NCBI RefSeq assembly: GCF_010389155.1
Contig: NC_057767.1
Coordinates: 24,067,723-24,131,722 of the forward strand
Direction of reading: 5' to 3'
DNA: 64,000 nucleotides
Source: Erigeron canadensis
Lineage: Eukaryota > Streptophyta > Magnoliopsida > Asterales > Asteraceae
Numbering within the stretch: position 1 is the first letter of the stretch; each line of letters begins with the position of its first letter. The notes beneath the pieces are model-generated. The model saw only the letters and a list, made by a program, of their open reading frames with translations, was not told the origin of the DNA and did not search any database. A program made the translations under genes and the position numbers. Positions 1 to 64,000 of this stretch are shown piece by piece.

Positions 1-3000
1 TGATAAATTTGGCCCTCTAAGCAAATAGTATTATGTCCCGTCTAATAAAAGTATTCTAGTTCAGCCATCACGCCTACCGAATATGAATATTGACCATACC
101 GTGATAAGGATGCATATCACAATGTGACGGTTCAACTCGCCGTATGATCTAACAACCAAAAGGTAGTTTTATCATATAATAAGTTACCAGAATACTAGTG
201 ACACTATACTACAAGAGTACAAGATATATTTTAAGACAATAGACTGAATAAAATTTTAATGTTTTGTATATGTATAGTATCTATTCACCAATTCTTTGCT
301 AGTTTGTCATAGCGGTATGTTGTGAGTTATGGGGGTGGGTTGTTTTTGATCTATATGTACAATTATAAGCTTGGCCCCCTGTGTTTGATCTGCACAACAT
401 CTTTGCCAGGGCTGGATTTGGACATGTGTAATCCGTGCAAACGAGCAGGGCCCAATATTTTACAGAGACCTAAAAGTTTAAGATTCAATTATATATATAA
501 ATAAACAAAAAAAAGATATTACAAAATGTTATAGTGTTTTTTTTTTAATTATATAGTTTTTTTCTTTTGTTTCTAATAAATTGTCAATAGTGCTTTTTTT
601 AATTTATTTATCATTATTATCTTTAATTTATTTTCCGTTTATTTTTATTATGAAATGATTTTCTTATTACATTAAATAAACAAAAAAAGTGAACAATGAT
701 GGCTTACTTGTTAGATATTGTTAAAATATTAGGCTTATTTTAGTATAAAGCATGACCTTTAAAAACCATGAGACGACCCTAATCTTTGCAGATTATATTA
801 ATATTGAGGATAATTATATGTTTATCTTTGTGTTCTATCCCTTTGTATATGATTATGACTGAATGAGTACACTCTTACTGTTTATTACGGGTTATGAGAT
901 CTAATACTGTTTATTACGGGTTATGAGATCTAATACTATTTTTGAGGGTGTACATAAAATGTAAAACGTAGATAATTTTATACTTATATTTTATAAAATA
1001 TAAGGACTGTTTTTAGAAAAGAATTTATAACATGCAAATTAGAATAAAGAAACACTAGTATCATTCCTTACAAAATATATGCTAATAAATAATTCCACGA
1101 CTTTTATCCGTCAATACTTAGTACTCATATTATTAAAATCCAGAGTAATAAATGTATTAATTGTTACTTTTTTCTTAATATTTTAGCAGAAGTTTATTGA
1201 AACTAACTTAATTGCACATGTTCTTGGTTTGAACTTTTGAGTGATCTAATAGGTGCTAGCGATTATGATATAAGACAGGCATTATTCATGACATTGTAGC
1301 CAAAAAAAAATTACTACTAGTATTAATTAATTTATTAACTAGGCTTATATTTTTGTTTAAAAATAGAAAGGTGTTGATCTCAAGGCCTTGGTTGTTATGT
1401 AAGTGAGTTGTTTTCCTACGTACGTAATTCTAGTTATTTTACATATATGTATGAAAGTCCTTCGAAATAATTAAAAATTATCATCACTTACGATTTAGTT
1501 AATGTACATTTATAAGTTCTATCACTAAATGATATTACTTCTTGTTTTAGGGTAGATTACTCATAGAAATAGTCTTTAAATGTAAAGATATTAGAAGTTT
1601 TTAAATCCATTAGATGAATGGGCACATAAAAAAAACTTATTCTTTACTCTAATAAAAGAATAGATTGTGAATGGTGTTTTTTGTATTTTGTACCAATAAA
1701 CATTGCATAGCTTATATATTTAATGACCAAATAAAAAACATAATGTTGAAGATAGATGGAGTGGTAAAGCATTCTTCCTTATATGTTAAGGTTATTGGTT
1801 TGAATCTTGTCAACACCTAAATTTTTTTATCTTTCCTCTTCACTTTTTGAAATTACATAAAACCCCCTCATTTTATGAGGAATGTTTACCAGTAGACCCT
1901 TTTACTTTTTTCTTCTTTTTAGACCCTTAACATATTTCATGGAATACATTATTTTGTAACTTTTTGTACTATAAGTTTATACTTTATAAAAATTAGATAT
2001 GAGTTGTAATTTATGTTTTTTTTAACATTTAGTGTTAACTTTTGTTTAGCTTTTTGCTTTTTTGGCTTGTATTTTACAATTTTGTTTATACTTTGTAACA
2101 TTATCTTTTTTGTAACATTTTTTTTCAACATTATGTTTTAATTAATATTCCATTTGTATATTTACAGTTTTAAATTTTTGCTTTCTATAATATTTTTAAT
2201 AGACTTTTTTTTAATTTTTTTTGTAAAGTTTTGTATCACATATATGTTATTCAATTTTCTTTCGTTGTAATTTTTTATTCTCTTTTGATTTTTGAGTTTG
2301 TTTTTAAGTTATTTTATAAAAGAATAGTATTTGATATGTGACAACTTTATCTATTTTACCAGTTGTTTTTATATTGAATTAAATGAATACCACCTGTTTT
2401 TATAAAAACTTTATGGTTCTATTCCTGGCACTCGGCGCATGTCTTTGATCAACAACGGTTCCGTCACTTTTACCCATACACATCAACGCTCTTCTAATAC
2501 CCGATGCCGCCCAATGGGCGACCCGAACTACTTAGTTACTTATATTATAGCTCAAATATTGACACGGTAGGTTAAAACCGTCCAATGAATGAACACATAA
2601 GTAATAACTTATTACTTAGAGGATATAATTGGGTTCAAGTGATTATATTTGTGAAATGAATTAATAAAGGTTTTCCAAAAATCTTGAATTTCATTTCATA
2701 CATGTGTATAGTTTAATAGTAACAATAAAATACCATTCTAAAAAAAACTATACAAATTCAAGACATGTGAAAATAAAGGTTTTCCTAATCTTATACTCTA
2801 ACCGGTGTATACACTAACCTTCTAATGTATCATATCATTCCCGTTAATTAGTCCTAATTAAATAAAGTTACACAATCATTATCAGAAGGAAAATAATAAA
2901 TACTCATAATTAAACTAATAATCTAATAATCATTGCAACTATTAGATTAAGACATGTGAAAAATCAAGGATAAGATTAGGAAAGAGATTAATGGTATCCA

Positions 3001-4769
3001 CATGTCACCTTCTTATAGTTTTAGAAAGAATTTTAGGAGGATATATCATTTTCCCTATCAGAAATCAAAAAATAATGTAAAAACTATCATAAAAAGGGTA
3101 GAGATTCATTTAAGTTATAAATAACTTGAGGGATCAAGTTAAATCAATCTTGACAAAGAACAAGATTCAAAGTTAATTTTAGATTTTGTCTCTTAATTTT
3201 AATTCAAATGTCAAGATTTTCCAGTCAAATTGGAGAACTTTAGGGAATCCCCACCTTCATAAAAAAAACAATTTCTTTTGTAAAGATAGTTACCTAGTTA
3301 GTGTTAATTCTTGTGGAATCTGAAGCACCAAAATATGACAAGATGGTGAAATACGACCATTTGCTTATCTTGGTATATATGCAGTTATGCAAATACGATC
3401 TAAAAGAATTGATTTTACAATTCTAAATGAACTAATTACATAATCTTAAGTTAAAAAAAACTTTATAGTTGTTATACTTCACATGTTATGAAAAATTGCA
3501 AACAAAATATCAAACATCATTGAAATGGACATTATTATTGATAAATTGATGAAGATATCATGAATGAGACTTGTCATTCCATTAGGGGACCTAGTTACTA
3601 AATCTTTTTTCTTAATGATGGTTATAAGCAAAACTTGCAATGAAAAGTTGGTTGGATAAAGAGGGCCAAGCACTGACCATTAGATATGGAGGTATAGAAT
3701 GTACAAAGATCATAGCTTAATTAAACTCGTCCATACCAGTTTTCATATGTGTCCGTTGTATATGGTCCAACATAAATTAGAAATGGGACCAAATATCTGC
3801 ATCTTCCCATATTAAAGACAAGGTTGTTGAATTATTTTCCATTTCTGCATATATATACGAATGTACCAATAATTTAATCTAAATAGAGACAGATATACAT
3901 TTGCAATAAAAACAAACACGGGCATTATCTTATATCTCTAATACATGAGTTGTAGATTCTCGTCGAAGGTTTTTTTCGAATCACATACTTCATATCATCT
4001 TTTTACTTAAATATTTGGAACGTTGGGGTATCAAACTTGTACAAAACCTTCCCTAATATTTGCTTCAAATTTGGAAAACTTGATGGAAAGAGCTAATAAT
4101 CATTTTTCATATTTAGAGTATCATTACTACTATTCTTTACACAAAGACCATCTTAATTAATCATATAACTCATAATATATATTAACTGTTAGATCTAATA
4201 CTATTGATATATATAAATGTAATTAATTATTAACAAGTCATTGTTTAAAAATTATTAGTCAATAAAATACAATCAATAAAAGATATATGTTTAATACATC
4301 AAACGATCCTTCTTGGCATTGCCTAAATGTGCGTTCAATTAGTACTTAGGGGACTACTTGCGAAAATGTTCGAAGGCTAGCTAGCGATAATCTTATTCAA
4401 TTCCTAAGACTTCTATCACTCGAAGAATTGGTACTACCAAATTTTGGTCTGGCTAGCTGGTGGATTGGTTCAGCCCCTTTACGCGAGTTGTTCCTTCGTG
4501 TTATTGTATTGGAGCGACACAAAAAGCTGTTTGATTTAGAATTGGCGAGGTGAAATTAGCTAGGGGAGGCGTTTAATTATATGTCCCAATTATGTTCGCT
4601 TAATCAGTTAATCAATGGCACTTTTTTTTTTGTAAAAAAAAAAACAAGAACATTGAGATACCGTAACATGTGGTCAGAACCAACTAGTTAAAGTTAAAGC
4701 TACTTGTTTTGAACAAGTATATGTTTATTTCAAATAGTCTGTTTAATTTTTGGGAAATAATTACGGTAT
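1..4769. other. AT-rich intergenic DNA, no gene seen
   Basis: No reading frame here looks like a conserved protein; the short open frames are in low-complexity AT-rich DNA. The stretch around 2425-2525 is richer in GC than its surroundings but I recognise nothing in it. A short segment near 405-500 (aggGCTGG..., then GGGCCC) resembles worn transposon-end sequence that recurs near 29020-29080, but I cannot assign it. Confidence 0.6.
876..933. repeat. 29-bp exact tandem duplication
   Basis: Two adjacent identical 29-bp units, 876-904 and 905-933, each starting tactgtttattacggg and ending gagatctaa. No open frame or known motif is involved, so it looks like a recent slippage or repair duplication. 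Confidence 0.9.
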
Positions 4770-4782
4770 CTCAATGTTTTTG

Positions 4783-5116
4783 TTTTTTTTTCTTTTTTTA
4801 AATGAATTTCGCTGAAAACTTCGTGTCGTGATTCGACAACGGAAGGTCTAGCATACGTTGTCTTAATCGGGTCCGCGCTAGAGAGCTCACTCGAAGTAGA
4901 AATGTCTATTTCAAATACCCGATGGGGGAAAACCTCTATTAATCCGCCCAAAGGCACGACGATCAATAGGGGTAAACCCTGCCCCTTAGACTTGAACATG
5001 GGTATACCCAAGCCAAACCCTCATAAATGGACCTCCTTATGTCCTCCTCAAGGCTTGAACTCAAGACCTCATGGATAAGGGGATGTTATTTAACCATTGA
5101 GCTAATGCTCAAGAAC
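4783..5116 (-). mobile_element. tRNA-derived SINE, copy 1
   Basis: Read on the minus strand, this begins with a tRNA-like head: an A-box-like TAGCTCAATGGTTA and a B-box-like GTCTTGAGTTCAAGCC near 5060-5105. A conserved body follows, ending ACTTCGTGT...TTTCAGCGAAATTCA (mirrored at 4801-4830) and an A-rich tail (T-run at 4777-4799 on the plus strand). The flanks carry a 13-bp duplication with one mismatch, CTCAATGTTTTTG at 4770-4782 and CTCAATGTTCTTG at 5117-5129, as expected for LINE-mediated insertion. The same body recurs at 6775-7107 and, 5'-truncated, at 54511-54670. The short open frames across it are not genes. Confidence 0.8.
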
Positions 5117-5129
5117 CTCAATGTTCTTG

Positions 5130-6774
5130 TTCATACTTGCATGGTTTGCATATTGCGATTATTTTTTGTTATTGATGTCATGTCGTTATATATGTTTGCT
5201 AACAACTTTGACATATGAAATTGATATTTATTTATGGCATGAAATACGAGCAATATAACAGGATGCAAATTGACCGAATCAAAGCTCATCATGTCACAGA
5301 TTACTATTCTTATCATTTTCTATTAATATAGATATATAGATGATCATATTTCAACATTTATAGGTAATTAATTATAATCCTTATTTTTTATTTGGATACA
5401 CTACTACACTTCATGTTGGGAAAATGTCAGCATTGAAATGCACAATGTATACCGACTAAATGTGAATTTACCCTTTATGATTGACTACAAAATGAACGTT
5501 GTTGATTAATAAGGTAAGATTAAAAATTAGCAAAGTATACAAACTTTTTTTAAAAATCTCATGAAAAATTACTACCTTGCTGATGTATTATAACTCCAAA
5601 TGTTTACATAGAGATGCTAAGGCATCTGTTTTTTAGCTTATGTATTTTACATAACCATGGACCATTATGACACTTTCATTCTAATCGGACCAAATGGTTA
5701 GGAGAAAAGTCCCCATCATATACGAAACAGAAAAGTTTTAGATTTTGCCACTAATAAAAACAAGACTCTTAGAGAATGTAGTTCGCACTCAAGGTGGTGT
5801 ACGGCGTCTCGGGGTTACCACACCATGGTATGCGGGCAGAAGGCTTTAGGCGTCATCGGCATTCCATGCGGATTCGGATGACTTAGTTTGTTTGTTTCGG
5901 ATGACGATTTAAATGTGTAAGTGGTACATGCTTTCAATGGAAATGACGCACAATTCATGTTAAGGTCATCTATTGATAGTCAAATTAAGAAACAAATGTG
6001 ACACTAAAGTGGTGACAACCAACATAAAATGAGTTGTTTCACACCTAATGCTTTTAGGAAAACCAATATAAACTTATAACCCAATATAGCATGTAGTTAT
6101 GAACCAGACCCTAAAGGATTCCTTATATTGTATTGTCTTTTTTGTTACTTATGTCTTTATAGCGAAATAGATTATCGATAGACAAGTGGTGTTATTTTGG
6201 ATGTACTTTGGGAATCATAAAAGGTAAGGGACCACGAATGGGGTTTGGTGAGGAAAGAAAACCATTGAAAAGCTTCCTTTTTAAGGGCTTTTGTCCCTTT
6301 TGGGGTACACAATAGATGCTCGAATTGTTAAAATATATGGTCAAATGTACACTTTCACCATCAAAGATGCTTAAACCTCAACTTAGTTGAATAAACAAAG
6401 TCATTGGGACCTATTATCTTAGGTTAGTGTTGGCATAACCTTAATTAATTAGCTATAAATGCCCAAATAGTGTCATTTTAGATCGGATTCTTATTAACTA
6501 TATCCACATATCACATGAGTTAATAGACAAGACAGAAAAAAGAATGGCAAGGTTTGAGTCCTTTGTTGTATTTCGAATGAAGTTAGTGTTTGGAAAATAT
6601 GAATTTATGTTTTATTTATATGTGGTATAAACTAAAATGATGAATGTGTGACTCTTTTGTTGGCAACGATACATTAGGGTCGATGGATCTTATGTTTTTG
6701 TACGAGCCAGGTGTGTTTTATTGTGTGTGGAGTTAGCTGACTTTAAGCTTGTGTTATCAAATTGATTTTCAGTA
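5130..6774. other. Intergenic, no gene seen
   Basis: No conserved coding segment or RNA gene recognised. A GC-richer patch at about 5775-5900 stands out in base composition but has no recognisable content. Confidence 0.55.
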
Positions 6775-7107
6775 TTTTTTTTTTTTTTTTTTTGAAAGGT
6801 GAATTTCGCTTGAGAACTTCGTGTCACGATACGACAGCGTGAGGTCTAATATACGTTGTCTTAACTGGGTTCGCGTTAGAGAGCTCTCTCGAAGTAGAAA
6901 TGTCTATTTACCCGATTGGGGGGGGGGGGGGGGAGGGACCCCCTACTAATCCGCCACGATCAATAGGGCTAAACTCTGCCTCCTTAGACTTGAACCTGAG
7001 TATACCCAAGCCAAGCCTTCATAGAAAGATTTCTTATGTACTTCCCAAGTCTTAAACCCAAAACCTTTTATTTTTAAGGCAAGTACTCAACCATTTGAGC
7101 TAACTAA
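6775..7107 (-). mobile_element. tRNA-derived SINE, copy 2
   Basis: The same family as the element at 4783-5116: the mirrored 3' end with its T-run (6775-6794), the block around GGTCTAATATACGTTGTCTTAA, the GAGAGCTC block, and the worn tRNA-like head near 7040-7105. It contains a run of about 16 G at 6919-6934, which the other copies lack, and a small deletion after it. I could not see a clear target duplication. Confidence 0.75.
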
Positions 7108-9363
7108 GAAGTACACTTATTTTATTATGACAATCCACATTGTTAACTTAATGTAGGGACATACAAAATCAATACATCTTTAATTATGGGAATTTACCAT
7201 ATTGAGGAAGATCCAACTTACATTATGTTACATTAACATAAAAAAAATTAAATTTAATTCCATCAAAAATTTATACATTTTAAGAATCAAATTGTCCCTT
7301 CAAAAAACCCTTAAACAATACCCTAATATCAAATGTTAGATTTATATAATGACAATGTGTAATACTTAGTTGTGTCGGTATGAAAATAAGCATGTTTTAT
7401 TAAGTTGGAAAATATTTTATCTAGTTGTCCATGATTTGATCTCACTTTTCATATGGGTGTCGAGATATAGACAACCTTACTCAAACTTATGATAAAGAAA
7501 CTGTTGTTCTATCAAATATAACAAAAAAGACATATCTCAAGTCTTGTTAGGGATCACCCTTGACCTCTATTTCAATAGGCATGGATTTTAACCACTTGAT
7601 ACAACTCGATTGATTTCAAATTCTTTCTAAACATAATCTAAATTTGTAAAAAAAAAAAAAAAAACCAAGAAAAACACATGTTTGGTATTTTTAAATTTTA
7701 AGTAGCGCCTATGATAAATTTTTGCCTATGCTTATTAATTAATTTGTCACCTATGGTATACATAGGGGGCCGATCAAATGAATACATTCTTAAAACGAGA
7801 ACATAGTGGGAATATTTAAAAATTTTATTTTGATACATTAAAAAGTCCATTAAACTAACATAGTGTATAACTAATTATCATTATTAAAAGTTTAACAACA
7901 CATTGATCTATCAAAATCGTAAAAATCATTTTTTTTGTTCATTCATCTTGGATGCATATTCATCAAAATGGATACACAAAGAAAAAAACGTGATTTTTTT
8001 TATTTTGATGGATTAATGTGTTATTAAACACTTAAATAATGATAATTATTTATGAACAATGTTAATTTTATAGACTTTTAGTGCATCAAAATAATGTTTT
8101 TAAATGTTCTCACAGTTTTCTTAATTTAAGCGTGTTCCCACTAAAAAACCCACCTGTTATACATAATCCATATTGACGATGATATACCTAGTTCTATGAT
8201 TATGATAGAATTCATACCATAAACTCGTTAAGATTTTATGCTGACATGATATAATTTTGAGAACTATACTAGAAATACCTTCTAACTCTTAAAATACTTT
8301 TAACCTATCATTATAGATAATTTTATAAAAATTAACTGTTACATAAATATGAACAAACCACTGGCTTAAACCCCAGTGGCAAGGGATATCTCATAAGTTC
8401 ACTATATGGATCTCGGATAAAGTCTCAGGATCGAGTATTGGGGTTTTCATCTCAAAGGTTTTTTTCCATAAGAAAAAGGTTGGAGATTCAAAAAATATCT
8501 GGTTAAAAATCGAAACTCACTTTGAAAATAATAATAATAATAAAAAATATGAACACATTTAACAATAATAGCCTCTAATAAGTGAACTTAGCAAAATGGT
8601 TACATAAATGAACAACGTTCCATCGTTATATAGTTTTTTATATATCTAACTCTAACTCACAAGAAAAGTTATTTTTAAAAAAAGCCTATATTCATTCTTG
8701 AGAGTATTTTACTCACTCCAAAATTTATATCCGATACCTTATGTTCTCAAGTTTTATCAAAATATATATTGATTCATAACCATCACGAAGGACTAGTCTA
8801 TCTATAAGAATAACTGGAGGCTCGACCACGAACAACAAGACCTAATTTCGTCAGGTATTGTTTCTTCCAATTGAGAAAGTAAGTCTTTGTGTCCTTGCGA
8901 GAATGCCTTCTTTTTCAAGAAAGGGGCGGTGACATGTGTAAGCAAGAAGAAGTTGTTGGAGCAATTACCGCTCTTTCTGCTGAGTTTATATCCACTCTTG
9001 TGCTAGAAGAAAAGAAGAGACGTCGAGCTAAGTATGAATCTTATAGGACGAGGTCAAATGGCACGAGTGAGCTTCTTATTAAATGAAAGTGCGAATCATA
9101 GAGGAAGATCAAGGGGGTTAGATCCACGGGTGGGACAAAACTTGTCTTTGTCTTTGCAAGGGAAAGTATGGATTGAAACCAAAAAAAATGTGACCTAAGA
9201 AAAGGAACAGTCAAAGCAGGGACTTAGAGACTAGCATCCGATTGTGAGACACTTTCGCTTGCGGTTGCTACTTTCACTGTTTGTGTTAGGAGGTGAAGCG
9301 GACCCCTAGCCAGCTTTCAAAGCTAGAATTCACTTAGCTAATACGAGTACCGCGTGGACTTAA
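7108..9363. other. Intergenic; possible worn second SINE and an unplaced small ORF
   Basis: At 8355-8530 (+) the order 'ACCACTGGCTTAAACCCCAG ... GTCTCAGGATCGAG ... A-rich end' resembles a worn tRNA-derived SINE of a different family, which I hold only weakly. At 8933-9083 a 50-codon frame starting MCKQEEVV and rich in Glu/Lys/Arg has no homology I recognise. The stretch 9185-9363 is GC-richer than its surroundings and directly abuts the plastid fragment, so it may be organellar too, perhaps mitochondrial; I cannot prove this from sequence alone. Confidence 0.35.
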
Positions 9364-9640
9364 AGAGAGGGATGGGGTTTCTCTCGCTTTTGGCATAGTG
9401 GCCCCCAGTGGGGGCCCGCACGACGGGCTATTAGCTCAGTGGTAGAGCGCGCCCCTGATAATTGCGTCGTTGTGCCTGAGCTGTGAGGGCTCTCAGCCAC
9501 ATGAATAGTTCAATGTGCTCATCGGCGCCTGACCCTGAGATGTGGATCATCCAAGGCGCATTAGCATGGCGTACTCCTCCTGTTCGAACCGGGGTTTGAA
9601 ACCAAACTTCTCCTCAGGAGGATAGATGGGGCGATTCAGT
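9364..9640 (+). other. Nuclear plastid DNA fragment (16S rRNA-trnI spacer to trnI intron)
   Basis: From 'gagagggatggggtttctct' to 'gataGATGGGGCGATTCAG' the sequence matches, from memory, the inverted-repeat region of angiosperm chloroplast genomes: the end of the 16S-trnI spacer, the trnI-GAU 5' exon, and the start of its group II intron. A few G-to-A and C-to-T differences from the usual plastid sequence are visible near 9478-9510. These fit transfer to the nucleus followed by methylation-driven decay. It stops abruptly at about 9640 inside the intron and is followed by ordinary nuclear DNA. Confidence 0.85.
9425..9461 (+). pseudogene. trnI-GAU: 5' exon of plastid trnI-GAU (non-functional copy)
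   Basis: GGGCTATTAGCTCAGTGGTA followed by GAGCGCGCCCCTGATAA is the 5' half of chloroplast tRNA-Ile up to the anticodon loop, followed at once by the group II intron start. The 3' exon is absent, so no tRNA can form. This is a passenger in the plastid-derived fragment. Confidence 0.85.
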
Positions 9641-10793
9641 CTTTGGCATATGTTTAAGTCTGTAGCCCGAAAGTTTTGTTCAAAGTTCGTGTTTAACTAA
9701 TATGCAATTCATTAGTTCACTGTTTGTGGTCGGTTTGGGTTCTTCGTACCTTGTTTCGGGGTTCATGCTATTAAAGTCAGTGTTTTTGAAACTGGTTTGA
9801 ACCGGCTGGTTACTGGTCACACCAACAACCAAAACATTTTATAACCTGTTAATACAGGTGAAATTGGTAGCTAAAAGAACCGGTAAAAACGAGATGGTTT
9901 GGTTAAACCCACAATGAACTAGCTAATGGTTCAAGGCACCATCTCCCTTATGAGAAATACGACTATACGAGGCTTACATAAGTATTTGTAAACACATCTT
10001 TCGCAATTAAATCAAGTCCCTTTTATTGCAATGACATCCCGTAACGAAATTTTGTAAACCACAATACAAGTGCGATATCAAATTCATTATTGCTTGAGTA
10101 TCGTGTTTATTTAAATTCATTAGTCGAGATTCTGAGGACCAAAAATTCTTCAAAAGCTCTTTTAATTGCTAAACTTTTTGACAGACTTAACTTGAAGGTG
10201 ATACGATTCATATTTAGTCTCCACAATAACCATTACGAGGTTCAACTCTAAAACCAATTTGTTAAGCTAAGCTATCTTGTTAGAAAATCCGTTATCAAGG
10301 GATATTTCTACATATCATCTACAAAGATACAAAACTCAAAACGGCTATATAGGAATACTGAAGCCTGAAGGCATGATGATCCAACTAGCACGGTTATGCT
10401 TCTAGTAGCTATTAATCTAAAAGCAATGAGGAAAGTAGGACACTAGGAAATGCCATTTCCTGGAAGTTCATTGACTTGTTGGGACTTATCATGGGTCTAA
10501 AGGTAACTGACTGTTCAGGATCAGTTGCTTTCAAGGACCAAAAGTATCCCCGAAATTCAGATGAAGCACCGTTGTATCCATACAATTCCCCTTAAAACTA
10601 TAAATCATCTACATCGTTGTAAGACAGTACATAGTTAAGAGAATGCTAGGGAAAACAAAGAAGAATTTTACAAAAGCAAAGTGTGCTTTAAAATTAAAAA
10701 AAACGCATGATGTTTAAAAGATACAAATGACATTCCACGCCCACCTCCCCCCTCCAGCAGACACAGGCAAACCTCTTTCGCCATTGTAAGCAT
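9641..10793. other. Intergenic; downstream region of the 14-3-3 gene
   Basis: The interval up to about 10650 holds nothing I recognise. The part next to 10794 will contain the 3' UTR and poly(A) region of the minus-strand 14-3-3 gene. AACCGG-rich text near 9780-9900 resembles sequences at 14760-14940 and 29860-29930, and may be a worn dispersed repeat. Confidence 0.4.
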
Positions 10794-15727
<4,934 letters not shown>

Positions 15728-16184
15728 TTTGATTTTTTTTTTTTTAAAAAAAGAGAGATTTTTTGAATGTGGGTGTTTTTGTAAAGAGAGAGATAGATAT
15801 AGATGTGTAGATACAGATGAATTTGTATAGATGTAAAACCACTGTTGGATGTTGTTTGGAGGTTTTTTGTATTTTTTATTTTTTAATTTAATATGTTTTC
15901 TTGTTTGTTTGGTGTTTGATGGGATCGTGGCCGTTGTTTTAGTGGTCCCCCATTTGTGAAAATTTTGAATTTTAAATTGGTGATAAGATAGAGATGTTAA
16001 TGTGGTGTTTTCGGCCATGTTTTTTATTTTAAAAAAAAAATCGGTTTAATGAGAGCTGCTTTATGTTAAATCGGTTAAAACATCTGGCTGAGTTACTTTC
16101 AAAGAAAATTGAAACAACTTTTAAGCTTTGGATTATAACGAGTAATTAAAAGTCGAAGATTCAAAGAGAATAAAGGTGTCTCGG

Positions 16185-16902
16185 TTTTACATATAAAGTT
16201 AATCGATTTAATCCAAAATTTAAAATTGTTCCTCAATTGAATTGAGTTTTTTTATTTTTATTTTTCTTGTTGTATTATCTTACTAACTGTTTGTATACCT
16301 AATAGTCAATAGAGTTTAAAACTTATATATTTTTAGTATTATAAATATTTTGTAATATTTTTTAAATAATTTTTAAGAGTATTTTTGTTAGATTGTAGCA
16401 ATTTTATAACCTTATTTAAAAGATTAAATAGGTTTTTGAGATCAACTTATTTTTTTTATAAAAATAAAAACATTATTTGTACAATATCCACCAAAATGGT
16501 GATACCAAACCTTACAACATATATACAAGAATCACATGAATTGAGTTGACTTTCAATTTTACATATAAAGTTGATCAAATTTAAATAATTCAAAAGTTAA
16601 ATTGTTCCTTCGATTAAATTGAGTCTTTGTTCATATTATTTTACTAAATACTTTGTATACTTAATGGTCAATAGAGTTTACAACTTATATATTTTTAGTA
16701 TTATAAATATTTGGTACTTTTAAATAATTTTTAAGAGTATTTTTGCTGTATTGTAGCAATTTTATAGCCTTATTTGAAAATAAACCGATTAAACAGGTTT
16801 TGAGACCCAACTTTTTTTATTAAAAAAAAAATGAATTTCATGTATACAGTATCCACCAAAGTAGTGATACCAAAACTTACAACAATTATACAAGAATCAC
16901 AT
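16185..16902. repeat. Degenerate tandem duplication, period about 372 bp
   Basis: Copy 1 (16185-16537) and copy 2 (16557-16902) both run from TTTTACATATAAAGTT through GTCAATAGAGTTTA, TATATTTTTAGTATTATAAA and TTTTTAAGAGTATTTTTG to ATATCCACCAA (copy 2: GTATCCACCAA), then TACAAGAATCACAT. By eye they agree at roughly four bases in five. They lie about 0.5-1.2 kb upstream of the start codon of the minus-strand 14-3-3 gene. No coding potential. Confidence 0.85.
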
Positions 16903-18040
16903 TACGTCGAATCTACACCAACTATTTCAACTAATGTTTACATTATTCTTTCATTTGTTATACCAAAGAAAAGCCAATGACTTTATGTCTTATACAACTT
17001 TCTCAATCTTGATTTGTGTGTTATATCCTTTAATACCTAATTTTGTTCTTTCTTCTCAAGTCTCACATTTTCAAGAATCTCAAGAAGATGATTAAAAAAA
17101 GAAAGAACAATGTGGCCTTGCACCAAAAGGTAATGAAAGTCCAAATTATATTAGCCAATAATTCACACCACAAAAAAGATTATCCACATATTCCGAGTAC
17201 TCCTCACACAAAACACACATTCCATTGCCAAAACTCAAGATGCAGAATGTACGTAACTTTGAAAAGAATAAATCTATATCCATATATATGATTTAAAATA
17301 ATTAATTAAAATATTAATAGAAAGAAAATTTTCCCCATTCCCATATATCTGTAAATATAGAATATAGATATAATGATATAACTAGTTAATTAAAAACCCG
17401 AGTTTTTTGAAGTTAAATTAGTTCTGACCCAGACATTTTTCGTTCAGATCAATATTAGAAGAAAAAAGTTGAAAAGTTCAAAAATTTTAAAAAAGAATAT
17501 TTAAAAAGTTTAATGTTAATGTTGATGACTATTCATTTATCATTGTATATATGTTTTAAAAATTATTTATATGAGGATAGAAAAAGGGATCAAAGTTTAA
17601 GATAGCTAAAGGAAGTAAACATGTTTAAGGTAAAAAAAAACAATAAGAAAATAAAAATACAAAAATTATAAGATGAAGGCTTGCCATTTTATTCTTTTTC
17701 TAAAAATAATTTTTGAAAATAATTTTATTTTATTAATATAAGAGATTAGTTTGATTTTAATTTGATTCAAAGTCTTCAAAGATGCAGCCGACTTCATCAT
17801 TTATACGGATATATTTCTTATTTTTTACAATTTTTTATTTTCATTATTAAATAACGTAGAAGGAAGTGCGATATAGCAACAACCATTGTACGAATTCAGT
17901 GAGTATTCTATTCTATAAGTTTTTTCGTCTTTTTATATACTAGATTCCTAAATATAAATAGGATTAAATTATGACGATTTATATGATCCTATGAAATCAT
18001 TGGATTTTAGCAATAAGTTCAAGTTTATTAAAGTTGGACG
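16903..18040. other. AT-rich intergenic, no gene seen
   Basis: I see no conserved reading frame or RNA gene. The open frame near 17043-17291 is low-complexity Lys/His-rich text without recognisable domains. Confidence 0.55.
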
Positions 18041-18232
18041 CCTGGTATTCCGAGCAGACTTTTGGTAATTCAACCACATTATTTGCAGCGGTTATCGCTG
18101 CAAATAGTGGTGTTTTGTCTATATCCAACTATTTGCAGCGATTACTGATAGGGGTTCGCTATTACTTTGCCAGATTTATCATTACACACAGGGCACTATT
18201 TGCAGCAACTATCGCTGCAAATAGTAGTTGTG
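18041..18232. repeat. Three hairpin motifs related to the ends of the neighbouring MULE
   Basis: Inverted repeats of the form CTATTTGCAGCG...CGCTGCAAATAG occur at about 18076-18111, 18129-18165 (right arm decayed) and 18194-18227. They share the plan and the flanks CACTATT/AATAGTG of the palindromes inside the element at 19758-28035, but have CAGCG where those have CGGCG, which fits CpG decay. The lead-in 'GGTAATTCAACCAC' at 18065-18078 parallels 'GTAACCCAACCAC' (minus strand) near the right end of that element. It is probably an older related element end. Confidence 0.6.
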
Positions 18233-19749
18233 GTCGAGATATCAAAAAACAATGATAGGAATACGGGTTGCATGGTGTTCTTTTCCCCATTCTCTATTGA
18301 ACGATGGGTATTAGTACAATGTAAATGTTATTGTTTTCTTAATTTTTTTCTATTGTTTTAGTGTTAGTATAATGTCCTTCACGTGTTTGTATAATGTAAC
18401 TTTTGTTGATTCCCGTATCTTTTTTTGTATATTTTTAAATTCTCTCTACAAGTTGTAGCTCTTCAATTCGGATTTATCTTCTCTATTCATAAAAATCTCC
18501 ATTAAAATTGGTAATGATTTCCAATCAAGGACATTACATTTCTTCAAATTTTGTTATTAATTTTTTGGTGGGATGTAGCGTTGATTACAAGTCTTACGGT
18601 TTTGGTATTAGCCTACTAACTATTATTTGATTTCTTAGGTTGTACGTACATTTTTGTTATCACGCGATCAACATATTGTTAGCCGGTATTAGTTATTGCA
18701 GTTTTTTATACTATTGGAGGCTTGCCACTTGCATATACTCTTTGGCTCTCATTAGTATACTCAGTTTACATATTTATCGTTGGTCAAAATGCTAAACACT
18801 TAAACCCATGAGTATAGTGGAAATGCTTCTTTGAATGTGCTTTTCAATTCATAACCTTTTGCCCATAGAATATCACGGAAGTGTAACTTATTTGTAGACT
18901 ACACGGGTACCCGCGTGTTGCCGCGACGACGGTCTATAGCGCGTCAGATGTCGTAACGGTTTATAGCGTTCAGGTTACTTTCATGAGATGCGTCAATGCA
19001 ACATCTAACCGTATCTATCATTTTAAAAATAACTCGCGGATTAGGTGCAAGAAATAACGAAATAATGAATTACAAAACTAACCATAAAAAATAACCAATT
19101 ACAATTGTATGAAACATACAATTGTAGGGGAAGGGGGCGAAGGGTTAGTACTTTTTCCTTCTCGTAGCTCTACTTGTCAATTAAAAAGAGCTAGAACAAC
19201 GGGCAATTAAAAAAAATAAATAGTAAAAGATTAAAATTTAATACGAATATAAAAAAAGACGTAATTGGTTAGTAATTTCGTGAGTTATAAAAAAGTAATT
19301 ATTGTTTAAACATTTCGTGATATAATCTATGACAATTAAGATGTTTTTTCTTATCAGTAGCAATAATTTTAAAGTTGGATGAAGTTTTTACCACAATGGG
19401 GTTTCTAGGTAATTGTGGAGTTTTTTTTAAGGGTAATTTTGGAATTTCAGAGATAAGGTATGTGAAGGTAATATAAATTAGAATGATATATTGGACAATT
19501 CAAAGGTAGAGAGTTGAATAGAGAAATGATAGTTTGTTTATATATGGAGTATAGATGTAATTAACTTATTTATTTTCCAATTCTTAGATAAGTCGCGCGG
19601 ATCAAAGGAATTGCTTCAAGGCCCATCAACGTATAGTTACGATAATTTAAAAGTGGCGACAAATAATTACAGCGAGAAAAACAAACTTGGAGGAAGGATT
19701 TTTGGGGAAGTGGATAAGGTAGTATTCTGGTCAATTTTACAAATTGTGA
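18233..19749. other. Intergenic, no gene seen
   Basis: No coding segment recognised. At about 18903-18960 a GC-rich stretch (ACACGGGTACCCGCG, TTGCCGCGACGACGG) resembles one near 49640-49690; such sequences often sit at ends of dispersed plant repeats, but I cannot assign a family. Confidence 0.45.
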
Positions 19750-19757
19750 TTAATTAG
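19750..19757. repeat. Left target-site duplication TTAATTAG
   Basis: Identical 8 bases recur at 28036-28043 immediately outside the opposite inverted terminus of the MULE-like element. Confidence 0.75.
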
Positions 19758-19800
19758 CGCATTGGGTAACACCACCAGGTCAACGGGTAAAACGACCAGG

Positions 19801-19826
19801 TATTAGCGGCGACGTCGCCACTAATA
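19801..19826. repeat. Subterminal palindrome L1
   Basis: TATTAGCGGCGAC followed by GTCGCCACTAATA: near-perfect palindrome centred on GACGTC, 43 bases inside the left end of the MULE-like element. Confidence 0.85.
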
Positions 19827-19901
19827 GTGGGACCCAAAAAACTGACACGTTGCCTTACAGACCGACACTGCAGACCATGTACGAGGAATGCCACGTCACC
19901 G

Positions 19902-19951
19902 CCACGTCACCACCATTAGCGGCGACGTTGCCGCAAATAGTGGTGACGTGG
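19902..19951. repeat. Subterminal palindrome L2 (50 bp)
   Basis: A 50-bp inverted repeat with outer arms CCACGTCACCAC and GTGGTGACGTGG and an inner ATTAGCGGCGAC / GTTGCCGCAAAT core. The outer arm TGACGTGG is a good plant bZIP-type ACGT site, so host factors might bind here; that is inference. Confidence 0.85.
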
Positions 19952-20327
19952 CCACACCTCGGGAATGGTTATTGAATGGTCATTGTACTGGACACCGAAC
20001 ACGGTATTTACAATACTGATATAGTAGTATGTCGTTTAAAAAATTATTATTACAAAGTAATAAAAGTTAAATTTACCTCACTTAAATTAAGTATATCAAA
20101 AAACTGATTTAAGTAAATTTACCACCATTAGCGGCGACGTCGCCGCAAATAGTGGTGACGTGGCCACACCTCGGGAATGGTTATTGAATGGTCATTTGCG
20201 AGGATAGCTGTACTGGACACCGAACACGGTATTTACAATACTGATATAGTAGTATGTCGTTTAAAAAAATTATTATTACAAAGTAATAAAAGTTAAATTT
20301 ACCTCACTTAAATTAAGTATATCAAAC
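19909..20327. repeat. Subterminal tandem duplication, period 212 bp
   Basis: Copy a (19909-20100) and copy b (20121-20327) share palindrome L2/L3, then GGCCACACCTCGGGAATGG, CTGGACACCGAACACGG and TTACCTCACTTAAATTAAG. Copy b carries 12 extra bases (TGCGAGGATAGC) near 20197-20208. The near identity outside that indel indicates a recent duplication inside the transposon end. Confidence 0.9.
20121..20156. repeat. Subterminal palindrome L3
   Basis: ACCACCATTAGCGGCGAC followed by GTCGCCGCAAATAGTGGT, two mismatched pairs. It is the second copy of L2, generated by the tandem duplication at 19909-20327. Confidence 0.85.
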
Positions 20328-20873
20328 ATTTTTGAAATATTTGTCTATTTCGAAATTTATGAAAATGTAATATATTATATAAAAATAACTTAAGTGAAAA
20401 AATACGTAGTAAAAAAATGTAATAAATGATTGGGATTGGAGAATTTTGCCTAACTTAGTTTTTCAATACGTGGATTTATATATAAACTTGAAATTTGAAA
20501 GATTTATATATTATCATACATTTATGATATATTATAATAATTAAGAAGAGTATCATCATCCATGTGTTCCCAATCGATTTTAAAATACATTTATGATATA
20601 TTATAATAATTTATATTTAAAATTTAACATTTACCATTAAACTAAAACAGGATTAAGGTTTCCTTTAGACGACACATGGCGTTTTTATTAAACGACTTGT
20701 GTCATCTTTAATATTATTTACATATATTTAGTTACCTAGAATTATCAAATAACTTTATTAATATAACTTTTTATTAAACTCCTAATACGAAAAAGTCGAA
20801 ACTAATTAATTCTTTATATAAATATATCATATCATATATTGATGGCAATAATTTATATGTATGACTTATGGGT

Positions 20874-20920
20874 ATCTTTATATATACTAAAAGACAGTTG
20901 ACCTAACATTTTATTAACCA
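20874..20920 (+). other. Possible Helitron 5' terminus inside the MULE
   Basis: ATCTTTATATATACTAAAAG followed by ACAG resembles the TC-starting 5' end of the Helitron-like element read on the minus strand at 63174. No matching 3' CTAG end with hairpin was located, so this may be a fragment or coincidence in AT-rich DNA. Confidence 0.3.
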
Positions 20921-21173
20921 ATCACAAAGCTCAATTTTATAAAAGTAAAAATTGATTATGTCATAATTTAATCCTATTAATTATTTAAAGATTTTATTAT
21001 TAATATTAAATATTTATTAATTAATCTATCTATCGAAATCAATTCAATAACAAAGTTATTCAATTCTTATTATCAATATTTTAGAGTGGGTTTAACTTTT
21101 TATCTATTGATATTAATTAATATTTTTTTAGTAGGTTGATATTGTATGACCATTAAAATAAAAACTTAGAACC

Positions 21174-21386
21174 AACTTCAAAATCAATTGGGAGAAACAA
21201 ACTTAGAACCAACTTCAAAACTTAAAACGTATGTGTAGTAACAGTGACATGCCATACTGAAGGAAGTTGGTAATGAAAATTTGTCATACTTTCATTGGAT
21301 AAATTAGTCGTCATGTAGTAACAGTGATGCATGCCATACTTTGTCTACATTGGTAATGAAAATTTGCCATACTTTCATTGGATAAA
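21174..21386. repeat. Short direct duplications upstream of the transposase gene
   Basis: ACTTAGAACCAACTTCAAAA occurs twice (about 21163-21182 and 21200-21219). A ~75-bp unit (GTAGTAACAGTGA ... CATACTTTCATTGGATAAA) occurs at about 21235-21304 and 21315-21387. They are probably internal rearrangements of the transposon promoter side. Confidence 0.7.
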
Positions 21387-21488
21387 ACGATGGTACCCCA
21401 TATTTTTAGATACTATATATGGTACTACGGAACTATATTGAAACAATATAAGTTTATGAAAAAAATTTCTTCAGTATAGATATTTATT

Positions 21489-21608
21489 TTTTCAAGCGTA
21501 TTGTTTCAAGCGTATTTTTTCAAGCGTATTGTTTCAAGCGTTTCAAGATATATATTTTAACAGTATTTGTAGTTGATGGTATTGTATATCTTTCTTTTTC
21601 AAGCGTTT
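21489..21608. repeat. TTTCAAGCGTATT minisatellite
   Basis: Five or six loose copies of TTTCAAGCG(TATTGT) lie in tandem at 21489-21546, with one more near 21597. A TA tract (about 21618-21639) follows. All lie within 210 bp upstream of the MULE transposase start codon and could be part of its promoter or a transposase-binding array; no direct evidence. Confidence 0.75.
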
Positions 21609-21695
21609 TGTTTGTATATATATATATATATATATATATTGAGTATGGACACCATTAATAGTTAATGAGGTTGATGTTTACTTGAATTGTTTCAG

Positions 21696-24600
21696 ATGGA
21701 TAGTTTGGAGGATATTTGGGCAGACCCAGAAAACGTACGTATTGAAGTGCCGGATAATGTGTTTGAGCAACCTGATGCAGACGGTGAATATGAATGCGAA
21801 GCTGGGGACTTTGAAACTGATGAGGTGTTCGGTTCCTTTGAAGAATTAACGGAGTGGGCTCAAAGAACAGCAATGGATTTGGGTTATGTTCTAGTTATAC
21901 GGCGGACGAACAAAAACTCAAAAGAGGTGGTGAATAAAGTGACACTTATATGTCACCACGGTGGAGCGCGCGATGTAAGGTTAATTGGCCCACCCAAACG
22001 GTCCAGTAAGATAGGTTGTCCCTTCACTTTAATAGGCCGCCCTGTGCGTGATGGTGGTTGGAGGTTAACTGTCAAGGATTGGAGACACAATCATGATCCA
22101 ACTACCAATCTGCAAGGGAATGCATACGCCAGACGGATGACGGATGAAGAAAAGGAATTTGTGCGGACCCAATCGGATCGCGGTTTGTACCCACATCAGA
22201 TCCTGGTAAACCTCAAACTTGAATTTCCAGGAAACTTGACTCGCAAAGGAGACATTACGAACTTCTTAAAAGCGAGAAGAAGGTCGGGGCAAGCAGGGCG
22301 TACTCCAATGCAGGTACAAACATTAAATATTCTATTCTACTACGTTGTTGGAATTGACTTAGTCATTAATCGCAGGTTATGTTTTCACTATTGCAAGAGA
22401 AAAGGTACTTTTACCAGTTCACCACAAATAACAAAAATGGACGCTTGGAGAACCTTTTTTTCATTCATCCAACATCAATGACCCTATGGCGCGCATTTCC
22501 CTGGGTTATTGAAATAGACTCCACCTACAAAACTAACATCTACAACATGCCGCTAGTTGAGATCGTCGGCGTGACTTCAACGGGGAAGACCTTCAGTTTA
22601 GCGTATGCGTTTATCGTAAACGAGCGGGAGGCAAATTATCAATGGGTTTTACGATGTCTTCGGTCCACCCTTGCTGATAGCTTTGCTGTTCGTGTCGTTC
22701 TTACTGACAGGGAGCTAGCGCTGATGAGAGCTTTGAAGGTTGTTATGCCGGAAGCGAAACATCTGCTGTGTAGGTACCATATATGGCAAAACATAATCAA
22801 GCACTGCGAACCGGCATTGCGGATGAAAAAAGATGTTAGCATTGACAGGCTTAACTTTTGGTGGAAAAAAGTCTATCAGTCTCGGACTTTTGACGAGTTT
22901 AAGTCAAATGAGAAGGAGTTAAAGGAAAAACTTGCGGGTTTTCCAGGCGTCTACAAGTACGTGACCGATAATTGGTTGTCCCCAAACCGAGAGCAGTTTG
23001 TGTCCTGTTGGGTCGATGAACACCTCAACTACCAAAACCACACCACAAACAGAGTGGAGGCCGAGCACCATTTACTGAAGGAAGAATTGAGGGGGAAATG
23101 CACATTTACTAGAATCCTCCAATGTGTTGATTCCGTCTTGATAAGTCAAGAAGCAGAAATAAGGGGCCAACTGGGGTATAGCAACGGGACCCGGAAGGGG
23201 AAACATAATTACAACTGTATGAAGGACCTGTTGGGAAAGGTTTCACTTAAAGCTTTGGACATCATGGCTGATGAAATTTTACGCTTAGACAAAGTCCTTA
23301 AAAGACAGGTTAACAAATGTGGGTGCAAGGTTCAGTCCAGTTGCGGGCTACCATGTGCCTGTAAGATTGCCGAGTACATGCAGCGCAGTTAGTACGATTT
23401 ATTACTTGTATTTTTTCATCAAAAGGACATAATTTCGTTGACTTATTTATATAAAATAAATGCAGGGACTCGTATACAGCCTCATGTCATAGACCCTTTT
23501 TGGAAAAAGCTTGACTTAACACCGTGGACATGCGTAGAAGACGAAGACGAAGAAGACGATGTCCATGAAGTCGTTGATGGTCTTACGAATTTCTTGGATC
23601 AGCAACCCAAAGCTCAAAAGAAACATTGGTTGTCAAAAATTAAAGACATGTTTAAGCCTGGTAAGACACAAGTGAAAGATCCTCTTGTTCAAAAGACCAC
23701 ACGCGGAAGACCAGTCGGCTCGAAACAAAAGCCGCCAAAGGTATACATAATACATCTAAAAAAATATTTGTCTTATTCAATAAATACATTATATATAACT
23801 ACCTTAGTTAAGGAAACTGATTCTTACTAATGGTCTAGGTGCCGGATCTCAACACCAACCCACCTGGGCTACGAAAATCCAAGTCCAGTCGACCTGGGGA
23901 ATATAAGGTGCCAGATTTGAATAAACCCCCACCTGCGCATCCTGCCAGACACAGTACGTACGAGCCGTCCCAGTCCTGTCGTTATCCCGAAAACCGAAAA
24001 TTGTTCGACGATCAATTCCACCCTGAATCAGAATGTGTCAAAGATAATCCTGACATTTTTGGAAACCTGCACCCATATCCAGGTCTTGATGATATATATA
24101 CGTGGGGGGACCCGTCCCAATCCTACGGGGTCGGGGATACACCATATGTGACACAAAAATTATATGGATTCGGCGATACGTCCCAAGACCATTGGCTCAA
24201 CTATGACCAACCATATTCCAACTTAGTAGATGACATCTTCGGGCCACCACCTACACAATCTAGAAATGCACCCATATATGAATCAAGGCAGGCGCAGGTT
24301 TCGGATCCGGATTCAGAGGCACAGTCATCGGCCAGTTGGGTTGGGTATGTTGCGGAACCGTATAACGCCAGTCTTTCCAAAAATTACGATTGGGTACTAG
24401 GTGAGATACCATCGTACTTAAGGCCGTACGTTGTAGGCGCACAAAATGTCAAAGGAGACGGTAACTGTGGATTTCGAGCTACCGCTGTAGCTTTGGGGCT
24501 AGATGAGGAGATGGGTGCAGAGTGGGTTCGTACGCAGATGCTCGCGGAGTTTGAATCTGACCTCGATGGGTACATGCAAATGTTTGGGCAAACAGAGGGC

Positions 24601-25017
24601 AACCGAATGTTGTCGGCGCTGCGAACATCTTATTATGGACGAAGCCGGCCCACACATCATTGGATGAGTAAAGTGTGGTTCCATATCATCCTGACTAATA
24701 AGCTGGGTATAATAGTCAACTGCGTTAGCCTACGTGACCCCCGCACAGTATTTCCGATGCATCACGGCTTAGATCAGCTGTTATTCAAACAACCGATAAG
24801 TATTGCTCTGATAAACAACGAAACCCATTTTGTTGCAGTGAAATTAGTAGGCGACTACCCAATGGCCTACAAGAATCCGGAATGGGATTTTCACGCAACC
24901 GATCCTGCACGTCGACTAGCATTAATGTACGCAAATCAAGAAGATGCGTATCAAAATTGGTTGTACGCAAACATGCCAAGAGTACCACCAGGCCCTCCTA
25001 TTATAATAAATGATTAA
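21696..25017 (+). CDS. MULE transposase with FAR1-type DNA-binding domain and C-terminal OTU protease domain
   Basis: Putative transposase of the enclosing element. Exons: 21696-22313 (206 codons), 22376 to about 23392, 23466-23740, 23839-25017. Exon 1 encodes an acidic start, then a FAR1-like zinc-binding region (CHHGG ... KIGCPF ... WRHNHDP). Exon 2 encodes the RNase-H-like MULE core: IDSTYKTN and LTDRELALMRAL carry two catalytic Asp, and NRVEAEHHLLKEE the likely Glu, with CRYHIWQN between; it closes with a Cys-rich SWIM-like segment (CGCKV ... CGLPCACKIAEYM). Exon 3 is acidic then basic, with KTTRGRPVGSK, an AT-hook-like motif. Exon 4 is Pro/Tyr-rich, then an OTU-type protease domain with GDGNCGFRA (catalytic Cys) and ETHFVAVKL (catalytic His). 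Total about 1030 residues. Oddity: the exon 2 donor is not canonical and an in-frame TAG lies at 23390-23392, so this copy may end there or carry a splice mutation. Introns 1 and 3 have clean GT-AG sites. Confidence 0.8.
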
Positions 25018-25309
25018 ATTCTTTCAATGTTTTATATAGGCTGTTTGTATGTATACTTTTTTTATTGTATATATTTTTTATTTATTTAAGTTGTTCCAAA
25101 ACAAGTTTCAATCAATAATTTTTCATATTTTTCTGTTGTACATACATTGACTCTATAATACTCTTCTAAAGTTGATTCCAATCATTTTTTTATCAACAAA
25201 TGTATAAAAACATAAAAAATTACAAATGATTATATCACAGAAATCAAGATTATAAAAGGAAATCACACTTCAGTTGAACGATGAATACAAACAATAAAAA
25301 AAGGGAAAA
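25018..25309. other. Convergent intergenic gap with both 3' ends
   Basis: 292 AT-rich bases between the stop codons of the two MULE genes, which point towards each other. It must hold both poly(A) regions. No other feature seen. Confidence 0.7.
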
Positions 25310-26810
25310 CTAATCACTTTCATCATCACTATCACTATCACTATCACTACCCAACCGCTGTGTGGGGGCCCGTGACGTGCTAGGCCCAGCATGGGATGAT
25401 GACGTGCTAGGTCCGGCTTCGAATGATGACTGGGTCCAAGGGCTACCCTGGGCGAACATATCATTGATGTTAAAGGACGGTGACTGCTGGGCTGGGAAGG
25501 GTTGCTCTATATCCTCTGGGAGGGGGACATTCAGTCCACGTGTTCCCCTAACTACACGCCCAACCACACGGGTATGTCCCGATCGTGTCCCTAAAGCGTC
25601 CACATATGTCTGCGTAGGCGGTGTATTGGGCACTTGGGAAAGTCTTTGGTGGGTATCAAGAAGCCGCTCCTGTAGCACATGAAAATTAAGTTAATAATTA
25701 CTAAAAATTAGTTATACTTAATATAAATATACCAAAAAAAATTCTTTCTCCAGGATTTGTGCAAGATCTTACATAAATGGGCATAACTGCGTCCTGCACC
25801 ATCCCATCTCGTCTCGTGTGGGCCCGCAAATAAAACTCGGGCGGCTCCTCACGTCGCCCGTCATTATCTTCCTGTATATACATTAATCAAAGTTATATAT
25901 TTGTATGTGTATCTCTGTATAGATATATGTTTAAGTACGTGGATATAAATAATTACGTATAACTTACAGCGTAACGCCATTCACGCTGAGCGTATGACTG
26001 CCGACCGTGAGTACTGACAAAAGTATTTTGTTGCTGCCTGTTTGTCGTGTTTCTTTGGGCAGCAATCATCCGGGGCTCGCTGGTCCAGTAACCCAGTAGA
26101 TAACTCCACGCCTGTGGAGGCATCCCATACGGAGGTTGACCCTCCAGTTCTGCCAGCCTCTGGGACCCACCCCTGTCAGTGAACCAAGTCTTCTTGAATT
26201 TTGCTTTTTTATCCCTGTAGATCTTCAGGGCATCCTGACGTATCATCCTGGTCACGGCCTCTCGTAACGGGTGATTTTCTGGGTGACCTAGATATGGTTC
26301 TAAGTAGAACCGTCTCTGCAATAGTACCAAGTAATAGTTAGCATCTACCATTTTTTTTAAATAAAGTATTTAAAAAGTAAAAAAAATTAGTTTTATACCA
26401 TAAGCCAGTCAGTAAGTCCATCCTTGATGGGCTGGGGCACCTGATCCCACGACTCGTAGTTATATGGGACGGTAGTGACATAGGTTCCCAAATAGCTCTT
26501 GTACCACTTGGCGTGGTCCCCGATTGCCTGCCACCTACTTAGATCGTTATTCAACATAAGCGAGATTCGGCGTCCCGAATTCTGAAACTCGCGCTCCAGA
26601 TCGTTGTTAGCAGCAGCAGCTCTCCCTGTGCTAATACCTGCAAAACAAAATAAAATTACATATATATATATATATATACATATGTACCATATATTTATAT
26701 GCATCGTACATTAATATATACTTACCATCCGTACGCCTACAACCCCATTCGGGATTCCACCCCCTGTTTGGAGGGTCGTTGCCACCATCTCCGCCGTGAA
26801 GTGCAGCCAT
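25310..26810 (-). CDS. Transposase_24-like (Ptta/En/Spm family) accessory protein of the MULE
   Basis: Second gene of the element, convergent with the transposase. Five exons join with canonical GT-AG sites and consistent phase: 26810-26726, 26637-26399, 26315-25968, 25871-25773, 25669-25310, giving 376 residues. The order of blocks matches plant 'transposase Ptta/En/Spm' proteins (PF03004-like): a Gly/Asn-rich start, NNDLSRWQAIGDHAKWYKSY, SWDQVPQPIKDGLTDWLM, an Arg/Lys-rich helix, then WSYLLGYWTSEPRMIAAQ with NTTNRQQQNTFVSTHGRQSY, a THxRxDG segment (RAHTRRDG), and a tail with YVDALGTRSGH and an acidic Ser/Asp-run C terminus. No catalytic triad is visible. The real function of such proteins is unsettled; by analogy with two-gene transposons a DNA-binding helper is likely. 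The acceptor of exon 3 (26315) was chosen to keep frame; one further upstream breaks it. Confidence 0.75.
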
Positions 26811-27440
26811 TTTAACTTACATCAGCCATCCCAATTTATAAAATAACATAAACAAACATAAAAGTCATAAAAAAGGTGCGACCTAAATTAACATATTTTG
26901 GACACAAATTTGTTTTCCAAAATTATTATACCTAAAATGACCACTTTTTTGCAACTTTTTTTCAAACCTTCGTTTATAACATTAATACTAACCTAATAAC
27001 AACTATATTAACAATTACAATCATACTAAAAAGTGTTTTCTAACTAAGAATCATACTTTGAACTATAATAAACAATAATTATAACTACAAATGTTTTCTT
27101 AAATATTTATGAATTTCTATAAATCATATCATTCCTAACTATAATAACATAAGTAATCTTTCCTAACTATAAAACTATAACATTTCTATAACTAATACTT
27201 TCTAACATATATTTACTAACACTTGTTCCTAACATATATTTTATATAACATTAAACTATAACATTTATATAACTAATATTTTATAACACATATTTTTTCT
27301 AACTTTTTTTTTCAACATATATTTTCTAACAAAAAAATACAACAATTCTATAACTAATAATTTCTATAAGAAATTAAAATTTGATAACATTATTATATAT
27401 AAAAAAGTAAATGAGTGTTACCTCGTCTAAAAAATGGATT
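26811..27440. other. AT-rich upstream region of the minus-strand MULE gene
   Basis: 630 bases of very AT-rich DNA with recurring TAACATATATTTT-like text (27180-27350). It presumably includes the promoter and 5' leader of the gene starting at 26810; no clear TATA box can be singled out. Confidence 0.5.
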
Positions 27441-27668
27441 ACCGGAAAAAAGAGTAGAACAAATAACGGATGGTTGGCCGGAAAAAATATTAGTCGCCGG
27501 AAAACAATATCGCCGGAATAAACCGGAAAAGTTTCAAATCTGTTTTCCCGTATATCAATGGTGGAAAATAGGTTCCCCGCAAAACTGGTACGCCGGAAAA
27601 TATAATCGCCGGAAAAATGTCGCCGCTAAAAATACGCCTGAAAATGGACTCCGGGAGGCCGGAAAACG
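27441..27668 (-). promoter_or_regulatory. Cluster of TTTTCCGGC motifs
   Basis: On the plus strand CCGGAAA(A) appears about eight times in 230 bases (near 27442, 27477, 27497, 27525, 27594, 27610 and 27660, plus the variant CGCCGGAATA near 27512). It lies between the right palindromes and the minus-strand gene. Such density in AT-rich DNA suggests a binding-site array for transposase or helper protein, or a promoter element. The open frame through it (27415-27693) is explained by the repeated motif and is not a convincing gene. Confidence 0.5.
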
Positions 27669-27866
27669 TAGGTGGTGTAAAAAAGAACGTTGATAATGAT
27701 GATGAGGGGATAGATGGTCGGATTTGTGAGTTATAGTAATGGAGAATAATGGATTTTTTGGAGAAATTAAAATTTTTTACGGAGGAGTAAAATGGAGAAG
27801 ATGAACGAAGAAGAAGAACAAAGAGGCTGCCTTGTTTATATCGATGATGGATCTGTAGTGGGGGGA

Positions 27867-27902
27867 CCCACTATTTGCGGCGACGTCGCCGCTAATAGTG
27901 GG
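27867..27902. repeat. Subterminal palindrome R2
   Basis: CCCACTATTTGCGGCGAC followed by GTCGCCGCTAATAGTGGG, one mismatched pair in 36 bases, preceded by GGGGGA. Confidence 0.9.
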
Positions 27903-27956
27903 CTCCACAACCACACGTGATTCGGCCAGTTAAACCCGTTGACTGACAGATGGGGA

Positions 27957-27992
27957 CCCACTATTAGCGGCGACGTCGCCGCTAATAGTGGG
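27957..27992. repeat. Subterminal palindrome R1 (perfect, 36 bp)
   Basis: CCCACTATTAGCGGCGAC followed by its exact reverse complement. It is 43 bases from the right end of the element, the same distance as palindrome L1 from the left end. Confidence 0.95.
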
Positions 27993-28035
27993 TGGTTGGG
28001 TTACTACTTTTTCCCTGGTCGGGTTACGCGCTTCG

Positions 28036-28043
28036 TTAATTAG
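28036..28043. repeat. Right target-site duplication TTAATTAG
   Basis: The partner of 19750-19757. The perfect match suggests the insertion is not very old. Confidence 0.75.
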
Positions 28044-29690
28044 ATGCGTAACTAGTTATGTTTTGCTTATGTCGGCTGAGTGTATTTTTTGTTTTTTAGA
28101 GGCTAAGGAGTGACCGAATGATGATTGTTTTTAATTCACGTATTTTTATTGTTATGTTGATCACCTTTGTATTTGTACTTTTGATGCTTTGTTTTGGGTG
28201 ATTGCTTTGTTATGCATTGTACTGAAGCTTTGGTTTTAACTTTAAAATGAATGTTGTTTTCAAACTTGGTCTTATTGAAGTTTTCCAATAAATCTGGTGT
28301 GTTTTCAATCTTGTGAGTATGGTGTGTTCAATGATATTGTGTTCTATAATGTAAAGTTGATAGTTGAAAGAGGAAAAAAAATTATAATAAAAGGGGGTGG
28401 GTTCTATTAATAGGAGGAAGACGTATTTTAAACATAAAAGGCGGGTTCTATTGGTCAATAAGGCATATTTTATTATGTTTAAAGGGTCCGGTTGTTGTTG
28501 TAAAAGACTCGGTTGTTAAGGCAGATCTTATTATCATGTAAATAGCCAGGACTCCCCGCATAGGACACGCCTATGAAGCGGGTTGTATTACACTTATTAA
28601 TTAACCGGGACAAATCAATGAACGTGTAGTAATGAATAGCAGCGGAAAGGTTTCTAGTTTGTTTCAAAACCGCTCTGATTGCTCTTACGAGATCTGGCGT
28701 CTGTACGCAAAGGTATATATATCTATCCATTCGAACATAAATCTTATAATTGGTTCGTTATAGATCTTTGGTTAATTGGTTTAAACGAAACTAAGATTGG
28801 ATAATAAGAATGCATGGTAGCGTCTAAGCAGTAAGTTACGGGACATTAAAAACTAGATTAATTACCGTAATGAAATCTAAGAACTTACGTAATAATAATC
28901 AACTGTTGTACGTGTAGTCATGTTAAGAGGTTAATCCGTAAAAATACTTTTCGACGTACGCATGGTATAAAGGAAGAAGTACAATGTCATGCTAATTTTG
29001 TTGTAAAGTGGTGTATCCAAGGCCGGCCATAAGGGGGCTCGTGCAAAAGAGTCAGGCCCATTATCTTCTAAGGGCCCATAATTATTTTTATATATATATG
29101 GACTATGATATGTGGCTTAGATCCAGTAATAAAACAAAACCCAGTAGTTGTTTACTTGCTTTAGTAGCTACATGACAAAATGGTGTGTAAACTTTTTCTT
29201 ATAATCCAACAACAGTCACCATCAATTTTGACTACTTTACCTATTTTAGATGGTAAATGATATTCTTACCATGTCTTTTGATATATTAACCATCACTATG
29301 TGTTAACCGGTTGTACAATATGCATGAACTATTGTATTTTGTGGTAAATACATCAAAAATTTTAGTACTAATATCATTTCCCATTTTAGATATTGCAATG
29401 TTAAAAAAAGTTATAAATTAAACCTTTAAATTTAATAAACATACATAATCTCCTGAAGTTTACATAATCCCTCCTGAAATATACATGTTTTAACTAAAAT
29501 AGATGCTGCATACTTTACCTAAGTTTTCCCCCTTATCTAATTGGTAATCTGGTATTGTATTAACAAAGAAAAAAGATTCCCATTTGTTTATATACACACA
29601 TCTATAACATCATACAAAAAAAAAAAAAAATCAAAGTTATATCTATATGATAAATATACACGTTTATATAATAAAAAATGGCGATTTGAA
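28044..29690. other. Intergenic, no gene identified
   Basis: Nothing recognisable in most of it. On the minus strand 28700-28500 an 80-codon frame (TPDLVRAIRAVLKQTRNLSA...) reads rather like protein but matches no family I know. At 29015-29090 'AAGGCCGGCCATAAGGGGGC ... GGGCCCATAATT' resembles a worn hAT-type element end. Confidence 0.4.
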
Positions 29691-30180
29691 TGAATATAGA
29701 AATCTGTAGATTGTGGAAACAAAAGCATGAAATTTTATACCATTTCTCATCATTGTTTGGTTGTTTAAACACTCAACCAACCACCAATAATATCCATAAT
29801 CATCTTTTACATTTTATTAGAAGAACATACAATTACACAATAAAAAAAACATTGGCCCTGGGAAGGGAACCGGAACTGAATAGGTATCGGTTTGAACACT
29901 GCGCCGACCCTCCAGTACCGGTAGGGTGGGGAGCGTTTTGGTGACCACTATGCCGATTTCCCTGCATATTGATTCGACCATTACACGTTTAATTATAAAA
30001 AAAAACATGGGACCCACAAAAGCAACGACTCTCGTCTTTCTTCTTCTCTTTCTCTTTCTCTTTTCTTTTCTTTCTTTCTTCTTCTTTGCTTCTGCTGATT
30101 TCTTTCTTCATCTCCATCTCTTTTAATTTCTTTTTTTTTTCTTTCAATCCAACAATCAACAATCACAAAAATCACAAAAA

Positions 30181-31407
30181 ATGAATAGAGGGAAGAAACA
30201 AAAGGATCCAGTTTTCTCCAATCTACCAAAAAAACGCAAAAACCAACCACCTCCAAACAATCGCGAAGTTATGTCACCTCCTCCTTCGCAAAAAAACACC
30301 AACGAAGATTCTTATAGACCACAACCCGTTGATGAATTCTTGAGTGGGATGGATCCCTTGTTTTTCGAACCCACCCCGGGTTTTCGCAATTTGCGGGTGG
30401 TTCATCTTCACAACATTACGAAGAGGTTCAAGAAGAAGAAGAAAAATAAGAAGAGGAGGTCGATGAGGAGGAAGATGAAGCAATACCCGAGACCCAAGTA
30501 TCGGTTAAAGGTAAAAGAGAGTGTCGTGGATGGGGGAAGGATGAAAAAGAGTTTGGCAAAAGCTTGGTTAAGCGTTTCCAAGGATCCATACACTGGAAAT
30601 GCCCAAACGGCAGGATCATGTTGGAAAAAGGTGAAGTTTGAGATGGATAGACACTTGAACCGTGATTCGGGACATACCCCGGAAATGTGTCGGTCTAAAT
30701 GGAAGGATTTGAAACATAAGGTGTCAGGTTTTTGTGGTATCTACAATGTTAAGAAAAGTAAGATGTCGAGTGGCCAAAGTGACGAGGATGTGTTTAAGGC
30801 GGCTGTGGCATTGTATATGCAGAAATACAATAACAAGTTCGGGTTTCCGCATGTAGAGGTGTGGCAAATTTTGAGGAAAGGGCCGAAATGGGCGGAGGTT
30901 CTTACCTTGGAGAGGATTTGTGAAAAGTTGGGTAGCAAAAGGACAAGAACGGAAGGGTCAAATGTCAATATCCGTTTATCGAGGGAGGCATCGGTCCATG
31001 TTGACTTAAACGAGGACTAGGTGGATCAAGAAGGGGAAAGTGGGAACGACATCGATGCACCAGTAGAGCCTGCTATACCCGTGCCACCCCGTCGTAGAGC
31101 TAAGGGTAAGCAACCGTCTACATCCGCCTCCACCAAATCTGAAGAATTCTTGAAGATGGTCTCCGAGTTGAAATGCGACAATGAGGATAAAAAGCTAATT
31201 CGAGAGGAGATTATTCAGATGTAGAAGGTGATGATGGATAGCTATATGGCGGCAAAGGAGGCTAGGAAAAAACGGGAGCAGGAGATGACACGGATGGTCC
31301 AGAGTCAGCAGCGACAGAACGATATGGACTTCGTGGTCAGGCCACACGATCACCTCAGCGGGCCGATGTTTGGAGATGTTTTTGGCGCAGAAATGCGCCA
31401 TTTGTGA
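30181..31407 (+). pseudogene. SANT/NAM-like protein pseudogene (PIF/Harbinger ORF1 type)
   Basis: The frame from the ATG at 30181 encodes a Pro/Asn-rich start (SGMDPLFFEP), then a Myb/SANT-like domain of the kind found in plant PIF/Harbinger second proteins and 'NAM-like' host relatives: AKAWLSVSKDPYTGNAQTAG, FWxKV-like SCWKKVKFEMDRHL, MCRSKWKDLKHKVSGFCGIY, EDVFKAAVALYMQKY, and the tail block EVWQILRKGPKWAEV. The C-terminal region (SEEFLKMVSEL ... EARKKREQEMTRM) is the usual coiled helix. The gene is broken: in-frame TAG at 31018-31020 and at 31222-31224, and the stretch 30390-30550 reads in the wrong frame. In the next frame that stretch gives an acidic segment (EEEVDEEEDEAIPE) and KRECRGWGKDEKE, which is what the family has, so two compensating indels are present. 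The last stop is at 31405-31407. Probably a dead transposon gene. Confidence 0.75.
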
Positions 31408-31624
31408 GCAGTACGAATGGTCGTTGCCTTAGTTTATGTTGTTTAAGTTGTATGTTGTTTAAGTTGTATGTTTTACTTGTTTTATGTGTTTGAATAAATG
31501 ATTATATGTTTTGTGTTTTAAGTTGTATTTTTAATTTATTAAATAAAATGTTTTTGTTTATTTTAAATAAAATAAGTAGAAATTAAATTAAATAGAAAAG
31601 GGTGGGGAGGGGAGGGATGTTTTT
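31408..31624. other. AT-rich spacer up to the Copia fragment
   Basis: Possible 3' region of the SANT-like pseudogene. Includes a short repeat (GTTTAAGTTGTATGTT twice at 31440-31472). Confidence 0.4.
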
Positions 31625-33525
31625 GCATACTTTGTTGGGATGTTTTGGATCAATAAAACCTTCCGGTTGATCCATATAGACTTCTTCATCCAAGTAACCA
31701 TTTAAGATGGCAGTCTTAACATCCATTTGCCATATCTCAAAGTCATAGTACGCTGCTATGGCTAAGAGAATCCTAATAGCTCTTATGTCCGCAACTGGAG
31801 AAAAGGTTTCATCATAATCAACACCGAAATGTTGAGTATAACCTTTCGCCACGAGACGAGCTTTATAGGTGTGTACATTTCCATCCATGTCAGTCTTCTT
31901 CTCGAAGATCCACTTACACCCAACAGTTTGAGCATTTTGTGGAAGATCAACCAAGCTCCAAACTTGATTGTCTTTCATGGATTTCATTTCCACCTTCGTA
32001 GCTTCAAGCCATTTGTCAGATTCCGTATCTGATAATGCAGCTTTGAAATTTGGAGGCTCATCGAGATATCCAACAACGTCTTCTTCTACCATTAGACATA
32101 GTCTTTCGGTAGGACGTCTTGTCCTTTCGGACCTACGAAGTGGAATCGCTTCATTATCATCGACTTGAGGTTCATCACTTTGAACATTTTCCCCCCAAGT
32201 TGATGATTGCTAGTATCCTCAGAAGGTGACACATCTTCCTCTTGAGTCTCATCAAGTTCTACAACCCTCTCACTGTTCTCTTGAACTAACTTCTTTTCAA
32301 AGAATTCAGCATATCGAGCAACACGAACAGTGTTTTTGGCGGGATCATAGAAGTCGTAACCCATCGTTTCCTTAGGGTATCCGACAAAGATGCACTTAGT
32401 AGTTCTGGGTTCAAGTTTGTCAGGCGTATCGCGCTTCATAAGTGCCTCACATCCCAGACTCTTAAGTAAAACAAATTAGGGACATCACCATGCCATAATT
32501 CGTACGGTGTCTTGTCAACCTTCTTGGTTGGAACCATATTGAGAATGCGTACAACAGTCTCTAGAGCATAATCCCAAAACGAAAATGGGAGAGTTGTACG
32601 GGTCATCATTGATCTTTCCATGTCTAACAAGGTTCGATTTCTCCTTTCAGATACTCCATTATGCTGAGGAGTATATGGAGGAGTAAGCTGTTGGATAATT
32701 CCACATGCTTTAAGATAATCCTTAAACTCTTGGCTTAAGTATTCACCACCTCGATCCGAACGAAGAATCTTGATGGTTTTGCTGAGTTGATTTTCTACTT
32801 CATTTTTAAACTCTTTGAATGTTTGAAAGACTTCATGTTTATGTTTAAGCAAGTAAACATAACCATAACGACTTAAATTATTCATAGAATAATGAAGTAG
32901 CTAGCATTTTTCCTTGACATATGTCTAAAAGGGCTACATACATCGATATGTATTAGTCCAAGTAGTTCCTTAGCCCTCTCTGGTTTTATGCGGAAAGGGT
33001 ATTCTTGTCATCTTACTGAAAACACAAGACATGCATTTGTCAAATGATTCATGATTTGATTGTAAGATCCCTTCACGTTGAAGTTTTTCAATGCTTTTCT
33101 TGCTAACGGTAATTCGAAAGACACGCATTTATCAAATGATTCATCATTTGATTTATAAGATCTCTTCACATTGAAGACTTTTAATGCGTTTCTTGCTAAT
33201 GATAATGCCGAAGACACGCATTTATCAAACGATTCATCATTTGATTTGTAAGATATCTTCACATGGAAGTCTTTAAATGCGTTTCTTGACAAAATTTAAA
33301 CAAGATGACCATGTCAAAGATAGAGTCCAAGTTAACTTGACTCTTTTGCTATTGAATTATCATTTGAATCTCATCAACACTTATAATTCAGTTAAGAAGA
33401 TACTCGAAGAACTGGTTAAACCAACTTGCTTCTTCTTCTTGTTCAACTCAGCTAGATACTTAGGACAATTCCTCTTCCAGTGTCTCACTATAGCATAGTG
33501 ATGACAAGACTGGTCTTTAGCCGTA
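31625..33525 (-). pseudogene. Copia gag-pol remnant (integrase and N-terminal RT)
   Basis: Recognisable minus-strand pieces: zinc-knuckle tail HYAIVRHWKRNCPKYLAE near 33520, gag-pre-integrase ESFDKC motif, integrase core with [15 protein letters not shown] and YTPQHNGVSERRNRT (33000-32440), the FVGYP block (32380), and RT up to QMDVKTAILNGYLDEEVYM (31740-31680). Frames change at about 32436 and 32092 and upstream of 32885, so the polyprotein is broken in several places. It ends at the codons for NKVCK near 31625. Confidence 0.85.
33029..33292. repeat. Triplication of a ~92-bp segment inside the Copia gag-pre-integrase region
   Basis: GACA(C/T)GCATTTRTCAAAYGATTC recurs at 33029, 33120 and 33213 (spacing 91 and 93), each followed by CATCATTTGAT...AAGAT..CTTCACAT..GAAG. 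On the minus strand each unit encodes SNDESFDKC. The element normally has this segment once. Confidence 0.85.
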
Positions 33526-35908
33526 TGCTCCTTTTTCTAAAGGGTCTTTTAAGGTTTTGAGACTAAACACTTTGTTTTCTCTTACCTAAGTTCTTGCCTT
33601 TAGCTTTACGGTTGTTTTGCTTTCTAAACCATTCCCCTCTTGATCATAAGAACTTGGGTTATCTCAGATTTCTTGAAAGGTTTTCTTCATACTCAATCAA
33701 TTTGATATGAAGTCCAACTATGCTATGCAAATTTGTAATTATCTCTTATGCCAATAAGAATCGGCAGAAGATACGCATAGTTTAAACCTTTCCATAATGC
33801 TTAAAGTGACTCTTCATTTTGAGTACATGAGCACTTACCGATTTCCCATACTCGTGTTCAAGTTATGGAGTGACTCAATTAACTCAAGTAATTCAACTCC
33901 AACTTGTTTTCCATACATAAACTTGAGTTATTTGATCATATCACACGGATTTTGCAATCCGATTTGCCTTTTGAAGCTTAGGAGACATGCTTCTAGCATC
34001 AAATAAGCAACCTCAATATGTCTATTGTACCGAGTAGTTTATGCTTCCAACTGCAAAGCAGTGGCATTCACATTAGGAATAGCAGTATCTGAGTTTCAAA
34101 TGACATCGGTTTTCTTTTCAACTCTTAGAACAATCTTCTATTGACAAAACAGTCATTGAAATTGGTTTCAGAAAGTTTTCTCTTTCTAGCATTAACCTGA
34201 AAGCCGATTGGTGTATATTTTGTGAAGGATTTGTTGCCTTTTACAAAACAGATTCAAGTTCAATTATCGGTATTTTCGATAATAAATCCTTAAGAAATTA
34301 ACTACCCAATGTTTATAAAATAAACAACTAATTTCATTAAGGCTAGGATCCAATTGACATGCAACCATTTCATCAGTTGATCTGCTAGAAATAATTGCAC
34401 TCAAAAGGTAAGTGACGAGCAATAATTGCATTACAAGTGCAATTCCTAGAAAGTATGGGACCTACGTAAGACACTCGATTCATCAAGTGATCTATTGTAG
34501 TCATGTTTTGTCCCATCTTTTGCCACAGGTCAAGGTCTCACCGCTTAACTCGCTTTAAGTCGTCCAACTAAGAACGTGCAAAATTGACCACCACTGTGTA
34601 CCAGTGAATGAGTTTCGCCATGCAATCGCCATTTCACCACTGTGTACCAGTGAGTAAAACAACGACCCCATGTGTCCTTGACAAATTGGATGGCAAATGA
34701 CTTAAGTTTATTGGGTCATTCAATTTGATATATGATCAAAAAGTTATGTTTCGAAGATTCATGCATATCTTCTAAACATAATATTTAATAAAATCATTTG
34801 TATAGTCTTAACAACACAAGAGAGCTCGGTAGCTCCATTTGAACGCACAAAGAAGCGCAAGGGCAAAGGTTTGCGATGAACGCAATTAAAAACCCGCCCT
34901 TTTAGAAGGCTAGCGCACTCCGACTTATACCTCTCTTAGAGTTTATTCAAATGGGTGAGCCGGTGTATCTCAAGGTTGTAAGACTCCAAATTTATTAAAA
35001 AATCTCTATTTCGATATTGCTTAGTCAAGTTTATATTTTCTCAAAAACAATTTTACATCACAATTTATATCACAATAAATATGCAAAATTATAAACTATA
35101 ACTATTAAGCATGCAACGAGTTATGGTAGACCACCTAAACATGTCACTATGGTTTAATTATGTCTAAATCGGCTCCCCCTTCAAAGAAGAGGACCACATA
35201 CATCAAGTCGCCTTGATTGCGTAAGCCTTAAACATATACAAAACAATTAAGTATCATATAAGCACATAGTTGCTCACTGGAAATTCCAGTAGCTTCACGA
35301 CCTGCTTAGACCTGTTTCTGGTCCGATTCAGACTTTGACCAGAACTACAAAGTTTTAGCCCTATGTGTTGAGCATCTACAGTTCAAAGCACGATCTCTAA
35401 CTCATTACGGATAAAAAGATATGAAATTTTTAGTAAACTGTCGCAAAACAGAAAATTTATACGAAAAATTCACATTGTCACACAATTAATTATCCAATTA
35501 TCTAGCATAACTAACCCTAATGATCAAGATTTCATATCAATATATATGAGTAAGAATCATGAATGATTTGCATGAAAAATTCATGATTTTTACTTCTTTT
35601 TAACCATTAAAAATAAAGGTACAACATATAATCACATGCAATTTATCACATAAACATACAATTAATCAAAACTTGGATTAGGAACCCTAAAAAAAACTTT
35701 TTTTTTTTATTTTCTGGAAAAATTTTTTGAACCATATATATATATATAAAACCTTTTTCTAATTTAAATAATGTAATTAAATTACAAAATCAATTTAACT
35801 ATATATATATATATATTCAAAATTTATAAAAAATCAAGAACCCTAACCCCCTTCAAGTTTTGATTTATTGGTAATCAAAAAACATACATAGTAGGCTCGT
35901 GATACTAC

Positions 35909-36604
35909 TGTTGGGTTATATAACTATTATCAAATCAAATCACAAAGCACGCAACGGAAGACACGATCTATATAGTTTAATTAATTAACTAAATTATAGA
36001 ATGTGTACCTTAAATTGGAGAGAATTAAGCAAGAAACCTTAATAAGAAGGTTTGAATTAAACCTCTCTACGATTGCACACACAACGTTAGAATGTATGTA
36101 TGCTAGTACTTGATCACCAACCGAACAACCCTTTGTTCCTAGCTTTGAATTTCGACCCAAACAAAAACCCGGAAACCTTTTTCTTTGTTGAAGTCAACCG
36201 AACCAAGAGAGAGAGAGAGAGAAGAAGAGATTTTTGGGGATTTAGAAAACCTAATCAATTGTGTGTGTAGAAAACAATTAGATTATGCCTCTATTTATAG
36301 ACTTAGGAAACTTGATGACCAAGTTTAGGGTTTTTGAGGCCCTTGGACGATCGGCCCCCCCTCTATTCTAGAGGGTTTCCTAATTGTTTCCTAATTCCAA
36401 CTCTTCTTTGTTAAGTCCGTTAGTTAAGTACCGTGAACTTTTAACTCTTTTAATGGACCTCTGTTAGTTCTTCGTGATCAAATTAATTAATAAATTACAT
36501 TTAACATATTAATTAATTTATAGTTACATTCACGTTGAGGTGTGACCCCGTAGGCTTAAATATTTTTCGAACATACGTTTATTTTACGTAATCATATTCT
36601 AACA
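35909..36604 (-). repeat. 5' LTR of the truncated Copia element
   Basis: 696 bases with TG...CA ends (TGTTGGGTTATATAAC ... CATATTCTAACA). It borders the primer-binding site on its low-coordinate side, which makes it the 5' LTR of a minus-strand element. No second copy is in the window. Confidence 0.75.
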
Positions 36605-36971
36605 AATACTATTCGCTTGATACATGTATTTAATGTAAAAGAGAAAAAAGTGACAACACTCTAATATTAATTAAGCGAGGTGTGCATGCCCCTATAATTA
36701 GTCCATCTTTCCTACTTCCTTTCAGAAAATTGCAGGTGAAATCAAGGAATTTTTTTACATATAAGGCACAAATGCCTTCCATTTTGCAGAATAAGTTATC
36801 AGTGAAAAAAGAAAATTACAAAATTCCGTTTTGAACCTTTGTGTATAAGACCACGCTTGCAGTCGGTAAAAGAGTAGTCTATTTTCAATGTTTACTTTAA
36901 GGCTTTGAAAGTATAAATATAAATAAATATAAATATAAATATAAATATAAATATATAAATATATAGGAGAT
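36605..36971. other. AT-rich spacer with AAATAT-type microsatellite
   Basis: (AAATAT)n-like text at 36914-36965. Nothing else recognised. Confidence 0.6.
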
Positions 36972-37147
36972 GGGAATATAAGGCTGTTGGGTATCCAAGC
37001 TTAGGTGTAGAACACTCACATATTGTTTTTTTAATCCACAAAAATATTGGGGGCCCATGTATTTATTTATTAAACAAAAAATAATAAAGTATTAGTATGT
37101 GAGGGGTTAGACACCTAAGCTTAAGTGCCGGACAACCTTATATTCCC
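36972..37147. mobile_element. MITE with 37-bp inverted ends
   Basis: 176 bases. The left end GGGAATATAAGGCTGTTGGG continues to AAGCTTAGGTGT; the right end on the minus strand is GGGAATATAAGGTTGTCCGG continuing to AAGCTTAGGTGT. Superfamily unclear; no obvious target duplication. Confidence 0.75.
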
Positions 37148-37579
37148 TTTTTCCTAAATATATATATTAAGTATAAGTATATATATTAGTATATTGAATG
37201 AGTATGTTTGTGCTGTCATAATTCCAACCACACATGTTTATACAATTCAATTCCACGCTGACCGACCACCAACCAACTCAGTTGCAATCAATTAAAGAAT
37301 GATAAAAAAAACACACTCTCTTTGTATAGCTCGCAACACAAGCATACTTGCATCCAAAATAACATTTAATCATCCAAATTTTGTTCAACCTTTGTAAGGA
37401 AACAAATCCTTAATTCGAATACTTTTGATTCAGCCAAAAGTCAACCTAGTAACAGCATTCTCACTGCCGGGTATACCGGTTTTCGTAATTTTTTATGACT
37501 CAAAACTTATCTTTGCAAAATGGAAGGCATTTATGCCTTAATTGGAAAAAAAAATCGAAATTAAGTCATTTTAAGCATA

Positions 37580-37746
37580 TGGATGGATGGCACCAAAACT
37601 TATTTTAAAGAGTGGACTTCTTTATGCTTTACTTGCTACCTTGGCGAAGGCCTTGAAAGACAGCGGTCTTACCCAAGATCAGATGTCATGAAAGACTTAG
37701 ATGTTGCTAGATCCGGCGACAGGCTTTTCAAGTTTTTGATTCTTGA
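37580..37746 (+). pseudogene. Unrecognised coding remnant with a frame change
   Basis: One frame reads LLYALLATLAKALKDSGLTQ from about 37600 to 37680; the next frame then reads DLDVARSGDRLFKFLILE up to a donor-like GAG|GTATAC at 37746. Both halves look like real protein but I cannot name the family. The switch of frame suggests a single indel in a former exon. Confidence 0.35.
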
Positions 37747-37789
37747 GGTATACTTTTCGTTCATCATCATCGTTAATTGTTAGAATGAA

Positions 37790-38277
37790 AAAAATATGAA
37801 TAAGTTTCTATTGAATTTGAGTATTTATATACTTAGTTATTTAGCTTTGCTTCAACTTACATGAAATTGAAATTGAGCATTCACTTTTATAAGTGTGATA
37901 TATGCCAAAAAGTTTGGAGATTAAGCCGTCTAATATAATTATCTTTTGTATGTGGATTAAAAGGTATCAAGTTTGTTTTCTTTTCTTTTTTTTTTCCGTT
38001 ATAAAAAGATAAAAAAAGTTACCAAGCTTAACTTATACAGTTTTTAAGATCGAAGGTTAGCTCACAATAAATAGTGTTTGGTAAAAAGGTATGTTACTAT
38101 CTGTTTAGAAATTCTCAACGATTCATTGTTTTCAATGCTTCCATAAAGCTCCAAATCATATAACACCACAAGAAAGCCATCAACACCAATATATATTTTA
38201 TATAAAACACACACACAACACACAAAGGCCTATCTATCCTATAACTAAAAGATGAAGTTAGAGTACATTTGACACCC
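37790..38277. other. Intergenic, no gene seen
   Basis: AT-rich DNA, no conserved frame or repeat recognised. Confidence 0.5.
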
Positions 38278-38280
38278 TTA

Positions 38281-38310
38281 GGCCGGTTACAATAGCTTCT
38301 TCCATGCCTC
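38281..38310 (+). other. Possible 5' terminus of a PIF/Harbinger element
   Basis: TTA followed by GGCCGGTTACAATAGC (38278-38296) has the form of a Harbinger end: a TTA target duplication then a G-rich inverted end. It sits 200 bases upstream of a Harbinger transposase start. The matching right end was not found, so this is inference. Confidence 0.4.
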
Positions 38311-38865
38311 ATGGATGGGCTTGTCGTTGAGGAAGCTATTGTTAGCAACTTCTTCCACGCCTCATCCATGGGGTCTTCATCCCCACTGTTCATGGGTGGA
38401 AGAGCTTAGACGAGATTGAAAACTAATATACATAAACCAAACTCACAACTAACGCCACCACCATACTATGGCCCATATAATGTCGTCTTCGTCATCATCT
38501 TCTTTCGATTCTATGAGCTCGAATAACTATGATGACGCTCTTGTGAGTGCGGTTGTGGCAGCCGCTACTTTGGCGATGAGAGTCGCGGAAGAGGAAGAGG
38601 AAGAACAAGAGCGTTTGTGATTTACAAGAGGGTAGTTCTTGTAAGTCGTCGTGTAGTGGCACAAGAGAGGTCGATGCGCAACTACTTCGTAGATCAACGG
38701 ACTTACACCCCGAGAAAATTTAAGCGACGCTTTCAAATGCCTAAGGGTTTGTTTTTGAGGACAACTGGCGACTTGGAGAGAGATTGTATATATTTTCAAG
38801 AAAGAGTCAATGTCACGACAAAGCTTGGTACACCGCACTTCAAAAGTATACATCCACAATTCGAC

Positions 38866-39319
38866 TGTTGGACTCACGTAGTTGTGACCTTCACCGATCA
38901 TATATCAGTCCGATATGATAATTGACAAATAATTGAAATCCTTATGTCGGTAAATATACGATGGGCATATTTACCATTAATGACATAATATAGGGTTTCC
39001 CATTAGGTGGTTAGAATTAAAGAGACTTATAATACACATCATACAAAACACCAAGGGGGCTAAGTATAAATGTTATATATATAAATATAACATAATTAAG
39101 TCATTAGTGACTAATCAATCATTAATTTCGGCCACCCTTAATTGTGTGTGTTTTTTCTCTAATCTTCTTCCCCATCTAATCTATAATCACCTTAATTTGG
39201 GAACCAATCTCAATGGCAAGAATGTTGAATCAACTAACAGGTTCCTCAAGATCTTCAGGTTAGTAATCATTAATCATGTTTACATTATATTTATAATACG
39301 AATCAATATTTTTCCAACA
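38866..39319 (+). repeat. 5' LTR of the Copia element
   Basis: TGTTGGACTCACGTAGTTGT ... TTTTTCCAACA, 454 bases, with the retroviral-type TG...CA boundaries and a near-identical partner at 45225. The TATA-like TATATATATAAATATAA near 39074-39090 may be its promoter. Confidence 0.9.
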
Positions 39320-39321
39320 TC

Positions 39322-39332
39322 TGGCATCAGAG
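39322..39332 (+). other. Primer-binding site (initiator tRNA-Met type)
   Basis: TGGCATCAGAG two bases after the 5' LTR, one mismatch from the TGGTATCAGAG typical of plant Copia elements. Confidence 0.8.
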
Positions 39333-39593
39333 ATAGGTTTATGTTTTCTTGATTCGTATTATTATTAAAACCGAAAATGGTTTATAAAATTAAAAACGTG
39401 ATTTTAATAAACGATAATAAGGTTTTGGTTATAATTTTGATCATAAAAAGCCTCGTTTTTTCTTAAAAAATTGAAGAATCTTAATTATGTTCTTCGTGTT
39501 CATGATAAAACTCATCTAATTTTCTTGAGTTTGATCCTAATTTCACTGAATTCGATGTCTAATTCATGTTTTGGTCGCCTAATTTTCCTGGTT

Positions 39594-39905
39594 AACCTCG
39601 ACCTTAACTAATCCAAGTCAAGCTCGACCTTAATCATCTTGTTCGAGCTCGACCTTACATTGGACCACTCGAGCCTCGACCTTAACTAAGTCTAAGTCAA
39701 GCTCGACCTAGCTAGGCTCGACCTCGACCTAGCTAGGCTCGACCTCGACCTCATCTTGCACTAGTCGAACTTCGACCTAAATTGTGGTGCTAGTCAACCC
39801 TCAAGCTAGCTAAACTTCGATCATAAGTCTTGGCTAAACCACGAGCTAGTCAACTTCGACTCAAGCTAGTTAAGTTCGACCTCAAGCTAGTCGAACTCGA
39901 CCGTA
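39594..39905. repeat. GCTCGACCT minisatellite in the Copia leader
   Basis: Variants of AGCTCGACCTTAAC, CTCGACCTAGCTAGG and AAGCTAGTCAA recur more than a dozen times between 39594 and 39905; GGCTCGACCTCGACCTAGCT is exactly doubled near 39713-39745. The TCGA core recurs throughout. Non-coding. Confidence 0.8.
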
Positions 39906-40235
39906 TATTAACTTTTTGATTTAGACTTTATTCAATTCGACGTTAACTTAAGTCGTCCTTTTCTGATTTAGTCTCTATTGAATTCGACATTAATTTTAGT
40001 CGATTTTGATTTAGTCTTTATTGAATTTGATCTTGAGTTAACCTAAGTCGTCTTTTGATTTAGTCTTTATCGAAATATGAAATTATACGGCCTTAAAATA
40101 ACAACCTTGACCTTAAAATAACCCCATAATTTTATGGTCAAATTTGTCTCTAATTTTTCAGAAATAATTTTTTTTAAGACATTTTTACCATAATACTTTA
40201 AGGGTGAAAATTTTTTGGTCGCGCTGACCTGGCAG

Positions 40236-40320
40236 CTCGATCCCAACCAGGGGCTCTGCCCCTTGGACCCCGCTTCCTGGGGTGCTGCCCCCGGACCCCC
40301 GTAATGCTTGGAGGCTTCGC
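40236..40320. repeat. GC-rich box shared with the solo LTR at 60785-61253
   Basis: CCAGGGGCTCTGCCCCTTGG, GACCCCGCTTCCTGGGG and TGCTGCCCCCGGACCCCC lie in an otherwise AT-rich leader. The same box in inverted orientation occurs at about 60905-60970 inside the solo LTR. Confidence 0.7.
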
Positions 40321-40345
40321 ACTAATACATGGTTTCATCGTTTGT

Positions 40346-40590
40346 GCCCAAAGGTCAAATATGATTCTCGTGTTGCGTTTTCTTTCCCTTCTGCATAATA
40401 AACACTTAACATATTAATTCTGCCCAAAGGTGATTTAATTTGTTATGTGTGGCGAAAGGAACTCTTTTTCATGCATAAAATACACGATGCTTAATTTTGT
40501 GCCCAAAGGTCAAAAGATAAGTGTTGTGTTGCACGAACCTAAAGCTCATGTTTTTTGCTTAGATATTAGTTACTTCTGCCCAAAGGTGAT
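40346..40590. repeat. Four GCCCAAAGGT motifs at ~77-bp spacing in the Copia leader
   Basis: GCCCAAAGGT starts at 40346, 40422, 40501 and 40578 (spacings 76, 79, 77). Odd copies read TTTGTGCCCAAAGGTCAAA and even copies TTCTGCCCAAAGGTGAT, so the higher-order unit is about 155 bp, doubled. It lies shortly before gag. Confidence 0.85.
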
Positions 40591-40817
40591 GTAACATCTA
40601 AGTGGAGCCTAATTTTAGCTTATGGTTTTGGTGTTTACTATGCGTACTTATCACTTGCTTCATTAATATAATGGTCACAGTCTCATAACTTTAGGAACAT
40701 TAGGCATACTTAATTTAGTTCCATTACTCTAAGAGACCTCACTTAGTCCGCTTTACACAGCTAACTACGTCACTATAAATAACCTTCTTTAACTCGTATC
40801 GTAAATTCATATCCTCT

Positions 40818-43800
40818 TTGTCTCCACTGTCAGTACCTAACTTTGGCATTGAGCCACTCACTGGCGTGAACTATGCTTCTTGGAAGGATCAACTAATGCT
40901 GACTCTAGGCATGTTAGATTACGACCTTGCCATTCGTCAGGATGAACCTGCTGCCATTATCGAGCAATCCACTAGGGAGCAGAAGGCGGCTTATGATAGA
41001 TGGGAAAAGGCGAATCGATTATCACTTAGGCTGGTCAAGAATACAATCCACCTCAGCATCCGAGGAGCAATTCCTGATTCTGACAAGGTGAAGGAATACC
41101 TCAAATCTGTAGAGGATCATTTCAAGGGATCATCGAAGGCGCTGGCAAGTAATTTGATGCTGCAAATGCTTACTCTGAAATATGATGGTAGCAGTGGTGT
41201 TCGTGAACACATTATGAAGATGACTGACATGGCTAATAAGCTTAAGAGCCTTGAAATGGAAGTGTCGGATAACTTTCTTGTGCACTTCATAATGACATCC
41301 TTACCTGCTCGTTTTGACACCTTCAAAGTGAATTACAATGCTATGAAGGATAAGTGGTCAACGAGTGATCTAATTTCGATGTGTGTGCAAGAGGAGGAAC
41401 GCCTCAAACTGGCACAGCCTGAGTCTGTTCATCTTACCACCACTGCTAATTCTAAGAAAAGGAAGGGTAGATCTGGTAATTCTGGTAATAAGAATGCAAA
41501 TAAAGTCCCTAAGACCAATCCTGGTGCAGTTGCTTCTAGCTCTAATCCCTTGAGTGGCAAACTTCATTGTAAATTCTGTCGTGCAAATGGGCACACTCAG
41601 AAAAATTGCCCTAAATTCAAGGAATGACTAGCTAAGAAAGGTAACGTACTTTATGCAATATTTGATTCTTTTATGACTGATGTACCTATTAATACATGGT
41701 GGGGTGACTCTGGTTCTATGGTTCATGTGACCAACTCAATGCAGGGATTTCTTACAATCCAGAAGCTACCAAAGGGCCAAAGAAAACTTAGAGTTGGAAG
41801 TGGTGATCTCTTAGATGTTGAAGCCATAGGAACCTTAATTTTACATATGAGTACCAGAAAGACTATTAGACTAGTAGATACCTTATATGTACCGAGAATT
41901 ACTCGGAATCTTGTATCTATTGGTAAACTTGATCTTGAAGGTTATGTAATGATTCATGGTAGCGGCAAGATTGCTATTACTTTAAATAATGAATTGCTTG
42001 GTCGTGGTTTTTTGGATGGATTACTGTATAAATTAGAATTAGATCATAAATTTTCCTAGTCTTTGTTGTCTCTTAATGTTGATGATGTAACTAAAACAAA
42101 GACAAAATCACCCAAGAAATTGGAGAATTCCTCTATGTTGTGGCATAAACGTCTTGGCCACATCTCACAAGATCGCATGAAACGAGTCGTGAAAGATGGA
42201 ATCTTACCTTCTCTCGATTTCAGTGATTTTGAAACATGTATTAAGTGCCTTAAAGGCAAAATGGCTAAAGGTAACAAGAAAGGAGCCACTAGGAGTTCCA
42301 ACTTGTTGGAAATAATACACACTGACATTAGCGGCCCTTATTCCACATCAATCACTGGTCATACATCATTTATTACATTTATTGACGATTATTCGCATTA
42401 TATGCACCTGTATTTAATTAAGGAAAAATTTGAGTCTTTACAAACTTTTATTGATTATAAAACTATGGTTGAAAACCAACTCGATCGTAAAATAAAAGTT
42501 GTAAGATCAGATAGGGGAGGTGAATATTATTGCAGACATACTGACATTGGTCAAGCTCCTGGTCCTTTCCATAATTATTGCAAAGACCATGGCATTATTA
42601 ACCAATACACCATGCCTGGTTCTCCTCAACAAAATGGTGTTGCTGAAAGGAGAAACCAAACCTTAATGGACATGGTGAGAAGTATGCTTGCCAACACCAA
42701 CTTACCTAATTTCCTTTGGATTGAGGCCTTAAAAACAGCCGTTCATATACTCAATAGGGTTCCATCCAAATCTGTCCCTAAAACTCCTCATATATGAAAG
42801 TATGGGGGTGTCCTGCCGAAGCTAAAATCTATAACCCAAACCTAAAGAAACTGGACCCTAAAACCATTACATGTTTCTTTGTTGGTTATCCAGATAACTC
42901 AAAAGGTTATCGGTTTTACTGTCCTACCCATACTACTTCCATCACTGATACGCAACATGCTACTTTTCTTAAGAACTCAGAGATTAGTGGGAGCACGACA
43001 AATCATAACTTGGATTTGCATGAAGTACAAGATGCGGGGGGAAACCACTCGTCGGTTATTAGTCCTCCGATAATTCCTCTTGTACCCAACGCTGCTCAAA
43101 CCACTGATCAACCTTCTCCTAATCACAACGCTGCTAATATCAATGATCCTCCTTCTCCTAATCAGAATCCTCCTCCTAATCATAATGTTGATGCTGAGAA
43201 TAATGAAGGACCTTCCGTTACAGAACCTGAAATTCAGCTTAGAAGATCATCCAGGTAACGAAGGGCCACAAATTTTGATGATTATGTCACCTTCTTAGCT
43301 GAAGATGAGGACATTGGAAAGCTTACTGATCCTACCTCTTATCAAGAAGCCATTAATAGTGACCAAGCCTCTAAATGGAATGACGCCATGATTGAGGAGC
43401 TTAATTCCATGAAACATAACGACGTTTGGGATTTGGTTGAACTTCCTGAAGGATCCAAACCAACAGGTTGTAAATGGGTCTTCAAAACCAAACTAGACCT
43501 GAATGGAAATGTTGAACGCTATAAGGCTAGACTGGTTGCAAAAGGCTATACTCAAAAGGCTGGAATTGATTATCAAGAGACCTTTTCTCCTGTGTCTCGT
43601 AAAGATTCCCTAAGGATCGTCATGGCACTAGTAGCTCATTTTGATCTTGAGTTACATCAGATGGATGTCAAGACCGCTTTTCTTAATGGAGACTTGGAAG
43701 AAGACGTATACATGTGGCAGCCTGAAGGATTCATTCCAAAAGGTAAAGAGCACATGGTCTGCAAGTTGAAGAAGTCCATATATGGGTTGAAACAAGCGTC

Positions 43801-44899
43801 ACGTCAATGGTACCTTAAGTTCGATGAAGTCATGAAAGGACAAGATTTCTTAAAGAATCCAGTGGATCAATGCACCTATCTCAAGATCAGTGGGAGTAAC
43901 TTCATAATCCTTGTTTTGTACGTAGATGACATCCTACTTGCAAGTAACAACTTGGATATGCTGCATGAAACGAAGCGCATGCTTTCGCAGAATTTTGACA
44001 TGAAAGATCTCGGTGAGGCCTCTTATGTCATAGGTATCGAAATACACCGGGATAGGCGTAATGGTGTTCTAGGTCTTTCTCAAAGGGCCTATATTGACCG
44101 TATTCTGGAATGCTATAAAATGCAGGACTGCTCACCCACTATAGCTCTAGTAGTCAAAGGAGATGTATTCGGTTCTTTCCAAACCCCGAGTACTGAGATT
44201 GAAAAGGAGCAGATGAGGGTGATACCTTATGCATCTGTAGTTGGGAGCATTATGTATGCTCAAGTCAGCACTCGACCAGATATCGCTTACATCGCCGGTA
44301 TGCTAGGACGTTATTTGTCTAATCCTTGATTGGCACACTGGAAAGCGGCTAAAAAGGTTCTAAGATATCTGCAAGGGACCAAAGACTACAAACTAACTTT
44401 TAGGAGTGATGACTTAGAAGTAGTAGGATATTCAGATTCCGATTTTGCTAAAAGCAAAGAGGACAAGAAATCTACTTCTGGATATATTTTCATGTTAGCT
44501 GGCGGACCTATCTCTTGGTGGAGTCATAAACAGAAACTGATTGCAACGTCCACCATGATGGCTGAATATATTGCCGTTTACAATGCCACTTGTCATGGGA
44601 TGTTGTTAAGGAACCTTGTCAGTGGACTTAAAATCGTCAATTCTATTTCTAGACCATTGAAGCTTTACTGTGATAACTCAGCTGCCGTAACTTTCTCGAA
44701 CAGTAATAGTTCGACTGGTGCTGGACTGTACCTCGATACAAAGTATCTGTTTGTACGCGAACGGGTTGAGGAAAATGTTCTTTGTATTGAGTACATAAGT
44801 ACAAATGATATGCTAGCGGATCCGATGACCAAAGGTCTTCCTCCTAATATCTTCATAGGACATGTGTCGAAGATGGGGCTCACAAAAGATTTAATTTAA
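40818..44899 (+). pseudogene. Copia gag-pol polyprotein, broken by stops and one frameshift
   Basis: Domains in order: gag with NYASWKDQLMLTL and zinc knuckle CKFCRANGHTQKNC (to 41610); protease with WWGDSGS (41700; usually DSGA/DSGC); gag-pre-integrase [10 protein letters not shown] (42150); integrase with [28 protein letters not shown] (42310-42660); reverse transcriptase with QMDVKTAFLNGDLEED and the catalytic YVDDILLASN (43660-43950); RNase H with YSDSDFA, TSTMMAEY and CDNSAAV (44430-44700). Lesions: TGA 41625-41627 (after KFKE), TAG 42057-42059, a frameshift with TGA at 42795-42797, TAA 43256-43258, TGA 44327-44329. The 5' start is unclear because no ATG begins the frame just upstream of VPNFGIEPLTG. 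Apart from these lesions, conserved residues are well kept, so inactivation looks fairly recent. Confidence 0.9.
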
Positions 44900-45210
44900 T
44901 AGCATATTGTACTTGTCAGGTCATTATTATTAAATTTAATAAAATTTTCCTCTGTATTCAGATTTTGTTTGTCTATTATTTACATTCAGCATCCATAATG
45001 ATGTATAGACATTATTGTAACGAAATTTGTCTTAGTCAATTGATCATTGCTTATTTAGTTTTAAATTTTGAGTCATAGTTTGACTAGTGGGGGTCTTGAG
45101 TTGATGTTCTTCTCTACGACTGTACTTATTGGCTATGATTTCGGTTTAAAACAAAATGAGTATTATCCCTGCCGAATTAACTGTGATACTCATAGATAAA
45201 TGATCGCTTG

Positions 45211-45224
45211 GGCAAGTGGGAGAA
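45211..45224 (+). other. Polypurine tract of the Copia element
   Basis: GGCAAGTGGGAGAA abuts the 3' LTR and has the usual plus-strand priming composition. Confidence 0.7.
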
Positions 45225-45675
45225 TGTTGGACTCACGTAGTTGTGACCTTCACCGATCATATATCAGTCCGATATGATAATTGACAAATAATTGAAATCC
45301 TTATGTCGGTAAATATACGATGGGCGTATTTACCATTAATGACATAATATAGGGTTTCCCATTAGGTGGTTAGAATTAAAGAGACTTATAATACACATCA
45401 CACAAAACACCAAGGGGGCTAAGTATAAATGTTATATATAAATATAACATAATTAAGTCATTGGTGACTAATCAATCATTAATTTCGGCCACCCTTAATT
45501 TTGTGTGTTTTTCTCTCTAATCTTCTTCCCCATCTAATCTATAATCACCTTAATTTGGGAACCAATCTCAATGGCAAGAATGCTAAATCAACTAACAGGT
45601 TCCTCAGGATCTTCAGGTTAGTAATCATTAATCATGTTTACATTATATTTATAATACAAATCAATCTTTTTCCAA
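45225..45675 (+). repeat. 3' LTR of the Copia element
   Basis: A near copy of 38866-39319 starting TGTTGGACTCACGTAG. It ends TTTTTCCAA; the terminal CA is missing at the junction with the Harbinger remnant (GACGTGG). Confidence 0.9.
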
Positions 45676-45765
45676 GACGTGGCGAGCGATTTGCTTGACG
45701 GGTATTTGCAAATGGCGGGGAAGACCTCAGAGGAGGAGCTTGGACATTTTTGTAGAGGTACTTTA

Positions 45766-46260
45766 CTAAAATTTATTTTTCAATTTTTCTAGTAACTCCT
45801 TTTTTATGCATTCGTAACTCCTTCCATAGGTCTCTTCTCTCTTTGTCTTTGTTACAAGCATACATAAACAATACGTATGCTTCTTATTATTCACAATTTC
45901 AATAAAACAAAGCATGATTTGCTCCATTTTATGCAGACTCGTCAGCCTAACTACACTATCATCCCACCCAACTATAATTCTACAGCCTCTTACACTTTTG
46001 GCCATATTTGAAGCCCAATCCCAATTCCTAAAAGTATTCTTGTAGGCTTTCTCAATTTTATTCTGATTTTCTCAATTATTGCACAAATATTTAGTTTTTC
46101 ATTCATTATTAAGTTCCCGACCTCTTTCTGTTTAGGAAGCTCATTGAGCCCCCTAACATTCCGTACTGCAATATTACTCTCCAGTATATATTTGGACCTC
46201 CATGTGCATCTACATTCTACACATCCATATTACTACTACTAGTCTCATATTTATTTGTGC
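45766..46260 (-). pseudogene. LINE (L1-type) endonuclease remnant
   Basis: On the minus strand NVRGLNELPKQKEVGNLI with LNICAIIE (46190-46070) and NWDWASN, GCRIIVGWDDSVV and MEQIMLC (46020-45890) follow the order of the EEP endonuclease domain of plant non-LTR retrotransposons (NIRGLN...KQ.EV, then CRIILGW). One frameshift separates the two blocks. The reverse transcriptase is not present. It abuts the Harbinger remnant at about 45758. Confidence 0.6.
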
Positions 46261-46435
46261 TTATTAACTTAGCGATAGGGATGCTTTCTTCTTCACCCTC
46301 CTTCGTCCTATTTCTATTCCATTCATTTTTTTTACCATATTATCCCCCAACTCATTCTTACTCTCATCATATTCGTGCTTTTCACCCTTCCCATTACTTG
46401 GTTCATTATTGTTGTCAATCTTATCATTAACTGAC

Positions 46436-47372
46436 TTACATCCTCACCTTCTTGCACTTCATCGATGACATTATTTTTTAATAATAACCCGTTACCATCA
46501 ATCAGTTTTTCACTTCATGTGAGTCATCTACATTCGAATGTAACAGAACAGAATCTTTATAACTTTATTCGTCGATAAACCCATATGTCACTGTTTTTAT
46601 CAAACAGGACGGTTTAACAAAAGTACACTTTGTTATGGTTTGGATTAGATGGTACCCTTTTTTTTTCTTTGTTTGTTTTGGTTTGTTCTATTTTTTTTAC
46701 TAACCATTATATATAAACATTAACAGCAGTCCGAGCCCTTGCAAAGTTAAATAAGACAAAGTTAGTTCGACAGCTAACCATCCTATCGTGTTTCAAGACA
46801 GACTCTTACCATAGAGTTTACGGGGAAGGAAACACTTTTGTGAAAAGTATTGATTATTCGGTAATGGAAAGTGCATTGGGAAACATTTTTTTGGACTTAT
46901 GGACCTAGTGGGTCTATTCGTATAGTTAGGGATGATAATGGAAACAACAAAAGATATGATTATTTCCTGTGCAGCAGAATCAGCTAAAAAGGCATTGTAA
47001 TTAGACGGATATATCATTACTAGAAAACCCATGTATTTAAGTTTATTACTCGTATCTAGTTTTTAGTTTCAAATACATATATATATTTTTTTAGTAGGTA
47101 AATTTTGACATTATTACGATTTTTGATTTAACATGCATTTCCCAGGGTGGTTGGCGAGTACGTCGATGATAATAGGATGAGAGGTGCACCAACATTGTTT
47201 GTGAGACGTTTAGAGGGAGAGATATCTGAAACAATGTTGAAAAATGTCTTTTTCAAGATTTGAGTATATTCTTGAGGTTATGGTTATAAGAGATAAAGAC
47301 GGAATTTTCGAAGGATGAGGATTTGTCACCCATGACACGTGACAGTGTCGTTCAAGCCCAGAAGGATAAAGG
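46436..47372 (+). pseudogene. Poly(A)-binding-protein-like fragment, arm 1 of an inverted repeat
   Basis: Translated pieces follow the RRM1-RRM2-RRM3 order of plant PABP. RRM1: HVSHLHSNVTEQNLY (family: VGDLDxNVTDxQLY). RRM2: a FVKSIDYSVMESALGNIF-like block (family: FIKNLDxSIDxKALHDTF) and SIRIVRDDNGN. After an intron-like gap with AT-rich text (about 47045-47144), RRM3: ISETMLKNVFF, VIRDKDGIFEG and GFVTHDT. The intron between RRM1 and RRM2 (about 46625-46730) is also kept, so it derives from genomic DNA and not from a processed transcript. Frames are broken many times. Arm 2 is the reverse complement at 47373-48209. Confidence 0.75.
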
Positions 47373-48209
47373 ATAAACGTATTGATGTTTCTACCTTTAT
47401 CTTTGAGCGCTTGAACAATACTCTCACAAGTGTCATAGGTGATAAATCCATATCCTTCGAAAATTCCGTTTTATCTCTTTAAACCATAGACAGAGTGATA
47501 TACCCAAATCTTGAAAAGACACTTTTCAACATTGTTTCAGATATAATATCAAACTAAAACTAGATACGAGTAATGAACTTGATTACATGGGTCTTCTACC
47601 AAAGATATATCCATCTAATTGGAGTCCTTTTTTAGCTGATTTTGATGATCGGAACTGGACATAACCATATCCTTTGCTATTTCCATTATCATCCTTAACT
47701 ATGCGAATAGATTTAGTAGGTTCATATGTCCAAAAATGTCTCCCAATGTGCTTTCCTGAAATGAATAATCAAGATTTTTCACAAAATTCTTTCTTCCCCG
47801 TAGACTCTATAATAAGGGTCTCTCCTCAACCAAGATAGGACGATTGGATGTCCAACTAAGTTTTTCTTATTTTAACTTTGTGAGGGCTCGAATAGCTGTT
47901 ATATTTACTATGAAATGGTTAGTCAAAAACAGAATAAACCAAAACAAACAAAGAAAAGAAGAAAAAGAAAGGGTATCATCATTGCTTTAGGTAAGATACC
48001 TAACCATAACAAAATGGTATTTTTGTAAAAGTGTCCCGATTGGTAAAAATATTGACATTTGGGTTTATCGACGAAAAAACTTGATAAAGATTCTGTTCGG
48101 TTACATTCCGGTGTAGATGACCGACATGGAATGAAAAACCGATCGTCGGTGGCTGATTATTATTGGAAGATGATGTTATTGATGAAGTGAAAGAAGGTTG
48201 AGGATGTAA
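47373..48209 (-). pseudogene. Poly(A)-binding-protein-like fragment, arm 2 of an inverted repeat
   Basis: The minus strand repeats arm 1 with substitutions and a deletion. RRM1 is better kept here (FSFHVGHLHRNVTEQNLYQV, FTNRDTFTKIPF), as are RRM2 (NLDYSFQESTLGDIF, TKSIRIVKDDNGNSKGYGYV, DGYIFGRRPM) and RRM3 (GIFEGYGFITYDTCES). It lacks about 130 bases between RRM2 and RRM3 that arm 1 keeps. The two arms meet at about 47372 with a spacer of at most a few dozen bases, so a transcript would fold into a long hairpin. Confidence 0.75.
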
Positions 48210-48212
48210 GGG

Positions 48213-48572
48213 GGTGTTTGATTCAATGGAATGGAAATGGTGGAAATGGAATGAGAAACACTTCTCATGTTTGGTTGTAATGGAGAATGGGAAAGAGAAT
48301 CGAGAATAGGGAATCGATTCCATTCCCTCAATTCTCTATGAAATGTAGAGAATTGATGGGAATGGAAATTTTGTAATTTTTTTGTTTTTGTTTTAGTGAT
48401 GTTATATGTATTAAATTTGATTATTATTTAAAATTTAGTATTTTTTATATATTCATTCTCTGCTTGTACCAAACGACGAAATCGATTCTCTTTCGAAATA
48501 CTCATTCTATTTCCCACTATATTCATTCTCTATTAGATTTTCATTCTCTTTTATTCACTCCTATCAAACACC
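48213..48572. mobile_element. MITE with GGTGTTTGAT inverted ends
   Basis: 360 bases starting GGTGTTTGATTCAATGGAAT and ending ATTCACTCCTATCAAACACC, with internal GAATGG/CATTCTC complementarity throughout. The ends resemble widespread plant MITEs of hAT or Harbinger type; I cannot decide which. It touches the outer edge of PABP arm 2. Confidence 0.7.
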
Positions 48573-50880
48573 AGAGCATCAGGTATGGATGCAAGATACA
48601 GAACTATCAAAAATGTCACATCAGCGTCATATCAGTTTTCATCATTTCATCAACTTTAAGCAGTTATGGATGCAGAACCATCCAGAACGCAGAACACTAC
48701 CTTTTTTATTTAATATATCAAATATATTATTTTCTTAACTATATGTTTTATTTAATAATATATTAATAAAAAGATATTACTAAATAAAGTATAACAAACA
48801 TTATAATGGTAGCTTAACTTTATGTAGATATTTTCTGCCAGAACTTAAAAAGTCTAATCTTTAAGATCTTATTATTGATCTTGAATTTTAGTAATGGACC
48901 CAATGTAATCGAGCTACCAAAACATAACCGTTAAGATTTGAAATTGTTGTAATACAAACACTTGACCTTAACTGTCAACTAATTAAATATGAGTACTGAA
49001 TCTGTTTACCACAATTATAATTGGTGCACAGTCATACCAATATTATACAAAATTTATGAGATGTAGATGACTTAACAAAACTTTCATGCGATCCATAACT
49101 AAAATTTTTAAAAATTTGGAACTCCAAAACTTTTCTTTCAAATTTATAGATTTAATTCACCAAGGAAGCCAGCATCACCAATTAATCTCAAAATTTAGTA
49201 GGGCGTAATATTAAACCCCGCATACTTAAGACGACTTATCATGTCTCGAAAGTAATATATAATGCAATTAGAGTGTATGCGCATGGAATCCACGTCCTTA
49301 TTACAATTAACTCAAATTGTCAATTAGAATCTTACCTCATGAGTCGATGTAAACTCGTGTATTCGAAAGGTGCATTCTTGATGATCACCAATAGTAAAAC
49401 ACAATGGATCCGGTAAGGGGTCTCCTCCTTTAATTTTTGATGTCCTTCAATTACCTTTCAAACTACCTCAAACAAAATTTAAACATCTCGCTTCTTCGGC
49501 CGAATGATTTTTGAAATTCAATCGTTTTAAGTCACAGAGCATTAGAGTAAAAGAAAAAGAGTGCATGTCATTAGTATTGTTAAATCTCAACCCATTAATT
49601 AGCTCAAAGATGTCAGTTCATATTTTTATGTACGAGCATGGTACCCGCACAATGCGGCGACGACGACATTGGTTGCGATTTGGTGACGTCAACGGATGGT
49701 GATGACATCGTCGTCAAGTGGTGTAGGAAATTGATATAAAGATATTTGAAATTAGGGATAGTGAATATATATCTTTTAAAAGATTATAGAATGATTGTGT
49801 AAGTTAATTTATTAAGAGTAAAATAATAATTTCGCATGTCCCAAAATTGTAAAATTTTCAATATAGGTGTATAATTTTTATATGGTAGTATAGATAATAC
49901 TCTCAAAGCAAATTTTGTAGGCCGTTTTATTTAGACTGACTATTATAATATTGGCTGGCTATGAATTAAAATAATTTATATCTCAAAATAAAGAAAACCA
50001 TTATTTAATATTGGCTATTATACTCGATGTCTACAAAATAAAATATTCATAAAGATCTGATAATATAATCATATAATATCATTAGGAACTTATGAAAGAA
50101 AACATAATTAATCGATTTATCATCATTAAAAGTACTGTTATGATTATTTAAAGAAAATATGAATGATCGAGTTTAGATATCATTATTAATGATGGCTCAT
50201 CGATTAGATAAAAAATTGTTTTCGAAAGATTTAAAGCATGATCTTAAATCTTATTATTGTTTGTTTTCAGAAAACTAAAAGAAATATAATTAATGAAAAC
50301 ATTAATCATGTGTACGTACCTCAAAAGAAATTGTCGGCAGTAATCGTAATCGCAAATAATAGGCTTTGAACTATGACTTATGCATTACTTACCATCACAC
50401 TTCCTCATTCTCCAGCAAAAGGATGTGGGATTGAGACATAAACTTTCGTAGAACAAAAATGTTGATAACGTATTATAAAGCTGTAAAACAAGAACAATAT
50501 AAAAGAACAAAAATATAAAGACAATTGAGAATTGTGTATTATTAATCTCATGAATAACTACTTATATACATACAATATTGGAATATTCTTCAAGAAAACA
50601 ATTTGTTAATATAATAATAAGATCTCCAATAAATATAGACATCCATACCATAATTATTTACAATAGTTTTTCATTTTTCATTTCATTCCTCCCCTCCCCT
50701 CACATCTCTAACATGTTTTTTAAAAAATTAAAAATAAAAAACATTTTCTACAACCAAACACTTAGTTTTCCTATCGTAAAAAACTCAAGAAAGTAGATTT
50801 AACATTATTCTCCATCATTTCTTTCCATATTACTATATATACTAAAAACCATGCATCTTTTTGCGTGCGTCACACATTTT
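48573..50880. other. Intergenic, no gene seen
   Basis: AT-rich. At 49640-49720 a GC-rich patch (GTACCCGCACAATGCGGCGA, then CGACGAC) resembles 18903-18960 and may be a Helitron-type or other dispersed repeat end. No coding segment recognised. Confidence 0.45.
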
Positions 50881-50887
50881 TAACACT

Positions 50888-51910
50888 TTTAGTCCCTGTC
50901 GTTAAATTTGTTGCAGCAATGGTCCTCATCAGCTAATGGATGTTAAGTTTTTCCTGCATCTATAGTCCCTGTCGTTACATTTGTTACAACAATGGTCCTA
51001 TCAACTAAATTTAACCTTTTAACTCTAGGTTTCTTAATCTTTGTCACATAACTTTAATCTTTCAACTTTTGTCACATAACTTTAATTTTTTTACTTTTAG
51101 CACGAAATTTTTGTTTTATTTAGTTTTTAAACAAATGTTTTTCTAACTTTTGCCACGAAAGTTTCATTTTTTTACTTTTTATGACGGAAAATTTTAACTT
51201 TTAACTTTTTTGTCACATAAATTTAATTTCTTTTACTTTTGGCACGAAAGCTTTGTTTTATTTAGGTTTTAAACTTTTTTTTTTCTAATTTCTGTCACGA
51301 AAATTCATTCTTTTTACTTTTTATCACAGAAACTTTTAATTTTTACTTTTTGTCACATAACTTTTATTTCTTGCACGAAATTTTTGTGTTATTTACTTTT
51401 TAAACTTTCGTTTTTTTAACTTTTGTCACGAAAGTTTCATTCTCTTTACTTATTATCACACAAATTTACGAAGTTTTTATTTCTTCTACTTTCCACACAA
51501 AAGTTTTGTTTTATTTACATTTTATACTTTTATTTTTTCAACTTCAGCCACCAACTTTTTATTTTCTTTACTTTTTATCACATAACTTTTCAATTTTTAA
51601 CTTTTGCCACGAAAATTTCATTTTATATAATTTTGCACATGTTTACATGTTACGTAATGTCTCCCGGGGACAAAATAGCGTTACTTGAAATCCGTGCGTC
51701 CATGTTTTTCAGCAACATCAGTCCCTGTTGTTTAATAGTTTGCAATAACAGTCCTCTTTTTTAACGATCGTTACCTTCTGTTTTAGTTTGTAACGAAATT
51801 TTTCAGCTTTTATAGTCCCTGTCGTTTAATATATTGCAACAGTAGTCCTCTTTTTTAACGGACATTAATTTCTGTTTGAGTTTCTAACGGGTAACAATAA
51901 CGGATGAAAA
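50888..51910. repeat. Composite repeat: AGTCCCTGTCG blocks around a degenerate tandem array
   Basis: TAGTCCCTGTCGTTAAATTT-like lines followed by GCAACAATGGTCC occur at 50890-50930 and 50965-51000, and again at 51720-51755 and 51818-51850. Between them (51040-51620) a T-rich array repeats TTTTGTCACGAAA, TTTACTTTTTATCACA, CACATAACTTT and GGCACGAAA with a rough period of 120-150 bp. Open frames across it (51423-51764, 51506-51688) are low-complexity Phe/Ile/Leu runs and are not genes. Confidence 0.75.
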
Positions 51911-52480
51911 TGAGGTCCTTTTTTCTACCTAAGAGTTGAGTCTTTATTCTCAAATGGGTGTTAACGATCGTTAGATGGTATTTTAGTGTAAGATGAGAGT
52001 TACAAAAAGCTAATGCAAATCATGTCCATTTTACTCAAATGAGTTTGTTTATTTGTTTTACGTTTTTACTTTTGCTTTATACTTTTAACTAAAATTGTCG
52101 TTCTTTAAGTTGTTTTTGGCTTTTTACAATATATTGTATAAAGTCAATATGGTATCCGCGTTTATCTGTCTTTCTATTTTGTACAATTTCTACATTAATT
52201 TATATGATATATTCCATTTCTTTTCATATTTCACATATAATAGTATAGTTTTAGTATGTTTTCATTCTTTCTTTTTTCCCGTTTTGCCACATTTTTTTCC
52301 AATTAAACATATATATTTTACATTTGTACACTATCATACATTTTCGGACATGTGTTTAAACAAAAAACAAACGATTCTATCTCCAGTGTGTATAAGGTTT
52401 TCGAAAACAACGTTATGTCTCCCGGCTAATATAACTAGTTGTCTAGTTCCATCTAAAAATAATGTAACCTCAAAAGACTC
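51911..52480. other. AT-rich region upstream of the Vps62-like gene
   Basis: No conserved frame. The T-rich open frame at 52095-52484 looks like chance hydrophobic translation. The last part will include promoter sequences of the gene starting at 52693. Confidence 0.5.
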
Positions 52481-52692
52481 CTAATATCTCTGTTCGACCG
52501 AAACCCTAGTTTTCATATCACCCTATACGAGTTGTTTCTGATTTCTCCGGAAGATCAAACATCAGATGAGATTCACGATGCTTAATTCGTTATTTCGATA
52601 TTTCCTTAACAATTTGAAGATTATCCCTCAAATTAGTTTGTGTCGAATTGGGGGTTAGGGAAAAAAAAAGTAAGTAGGGATTGAAGGAAACG

Positions 52693-55600
52693 ATGTCAAG
52701 TGAAGATGAATTATGGGTTCCAATACTAATTAAAAATGCGTATTCACTTCCGTGCCCTCTTCCTCAATGGCCATCTTCTCCTCAAGGTATATTATTTATT
52801 TATTTATTTATTAATTCATTCATTCTTAGTGATTATATATAATGGGGTTTCAGTATACCATTTATCTGTATTATTTATTTATTTATTAATTCATTCAGTC
52901 TTGTGAAACTGTCATAAATTTTCATCACATTTCCGTCTGTCTATGTGTTCAATTCCATGTTCTAGGTTGTTCGTACTTAGCGGTAGAGCCAAGGTTTTTA
53001 TTCTGTTGTCACCGAACAATTTTCATGATATTAACAAGTGTATAATTAAACTACAAAACTCAATTACACTAGTTTGGAGTGCTCAATTACCTTAAAACTA
53101 AATAAATACATAGAAATTGTATTAGAAATATAGAGTTATAGATATTTTGGGGTTTTCATGGCCAAACTTGGCCATCACATAGCTCCTCCACTAATCGTAC
53201 TTCAAGATTTTGTATTTTATCTACTAGCATGATAGCCACGCATTGCAACGGGTGAAGTGGTGAACATGTCATGGTTAAATATAAAATGTGACGCTTGTTG
53301 ATAATATATTGGTTGCGATATGTAAAGGATTTATCATATTGGGGATAAATGTTTCAGATGGTGTCTTACCTTAAAGTCTTAAAATTCTAAATAGGAGTTG
53401 TGGAAATGCTTTATATGAGTATAGATATAGACTAGACTTGGATTTAGGTTCAGACAGGTAAAATTTGTATATTTACTATAAGATTATAAGCCGTGCAATG
53501 CACAGCCCCCCTAAAACGGACACTTCTAATAATTGTGTAGGATATTTGTATTGGGGTCTATCGTGTATAGATTAATGTTGTCTAAAAATGTCTTCAGTTA
53601 ATAAGATAGTTCAATACTTAATTTTTTTAGAAAATGTTACTTGTATATCGTGTACGCTAAAATGTAATAATTGTTGGTATAGGTTTACCCAATATATTAC
53701 TTCTGCTTACACTTAATATCTTTGATTATTACAAACATTTTTAATAGCCTAATATTTATCAGCATTCCTAGTTAAAGTTTTGAGTCACATTCACAAAATC
53801 TACTAAAGGGGAAATAAGTATTAGATTTTTATAAACATAATAATAAAACTTGAAACTATAGTTAACATGCTAAAAAGTTACGTATAGTACGGTTCACTAT
53901 AATCTTTTAAAATATATCACTATTGTAGAATTACGAAAATGATTAATAAGCTTAAATCATATACTTAAAAATGACTTAAAAGTAAGATGCATAGATGTGG
54001 CAAAATTAAAAGTAAATATGAGAGAACAGAAATGATGGATGACTCATGAATTATTTGGTGGATAACTATTTGTTAAAAAAGAAATACAATGTTGAGATGC
54101 AATTCATTGGAGTACATTTATATACATCCAACGTAGTTGATATTTGAGATATTTATTGAATCTATAGATTATTGTTGTATGGATGAGTACCCATTATTTA
54201 TTTGGTCATTACCCTTGTATATTAATGAAATTACTATAGTAAAATTATAATTTAGTTGAATACTGAAGAAAAAAGCAACATTCTGTTATGGTTAATGGTT
54301 TAAATTATGTTATTAAACAATTTATCTAAATTTTATACAGCTAACATATTGAATGAAAATCTAACCATTATATGATCCATTAGGCAAGCATAAAAAATAA
54401 AATACTCCGTAAGAAATATTAAGGTGAGCGATATAAATAACATTGCAACACATGGAAGCTTAATTACCCCCGACTTGTGGTCCTTAATAAAGTCAAAATG
54501 TCGATACAAGACTTCTTTTTTTTTTTTTTTTTAAAGGTGAATTTCGCTGAAAACTTTGTATCGCGATTCGACAGCGAAAAGTCTAGCATACGTTGTCTTA
54601 ACCGGGTCCGCACTAGAGAGCTCTTTTGACGTAGAAATGTCTATTTCAAATACCCGATAGGGGGAAACACACATTTTTAGAATCTGGGACAAACCATCTA
54701 AGGTGCAGCAAGTTTTTCCAGAGGCAAGTCATTTTGGCCACCAATGGCTGCAACAATCACCAATGATCTTGAAAATCGAAAAGTCAATTACCTTCTATCC
54801 CACATATACAACTCGTTGAGTTGCTTGATGATTGTGTCCCATGTCCTATTACACTACCCACCAACTACCCGTGTTGTTCAGAACAAAGTGTAAGTGGCCC
54901 GTACATAGAATTTCCGTATATAGGCTACTTGTGTCTACCAAAATGATATACTTGTATATCATTAACATGATATTACTATGTGCAGAAAGGACTCATTAAT
55001 AACATACATATACAAAGTCCCAATCATCTACGAAACACGCCATCTTTTGCTGTCCTTTGCAACCTCTATATGTCATAAACCAAATACGCTTCTTGTATGC
55101 TGATTCAAGATGAAAGCTTCATAACGACAGGTAGAAAGATGGGCATGTCTCGTAACCATAAGGATCGCATGCCAGGTTCCTGTTTACTATATATCAGAAT
55201 ATGATCGGTTTACCTCTCAAGGTCTCTCCAGTTTTGCTTCTGCACCAGCCTCAACCATAGTTGTCAAAAGCGACGGCGAACTCAAAGCGCAAAGACCCTA
55301 AACGGGGCGAAGACGAGAGGCGCAAAAAAAGCGCACGCCCGGGAAAAAAAAGCGCACCAAAGTAAAAACCAAACCAAATGACATTCAAATTAGCAAATTC
55401 CATCTAAATAACACATAATGCATTAAGCCAAAACAGCTGAAAAAATCTTTTGAGAAAGAAAAAAGAAAAAAATAATTTTAAGAAAACAAAGAAGAAAACT
55501 TGCCTGAAGTTGAAGGAAGAATATGTTGATGAAGGATGATTTGATGTTGATATAATCTGATTGATGATTTGATTTTGACATTTGGAACAATATATAAACG

Positions 55601-58600
55601 TGATGCTATTAATATGCTTGTTGGATAACCAAAGGGTTTTATAGAAAAGAGGAGTCTGCCGCCTAAATTCTTAGTGGGCCTGGGCCTAGGTTTTCAGGTG
55701 GGAACCTCTTGCCTCGCCCTCGCCTCGCGCCTAGGCGGCCTGGGCGCTCGCTTTTAACAACAATGGCCTCAACCTCAAATCGCCTTTGAGCCTCTTCTGA
55801 TGCATCGGCTTCTGCCTTAAAATCTAGCTCTGTAGTCATAAATAAAAAACAAAATGTGTTTAAATTCCCTTTATAAAGCTCACCGCTTGTGTGTTACATC
55901 AACAATAAAAATAGAGCTATAACTGAATTCAGATGAGAAACTCAAAGCAATTAAAAAAAAACAGAGATACTGGTATTTTTATAGCCAATTTTTCAGCAAA
56001 AATCGGCCCAAAATGAATTCGTAGCAGAAAGCATATTGAATTACACCGTATGTACAGATGATCTACGTTGACAGTTAATGTTACGTAAAAGCTTTCTTGT
56101 TTCTTTCAAAAACATTGTTAACAAAGTTATATATAAACATATTCATCCCAAACATCATTCACTTGAAGCATATGTTCTTAGAAGGTACAACTATATTAGT
56201 ATATTACAGCGGGCTGCAGAAAAAAACAGCAACAAAACAACATTCGCAGAAAATCTGCAGCAAAAACAGCAATAGAAACAACATTCACAGCAACTAAACA
56301 GCAATAGAAGAAAAAAAAACATCAATCTGCAGCAAAAACAACAATTACAGGAAATCTGCAGCAAAAAGAGCAACAAAAACAGCATTTGCGGGAACTAAAG
56401 AACAACATCAGCAACTAAACACCAATTGTGCATCATAAGCCAGAAAAAAACAGCAACTAAACAGCAAAATTAGCAACAAAAACAGGAATTTTGCATCCAA
56501 TAACAGCAATAAAACCGAATGTAAGCAGTAAAAAATGGCAAAAAAACATCGTTTCTTTCTTTAAATTAACCATGATAAAAGAAGTTACAATATACAACTA
56601 TGTGTACGCACTATCTTCGGTCCATAAATGCAAGAATCCTAAGACGACATATATTAATGAGGTTAGTATGAACAATGGACCTTTATGTACTATAAAACCA
56701 TTCATTGTACTAAAATGGAATATCTTCTGAATGCCCTCTAATGGGACATCTTAAAAATGTGTATAGTGTATTTTCACGCTATATAATAAACCAAGTGTCC
56801 TTAACCACTATATCTATATAATAATCACCTTAATTTGATTGTAATATACTAATATTAATAACTTTATGTTGAAAAACATAATAGGCATTAGCCCACATAA
56901 ATCAAGGATATAATAAGAAAAAAAAAGCTTACCATTGATCGGTAATATCTACTTACTACAAAGTACAATATCAAAATTGAAACACCATCTTCTTTATAAC
57001 TATCACAAACCAATAATAGCACCTTTCTCATGAACAATAAAATCAAGTAATAAAAAGAAAATGAGAGTATATAAGCAAAACATATATCAGGATTACCAAC
57101 TAAATTGATTCCACAGAGTGTTGTAAAATATAGTATGACTATTTGATCAGAACAGTAAAAAGGAAAGGAAATATGAGATAACAGTGGAAAATGAACTTGG
57201 ATATAATTACCATTTATCCATTCTTTTGGTACACCGAAAAATAGGTCACCAAGTTAGTTGATAATCCCATATCCAAAATGCAAACCCATGTGACAACAAA
57301 ATCGTAACCACTAATTGTATATTACAGTAGTATATAAAAAAATTCAAGAAACATACCTTTAGGTGGGTGACGTTGATTTTAAATAGCATTAACAATTAAC
57401 TACAAGCCATTCACAAATCTAAAATACATACCTGTAAATCTTAATCTTGATTCCATATATATCAATTTAGGTTTTTGAGAAAGGAGCTAGATATTTGCTT
57501 TTTCTATGAACAAGAGAGAAAGTAGCAGCAACAGCAGCAGAATAACAATAGTAGGTAGATATGAGGACATGATTAAGCTTGGTTACGCCATCCTAGAGTT
57601 TTTCCCCTCACTACGCAATACACAGATCAAATGTCATAAGACTCCACCATTATCAAACTTCTGCCGGAAATAGCCAAATTTAGTTTTGAGAGAATCAAAC
57701 GAAAAGAGAATACCGACATGTGCAAACAAATAAATAGCTTGTGTGAAGGGTATAGGCCAACAACAAACACACATTTTTCCCATCATAGAAAAGGGAAACC
57801 AATGTCAGCCAAATGGGCATATCAAAATTTTTGGATAGGTTGGAGCATATTAACCATGACATTAGTCATAACTGACATTGAAGGATTTGAGTAGGTGATT
57901 CCGATCATTTTTTTTCTCATAATCCTTCTTTGTCTTGTCGAGCTCTAATTCTACCAAACAAAACACAGAGAAAAGTGTCAAGCACACCCATTTGGAGCAA
58001 CTTCCTTGTCTATAGGTATAGGTTCATTCGGCCTACGTTCTATATTTAATCGCTAAAAGTCACCCAAATCATATATCGAATGCATCAAGCCTGCTCTACC
58101 ATTTTATTCATAACTTGGAGATTATGGTTGAAAACTTAAAACCACAAGTTTTGCATAATATTTGGCACACTATATTCATGTAAAAACCTCTAAAAAAACA
58201 ATGGACAAAAAGATTTACGGGAATATTTGTGACTTTGTGTTCAATTAAATCCAATTAGACCAGTAACCCAACTGCCCCATTTTGTCATTTTTAGTGGATA
58301 GAATTACATATATCAAGTAGAAAGTGAAAAACAATTTACCTTTACACAGGATACACCACTGCGACGAACAACATCATCTTTGTCATGGCCTAGAAACTAA
58401 AAAAAAAAAAAACAATTTACCTTTGTACAATCATCTTTGTTCTTCAAGAATGAAGATCATCACCACCAAATCAGTGGTGACTTGAAGAAGATTGGGTAAA
58501 AAAAAAAAGCAGTGGGAGAAACAGTCACCAATTATTTGCCCCTACGTGTCAATTTTTTTTGGTTGTTACAGTAATTTAGTGTTCTTTCTTATAATATAGG

Positions 58601-60102
58601 TAGATAGATATGTTTCTTGTTAGCTTTTGTTATAGCCTGTTGTATCATAATGCTTAATAAAAATCATCCAATATCATATTTGATTTATCGACTTTGTTAT
58701 TGTGCATCAGGTGGTTTCGCTACTGGAATAATAAACATTGGAGAATTGGAGATTGCCATGGTTAAAAAGTTTGAATATATAAGCTGTTACTTCCCACCTG
58801 CTACTTCTTTTTTGCCTTCGCTTAGTTCTGGTGGTGGTTTCTGCTTTTTTAAACCGGTATCCATACCCGATGGCTTCTGCGTCCTTGGTCATTCTTCTAT
58901 GCCACGCGTCAATCAACAACTGAAAAGTGGTTACAGTATTGTTGTCCGTGATGCCCGAACCAAAACCAACGTTAACACTAACACTAATTCCCCTCCTCCT
59001 TTAAAGTTCCCCATCACTTACATGTTGAAGTTTCTCGACCACTTGCTTTACGTGCGGGTACCGCTACCTCCAGAGGGTTATCAAGCTATGGGATATGTGG
59101 TTACCACTTCTTGTGTTGGACCTGAACTTGATGAAGTTGTTTGTGTGCGGGACGATCTTGTTTTTCGTTATGAAACAGGGAAAAATGATCCAAATCCTTT
59201 CTTTAAAACTGTAGTTGTTGGCGTCAGTCACCATTTCAAAGTTCGCGATCCAGATGATAGAGATCCAGAAGTGTATGTTTGTTGCTTGAGAAATTTGAAT
59301 CCCAATCTTGAAGCAATGCCGAATCTGGAGCAACTAGAGGCGTTAATTGATCATTATGGGCCCACGGTTTACTACCATCCCGACGAGGTTTACTTACCGT
59401 CATCAGTTACCTGGTTACAACAGACCTCAACGAACGTCTAATGGGAAATCCGGCAGCCAAAAGGACGGTGGCTATTCTTTTAATTCACCCCCACAGGATG
59501 CCATCAAACATGGCAATCTTGAAAGTTCAGAACTTTATGTTGTCGTTAAACCGGCTTTAGGTGGTACTTTCACTGACATTGATATGTGGGTATTTTTTCC
59601 TTATAAAGGTCCAGAAACATTTACAGTGAAGCTATCTAACATCAACTTGTACAATGTCGACGAACACGTGGGCCACTGGGAACATTTCACACTCCGGATA
59701 AACAACTTTGACGGTCAACTTTGGAGCGTATACTTCTCAGGGCATAATGGAAACAGTAAATGGGTTGATGTTGGTAATTTAGAGTTTACCCAAGGAACAA
59801 ATAAGCCCATTGTTTATTCAGCCAAATGGGGGCATACGACTTTCGCGTATAGTGGGACGTACATTCAAGGGTTCCCAAAGCTTGGGATAGGAATGAAGAA
59901 GGATGTTAAAAAAAGTGACCTGTTTATAGATGCAAGCAAAAAGTATCAAATTATTTCAGCAGGGTATCTTGGAGGTGTTGTGGCAGAGCCGTTTTGGTTG
60001 CATTATATGAAGGAATGGGGGCCAGAGAGCGTATTTTACGATATGCGATTCAAGCTTGAAAAGATAATCAGTCATGTGCCGTTCTTGTACAATCAAACAT
60101 GA
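52693..60102 (+). CDS. DUF946 / Vps62-family protein, two exons, apparent frameshift
   Basis: Exon 1 (52693-52786) encodes MSSEDELWVPILIKNAYSLP followed by CPLPQWPSSPQ; donor CAAG|GTATAT. Exon 2 starts at 58711 after GCATCAG and continues in frame with GGFATGIINIGELEI. The join rebuilds the family start PLPQWP-x-GFA-x-G-x-I-x-LG-x-E. Family blocks follow: FFKPVSIPDGFCVLGHSSMP, PPEGYQAMGYVVTTS, LDEVVCVRDDL, MPNLEQLEALIDHYGPTVYY, HPDEVYLPSSVTW, then ALGGTFTDIDMWVFFPYKGP, EHVGHWEHFTLRINNFDGQL, WGHTTFAYSG and GVVAEPFWLHYMKEWGP. Vps62-like proteins are plant proteins of poorly defined role. Oddities: one extra base between about 59412 and 59435 shifts the frame (the first frame stops at 59439-59441, the second runs to the TGA at 60100-60102), and the C terminus ends about 40 residues earlier than usual. 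So it is either a recent pseudogene or has a sequencing error. The intron (52787-58710) is 5.9 kb and repeat-laden. Confidence 0.8.
53222..53510 (-). other. Possible Helitron-like 3' ends in the Vps62 intron
   Basis: On the minus strand CCCGTTGCAATGCGTGGCTA then TCATGCTAGTA (53224-53253) has a small GC-rich hairpin shortly before CTAG|T, the layout of a Helitron 3' end. A second GC hairpin, GTGCATTGCAC, lies near 53493-53503. Neither 5' end was found. Confidence 0.35.
54511..54670 (-). mobile_element. tRNA-derived SINE, 5'-truncated copy 3
   Basis: The T-run at 54511-54533 and body GGTGAATTTCGCTGAAAACT through GAGAGCTC to TTTCAAATACCCGATAGGGG match the SINE at 4783-5116. The tRNA-like head is missing. 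It lies in the Vps62 intron. Confidence 0.8.
55248..55256. repeat. Target duplication GCCTCAACC (left)
   Basis: Repeats exactly at 55766-55774 on the other side of the small MULE-type element. Confidence 0.8.
55257..55765. mobile_element. Small non-autonomous MULE-type element
   Basis: About 509 bases. The left end ATAGTTGTCAAAAGCG and right end (minus strand) ATTGTTGTTAAAAGCG pair at 14 of 16 positions. A 9-bp duplication GCCTCAACC flanks it (55248-55256 and 55766-55774), typical of MULE transposition. The ends are CG-rich (GGCGAGAGGCGC, GCGCCTAGGCGGCC) and the middle is AT-rich and non-coding. A partial relative lies at 12566-12675 in the 14-3-3 gene. Confidence 0.8.
56215..56545. repeat. 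Cryptic CAGCAA / AACAGCA-rich tract
   Basis: CTGCAGCAAAAACAGCAATA and variants (CAGCAACTAAACAGCAA, GCAACAAAAACAG) recur irregularly for 330 bases. All frames open because of the composition; the short ORFs here are not supported as genes. Confidence 0.8.
56546..58339. other. Rest of the Vps62-like intron
   Basis: No conserved plus-strand coding sequence. On the minus strand at about 57520-57440 a leader-like stretch runs into ATGGAATCAAGATTAAGATT and a donor-like CAG|GTATGT, which could be an alternative first exon of the minus-strand gene. Further donor-like ends occur near 57355, 57210 and 56930, but I could not assemble a consistent frame. Confidence 0.35.
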
Positions 60103-60535
60103 GAATGAGGAACTCATTTGATGGCTGTATATGTGTGTTAATTATCTGGTTTGTAATTATTAGTTTTATCTAGTTTGTTGAGTTATAGAGGTTTTCTGTA
60201 ATTCCTGTTTTAGATAGTTCTGTCGATCTTTAGAAGAAAGTTACAGAAATATTCTTAGAAAGTTACATGTTTACAGAATTACAGTAAGAAATTTGGATTT
60301 TCACATGGTAGTTAATTTTTTGGTCTCCACTTTGCTATCGGTGTGTTTGGATGGAGTTATTGGTCATATTAGAAGTCTATTTGTATCTGACACTAATAAG
60401 TTGAACCTCCATAAGTTTATGCCAAATGACAAAGTGTCAAATTAACTTACAAAGCAATCAGGGATTACACGAACACGAAAGGACTTGAACATAATGTGGA
60501 GTCAATAATGGTGTGGGTTTTAATGTAATTCTTAC
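60103..60535. other. 3' region of the Vps62-like gene
   Basis: T-rich DNA after the stop at 60100-60102, plausibly the 3' UTR and poly(A) region. Exon A of the minus-strand gene begins beyond it. Nothing else seen. Confidence 0.5.
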
Positions 60536-60784
60536 CAGAAGCAGAGCACTTATCAGTTGTTGCTGATGAATTTGCTGCAGGGTTCAGATTCTCATCCATG
60601 GTACGCCTGAACCCACTTTCGCTTCAGAACTTTTCGACAACTTAAGAAAGACAACTTAGACCATAATTAGCATAGCCATATACGTTTGTTACCATGACAC
60701 TCTTTATAGTAAATAATACAACATATATGCAAACGAGGTTTACACCTCCTATCTATTCTTAAAGGACGTCATGTTGGTTATCAG

Positions 60785-61253
60785 TGTTGGATATTTTAGT
60801 GTAATTAGGTTAACTTGTTTGATTAGTATTGTCATAATAATACATCATATAGGATTGGTGGTGCGGAGTGCACGCCTATTTGAATTTATTATGACCTTAG
60901 GGGCTACGTGGGTCCGGAGGCAGCGCCCCTGGGAGCGGGGTCCAAGGGAGGTAGCCCCTGGCTGGGGTCGAGCTGAGGGACCAAATGTGGCAACTCGAAA
61001 TTCCTAGCAATAACTGCCCTTTTGTTGATAAAAAAATATCCCGTAACAGAATTGATCATTCGATTCTTTTTCTTTCTTCTTTCTGGTTCTATTTTCTCTC
61101 AAACACAAACGCATAGAAAATTCTTAATCTTTGATTGTATCCGATTGAATAGTTTGGGTGAACCGCCAAATTGATTCAATCTGAAAGCGATCACATGCCT
61201 TCAAAGATTGTTTATATCCGGTTATCTGTTTGTTATCTCGAATTTCCCCAACA
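60785..61253. mobile_element. Solo LTR, 469 bp
   Basis: Starts TGTTGGATATTTTAGTGTAA and ends CGAATTTCCCCAACA, so it has TG...CA boundaries with the 6-bp inverted TGTTGG/CCAACA. The flanks ATCAG (60780-60784) and ATAAG (61254-61258) agree at four of five positions, as a worn 5-bp target duplication. It carries the GC-rich GGAGGCAGCGCCCCTGGGAG / AGCCCCTGGCTGGGG box seen inverted in the Copia leader at 40236-40320. No internal domain or second LTR nearby. Confidence 0.7.
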
Positions 61254-62079
61254 ATAAGTTGCTAAGCTTTCAGATTTCCCTGTGTCAACATTTAGTCATT
61301 TATAGATTGGCCATCACTATGTGAATCCACGTGTTTATGAGGAAGAAAATGACCAGGTCGACTGACCGGGCTGGGTAGATGGTCGAGACAGACATTTTTA
61401 GCATGTGTCAATAACGACTTAACCAGTTTGTTGTCTTTTTAATTACGTGAATAGCTAGTGTATTAAATAATTTCACATTTTCTTATTGTTTTGAATAATC
61501 TACTAAGTTGGCTAAAGATTGGGATAACTAGCTCTTTAGGAGGCCCGTTTGTTCTATTTTGCTTTTAGCTAAGATGCTCAATTTGACCTATTCACCCTTT
61601 GGAGTAAATTGCTACCTCTAGGCAAAAGAAACAATAAATGTTTTTCATCAAGTAAAAAGGATGAAATAGTATATTTGACATGATCTAAAAAGGAATAAAA
61701 AAGTACGATAGCTTGGAAGAGTCAAACAGAAAAATGCGCAAGTGTTTTAAGCAAAAAACCCTAGAAAATATGAAATTGTTATCATTTACACAATATTATT
61801 TAATAAAGTATTATTAGATTTATAAACGATTACTTTAATTATTTATTAAATTTTTTTCATTTTAAGTAAATGTTTCATTAATAAAGAATTTGTGAAATCA
61901 TATACCATTCTTTCTATGAGTTATTCTTATGTTGATGTTGTACAGAACATATAAATGAAAAAAATATTATCAGTTGTTATATTTTATTTTTAACCAATAA
62001 TTATTTTAATTAAGTGTACGGTTTAATCTAATATTCATTATAAAATTGTTATCAATTGTTCTCTTTAATTTAATAATAA
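61254..62079. other. Intergenic, no gene seen
   Basis: No conserved coding segment, RNA gene or clear repeat recognised. Confidence 0.55.
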
Positions 62080-63174
62080 CTAGATTTTAGACCCGTATCC
62101 AACACTGGACACGCGGTTTATGATATTATTAATATCAGATCTTTATACATTTATGTCATAAAAGCTTATAATTTTAAAGATATACGGTTCTAAGAGTTAG
62201 ATTTTGCAAGTTGTAGTACAATAATCGCAGGTTCGTCGTTGTCATTATTAGCTGAGACATATTGATGGAATTGTTTGTCGTAGTCATTTCACAAGGCACA
62301 TGCTATAATAATTTCTCTATTATAAATTTTTTTTGAAATCAATTGTACTCATAATGGAATATTATTATGAAAGATAATTAAGAATTAAAATATAAACATA
62401 CTTGTGAACCTATACTTGACATTCAACTATATGTATTTGATCATGAAATAGACCCATAACACGAATAGGTTTATTTTCAATCACCTGTCATGTGATAGTT
62501 AGATAACAATTAGAATTGTTTTTCATATTCTTTGATAACAATTAATACTCTTGATTTAAATGACAATTGTAATTTTAAACATTAATATGCAAAACTAATA
62601 TATATATATATATATATAAAAGGAAAAAATTACGTACTTTTTTTTGAGTGAGAGATAGAATGAATATTGAATGAAGTTCATATTGATTTAGTTTTAGTAT
62701 TCAAGTAACACTCTGTTGTAAATCGTGTTTTGTTATGTGATCAGCCCATGTTGAAATTGATCCGTATTTTGAAATTGAGCGGAGCGATTTTATTAGTTAA
62801 GAAATCATTATGTTTTGAAATAATTGTATTTAGATAATATTACATATGTTGAAATTATTTTAATTAATTAAATGATTGTAAATTTTAAAAAACTTTTCTC
62901 AAGTTAATGGATTAAAATAAATATAAACTAAGTACTTAGGGCTAAAAAGTATAAATTGTTGATAGAAAACAAAAATGTGTAAATTAATGACATTTTTTGT
63001 ACAAATTAATATAAATACTAATATAATAATATATTTAGATAATTATTATTAGGATTTTTAATTTATAGTTAATCTAAATGATGACATAAGCGAAAGTTAA
63101 TTTGATAAAATTGAGCGATTTGATTGGTTAATAAGTCATTAGTTCAATTGTCTTATAGTATATATATATAAAGA
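62080..63174 (-). mobile_element. Non-autonomous Helitron-like element
   Basis: Read on the minus strand, it begins A|TCTTTATATATATATACTAT at 63174 and ends with a GC hairpin (CCGCGTGTCCA gtg TTGGATACGGG) then TCTAAAATCTAG|T at 62080. This is the plant Helitron plan: 5' TC, a hairpin about 10 bases before a 3' CTAG, and insertion between A and T without target duplication. The ~1.1 kb interior is AT-rich with no Rep/helicase coding. Confidence 0.65.
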
Positions 63175-63423
63175 TTAAGATTAAGATAAAGATTTCAAAA
63201 CCCGTTAAATATTACACAATTCCACCATGGTAAAGTCTACCATACGCTAACAAATATTGTTGCCCTATCAAAACACGGTTATCTCTAATCTATAATTGAA
63301 AATACGAAAAACACGATTATTTAAGGAAATATGGAAATAATTTGGAAGGTGATCTTTACACAAGTATATGTATTATATGATTGTATTATATAATTGTACT
63401 ATACAACTGTATAATGTATACAA
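63175..63423. other. AT-rich spacer
   Basis: No features recognised apart from the ATTGTACTATA / ACAACTGTATA phrases at 63395-63412, which recur at 63960-63995. Confidence 0.5.
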
Positions 63424-63942
63424 TGTTGTGTATGGTAAAAGGTGTTGTCTAAGGATTATTTCTCAAATAATATTTTATTCCTATCTACTCATACATAACT
63501 ATTCACCAAACTAAACACTTTTTTTTTTGTTATGGAAATGATTTCCAACCTTCAAAGAATTTATCCTACTTATATAAATTTCTTCACAAGAAAATTATTT
63601 CTACCTACTCAATTGTAGAACTCTACAAATACCACTCTAAAAAAGTTCTTTTACCACAACACATTGTATATACATTCCGAATATGTCTCATGTTGGAACT
63701 CTAATGTATTCTTGTAACTGCTTTCACCATTCCTTCCCTGGACGGTTCTTCTTTCCTCGTTGCCGCTACTGTCACAACAAGAAACAACACTTCACACGCT
63801 GTTTATTGTCCTTGTCGCATTATGCGGACATCCATCTAGTAAATCAACATTTCTGAGACTAAAACTATCTTCTAAAAAAAATATCCTATATTCTAAAAAT
63901 GATTTTTTGTAGATACTATACTTATTTTTGCCATACACAACA
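63424..63942. mobile_element. Short element with 12-bp perfect inverted ends
   Basis: 519 bases from TGTTGTGTATGG to CCATACACAACA; just inside, GTAAAA pairs loosely with TTTTTG. The flanking sequences on both sides share TATAATTGTACTATACAACTG-like text, so the inserted target may itself be a repeat. No coding capacity. Superfamily unknown. Confidence 0.55.
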
Positions 63943-64000
63943 ATATATATATTATATAATTGTACTATATGATTGTACTATACAACTGTATACAATATTA

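Follow-up and report, generated by a model that had tools for sequence, protein, structure and literature searches.

A MULE of a daisy-family plant with an OTU-fused transposase, a convergent PF03004 gene and palindromes near both ends

In the accessible part of a published survey of MULEs (PMC6446971 Table 1), the MUDR group is listed with a target-site duplication (TSD) of 9-10 bp and a mostly antisense PMD ORF, and the Jittery group with a TSD of 8 bp, an N-terminal FAR1 domain and a SWIM or CCHC C-terminus; terminal inverted repeats (TIRs) are given there as 14-500 bp, some groups having none (PMC6446971). As far as the available text goes, the Ulp1 protease of Kaonashi is encoded apart from the transposase, by a gene of the VANC type (PMC13317346), and an OTU domain has been noted for a Hydra MULE. 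PF03004 is the tnpA marker of CACTA elements, whose TNPA, in the passages available, acts on subterminal repeats (PMC8195511, PMC2613891). No report of PF03004 inside a MULE was found in the open-licence PMC literature, mostly surveyed by listings, nor was any paper in that literature joining OTU, FAR1, MULE, cysteine protease and transposase.

The element described here is a genuine transposon of a daisy-family plant, one member of a family, and potentially an autonomous MULE. It lies in a 64-kb window (the whole stretch of DNA that was analysed, 64,000 nucleotides) and comprises the following features.

19758..28035, no strand: whole element, 8278 bp
19750..19757, no strand: left 8-bp TSD, TTAATTAG
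28036..28043, no strand: right 8-bp TSD, TTAATTAG
19758..19779, plus strand: left TIR, 16/22 against the right end
28014..28035, minus strand: right TIR
19962..21304, no strand: region mostly missing from 20 other fetched copies, partly duplication
21696..25017, plus strand: gene 1, 4 exons, 1027 aa
24340..25014, plus strand: OTU domain (modelled stretch) with Asp, Cys (GDGNCGFR) and His (THFV)
25310..26810, minus strand: gene 2, Transposase_24 (PF03004), TNPA-type, 5 exons, 376 aa, start MAALHGGDGG
25968..26315, minus strand: exon 3 of gene 2, the core exon, dN/dS 0.17 among copies

The exact 8-bp duplication, the imperfect ends (16/22) and the two converging spliced genes that the first-pass annotation had reported were all borne out at 19758-28035, both genes being intact. 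The TSD falls within the 8-11 bp expected of a MULE, and was exact in the window element; of the 18 fetched copies in which both ends were found, 7 had an exact TSD and 11 did not. At 22 bp, the TIR is not one of the long TIRs that are common, not universal, among MULEs. Within the region 19962..21304, ∼230 bp resemble a stretch in L028. Both family ends were present in 18 of 20 fetched copies (for L011 and L009, the latter sequence being off-centre, the right end alone was found), and 13 of 18 other copies were 6.8-7.6 kb long. Exon 3 of gene 2 was kept in 15 of the 20 copies. The five copies without it had five different junction pairs, so that an ancestral form devoid of gene 2 was rejected for this set of copies, although the inner breakpoints of two of them almost coincide (element positions 5277 and 5289).

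When 119 of 135 transposase matches were scored (16 second-half fragments were left out), at least 69 had a convergent gene-2 relative within 9 kb, compared with a random mean of 0.245 and a maximum of 3 in 200 draws (the size of contig C3 in this control is approximate). Three matches had gene-2 neighbours in other arrangements, and 50 of the 119 were without gene 2 among the matches listed (150 of 312 candidates). Convergent gene 2 was also present at 8 or more of the 18 transposase matches of 55-70% identity; the transposase-gene-2 pair recurs across related families. The proposal that the converging pair of genes and the shared termini form one unit would have been undone by copies ending elsewhere or genes never found together, and it survived this check: the end points are the same and the genes recur together.

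MULEs often capture genes, and nesting had been named at the outset as the outcome that would speak against a two-gene element. That gene 2 is such a nested or captured hitch-hiker is nevertheless highly improbable, and is in effect ruled out by its co-occurrence with the transposase and by purifying selection (dN/dS 0.17); furthermore, four gene-2 classes occupy the same convergent place, and relatives of gene 2 are found in L030, L031, L033 and L034.

Gene 1 consists of a FAR1/AFT-like N-terminus, a MULE DDE transposase, a SWIM-like finger (recognized by eye), a linker and the OTU domain. The MULE part of the FAR1/MULE transposase originally proposed stands (PF10551 8.5e-26, PF00872 3.9e-6), with the DDE residues Asp, Asp and Glu present in 21 of 21 aligned sequences; the FAR1 part is under the Pfam cut-off (E=0.012), as it also is in the public relative P0001 (24.9 bits, cut-off 28.1 bits), where AFT (PF08731) is above the cut-off. 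Judging from its family, the DDE transposase would cut and insert the element, which is flanked by the 8-bp duplication. Purifying selection acts on the transposase exon, the OTU exon and the core exon of gene 2, with dN/dS among copies of 0.29, 0.46 and 0.17, respectively, and codon-bootstrap 95% intervals below 1, which are rough because pairs of related copies were treated as data. The value for exon 2 of gene 1 is biased downward because an open exon 2 was required when copies were picked, unlike those for OTU and gene 2, for which openness was no selection criterion. The last exon of gene 2 (0.61; 0.35-1.05) is indistinguishable from neutrality. Stops were present in the OTU exon at 5 of 19 loci and in exon 3 of gene 2 at 4 of 15.

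The C-terminal domain of gene 1, as modelled, folds like an OTU protease and conserves Asp, Cys and His, as the first-pass annotation had suggested in letting the transposase continue into an OTU-type domain. Its sequence is distant from Pfam OTU (E=0.077), and phmmer of the OTU exon against PDB returned two weak unrelated matches and nothing more; a false OTU call was ruled out by structure comparison. The catalytic Asp, Cys and His are present in all 18 family sequences scorable at the three sites, the window included, out of 20 with the exon (L018 is without the Asp codon and L026 without the sites in the alignment; L025 is without the OTU exon). The fusion itself is not new: public proteins with MULE followed by OTU (P0001-P0003, P0005, P0007, P0009-P0011) come from Centaurea, Lactuca, Tripterygium, Citrus and Aquilegia, with 25-33% identity to the OTU stretch of the window. 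Asp, Cys and His are kept in 7 of 8 aligned public fusions, and the Tripterygium relative P0005 has Tyr where Cys is expected. This replacement and the distance from Pfam OTU would suit a ubiquitin-binding or self-processing module that is no active deubiquitinase, a reading that is doubtful in view of the residues conserved in 18/18 family sequences and 7/8 public fusions. From fold and Asp/Cys/His, we infer that the OTU domain probably removes ubiquitin at the element, either from the transposase of which it is a part or from host factors of silencing or repair.

Gene 2 proved to be of the CACTA-linked PF03004 type that had been assigned to it as a helper (6.3e-10; 39.8 bits, cut-off 28.7), and a relative, P0026 (96% identical), also has PF03004. 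No other Pfam family was above the cut-off for gene 2, and its predicted structure was unusable (pLDDT 48.7). New are the element ends, which carry GTAACCCGACCA motifs and then 26-bp palindromes, as follows.

19766..19777, plus strand: left end motif GTAACACCACCA, outer member of a tandem pair whose best form is GTAACCCGACCA; candidate site for the transposase
19787..19798, plus strand: left end motif GTAAAACGACCA, inner member of this tandem pair
28016..28027, minus strand: right end motif GTAACCCGACCA
27993..28004, minus strand: right end motif, second copy, GTAACCCAACCA
19801..19826, no strand: subterminal palindrome TATTAGCGGCGACGTCGCCACTAATA
19914..19939, no strand: second left palindrome, degenerate
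20126..20151, no strand: third left palindrome, within a local duplication of the window copy
27872..27897, no strand: right palindrome, inner
27962..27987, no strand: outer right palindrome of type A, TATTAGCGGCGACGTCGCCGCTAATA, perfect over 26 bp

The end motif also occurs at the left ends of L029, L030, L031, L033 and L034. Because the GTAACCCGACCA motifs are kept in all five families compared, even with a transposase exon just 51-58% identical, gene 1 probably binds them at both ends. Only three palindromes passed the scan in the 64-kb window, all within the element. In 17 of 18 copies the left end and the palindrome core are 42-52 bp apart, 17 of 18 have one or more palindromes close to the right end, and at these 18 loci none was found beyond the element boundaries. 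The palindromes are rich in CpG and located in the non-coding ends, usually 1-3 per end at fixed places. Homology, purifying selection, palindrome symmetry and the exclusive match between palindrome type and gene-2 class suggest that these palindromes, ∼50 and ∼150 bp in from either end, are probably bound by a symmetric dimer of the gene-2 protein. Like CACTA TNPA on its subterminal repeats, the protein would there promote pairing of the ends, relief from silencing, or both. CpG-rich palindromes in non-coding ends would also fit a VANC-type anti-silencing factor that binds them and demethylates the element with no direct role in cutting or joining; VANC proteins of VANDAL MULEs, in the available part of PMC5735166, bind short non-coding motifs with which they are proposed to coevolve. 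We consider such a factor rather unlikely, as gene 2 matches PF03004 and no other family above the cut-off, and VANC motifs, as far as described there, are short and form dense single-orientation arrays, unlike the usual 1-3 fixed palindromes per end.

At least four classes of gene 2 exist in the genome. The ranges of identity to the window overlap for class B (41-44%) and class C (40-42%); with the palindrome list already known, these two were distinguished by frame length and by how far the query was matched (to about residue 112-116 versus 109-110). The palindromes are of two types with a common core, differing at just 6 of 26 positions: type A (911 sites genome-wide at ≤3 mismatches; reversed-pattern control 0) and type B (50 sites; control 0). 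Among the 150 gene-2 matches listed, a type-B palindrome lay within 9 kb of 11 of 12 class-B matches (the exception being C5:26433473) and of 0 of 138 others. This association was first seen with 122 of the 150; the remaining 28 (13 short or partial at ≥82%, 13 at 53-79%, 2 others), tested separately, had no type-B site. For 20 of the 50 type-B sites, neither a class-B gene 2 nor any of the 12 transposase matches used was nearby. Among the first 50 exact type-A sites listed (of 911), covering C1 and C2 to 34.8 Mb, type A lay within 9 kb of at least 11 of 22 class-A matches, near at least 3 of 8 intermediate ones (53-79%) and near 0 of 13 of classes B, C and D.

A type-B site was also within 9 kb of 10 of 18 transposase matches at 81-86% (the first 12 were tested, then all 18) and of 0 of 30 at the top of the list. 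Because most class-B elements belong to this transposase subfamily, the association does not by itself fully tell which of the two genes reads the palindrome. The transposase might read both motif types, gene 2 being a loosely linked accessory whose class tracks the subfamily; gene-2-less copies do persist, though help in trans could explain this. However, two of the eight 81-86% matches without type B (C2:9260984 and C2:27905689) have exact type-A sites nearby, and type A is also found beside a 71% transposase. Some of these eight may be class-A copies with identity lowered by frameshifts, like L035 (C9:3356320), which was rejected as a mosaic copy when its apparent 84% identity was found to be caused solely by a frameshift. 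Also at odds with a transposase reading both types, L030 and L033 are close to the window in gene 1, with a dS of about 0.45 (exons 0.32-0.52, except 0.87 for the L033 linker), and far from it in gene 2 (2.2 to saturated, although dS >2 at ∼40% protein identity may be inflated by misalignment). Overall, this explanation is improbable.

The putative role of gene 2 as palindrome reader draws on these dS values and on three intermediates. In L031 (OTU exon not found at the locus), dS is 0.58 for the transposase and 0.59-0.83 for gene 2 (alignments of 60 and 64 aa), and one palindrome is 3 mismatches from A and 8 from B, the other two being degenerate. The other intermediates are known as coordinates alone: C2:9260984 combines a transposase at 82% and a gene 2 at 75% with an exact type A on either side, and C2:9464242 a transposase at 71% and a gene 2 at 53-65% with an exact type A. 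From sequence comparison, gene 2 looks swapped in one subfamily, whose elements seem to have exchanged gene 2 and the ends as one module on the background of a common transposase. A split-machinery MULE, with the transposase at the end motifs, deubiquitination by OTU, gene 2 on the palindromes and module exchange, is somewhat probable as a whole; that the TNPA-type protein, a DNA-binding protein in common with the CACTA superfamily, is an exchangeable end-specificity subunit, swapped with its palindromes while the OTU-fused transposase was kept, is a tentative proposal. If true, substrate specificity would be re-targeted by exchanging helper and binding sites together. With four or more gene-2 classes, dozens of copies and palindromes particular to each family, this genome offers a natural test series outside CACTA, and the conserved deubiquitinase-type domain on a plant transposase offers a direct handle on the reason why ubiquitin/SUMO proteases keep appearing in transposons.

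Compared with known systems, the observation of the first-pass annotation is confirmed and its interpretation partly supported. Maize MuDR (mudrA/mudrB) likewise has two genes inside one MULE, convergent according to that annotation, but its "MuDR-like" label holds as an analogy only: the MUDR group differs by its 9-10 bp TSD (8 bp here) and mostly antisense PMD, and gene 2 matches PF03004 in Pfam, with no match to a PMD family. The Jittery group (group 36, dicot/monocot sub-group, in the accessible part of PMC6446971 Table 1) has an 8-bp TSD, a FAR1 N-terminus and a SWIM or CCHC C-terminus among its listed features, next to which the element has an 8-bp TSD, a MULE domain and motifs resembling FAR1 (under the Pfam cut-off) and SWIM; but the group is listed there with one ORF, without OTU or a PF03004 partner, and with a TIR of 39-292 bp or none, versus 22 bp imperfect. 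Ginger1, as far as PMC2836005 is available, shares a DDE transposase with a C-terminal OTU cysteine-protease domain, but its transposase is of the Gypsy-integrase type, of another superfamily, with C-terminal OTU or Ulp1 and animals as listed hosts. VANDAL/VANC and Kaonashi resemble the element as plant MULEs with an accessory protein and short non-coding motifs, the latter also in the Ub/UBL protease theme (PMC5735166, PMC13317346, in the parts available); they differ in that gene 2 matches PF03004 and that Kaonashi Ulp1 is in a separate gene, and PF02902 (Ulp1) had no match in either protein at E≤1. The idea that OTU replaces a SUMO protease is not supported; OTU-MULE fusions exist in other eudicots, and OTU is noted for a Hydra MULE and for Ginger1 (PMC2836005, available part). 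Those public eudicot proteins, compared as proteins alone, have MULE then OTU in one protein like gene 1. CACTA (En/Spm) tnpA-tnpD differs from the element, which has ends GGCATTGGG and CGAAGCGCG rather than CACTA, an 8-bp not 3-bp TSD, a MULE transposase and no Transposase_21 (PF02992) match; what both share, in the accessible passages of PMC8195511 and PMC2613891, is that a PF03004 protein is accompanied by subterminal repeats close to either end.

The element at 19758-28035 is flanked by exact duplications of TTAATTAG, and its ends match at 16 of 22 positions, which bears out the target-site duplication and inverted ends described in the first-pass annotation. The two converging spliced genes that it had described were also recovered:

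Genes of the element in the window
Ends at 25017, plus strand: gene 1, MULE transposase with a C-terminal OTU domain, 4 exons, 1027 aa
Ends at 25310, minus strand: gene 2, PF03004 protein, 5 exons, 376 aa

Both genes of this copy are free of stops and small indels. When the proposed domain assignments were checked against Pfam, MULE (8.5e-26) and Transposase_24 (6.3e-10) stood, both over cut-off; FAR1 fell below it, and the full gene-1 protein gave no Pfam match for OTU. Aligned over 72% of its length, gene 2 shares 96% identity with a public Erigeron canadensis protein. On the left flank (19533-19757), a reading frame that enters the insertion site resembles, by eye, a receptor-like kinase (YSYDNLKVATNNYSEKNKLGGRIFGEV). 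This 74-aa piece had no Pfam match; the insertion may lie within a kinase gene or a fragment of one. The surroundings are otherwise as follows:

Other features of the window
15230-16045, minus strand: host-like gene, 14-3-3 (1.1e-55)
30127-31020, plus strand: open frame of 297 aa, 2.1 kb right of the element, resembling Harbinger SANT/NAM-type proteins by eye; no Pfam match at 0.001
31583-32900, minus strand: Ty1/copia-like retrotransposon stretch, by eye
40779-44899, plus strand: Ty1/copia-like retrotransposon stretch, by eye, with RVT_2 (4.9e-78) at 43259-44326
59347-60099, plus strand: host-like gene, Vps62 (1.4e-81)

The pairing of the two genes was followed through the plant's own genome by searching with the transposase exon (135 matches listed, 119 used for pairing) and with the gene-2 exon (best 150 of 312 candidates). 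In this 426-Mb genome, the window begins at C7:24067723. A convergent gene 2 lay within 9 kb of at least 69 of the 119 transposase matches used; random placement, drawn 200 times, gave a mean of 0.245 pairings and never more than 3. Pairing extended to distant transposases (at least 45/70 at 89% identity or more, at least 16/31 at 71-88%, and at least 8/18 at 55-70%); other gene arrangements were seen at 3 matches, among those listed. Among the loci of related families, L030, L033, and L034 have the two genes together with the OTU domain, and L031 has the two genes with the OTU match absent. In L029, gene 1 with OTU is present, and a gene-2 last exon, recognized by eye, is followed by unrelated-looking DNA (L029:5750-9000, by eye), probably a nested insertion of ~2.4 kb. 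At a further locus, L032, gene 1 was seen without OTU or gene 2.

Copies of the window family were sampled as 20 loci of 10 kb fetched around transposase matches (one off-centre). Both family ends were found in 18, of which 7 had an exact 8-bp target-site duplication and 13 a length of 6.8-7.6 kb; the extra length of the window copy comes from a left-side region largely absent from the others. Gene-2 exon 3 was present in 15 of the 20 loci, and the five copies lacking it look like internal deletions, since their five junction pairs all differ. One copy (L026) kept gene 2 but has very little left of the OTU domain, and many fetched copies contain stops or small indels. In sets of 16 to 21 sequences, the window copy included, the transposase exon had a dN/dS of 0.29 (0.20-0.43), OTU one of 0.46 (0.29-0.74), and the PF03004 exon of gene 2 one of 0.17 (0.08-0.32); that of the gene-2 last exon, 0.61 (0.35-1.05), was not distinguishable from 1. 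Purifying selection acted on both proteins, at least in the tested parts, during the spread of the family. The gene-1 linker between the SWIM-like finger and OTU (23839-24339) is fast-changing between subfamilies (against the window, dN 0.47 at dS 0.48 in L030 and dN 0.39 at dS 0.87 in L033), and its neighbouring domains are constrained.

The ends have an architecture absent from the first-pass annotation, consisting of end motifs and palindromes. A GTAACCCGACCA-like motif (9/12 or better; background 0.047 per 200 bp per strand) occurs at both ends of all 18 copies, beginning 8 bp from the element end (20 bp in two cases), and a second one usually lies 17-23 bp further in (left 12/18, right 15/18). 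L029, L030, L031, L033, and L034 also begin with such a pair on the left; in these loci, start points were placed by eye and motif scoring covered left ends only. Internal to these motifs are 26-bp palindromes with the core GGCGACGTCGCC, mostly ~50 and ~150 bp inside the left end and, on the right, ~67 and ~155 bp inside. Of the 18 copies, 17 have a core at 42-52 bp from the left end, and 17 have one or more close to the right end; none was found outside the elements in the 18 loci. Other families have a similar core with different flanks: TTTCCGCGGCGACGTCGCCGCGGAAA in L033 and closely similar forms in L030 (type B, as opposed to type A of the window family), and TTTAGGAGCGAC-N-GTCGCTCCTAAA in L034.

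Gene 2 and the palindromes differ together in L030 and L033. Compared with the window, dS in the gene-1 exons was 0.37-0.48 for L030 (dN 0.08 for transposase, 0.22 for OTU) and 0.32-0.52 for L033 (linker 0.87), versus 2.4 to saturated and 2.2 to saturated, respectively, for gene 2. As these two loci form one subfamily (dS 0.06 in the transposase exon, 0.03 in the gene-2 core), they record a single event. In L031, the transposase is older (exon-2 dS 0.58, other exons 0.35-0.90), but gene 2 stands at dS 0.59-0.83, and one palindrome is closer to the window type (3 versus 8 mismatches); the other two palindromes of this locus are degenerate.

A genome scan yielded 50 type-B sites (reversed control 0) and 911 type-A sites (control 0). 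Among the best 150 of 312 gene-2 candidates, 11 of the 12 class-B matches had a type-B site within 9 kb, and 0 of the other 138 did. For the first 50 exact type-A sites of the 911, on contig C1 and part of C2, a site lay within 9 kb of 11/22 gene-2 matches of class A (the window type), 3/8 intermediate ones, and 0/13 of the more distant classes B, C, and D. The palindrome type is not linked to gene 2 only: type B was near 10 of 18 transposase matches of 81-86% identity, and therefore the transposase subfamily is associated too. Two loci separate these variables. At C2:9260984, the transposase (82%) is as distant as that of class B, gene 2 is at 75%, and exact type-A sites stand on both sides; at C2:9464242 (transposase 71%, gene 2 53-65%), there is one exact type-A site. 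Neither a class-B gene 2 nor any of 12 used transposase matches was near 20 of the 50 type-B sites; nine of these 20 fall into four groups, probably short non-autonomous, MITE-like derivatives:

Type-B palindrome groups, each spanning ~500-620 bp, lacking a nearby class-B gene 2 among the listed matches
C4:30182274-30182879
C7:15238908-15239529
C8:19962328-19962850
C9:24227912-24228422

Likewise, 911 type-A palindromes against 119 transposase matches used (of those listed) suggest many short non-autonomous relatives. Several of the listed exact type-A sites are paired, 72-182 bp apart.

In the working we propose, the gene-1 transposase would cut and join, and would probably read the conserved terminal motifs. 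Gene 2 encodes a protein of the TNPA type and, by analogy, probably recognises the palindromes: PF03004 served as tnpA marker in a lettuce CACTA study (PMC8195511), and it lies C-terminally in the predicted Tgmt* protein of soybean, in a paper that describes recognition of subterminal repeats by TNPA and the divergence of both (PMC2613891). Gene 2 might then pair the ends, or lift silencing as VANC does (PMC5735166); the OTU domain would probably remove ubiquitin. In the open-licence literature searched, no MULE was found that keeps a PF03004 partner along with palindromes specific to the element. The combination of MULE and OTU is already in databases, and MULEs with an antisense second gene are known from PMC6446971 and PMC9168764, the latter describing the ORFR of Abermu as unlike MURB.
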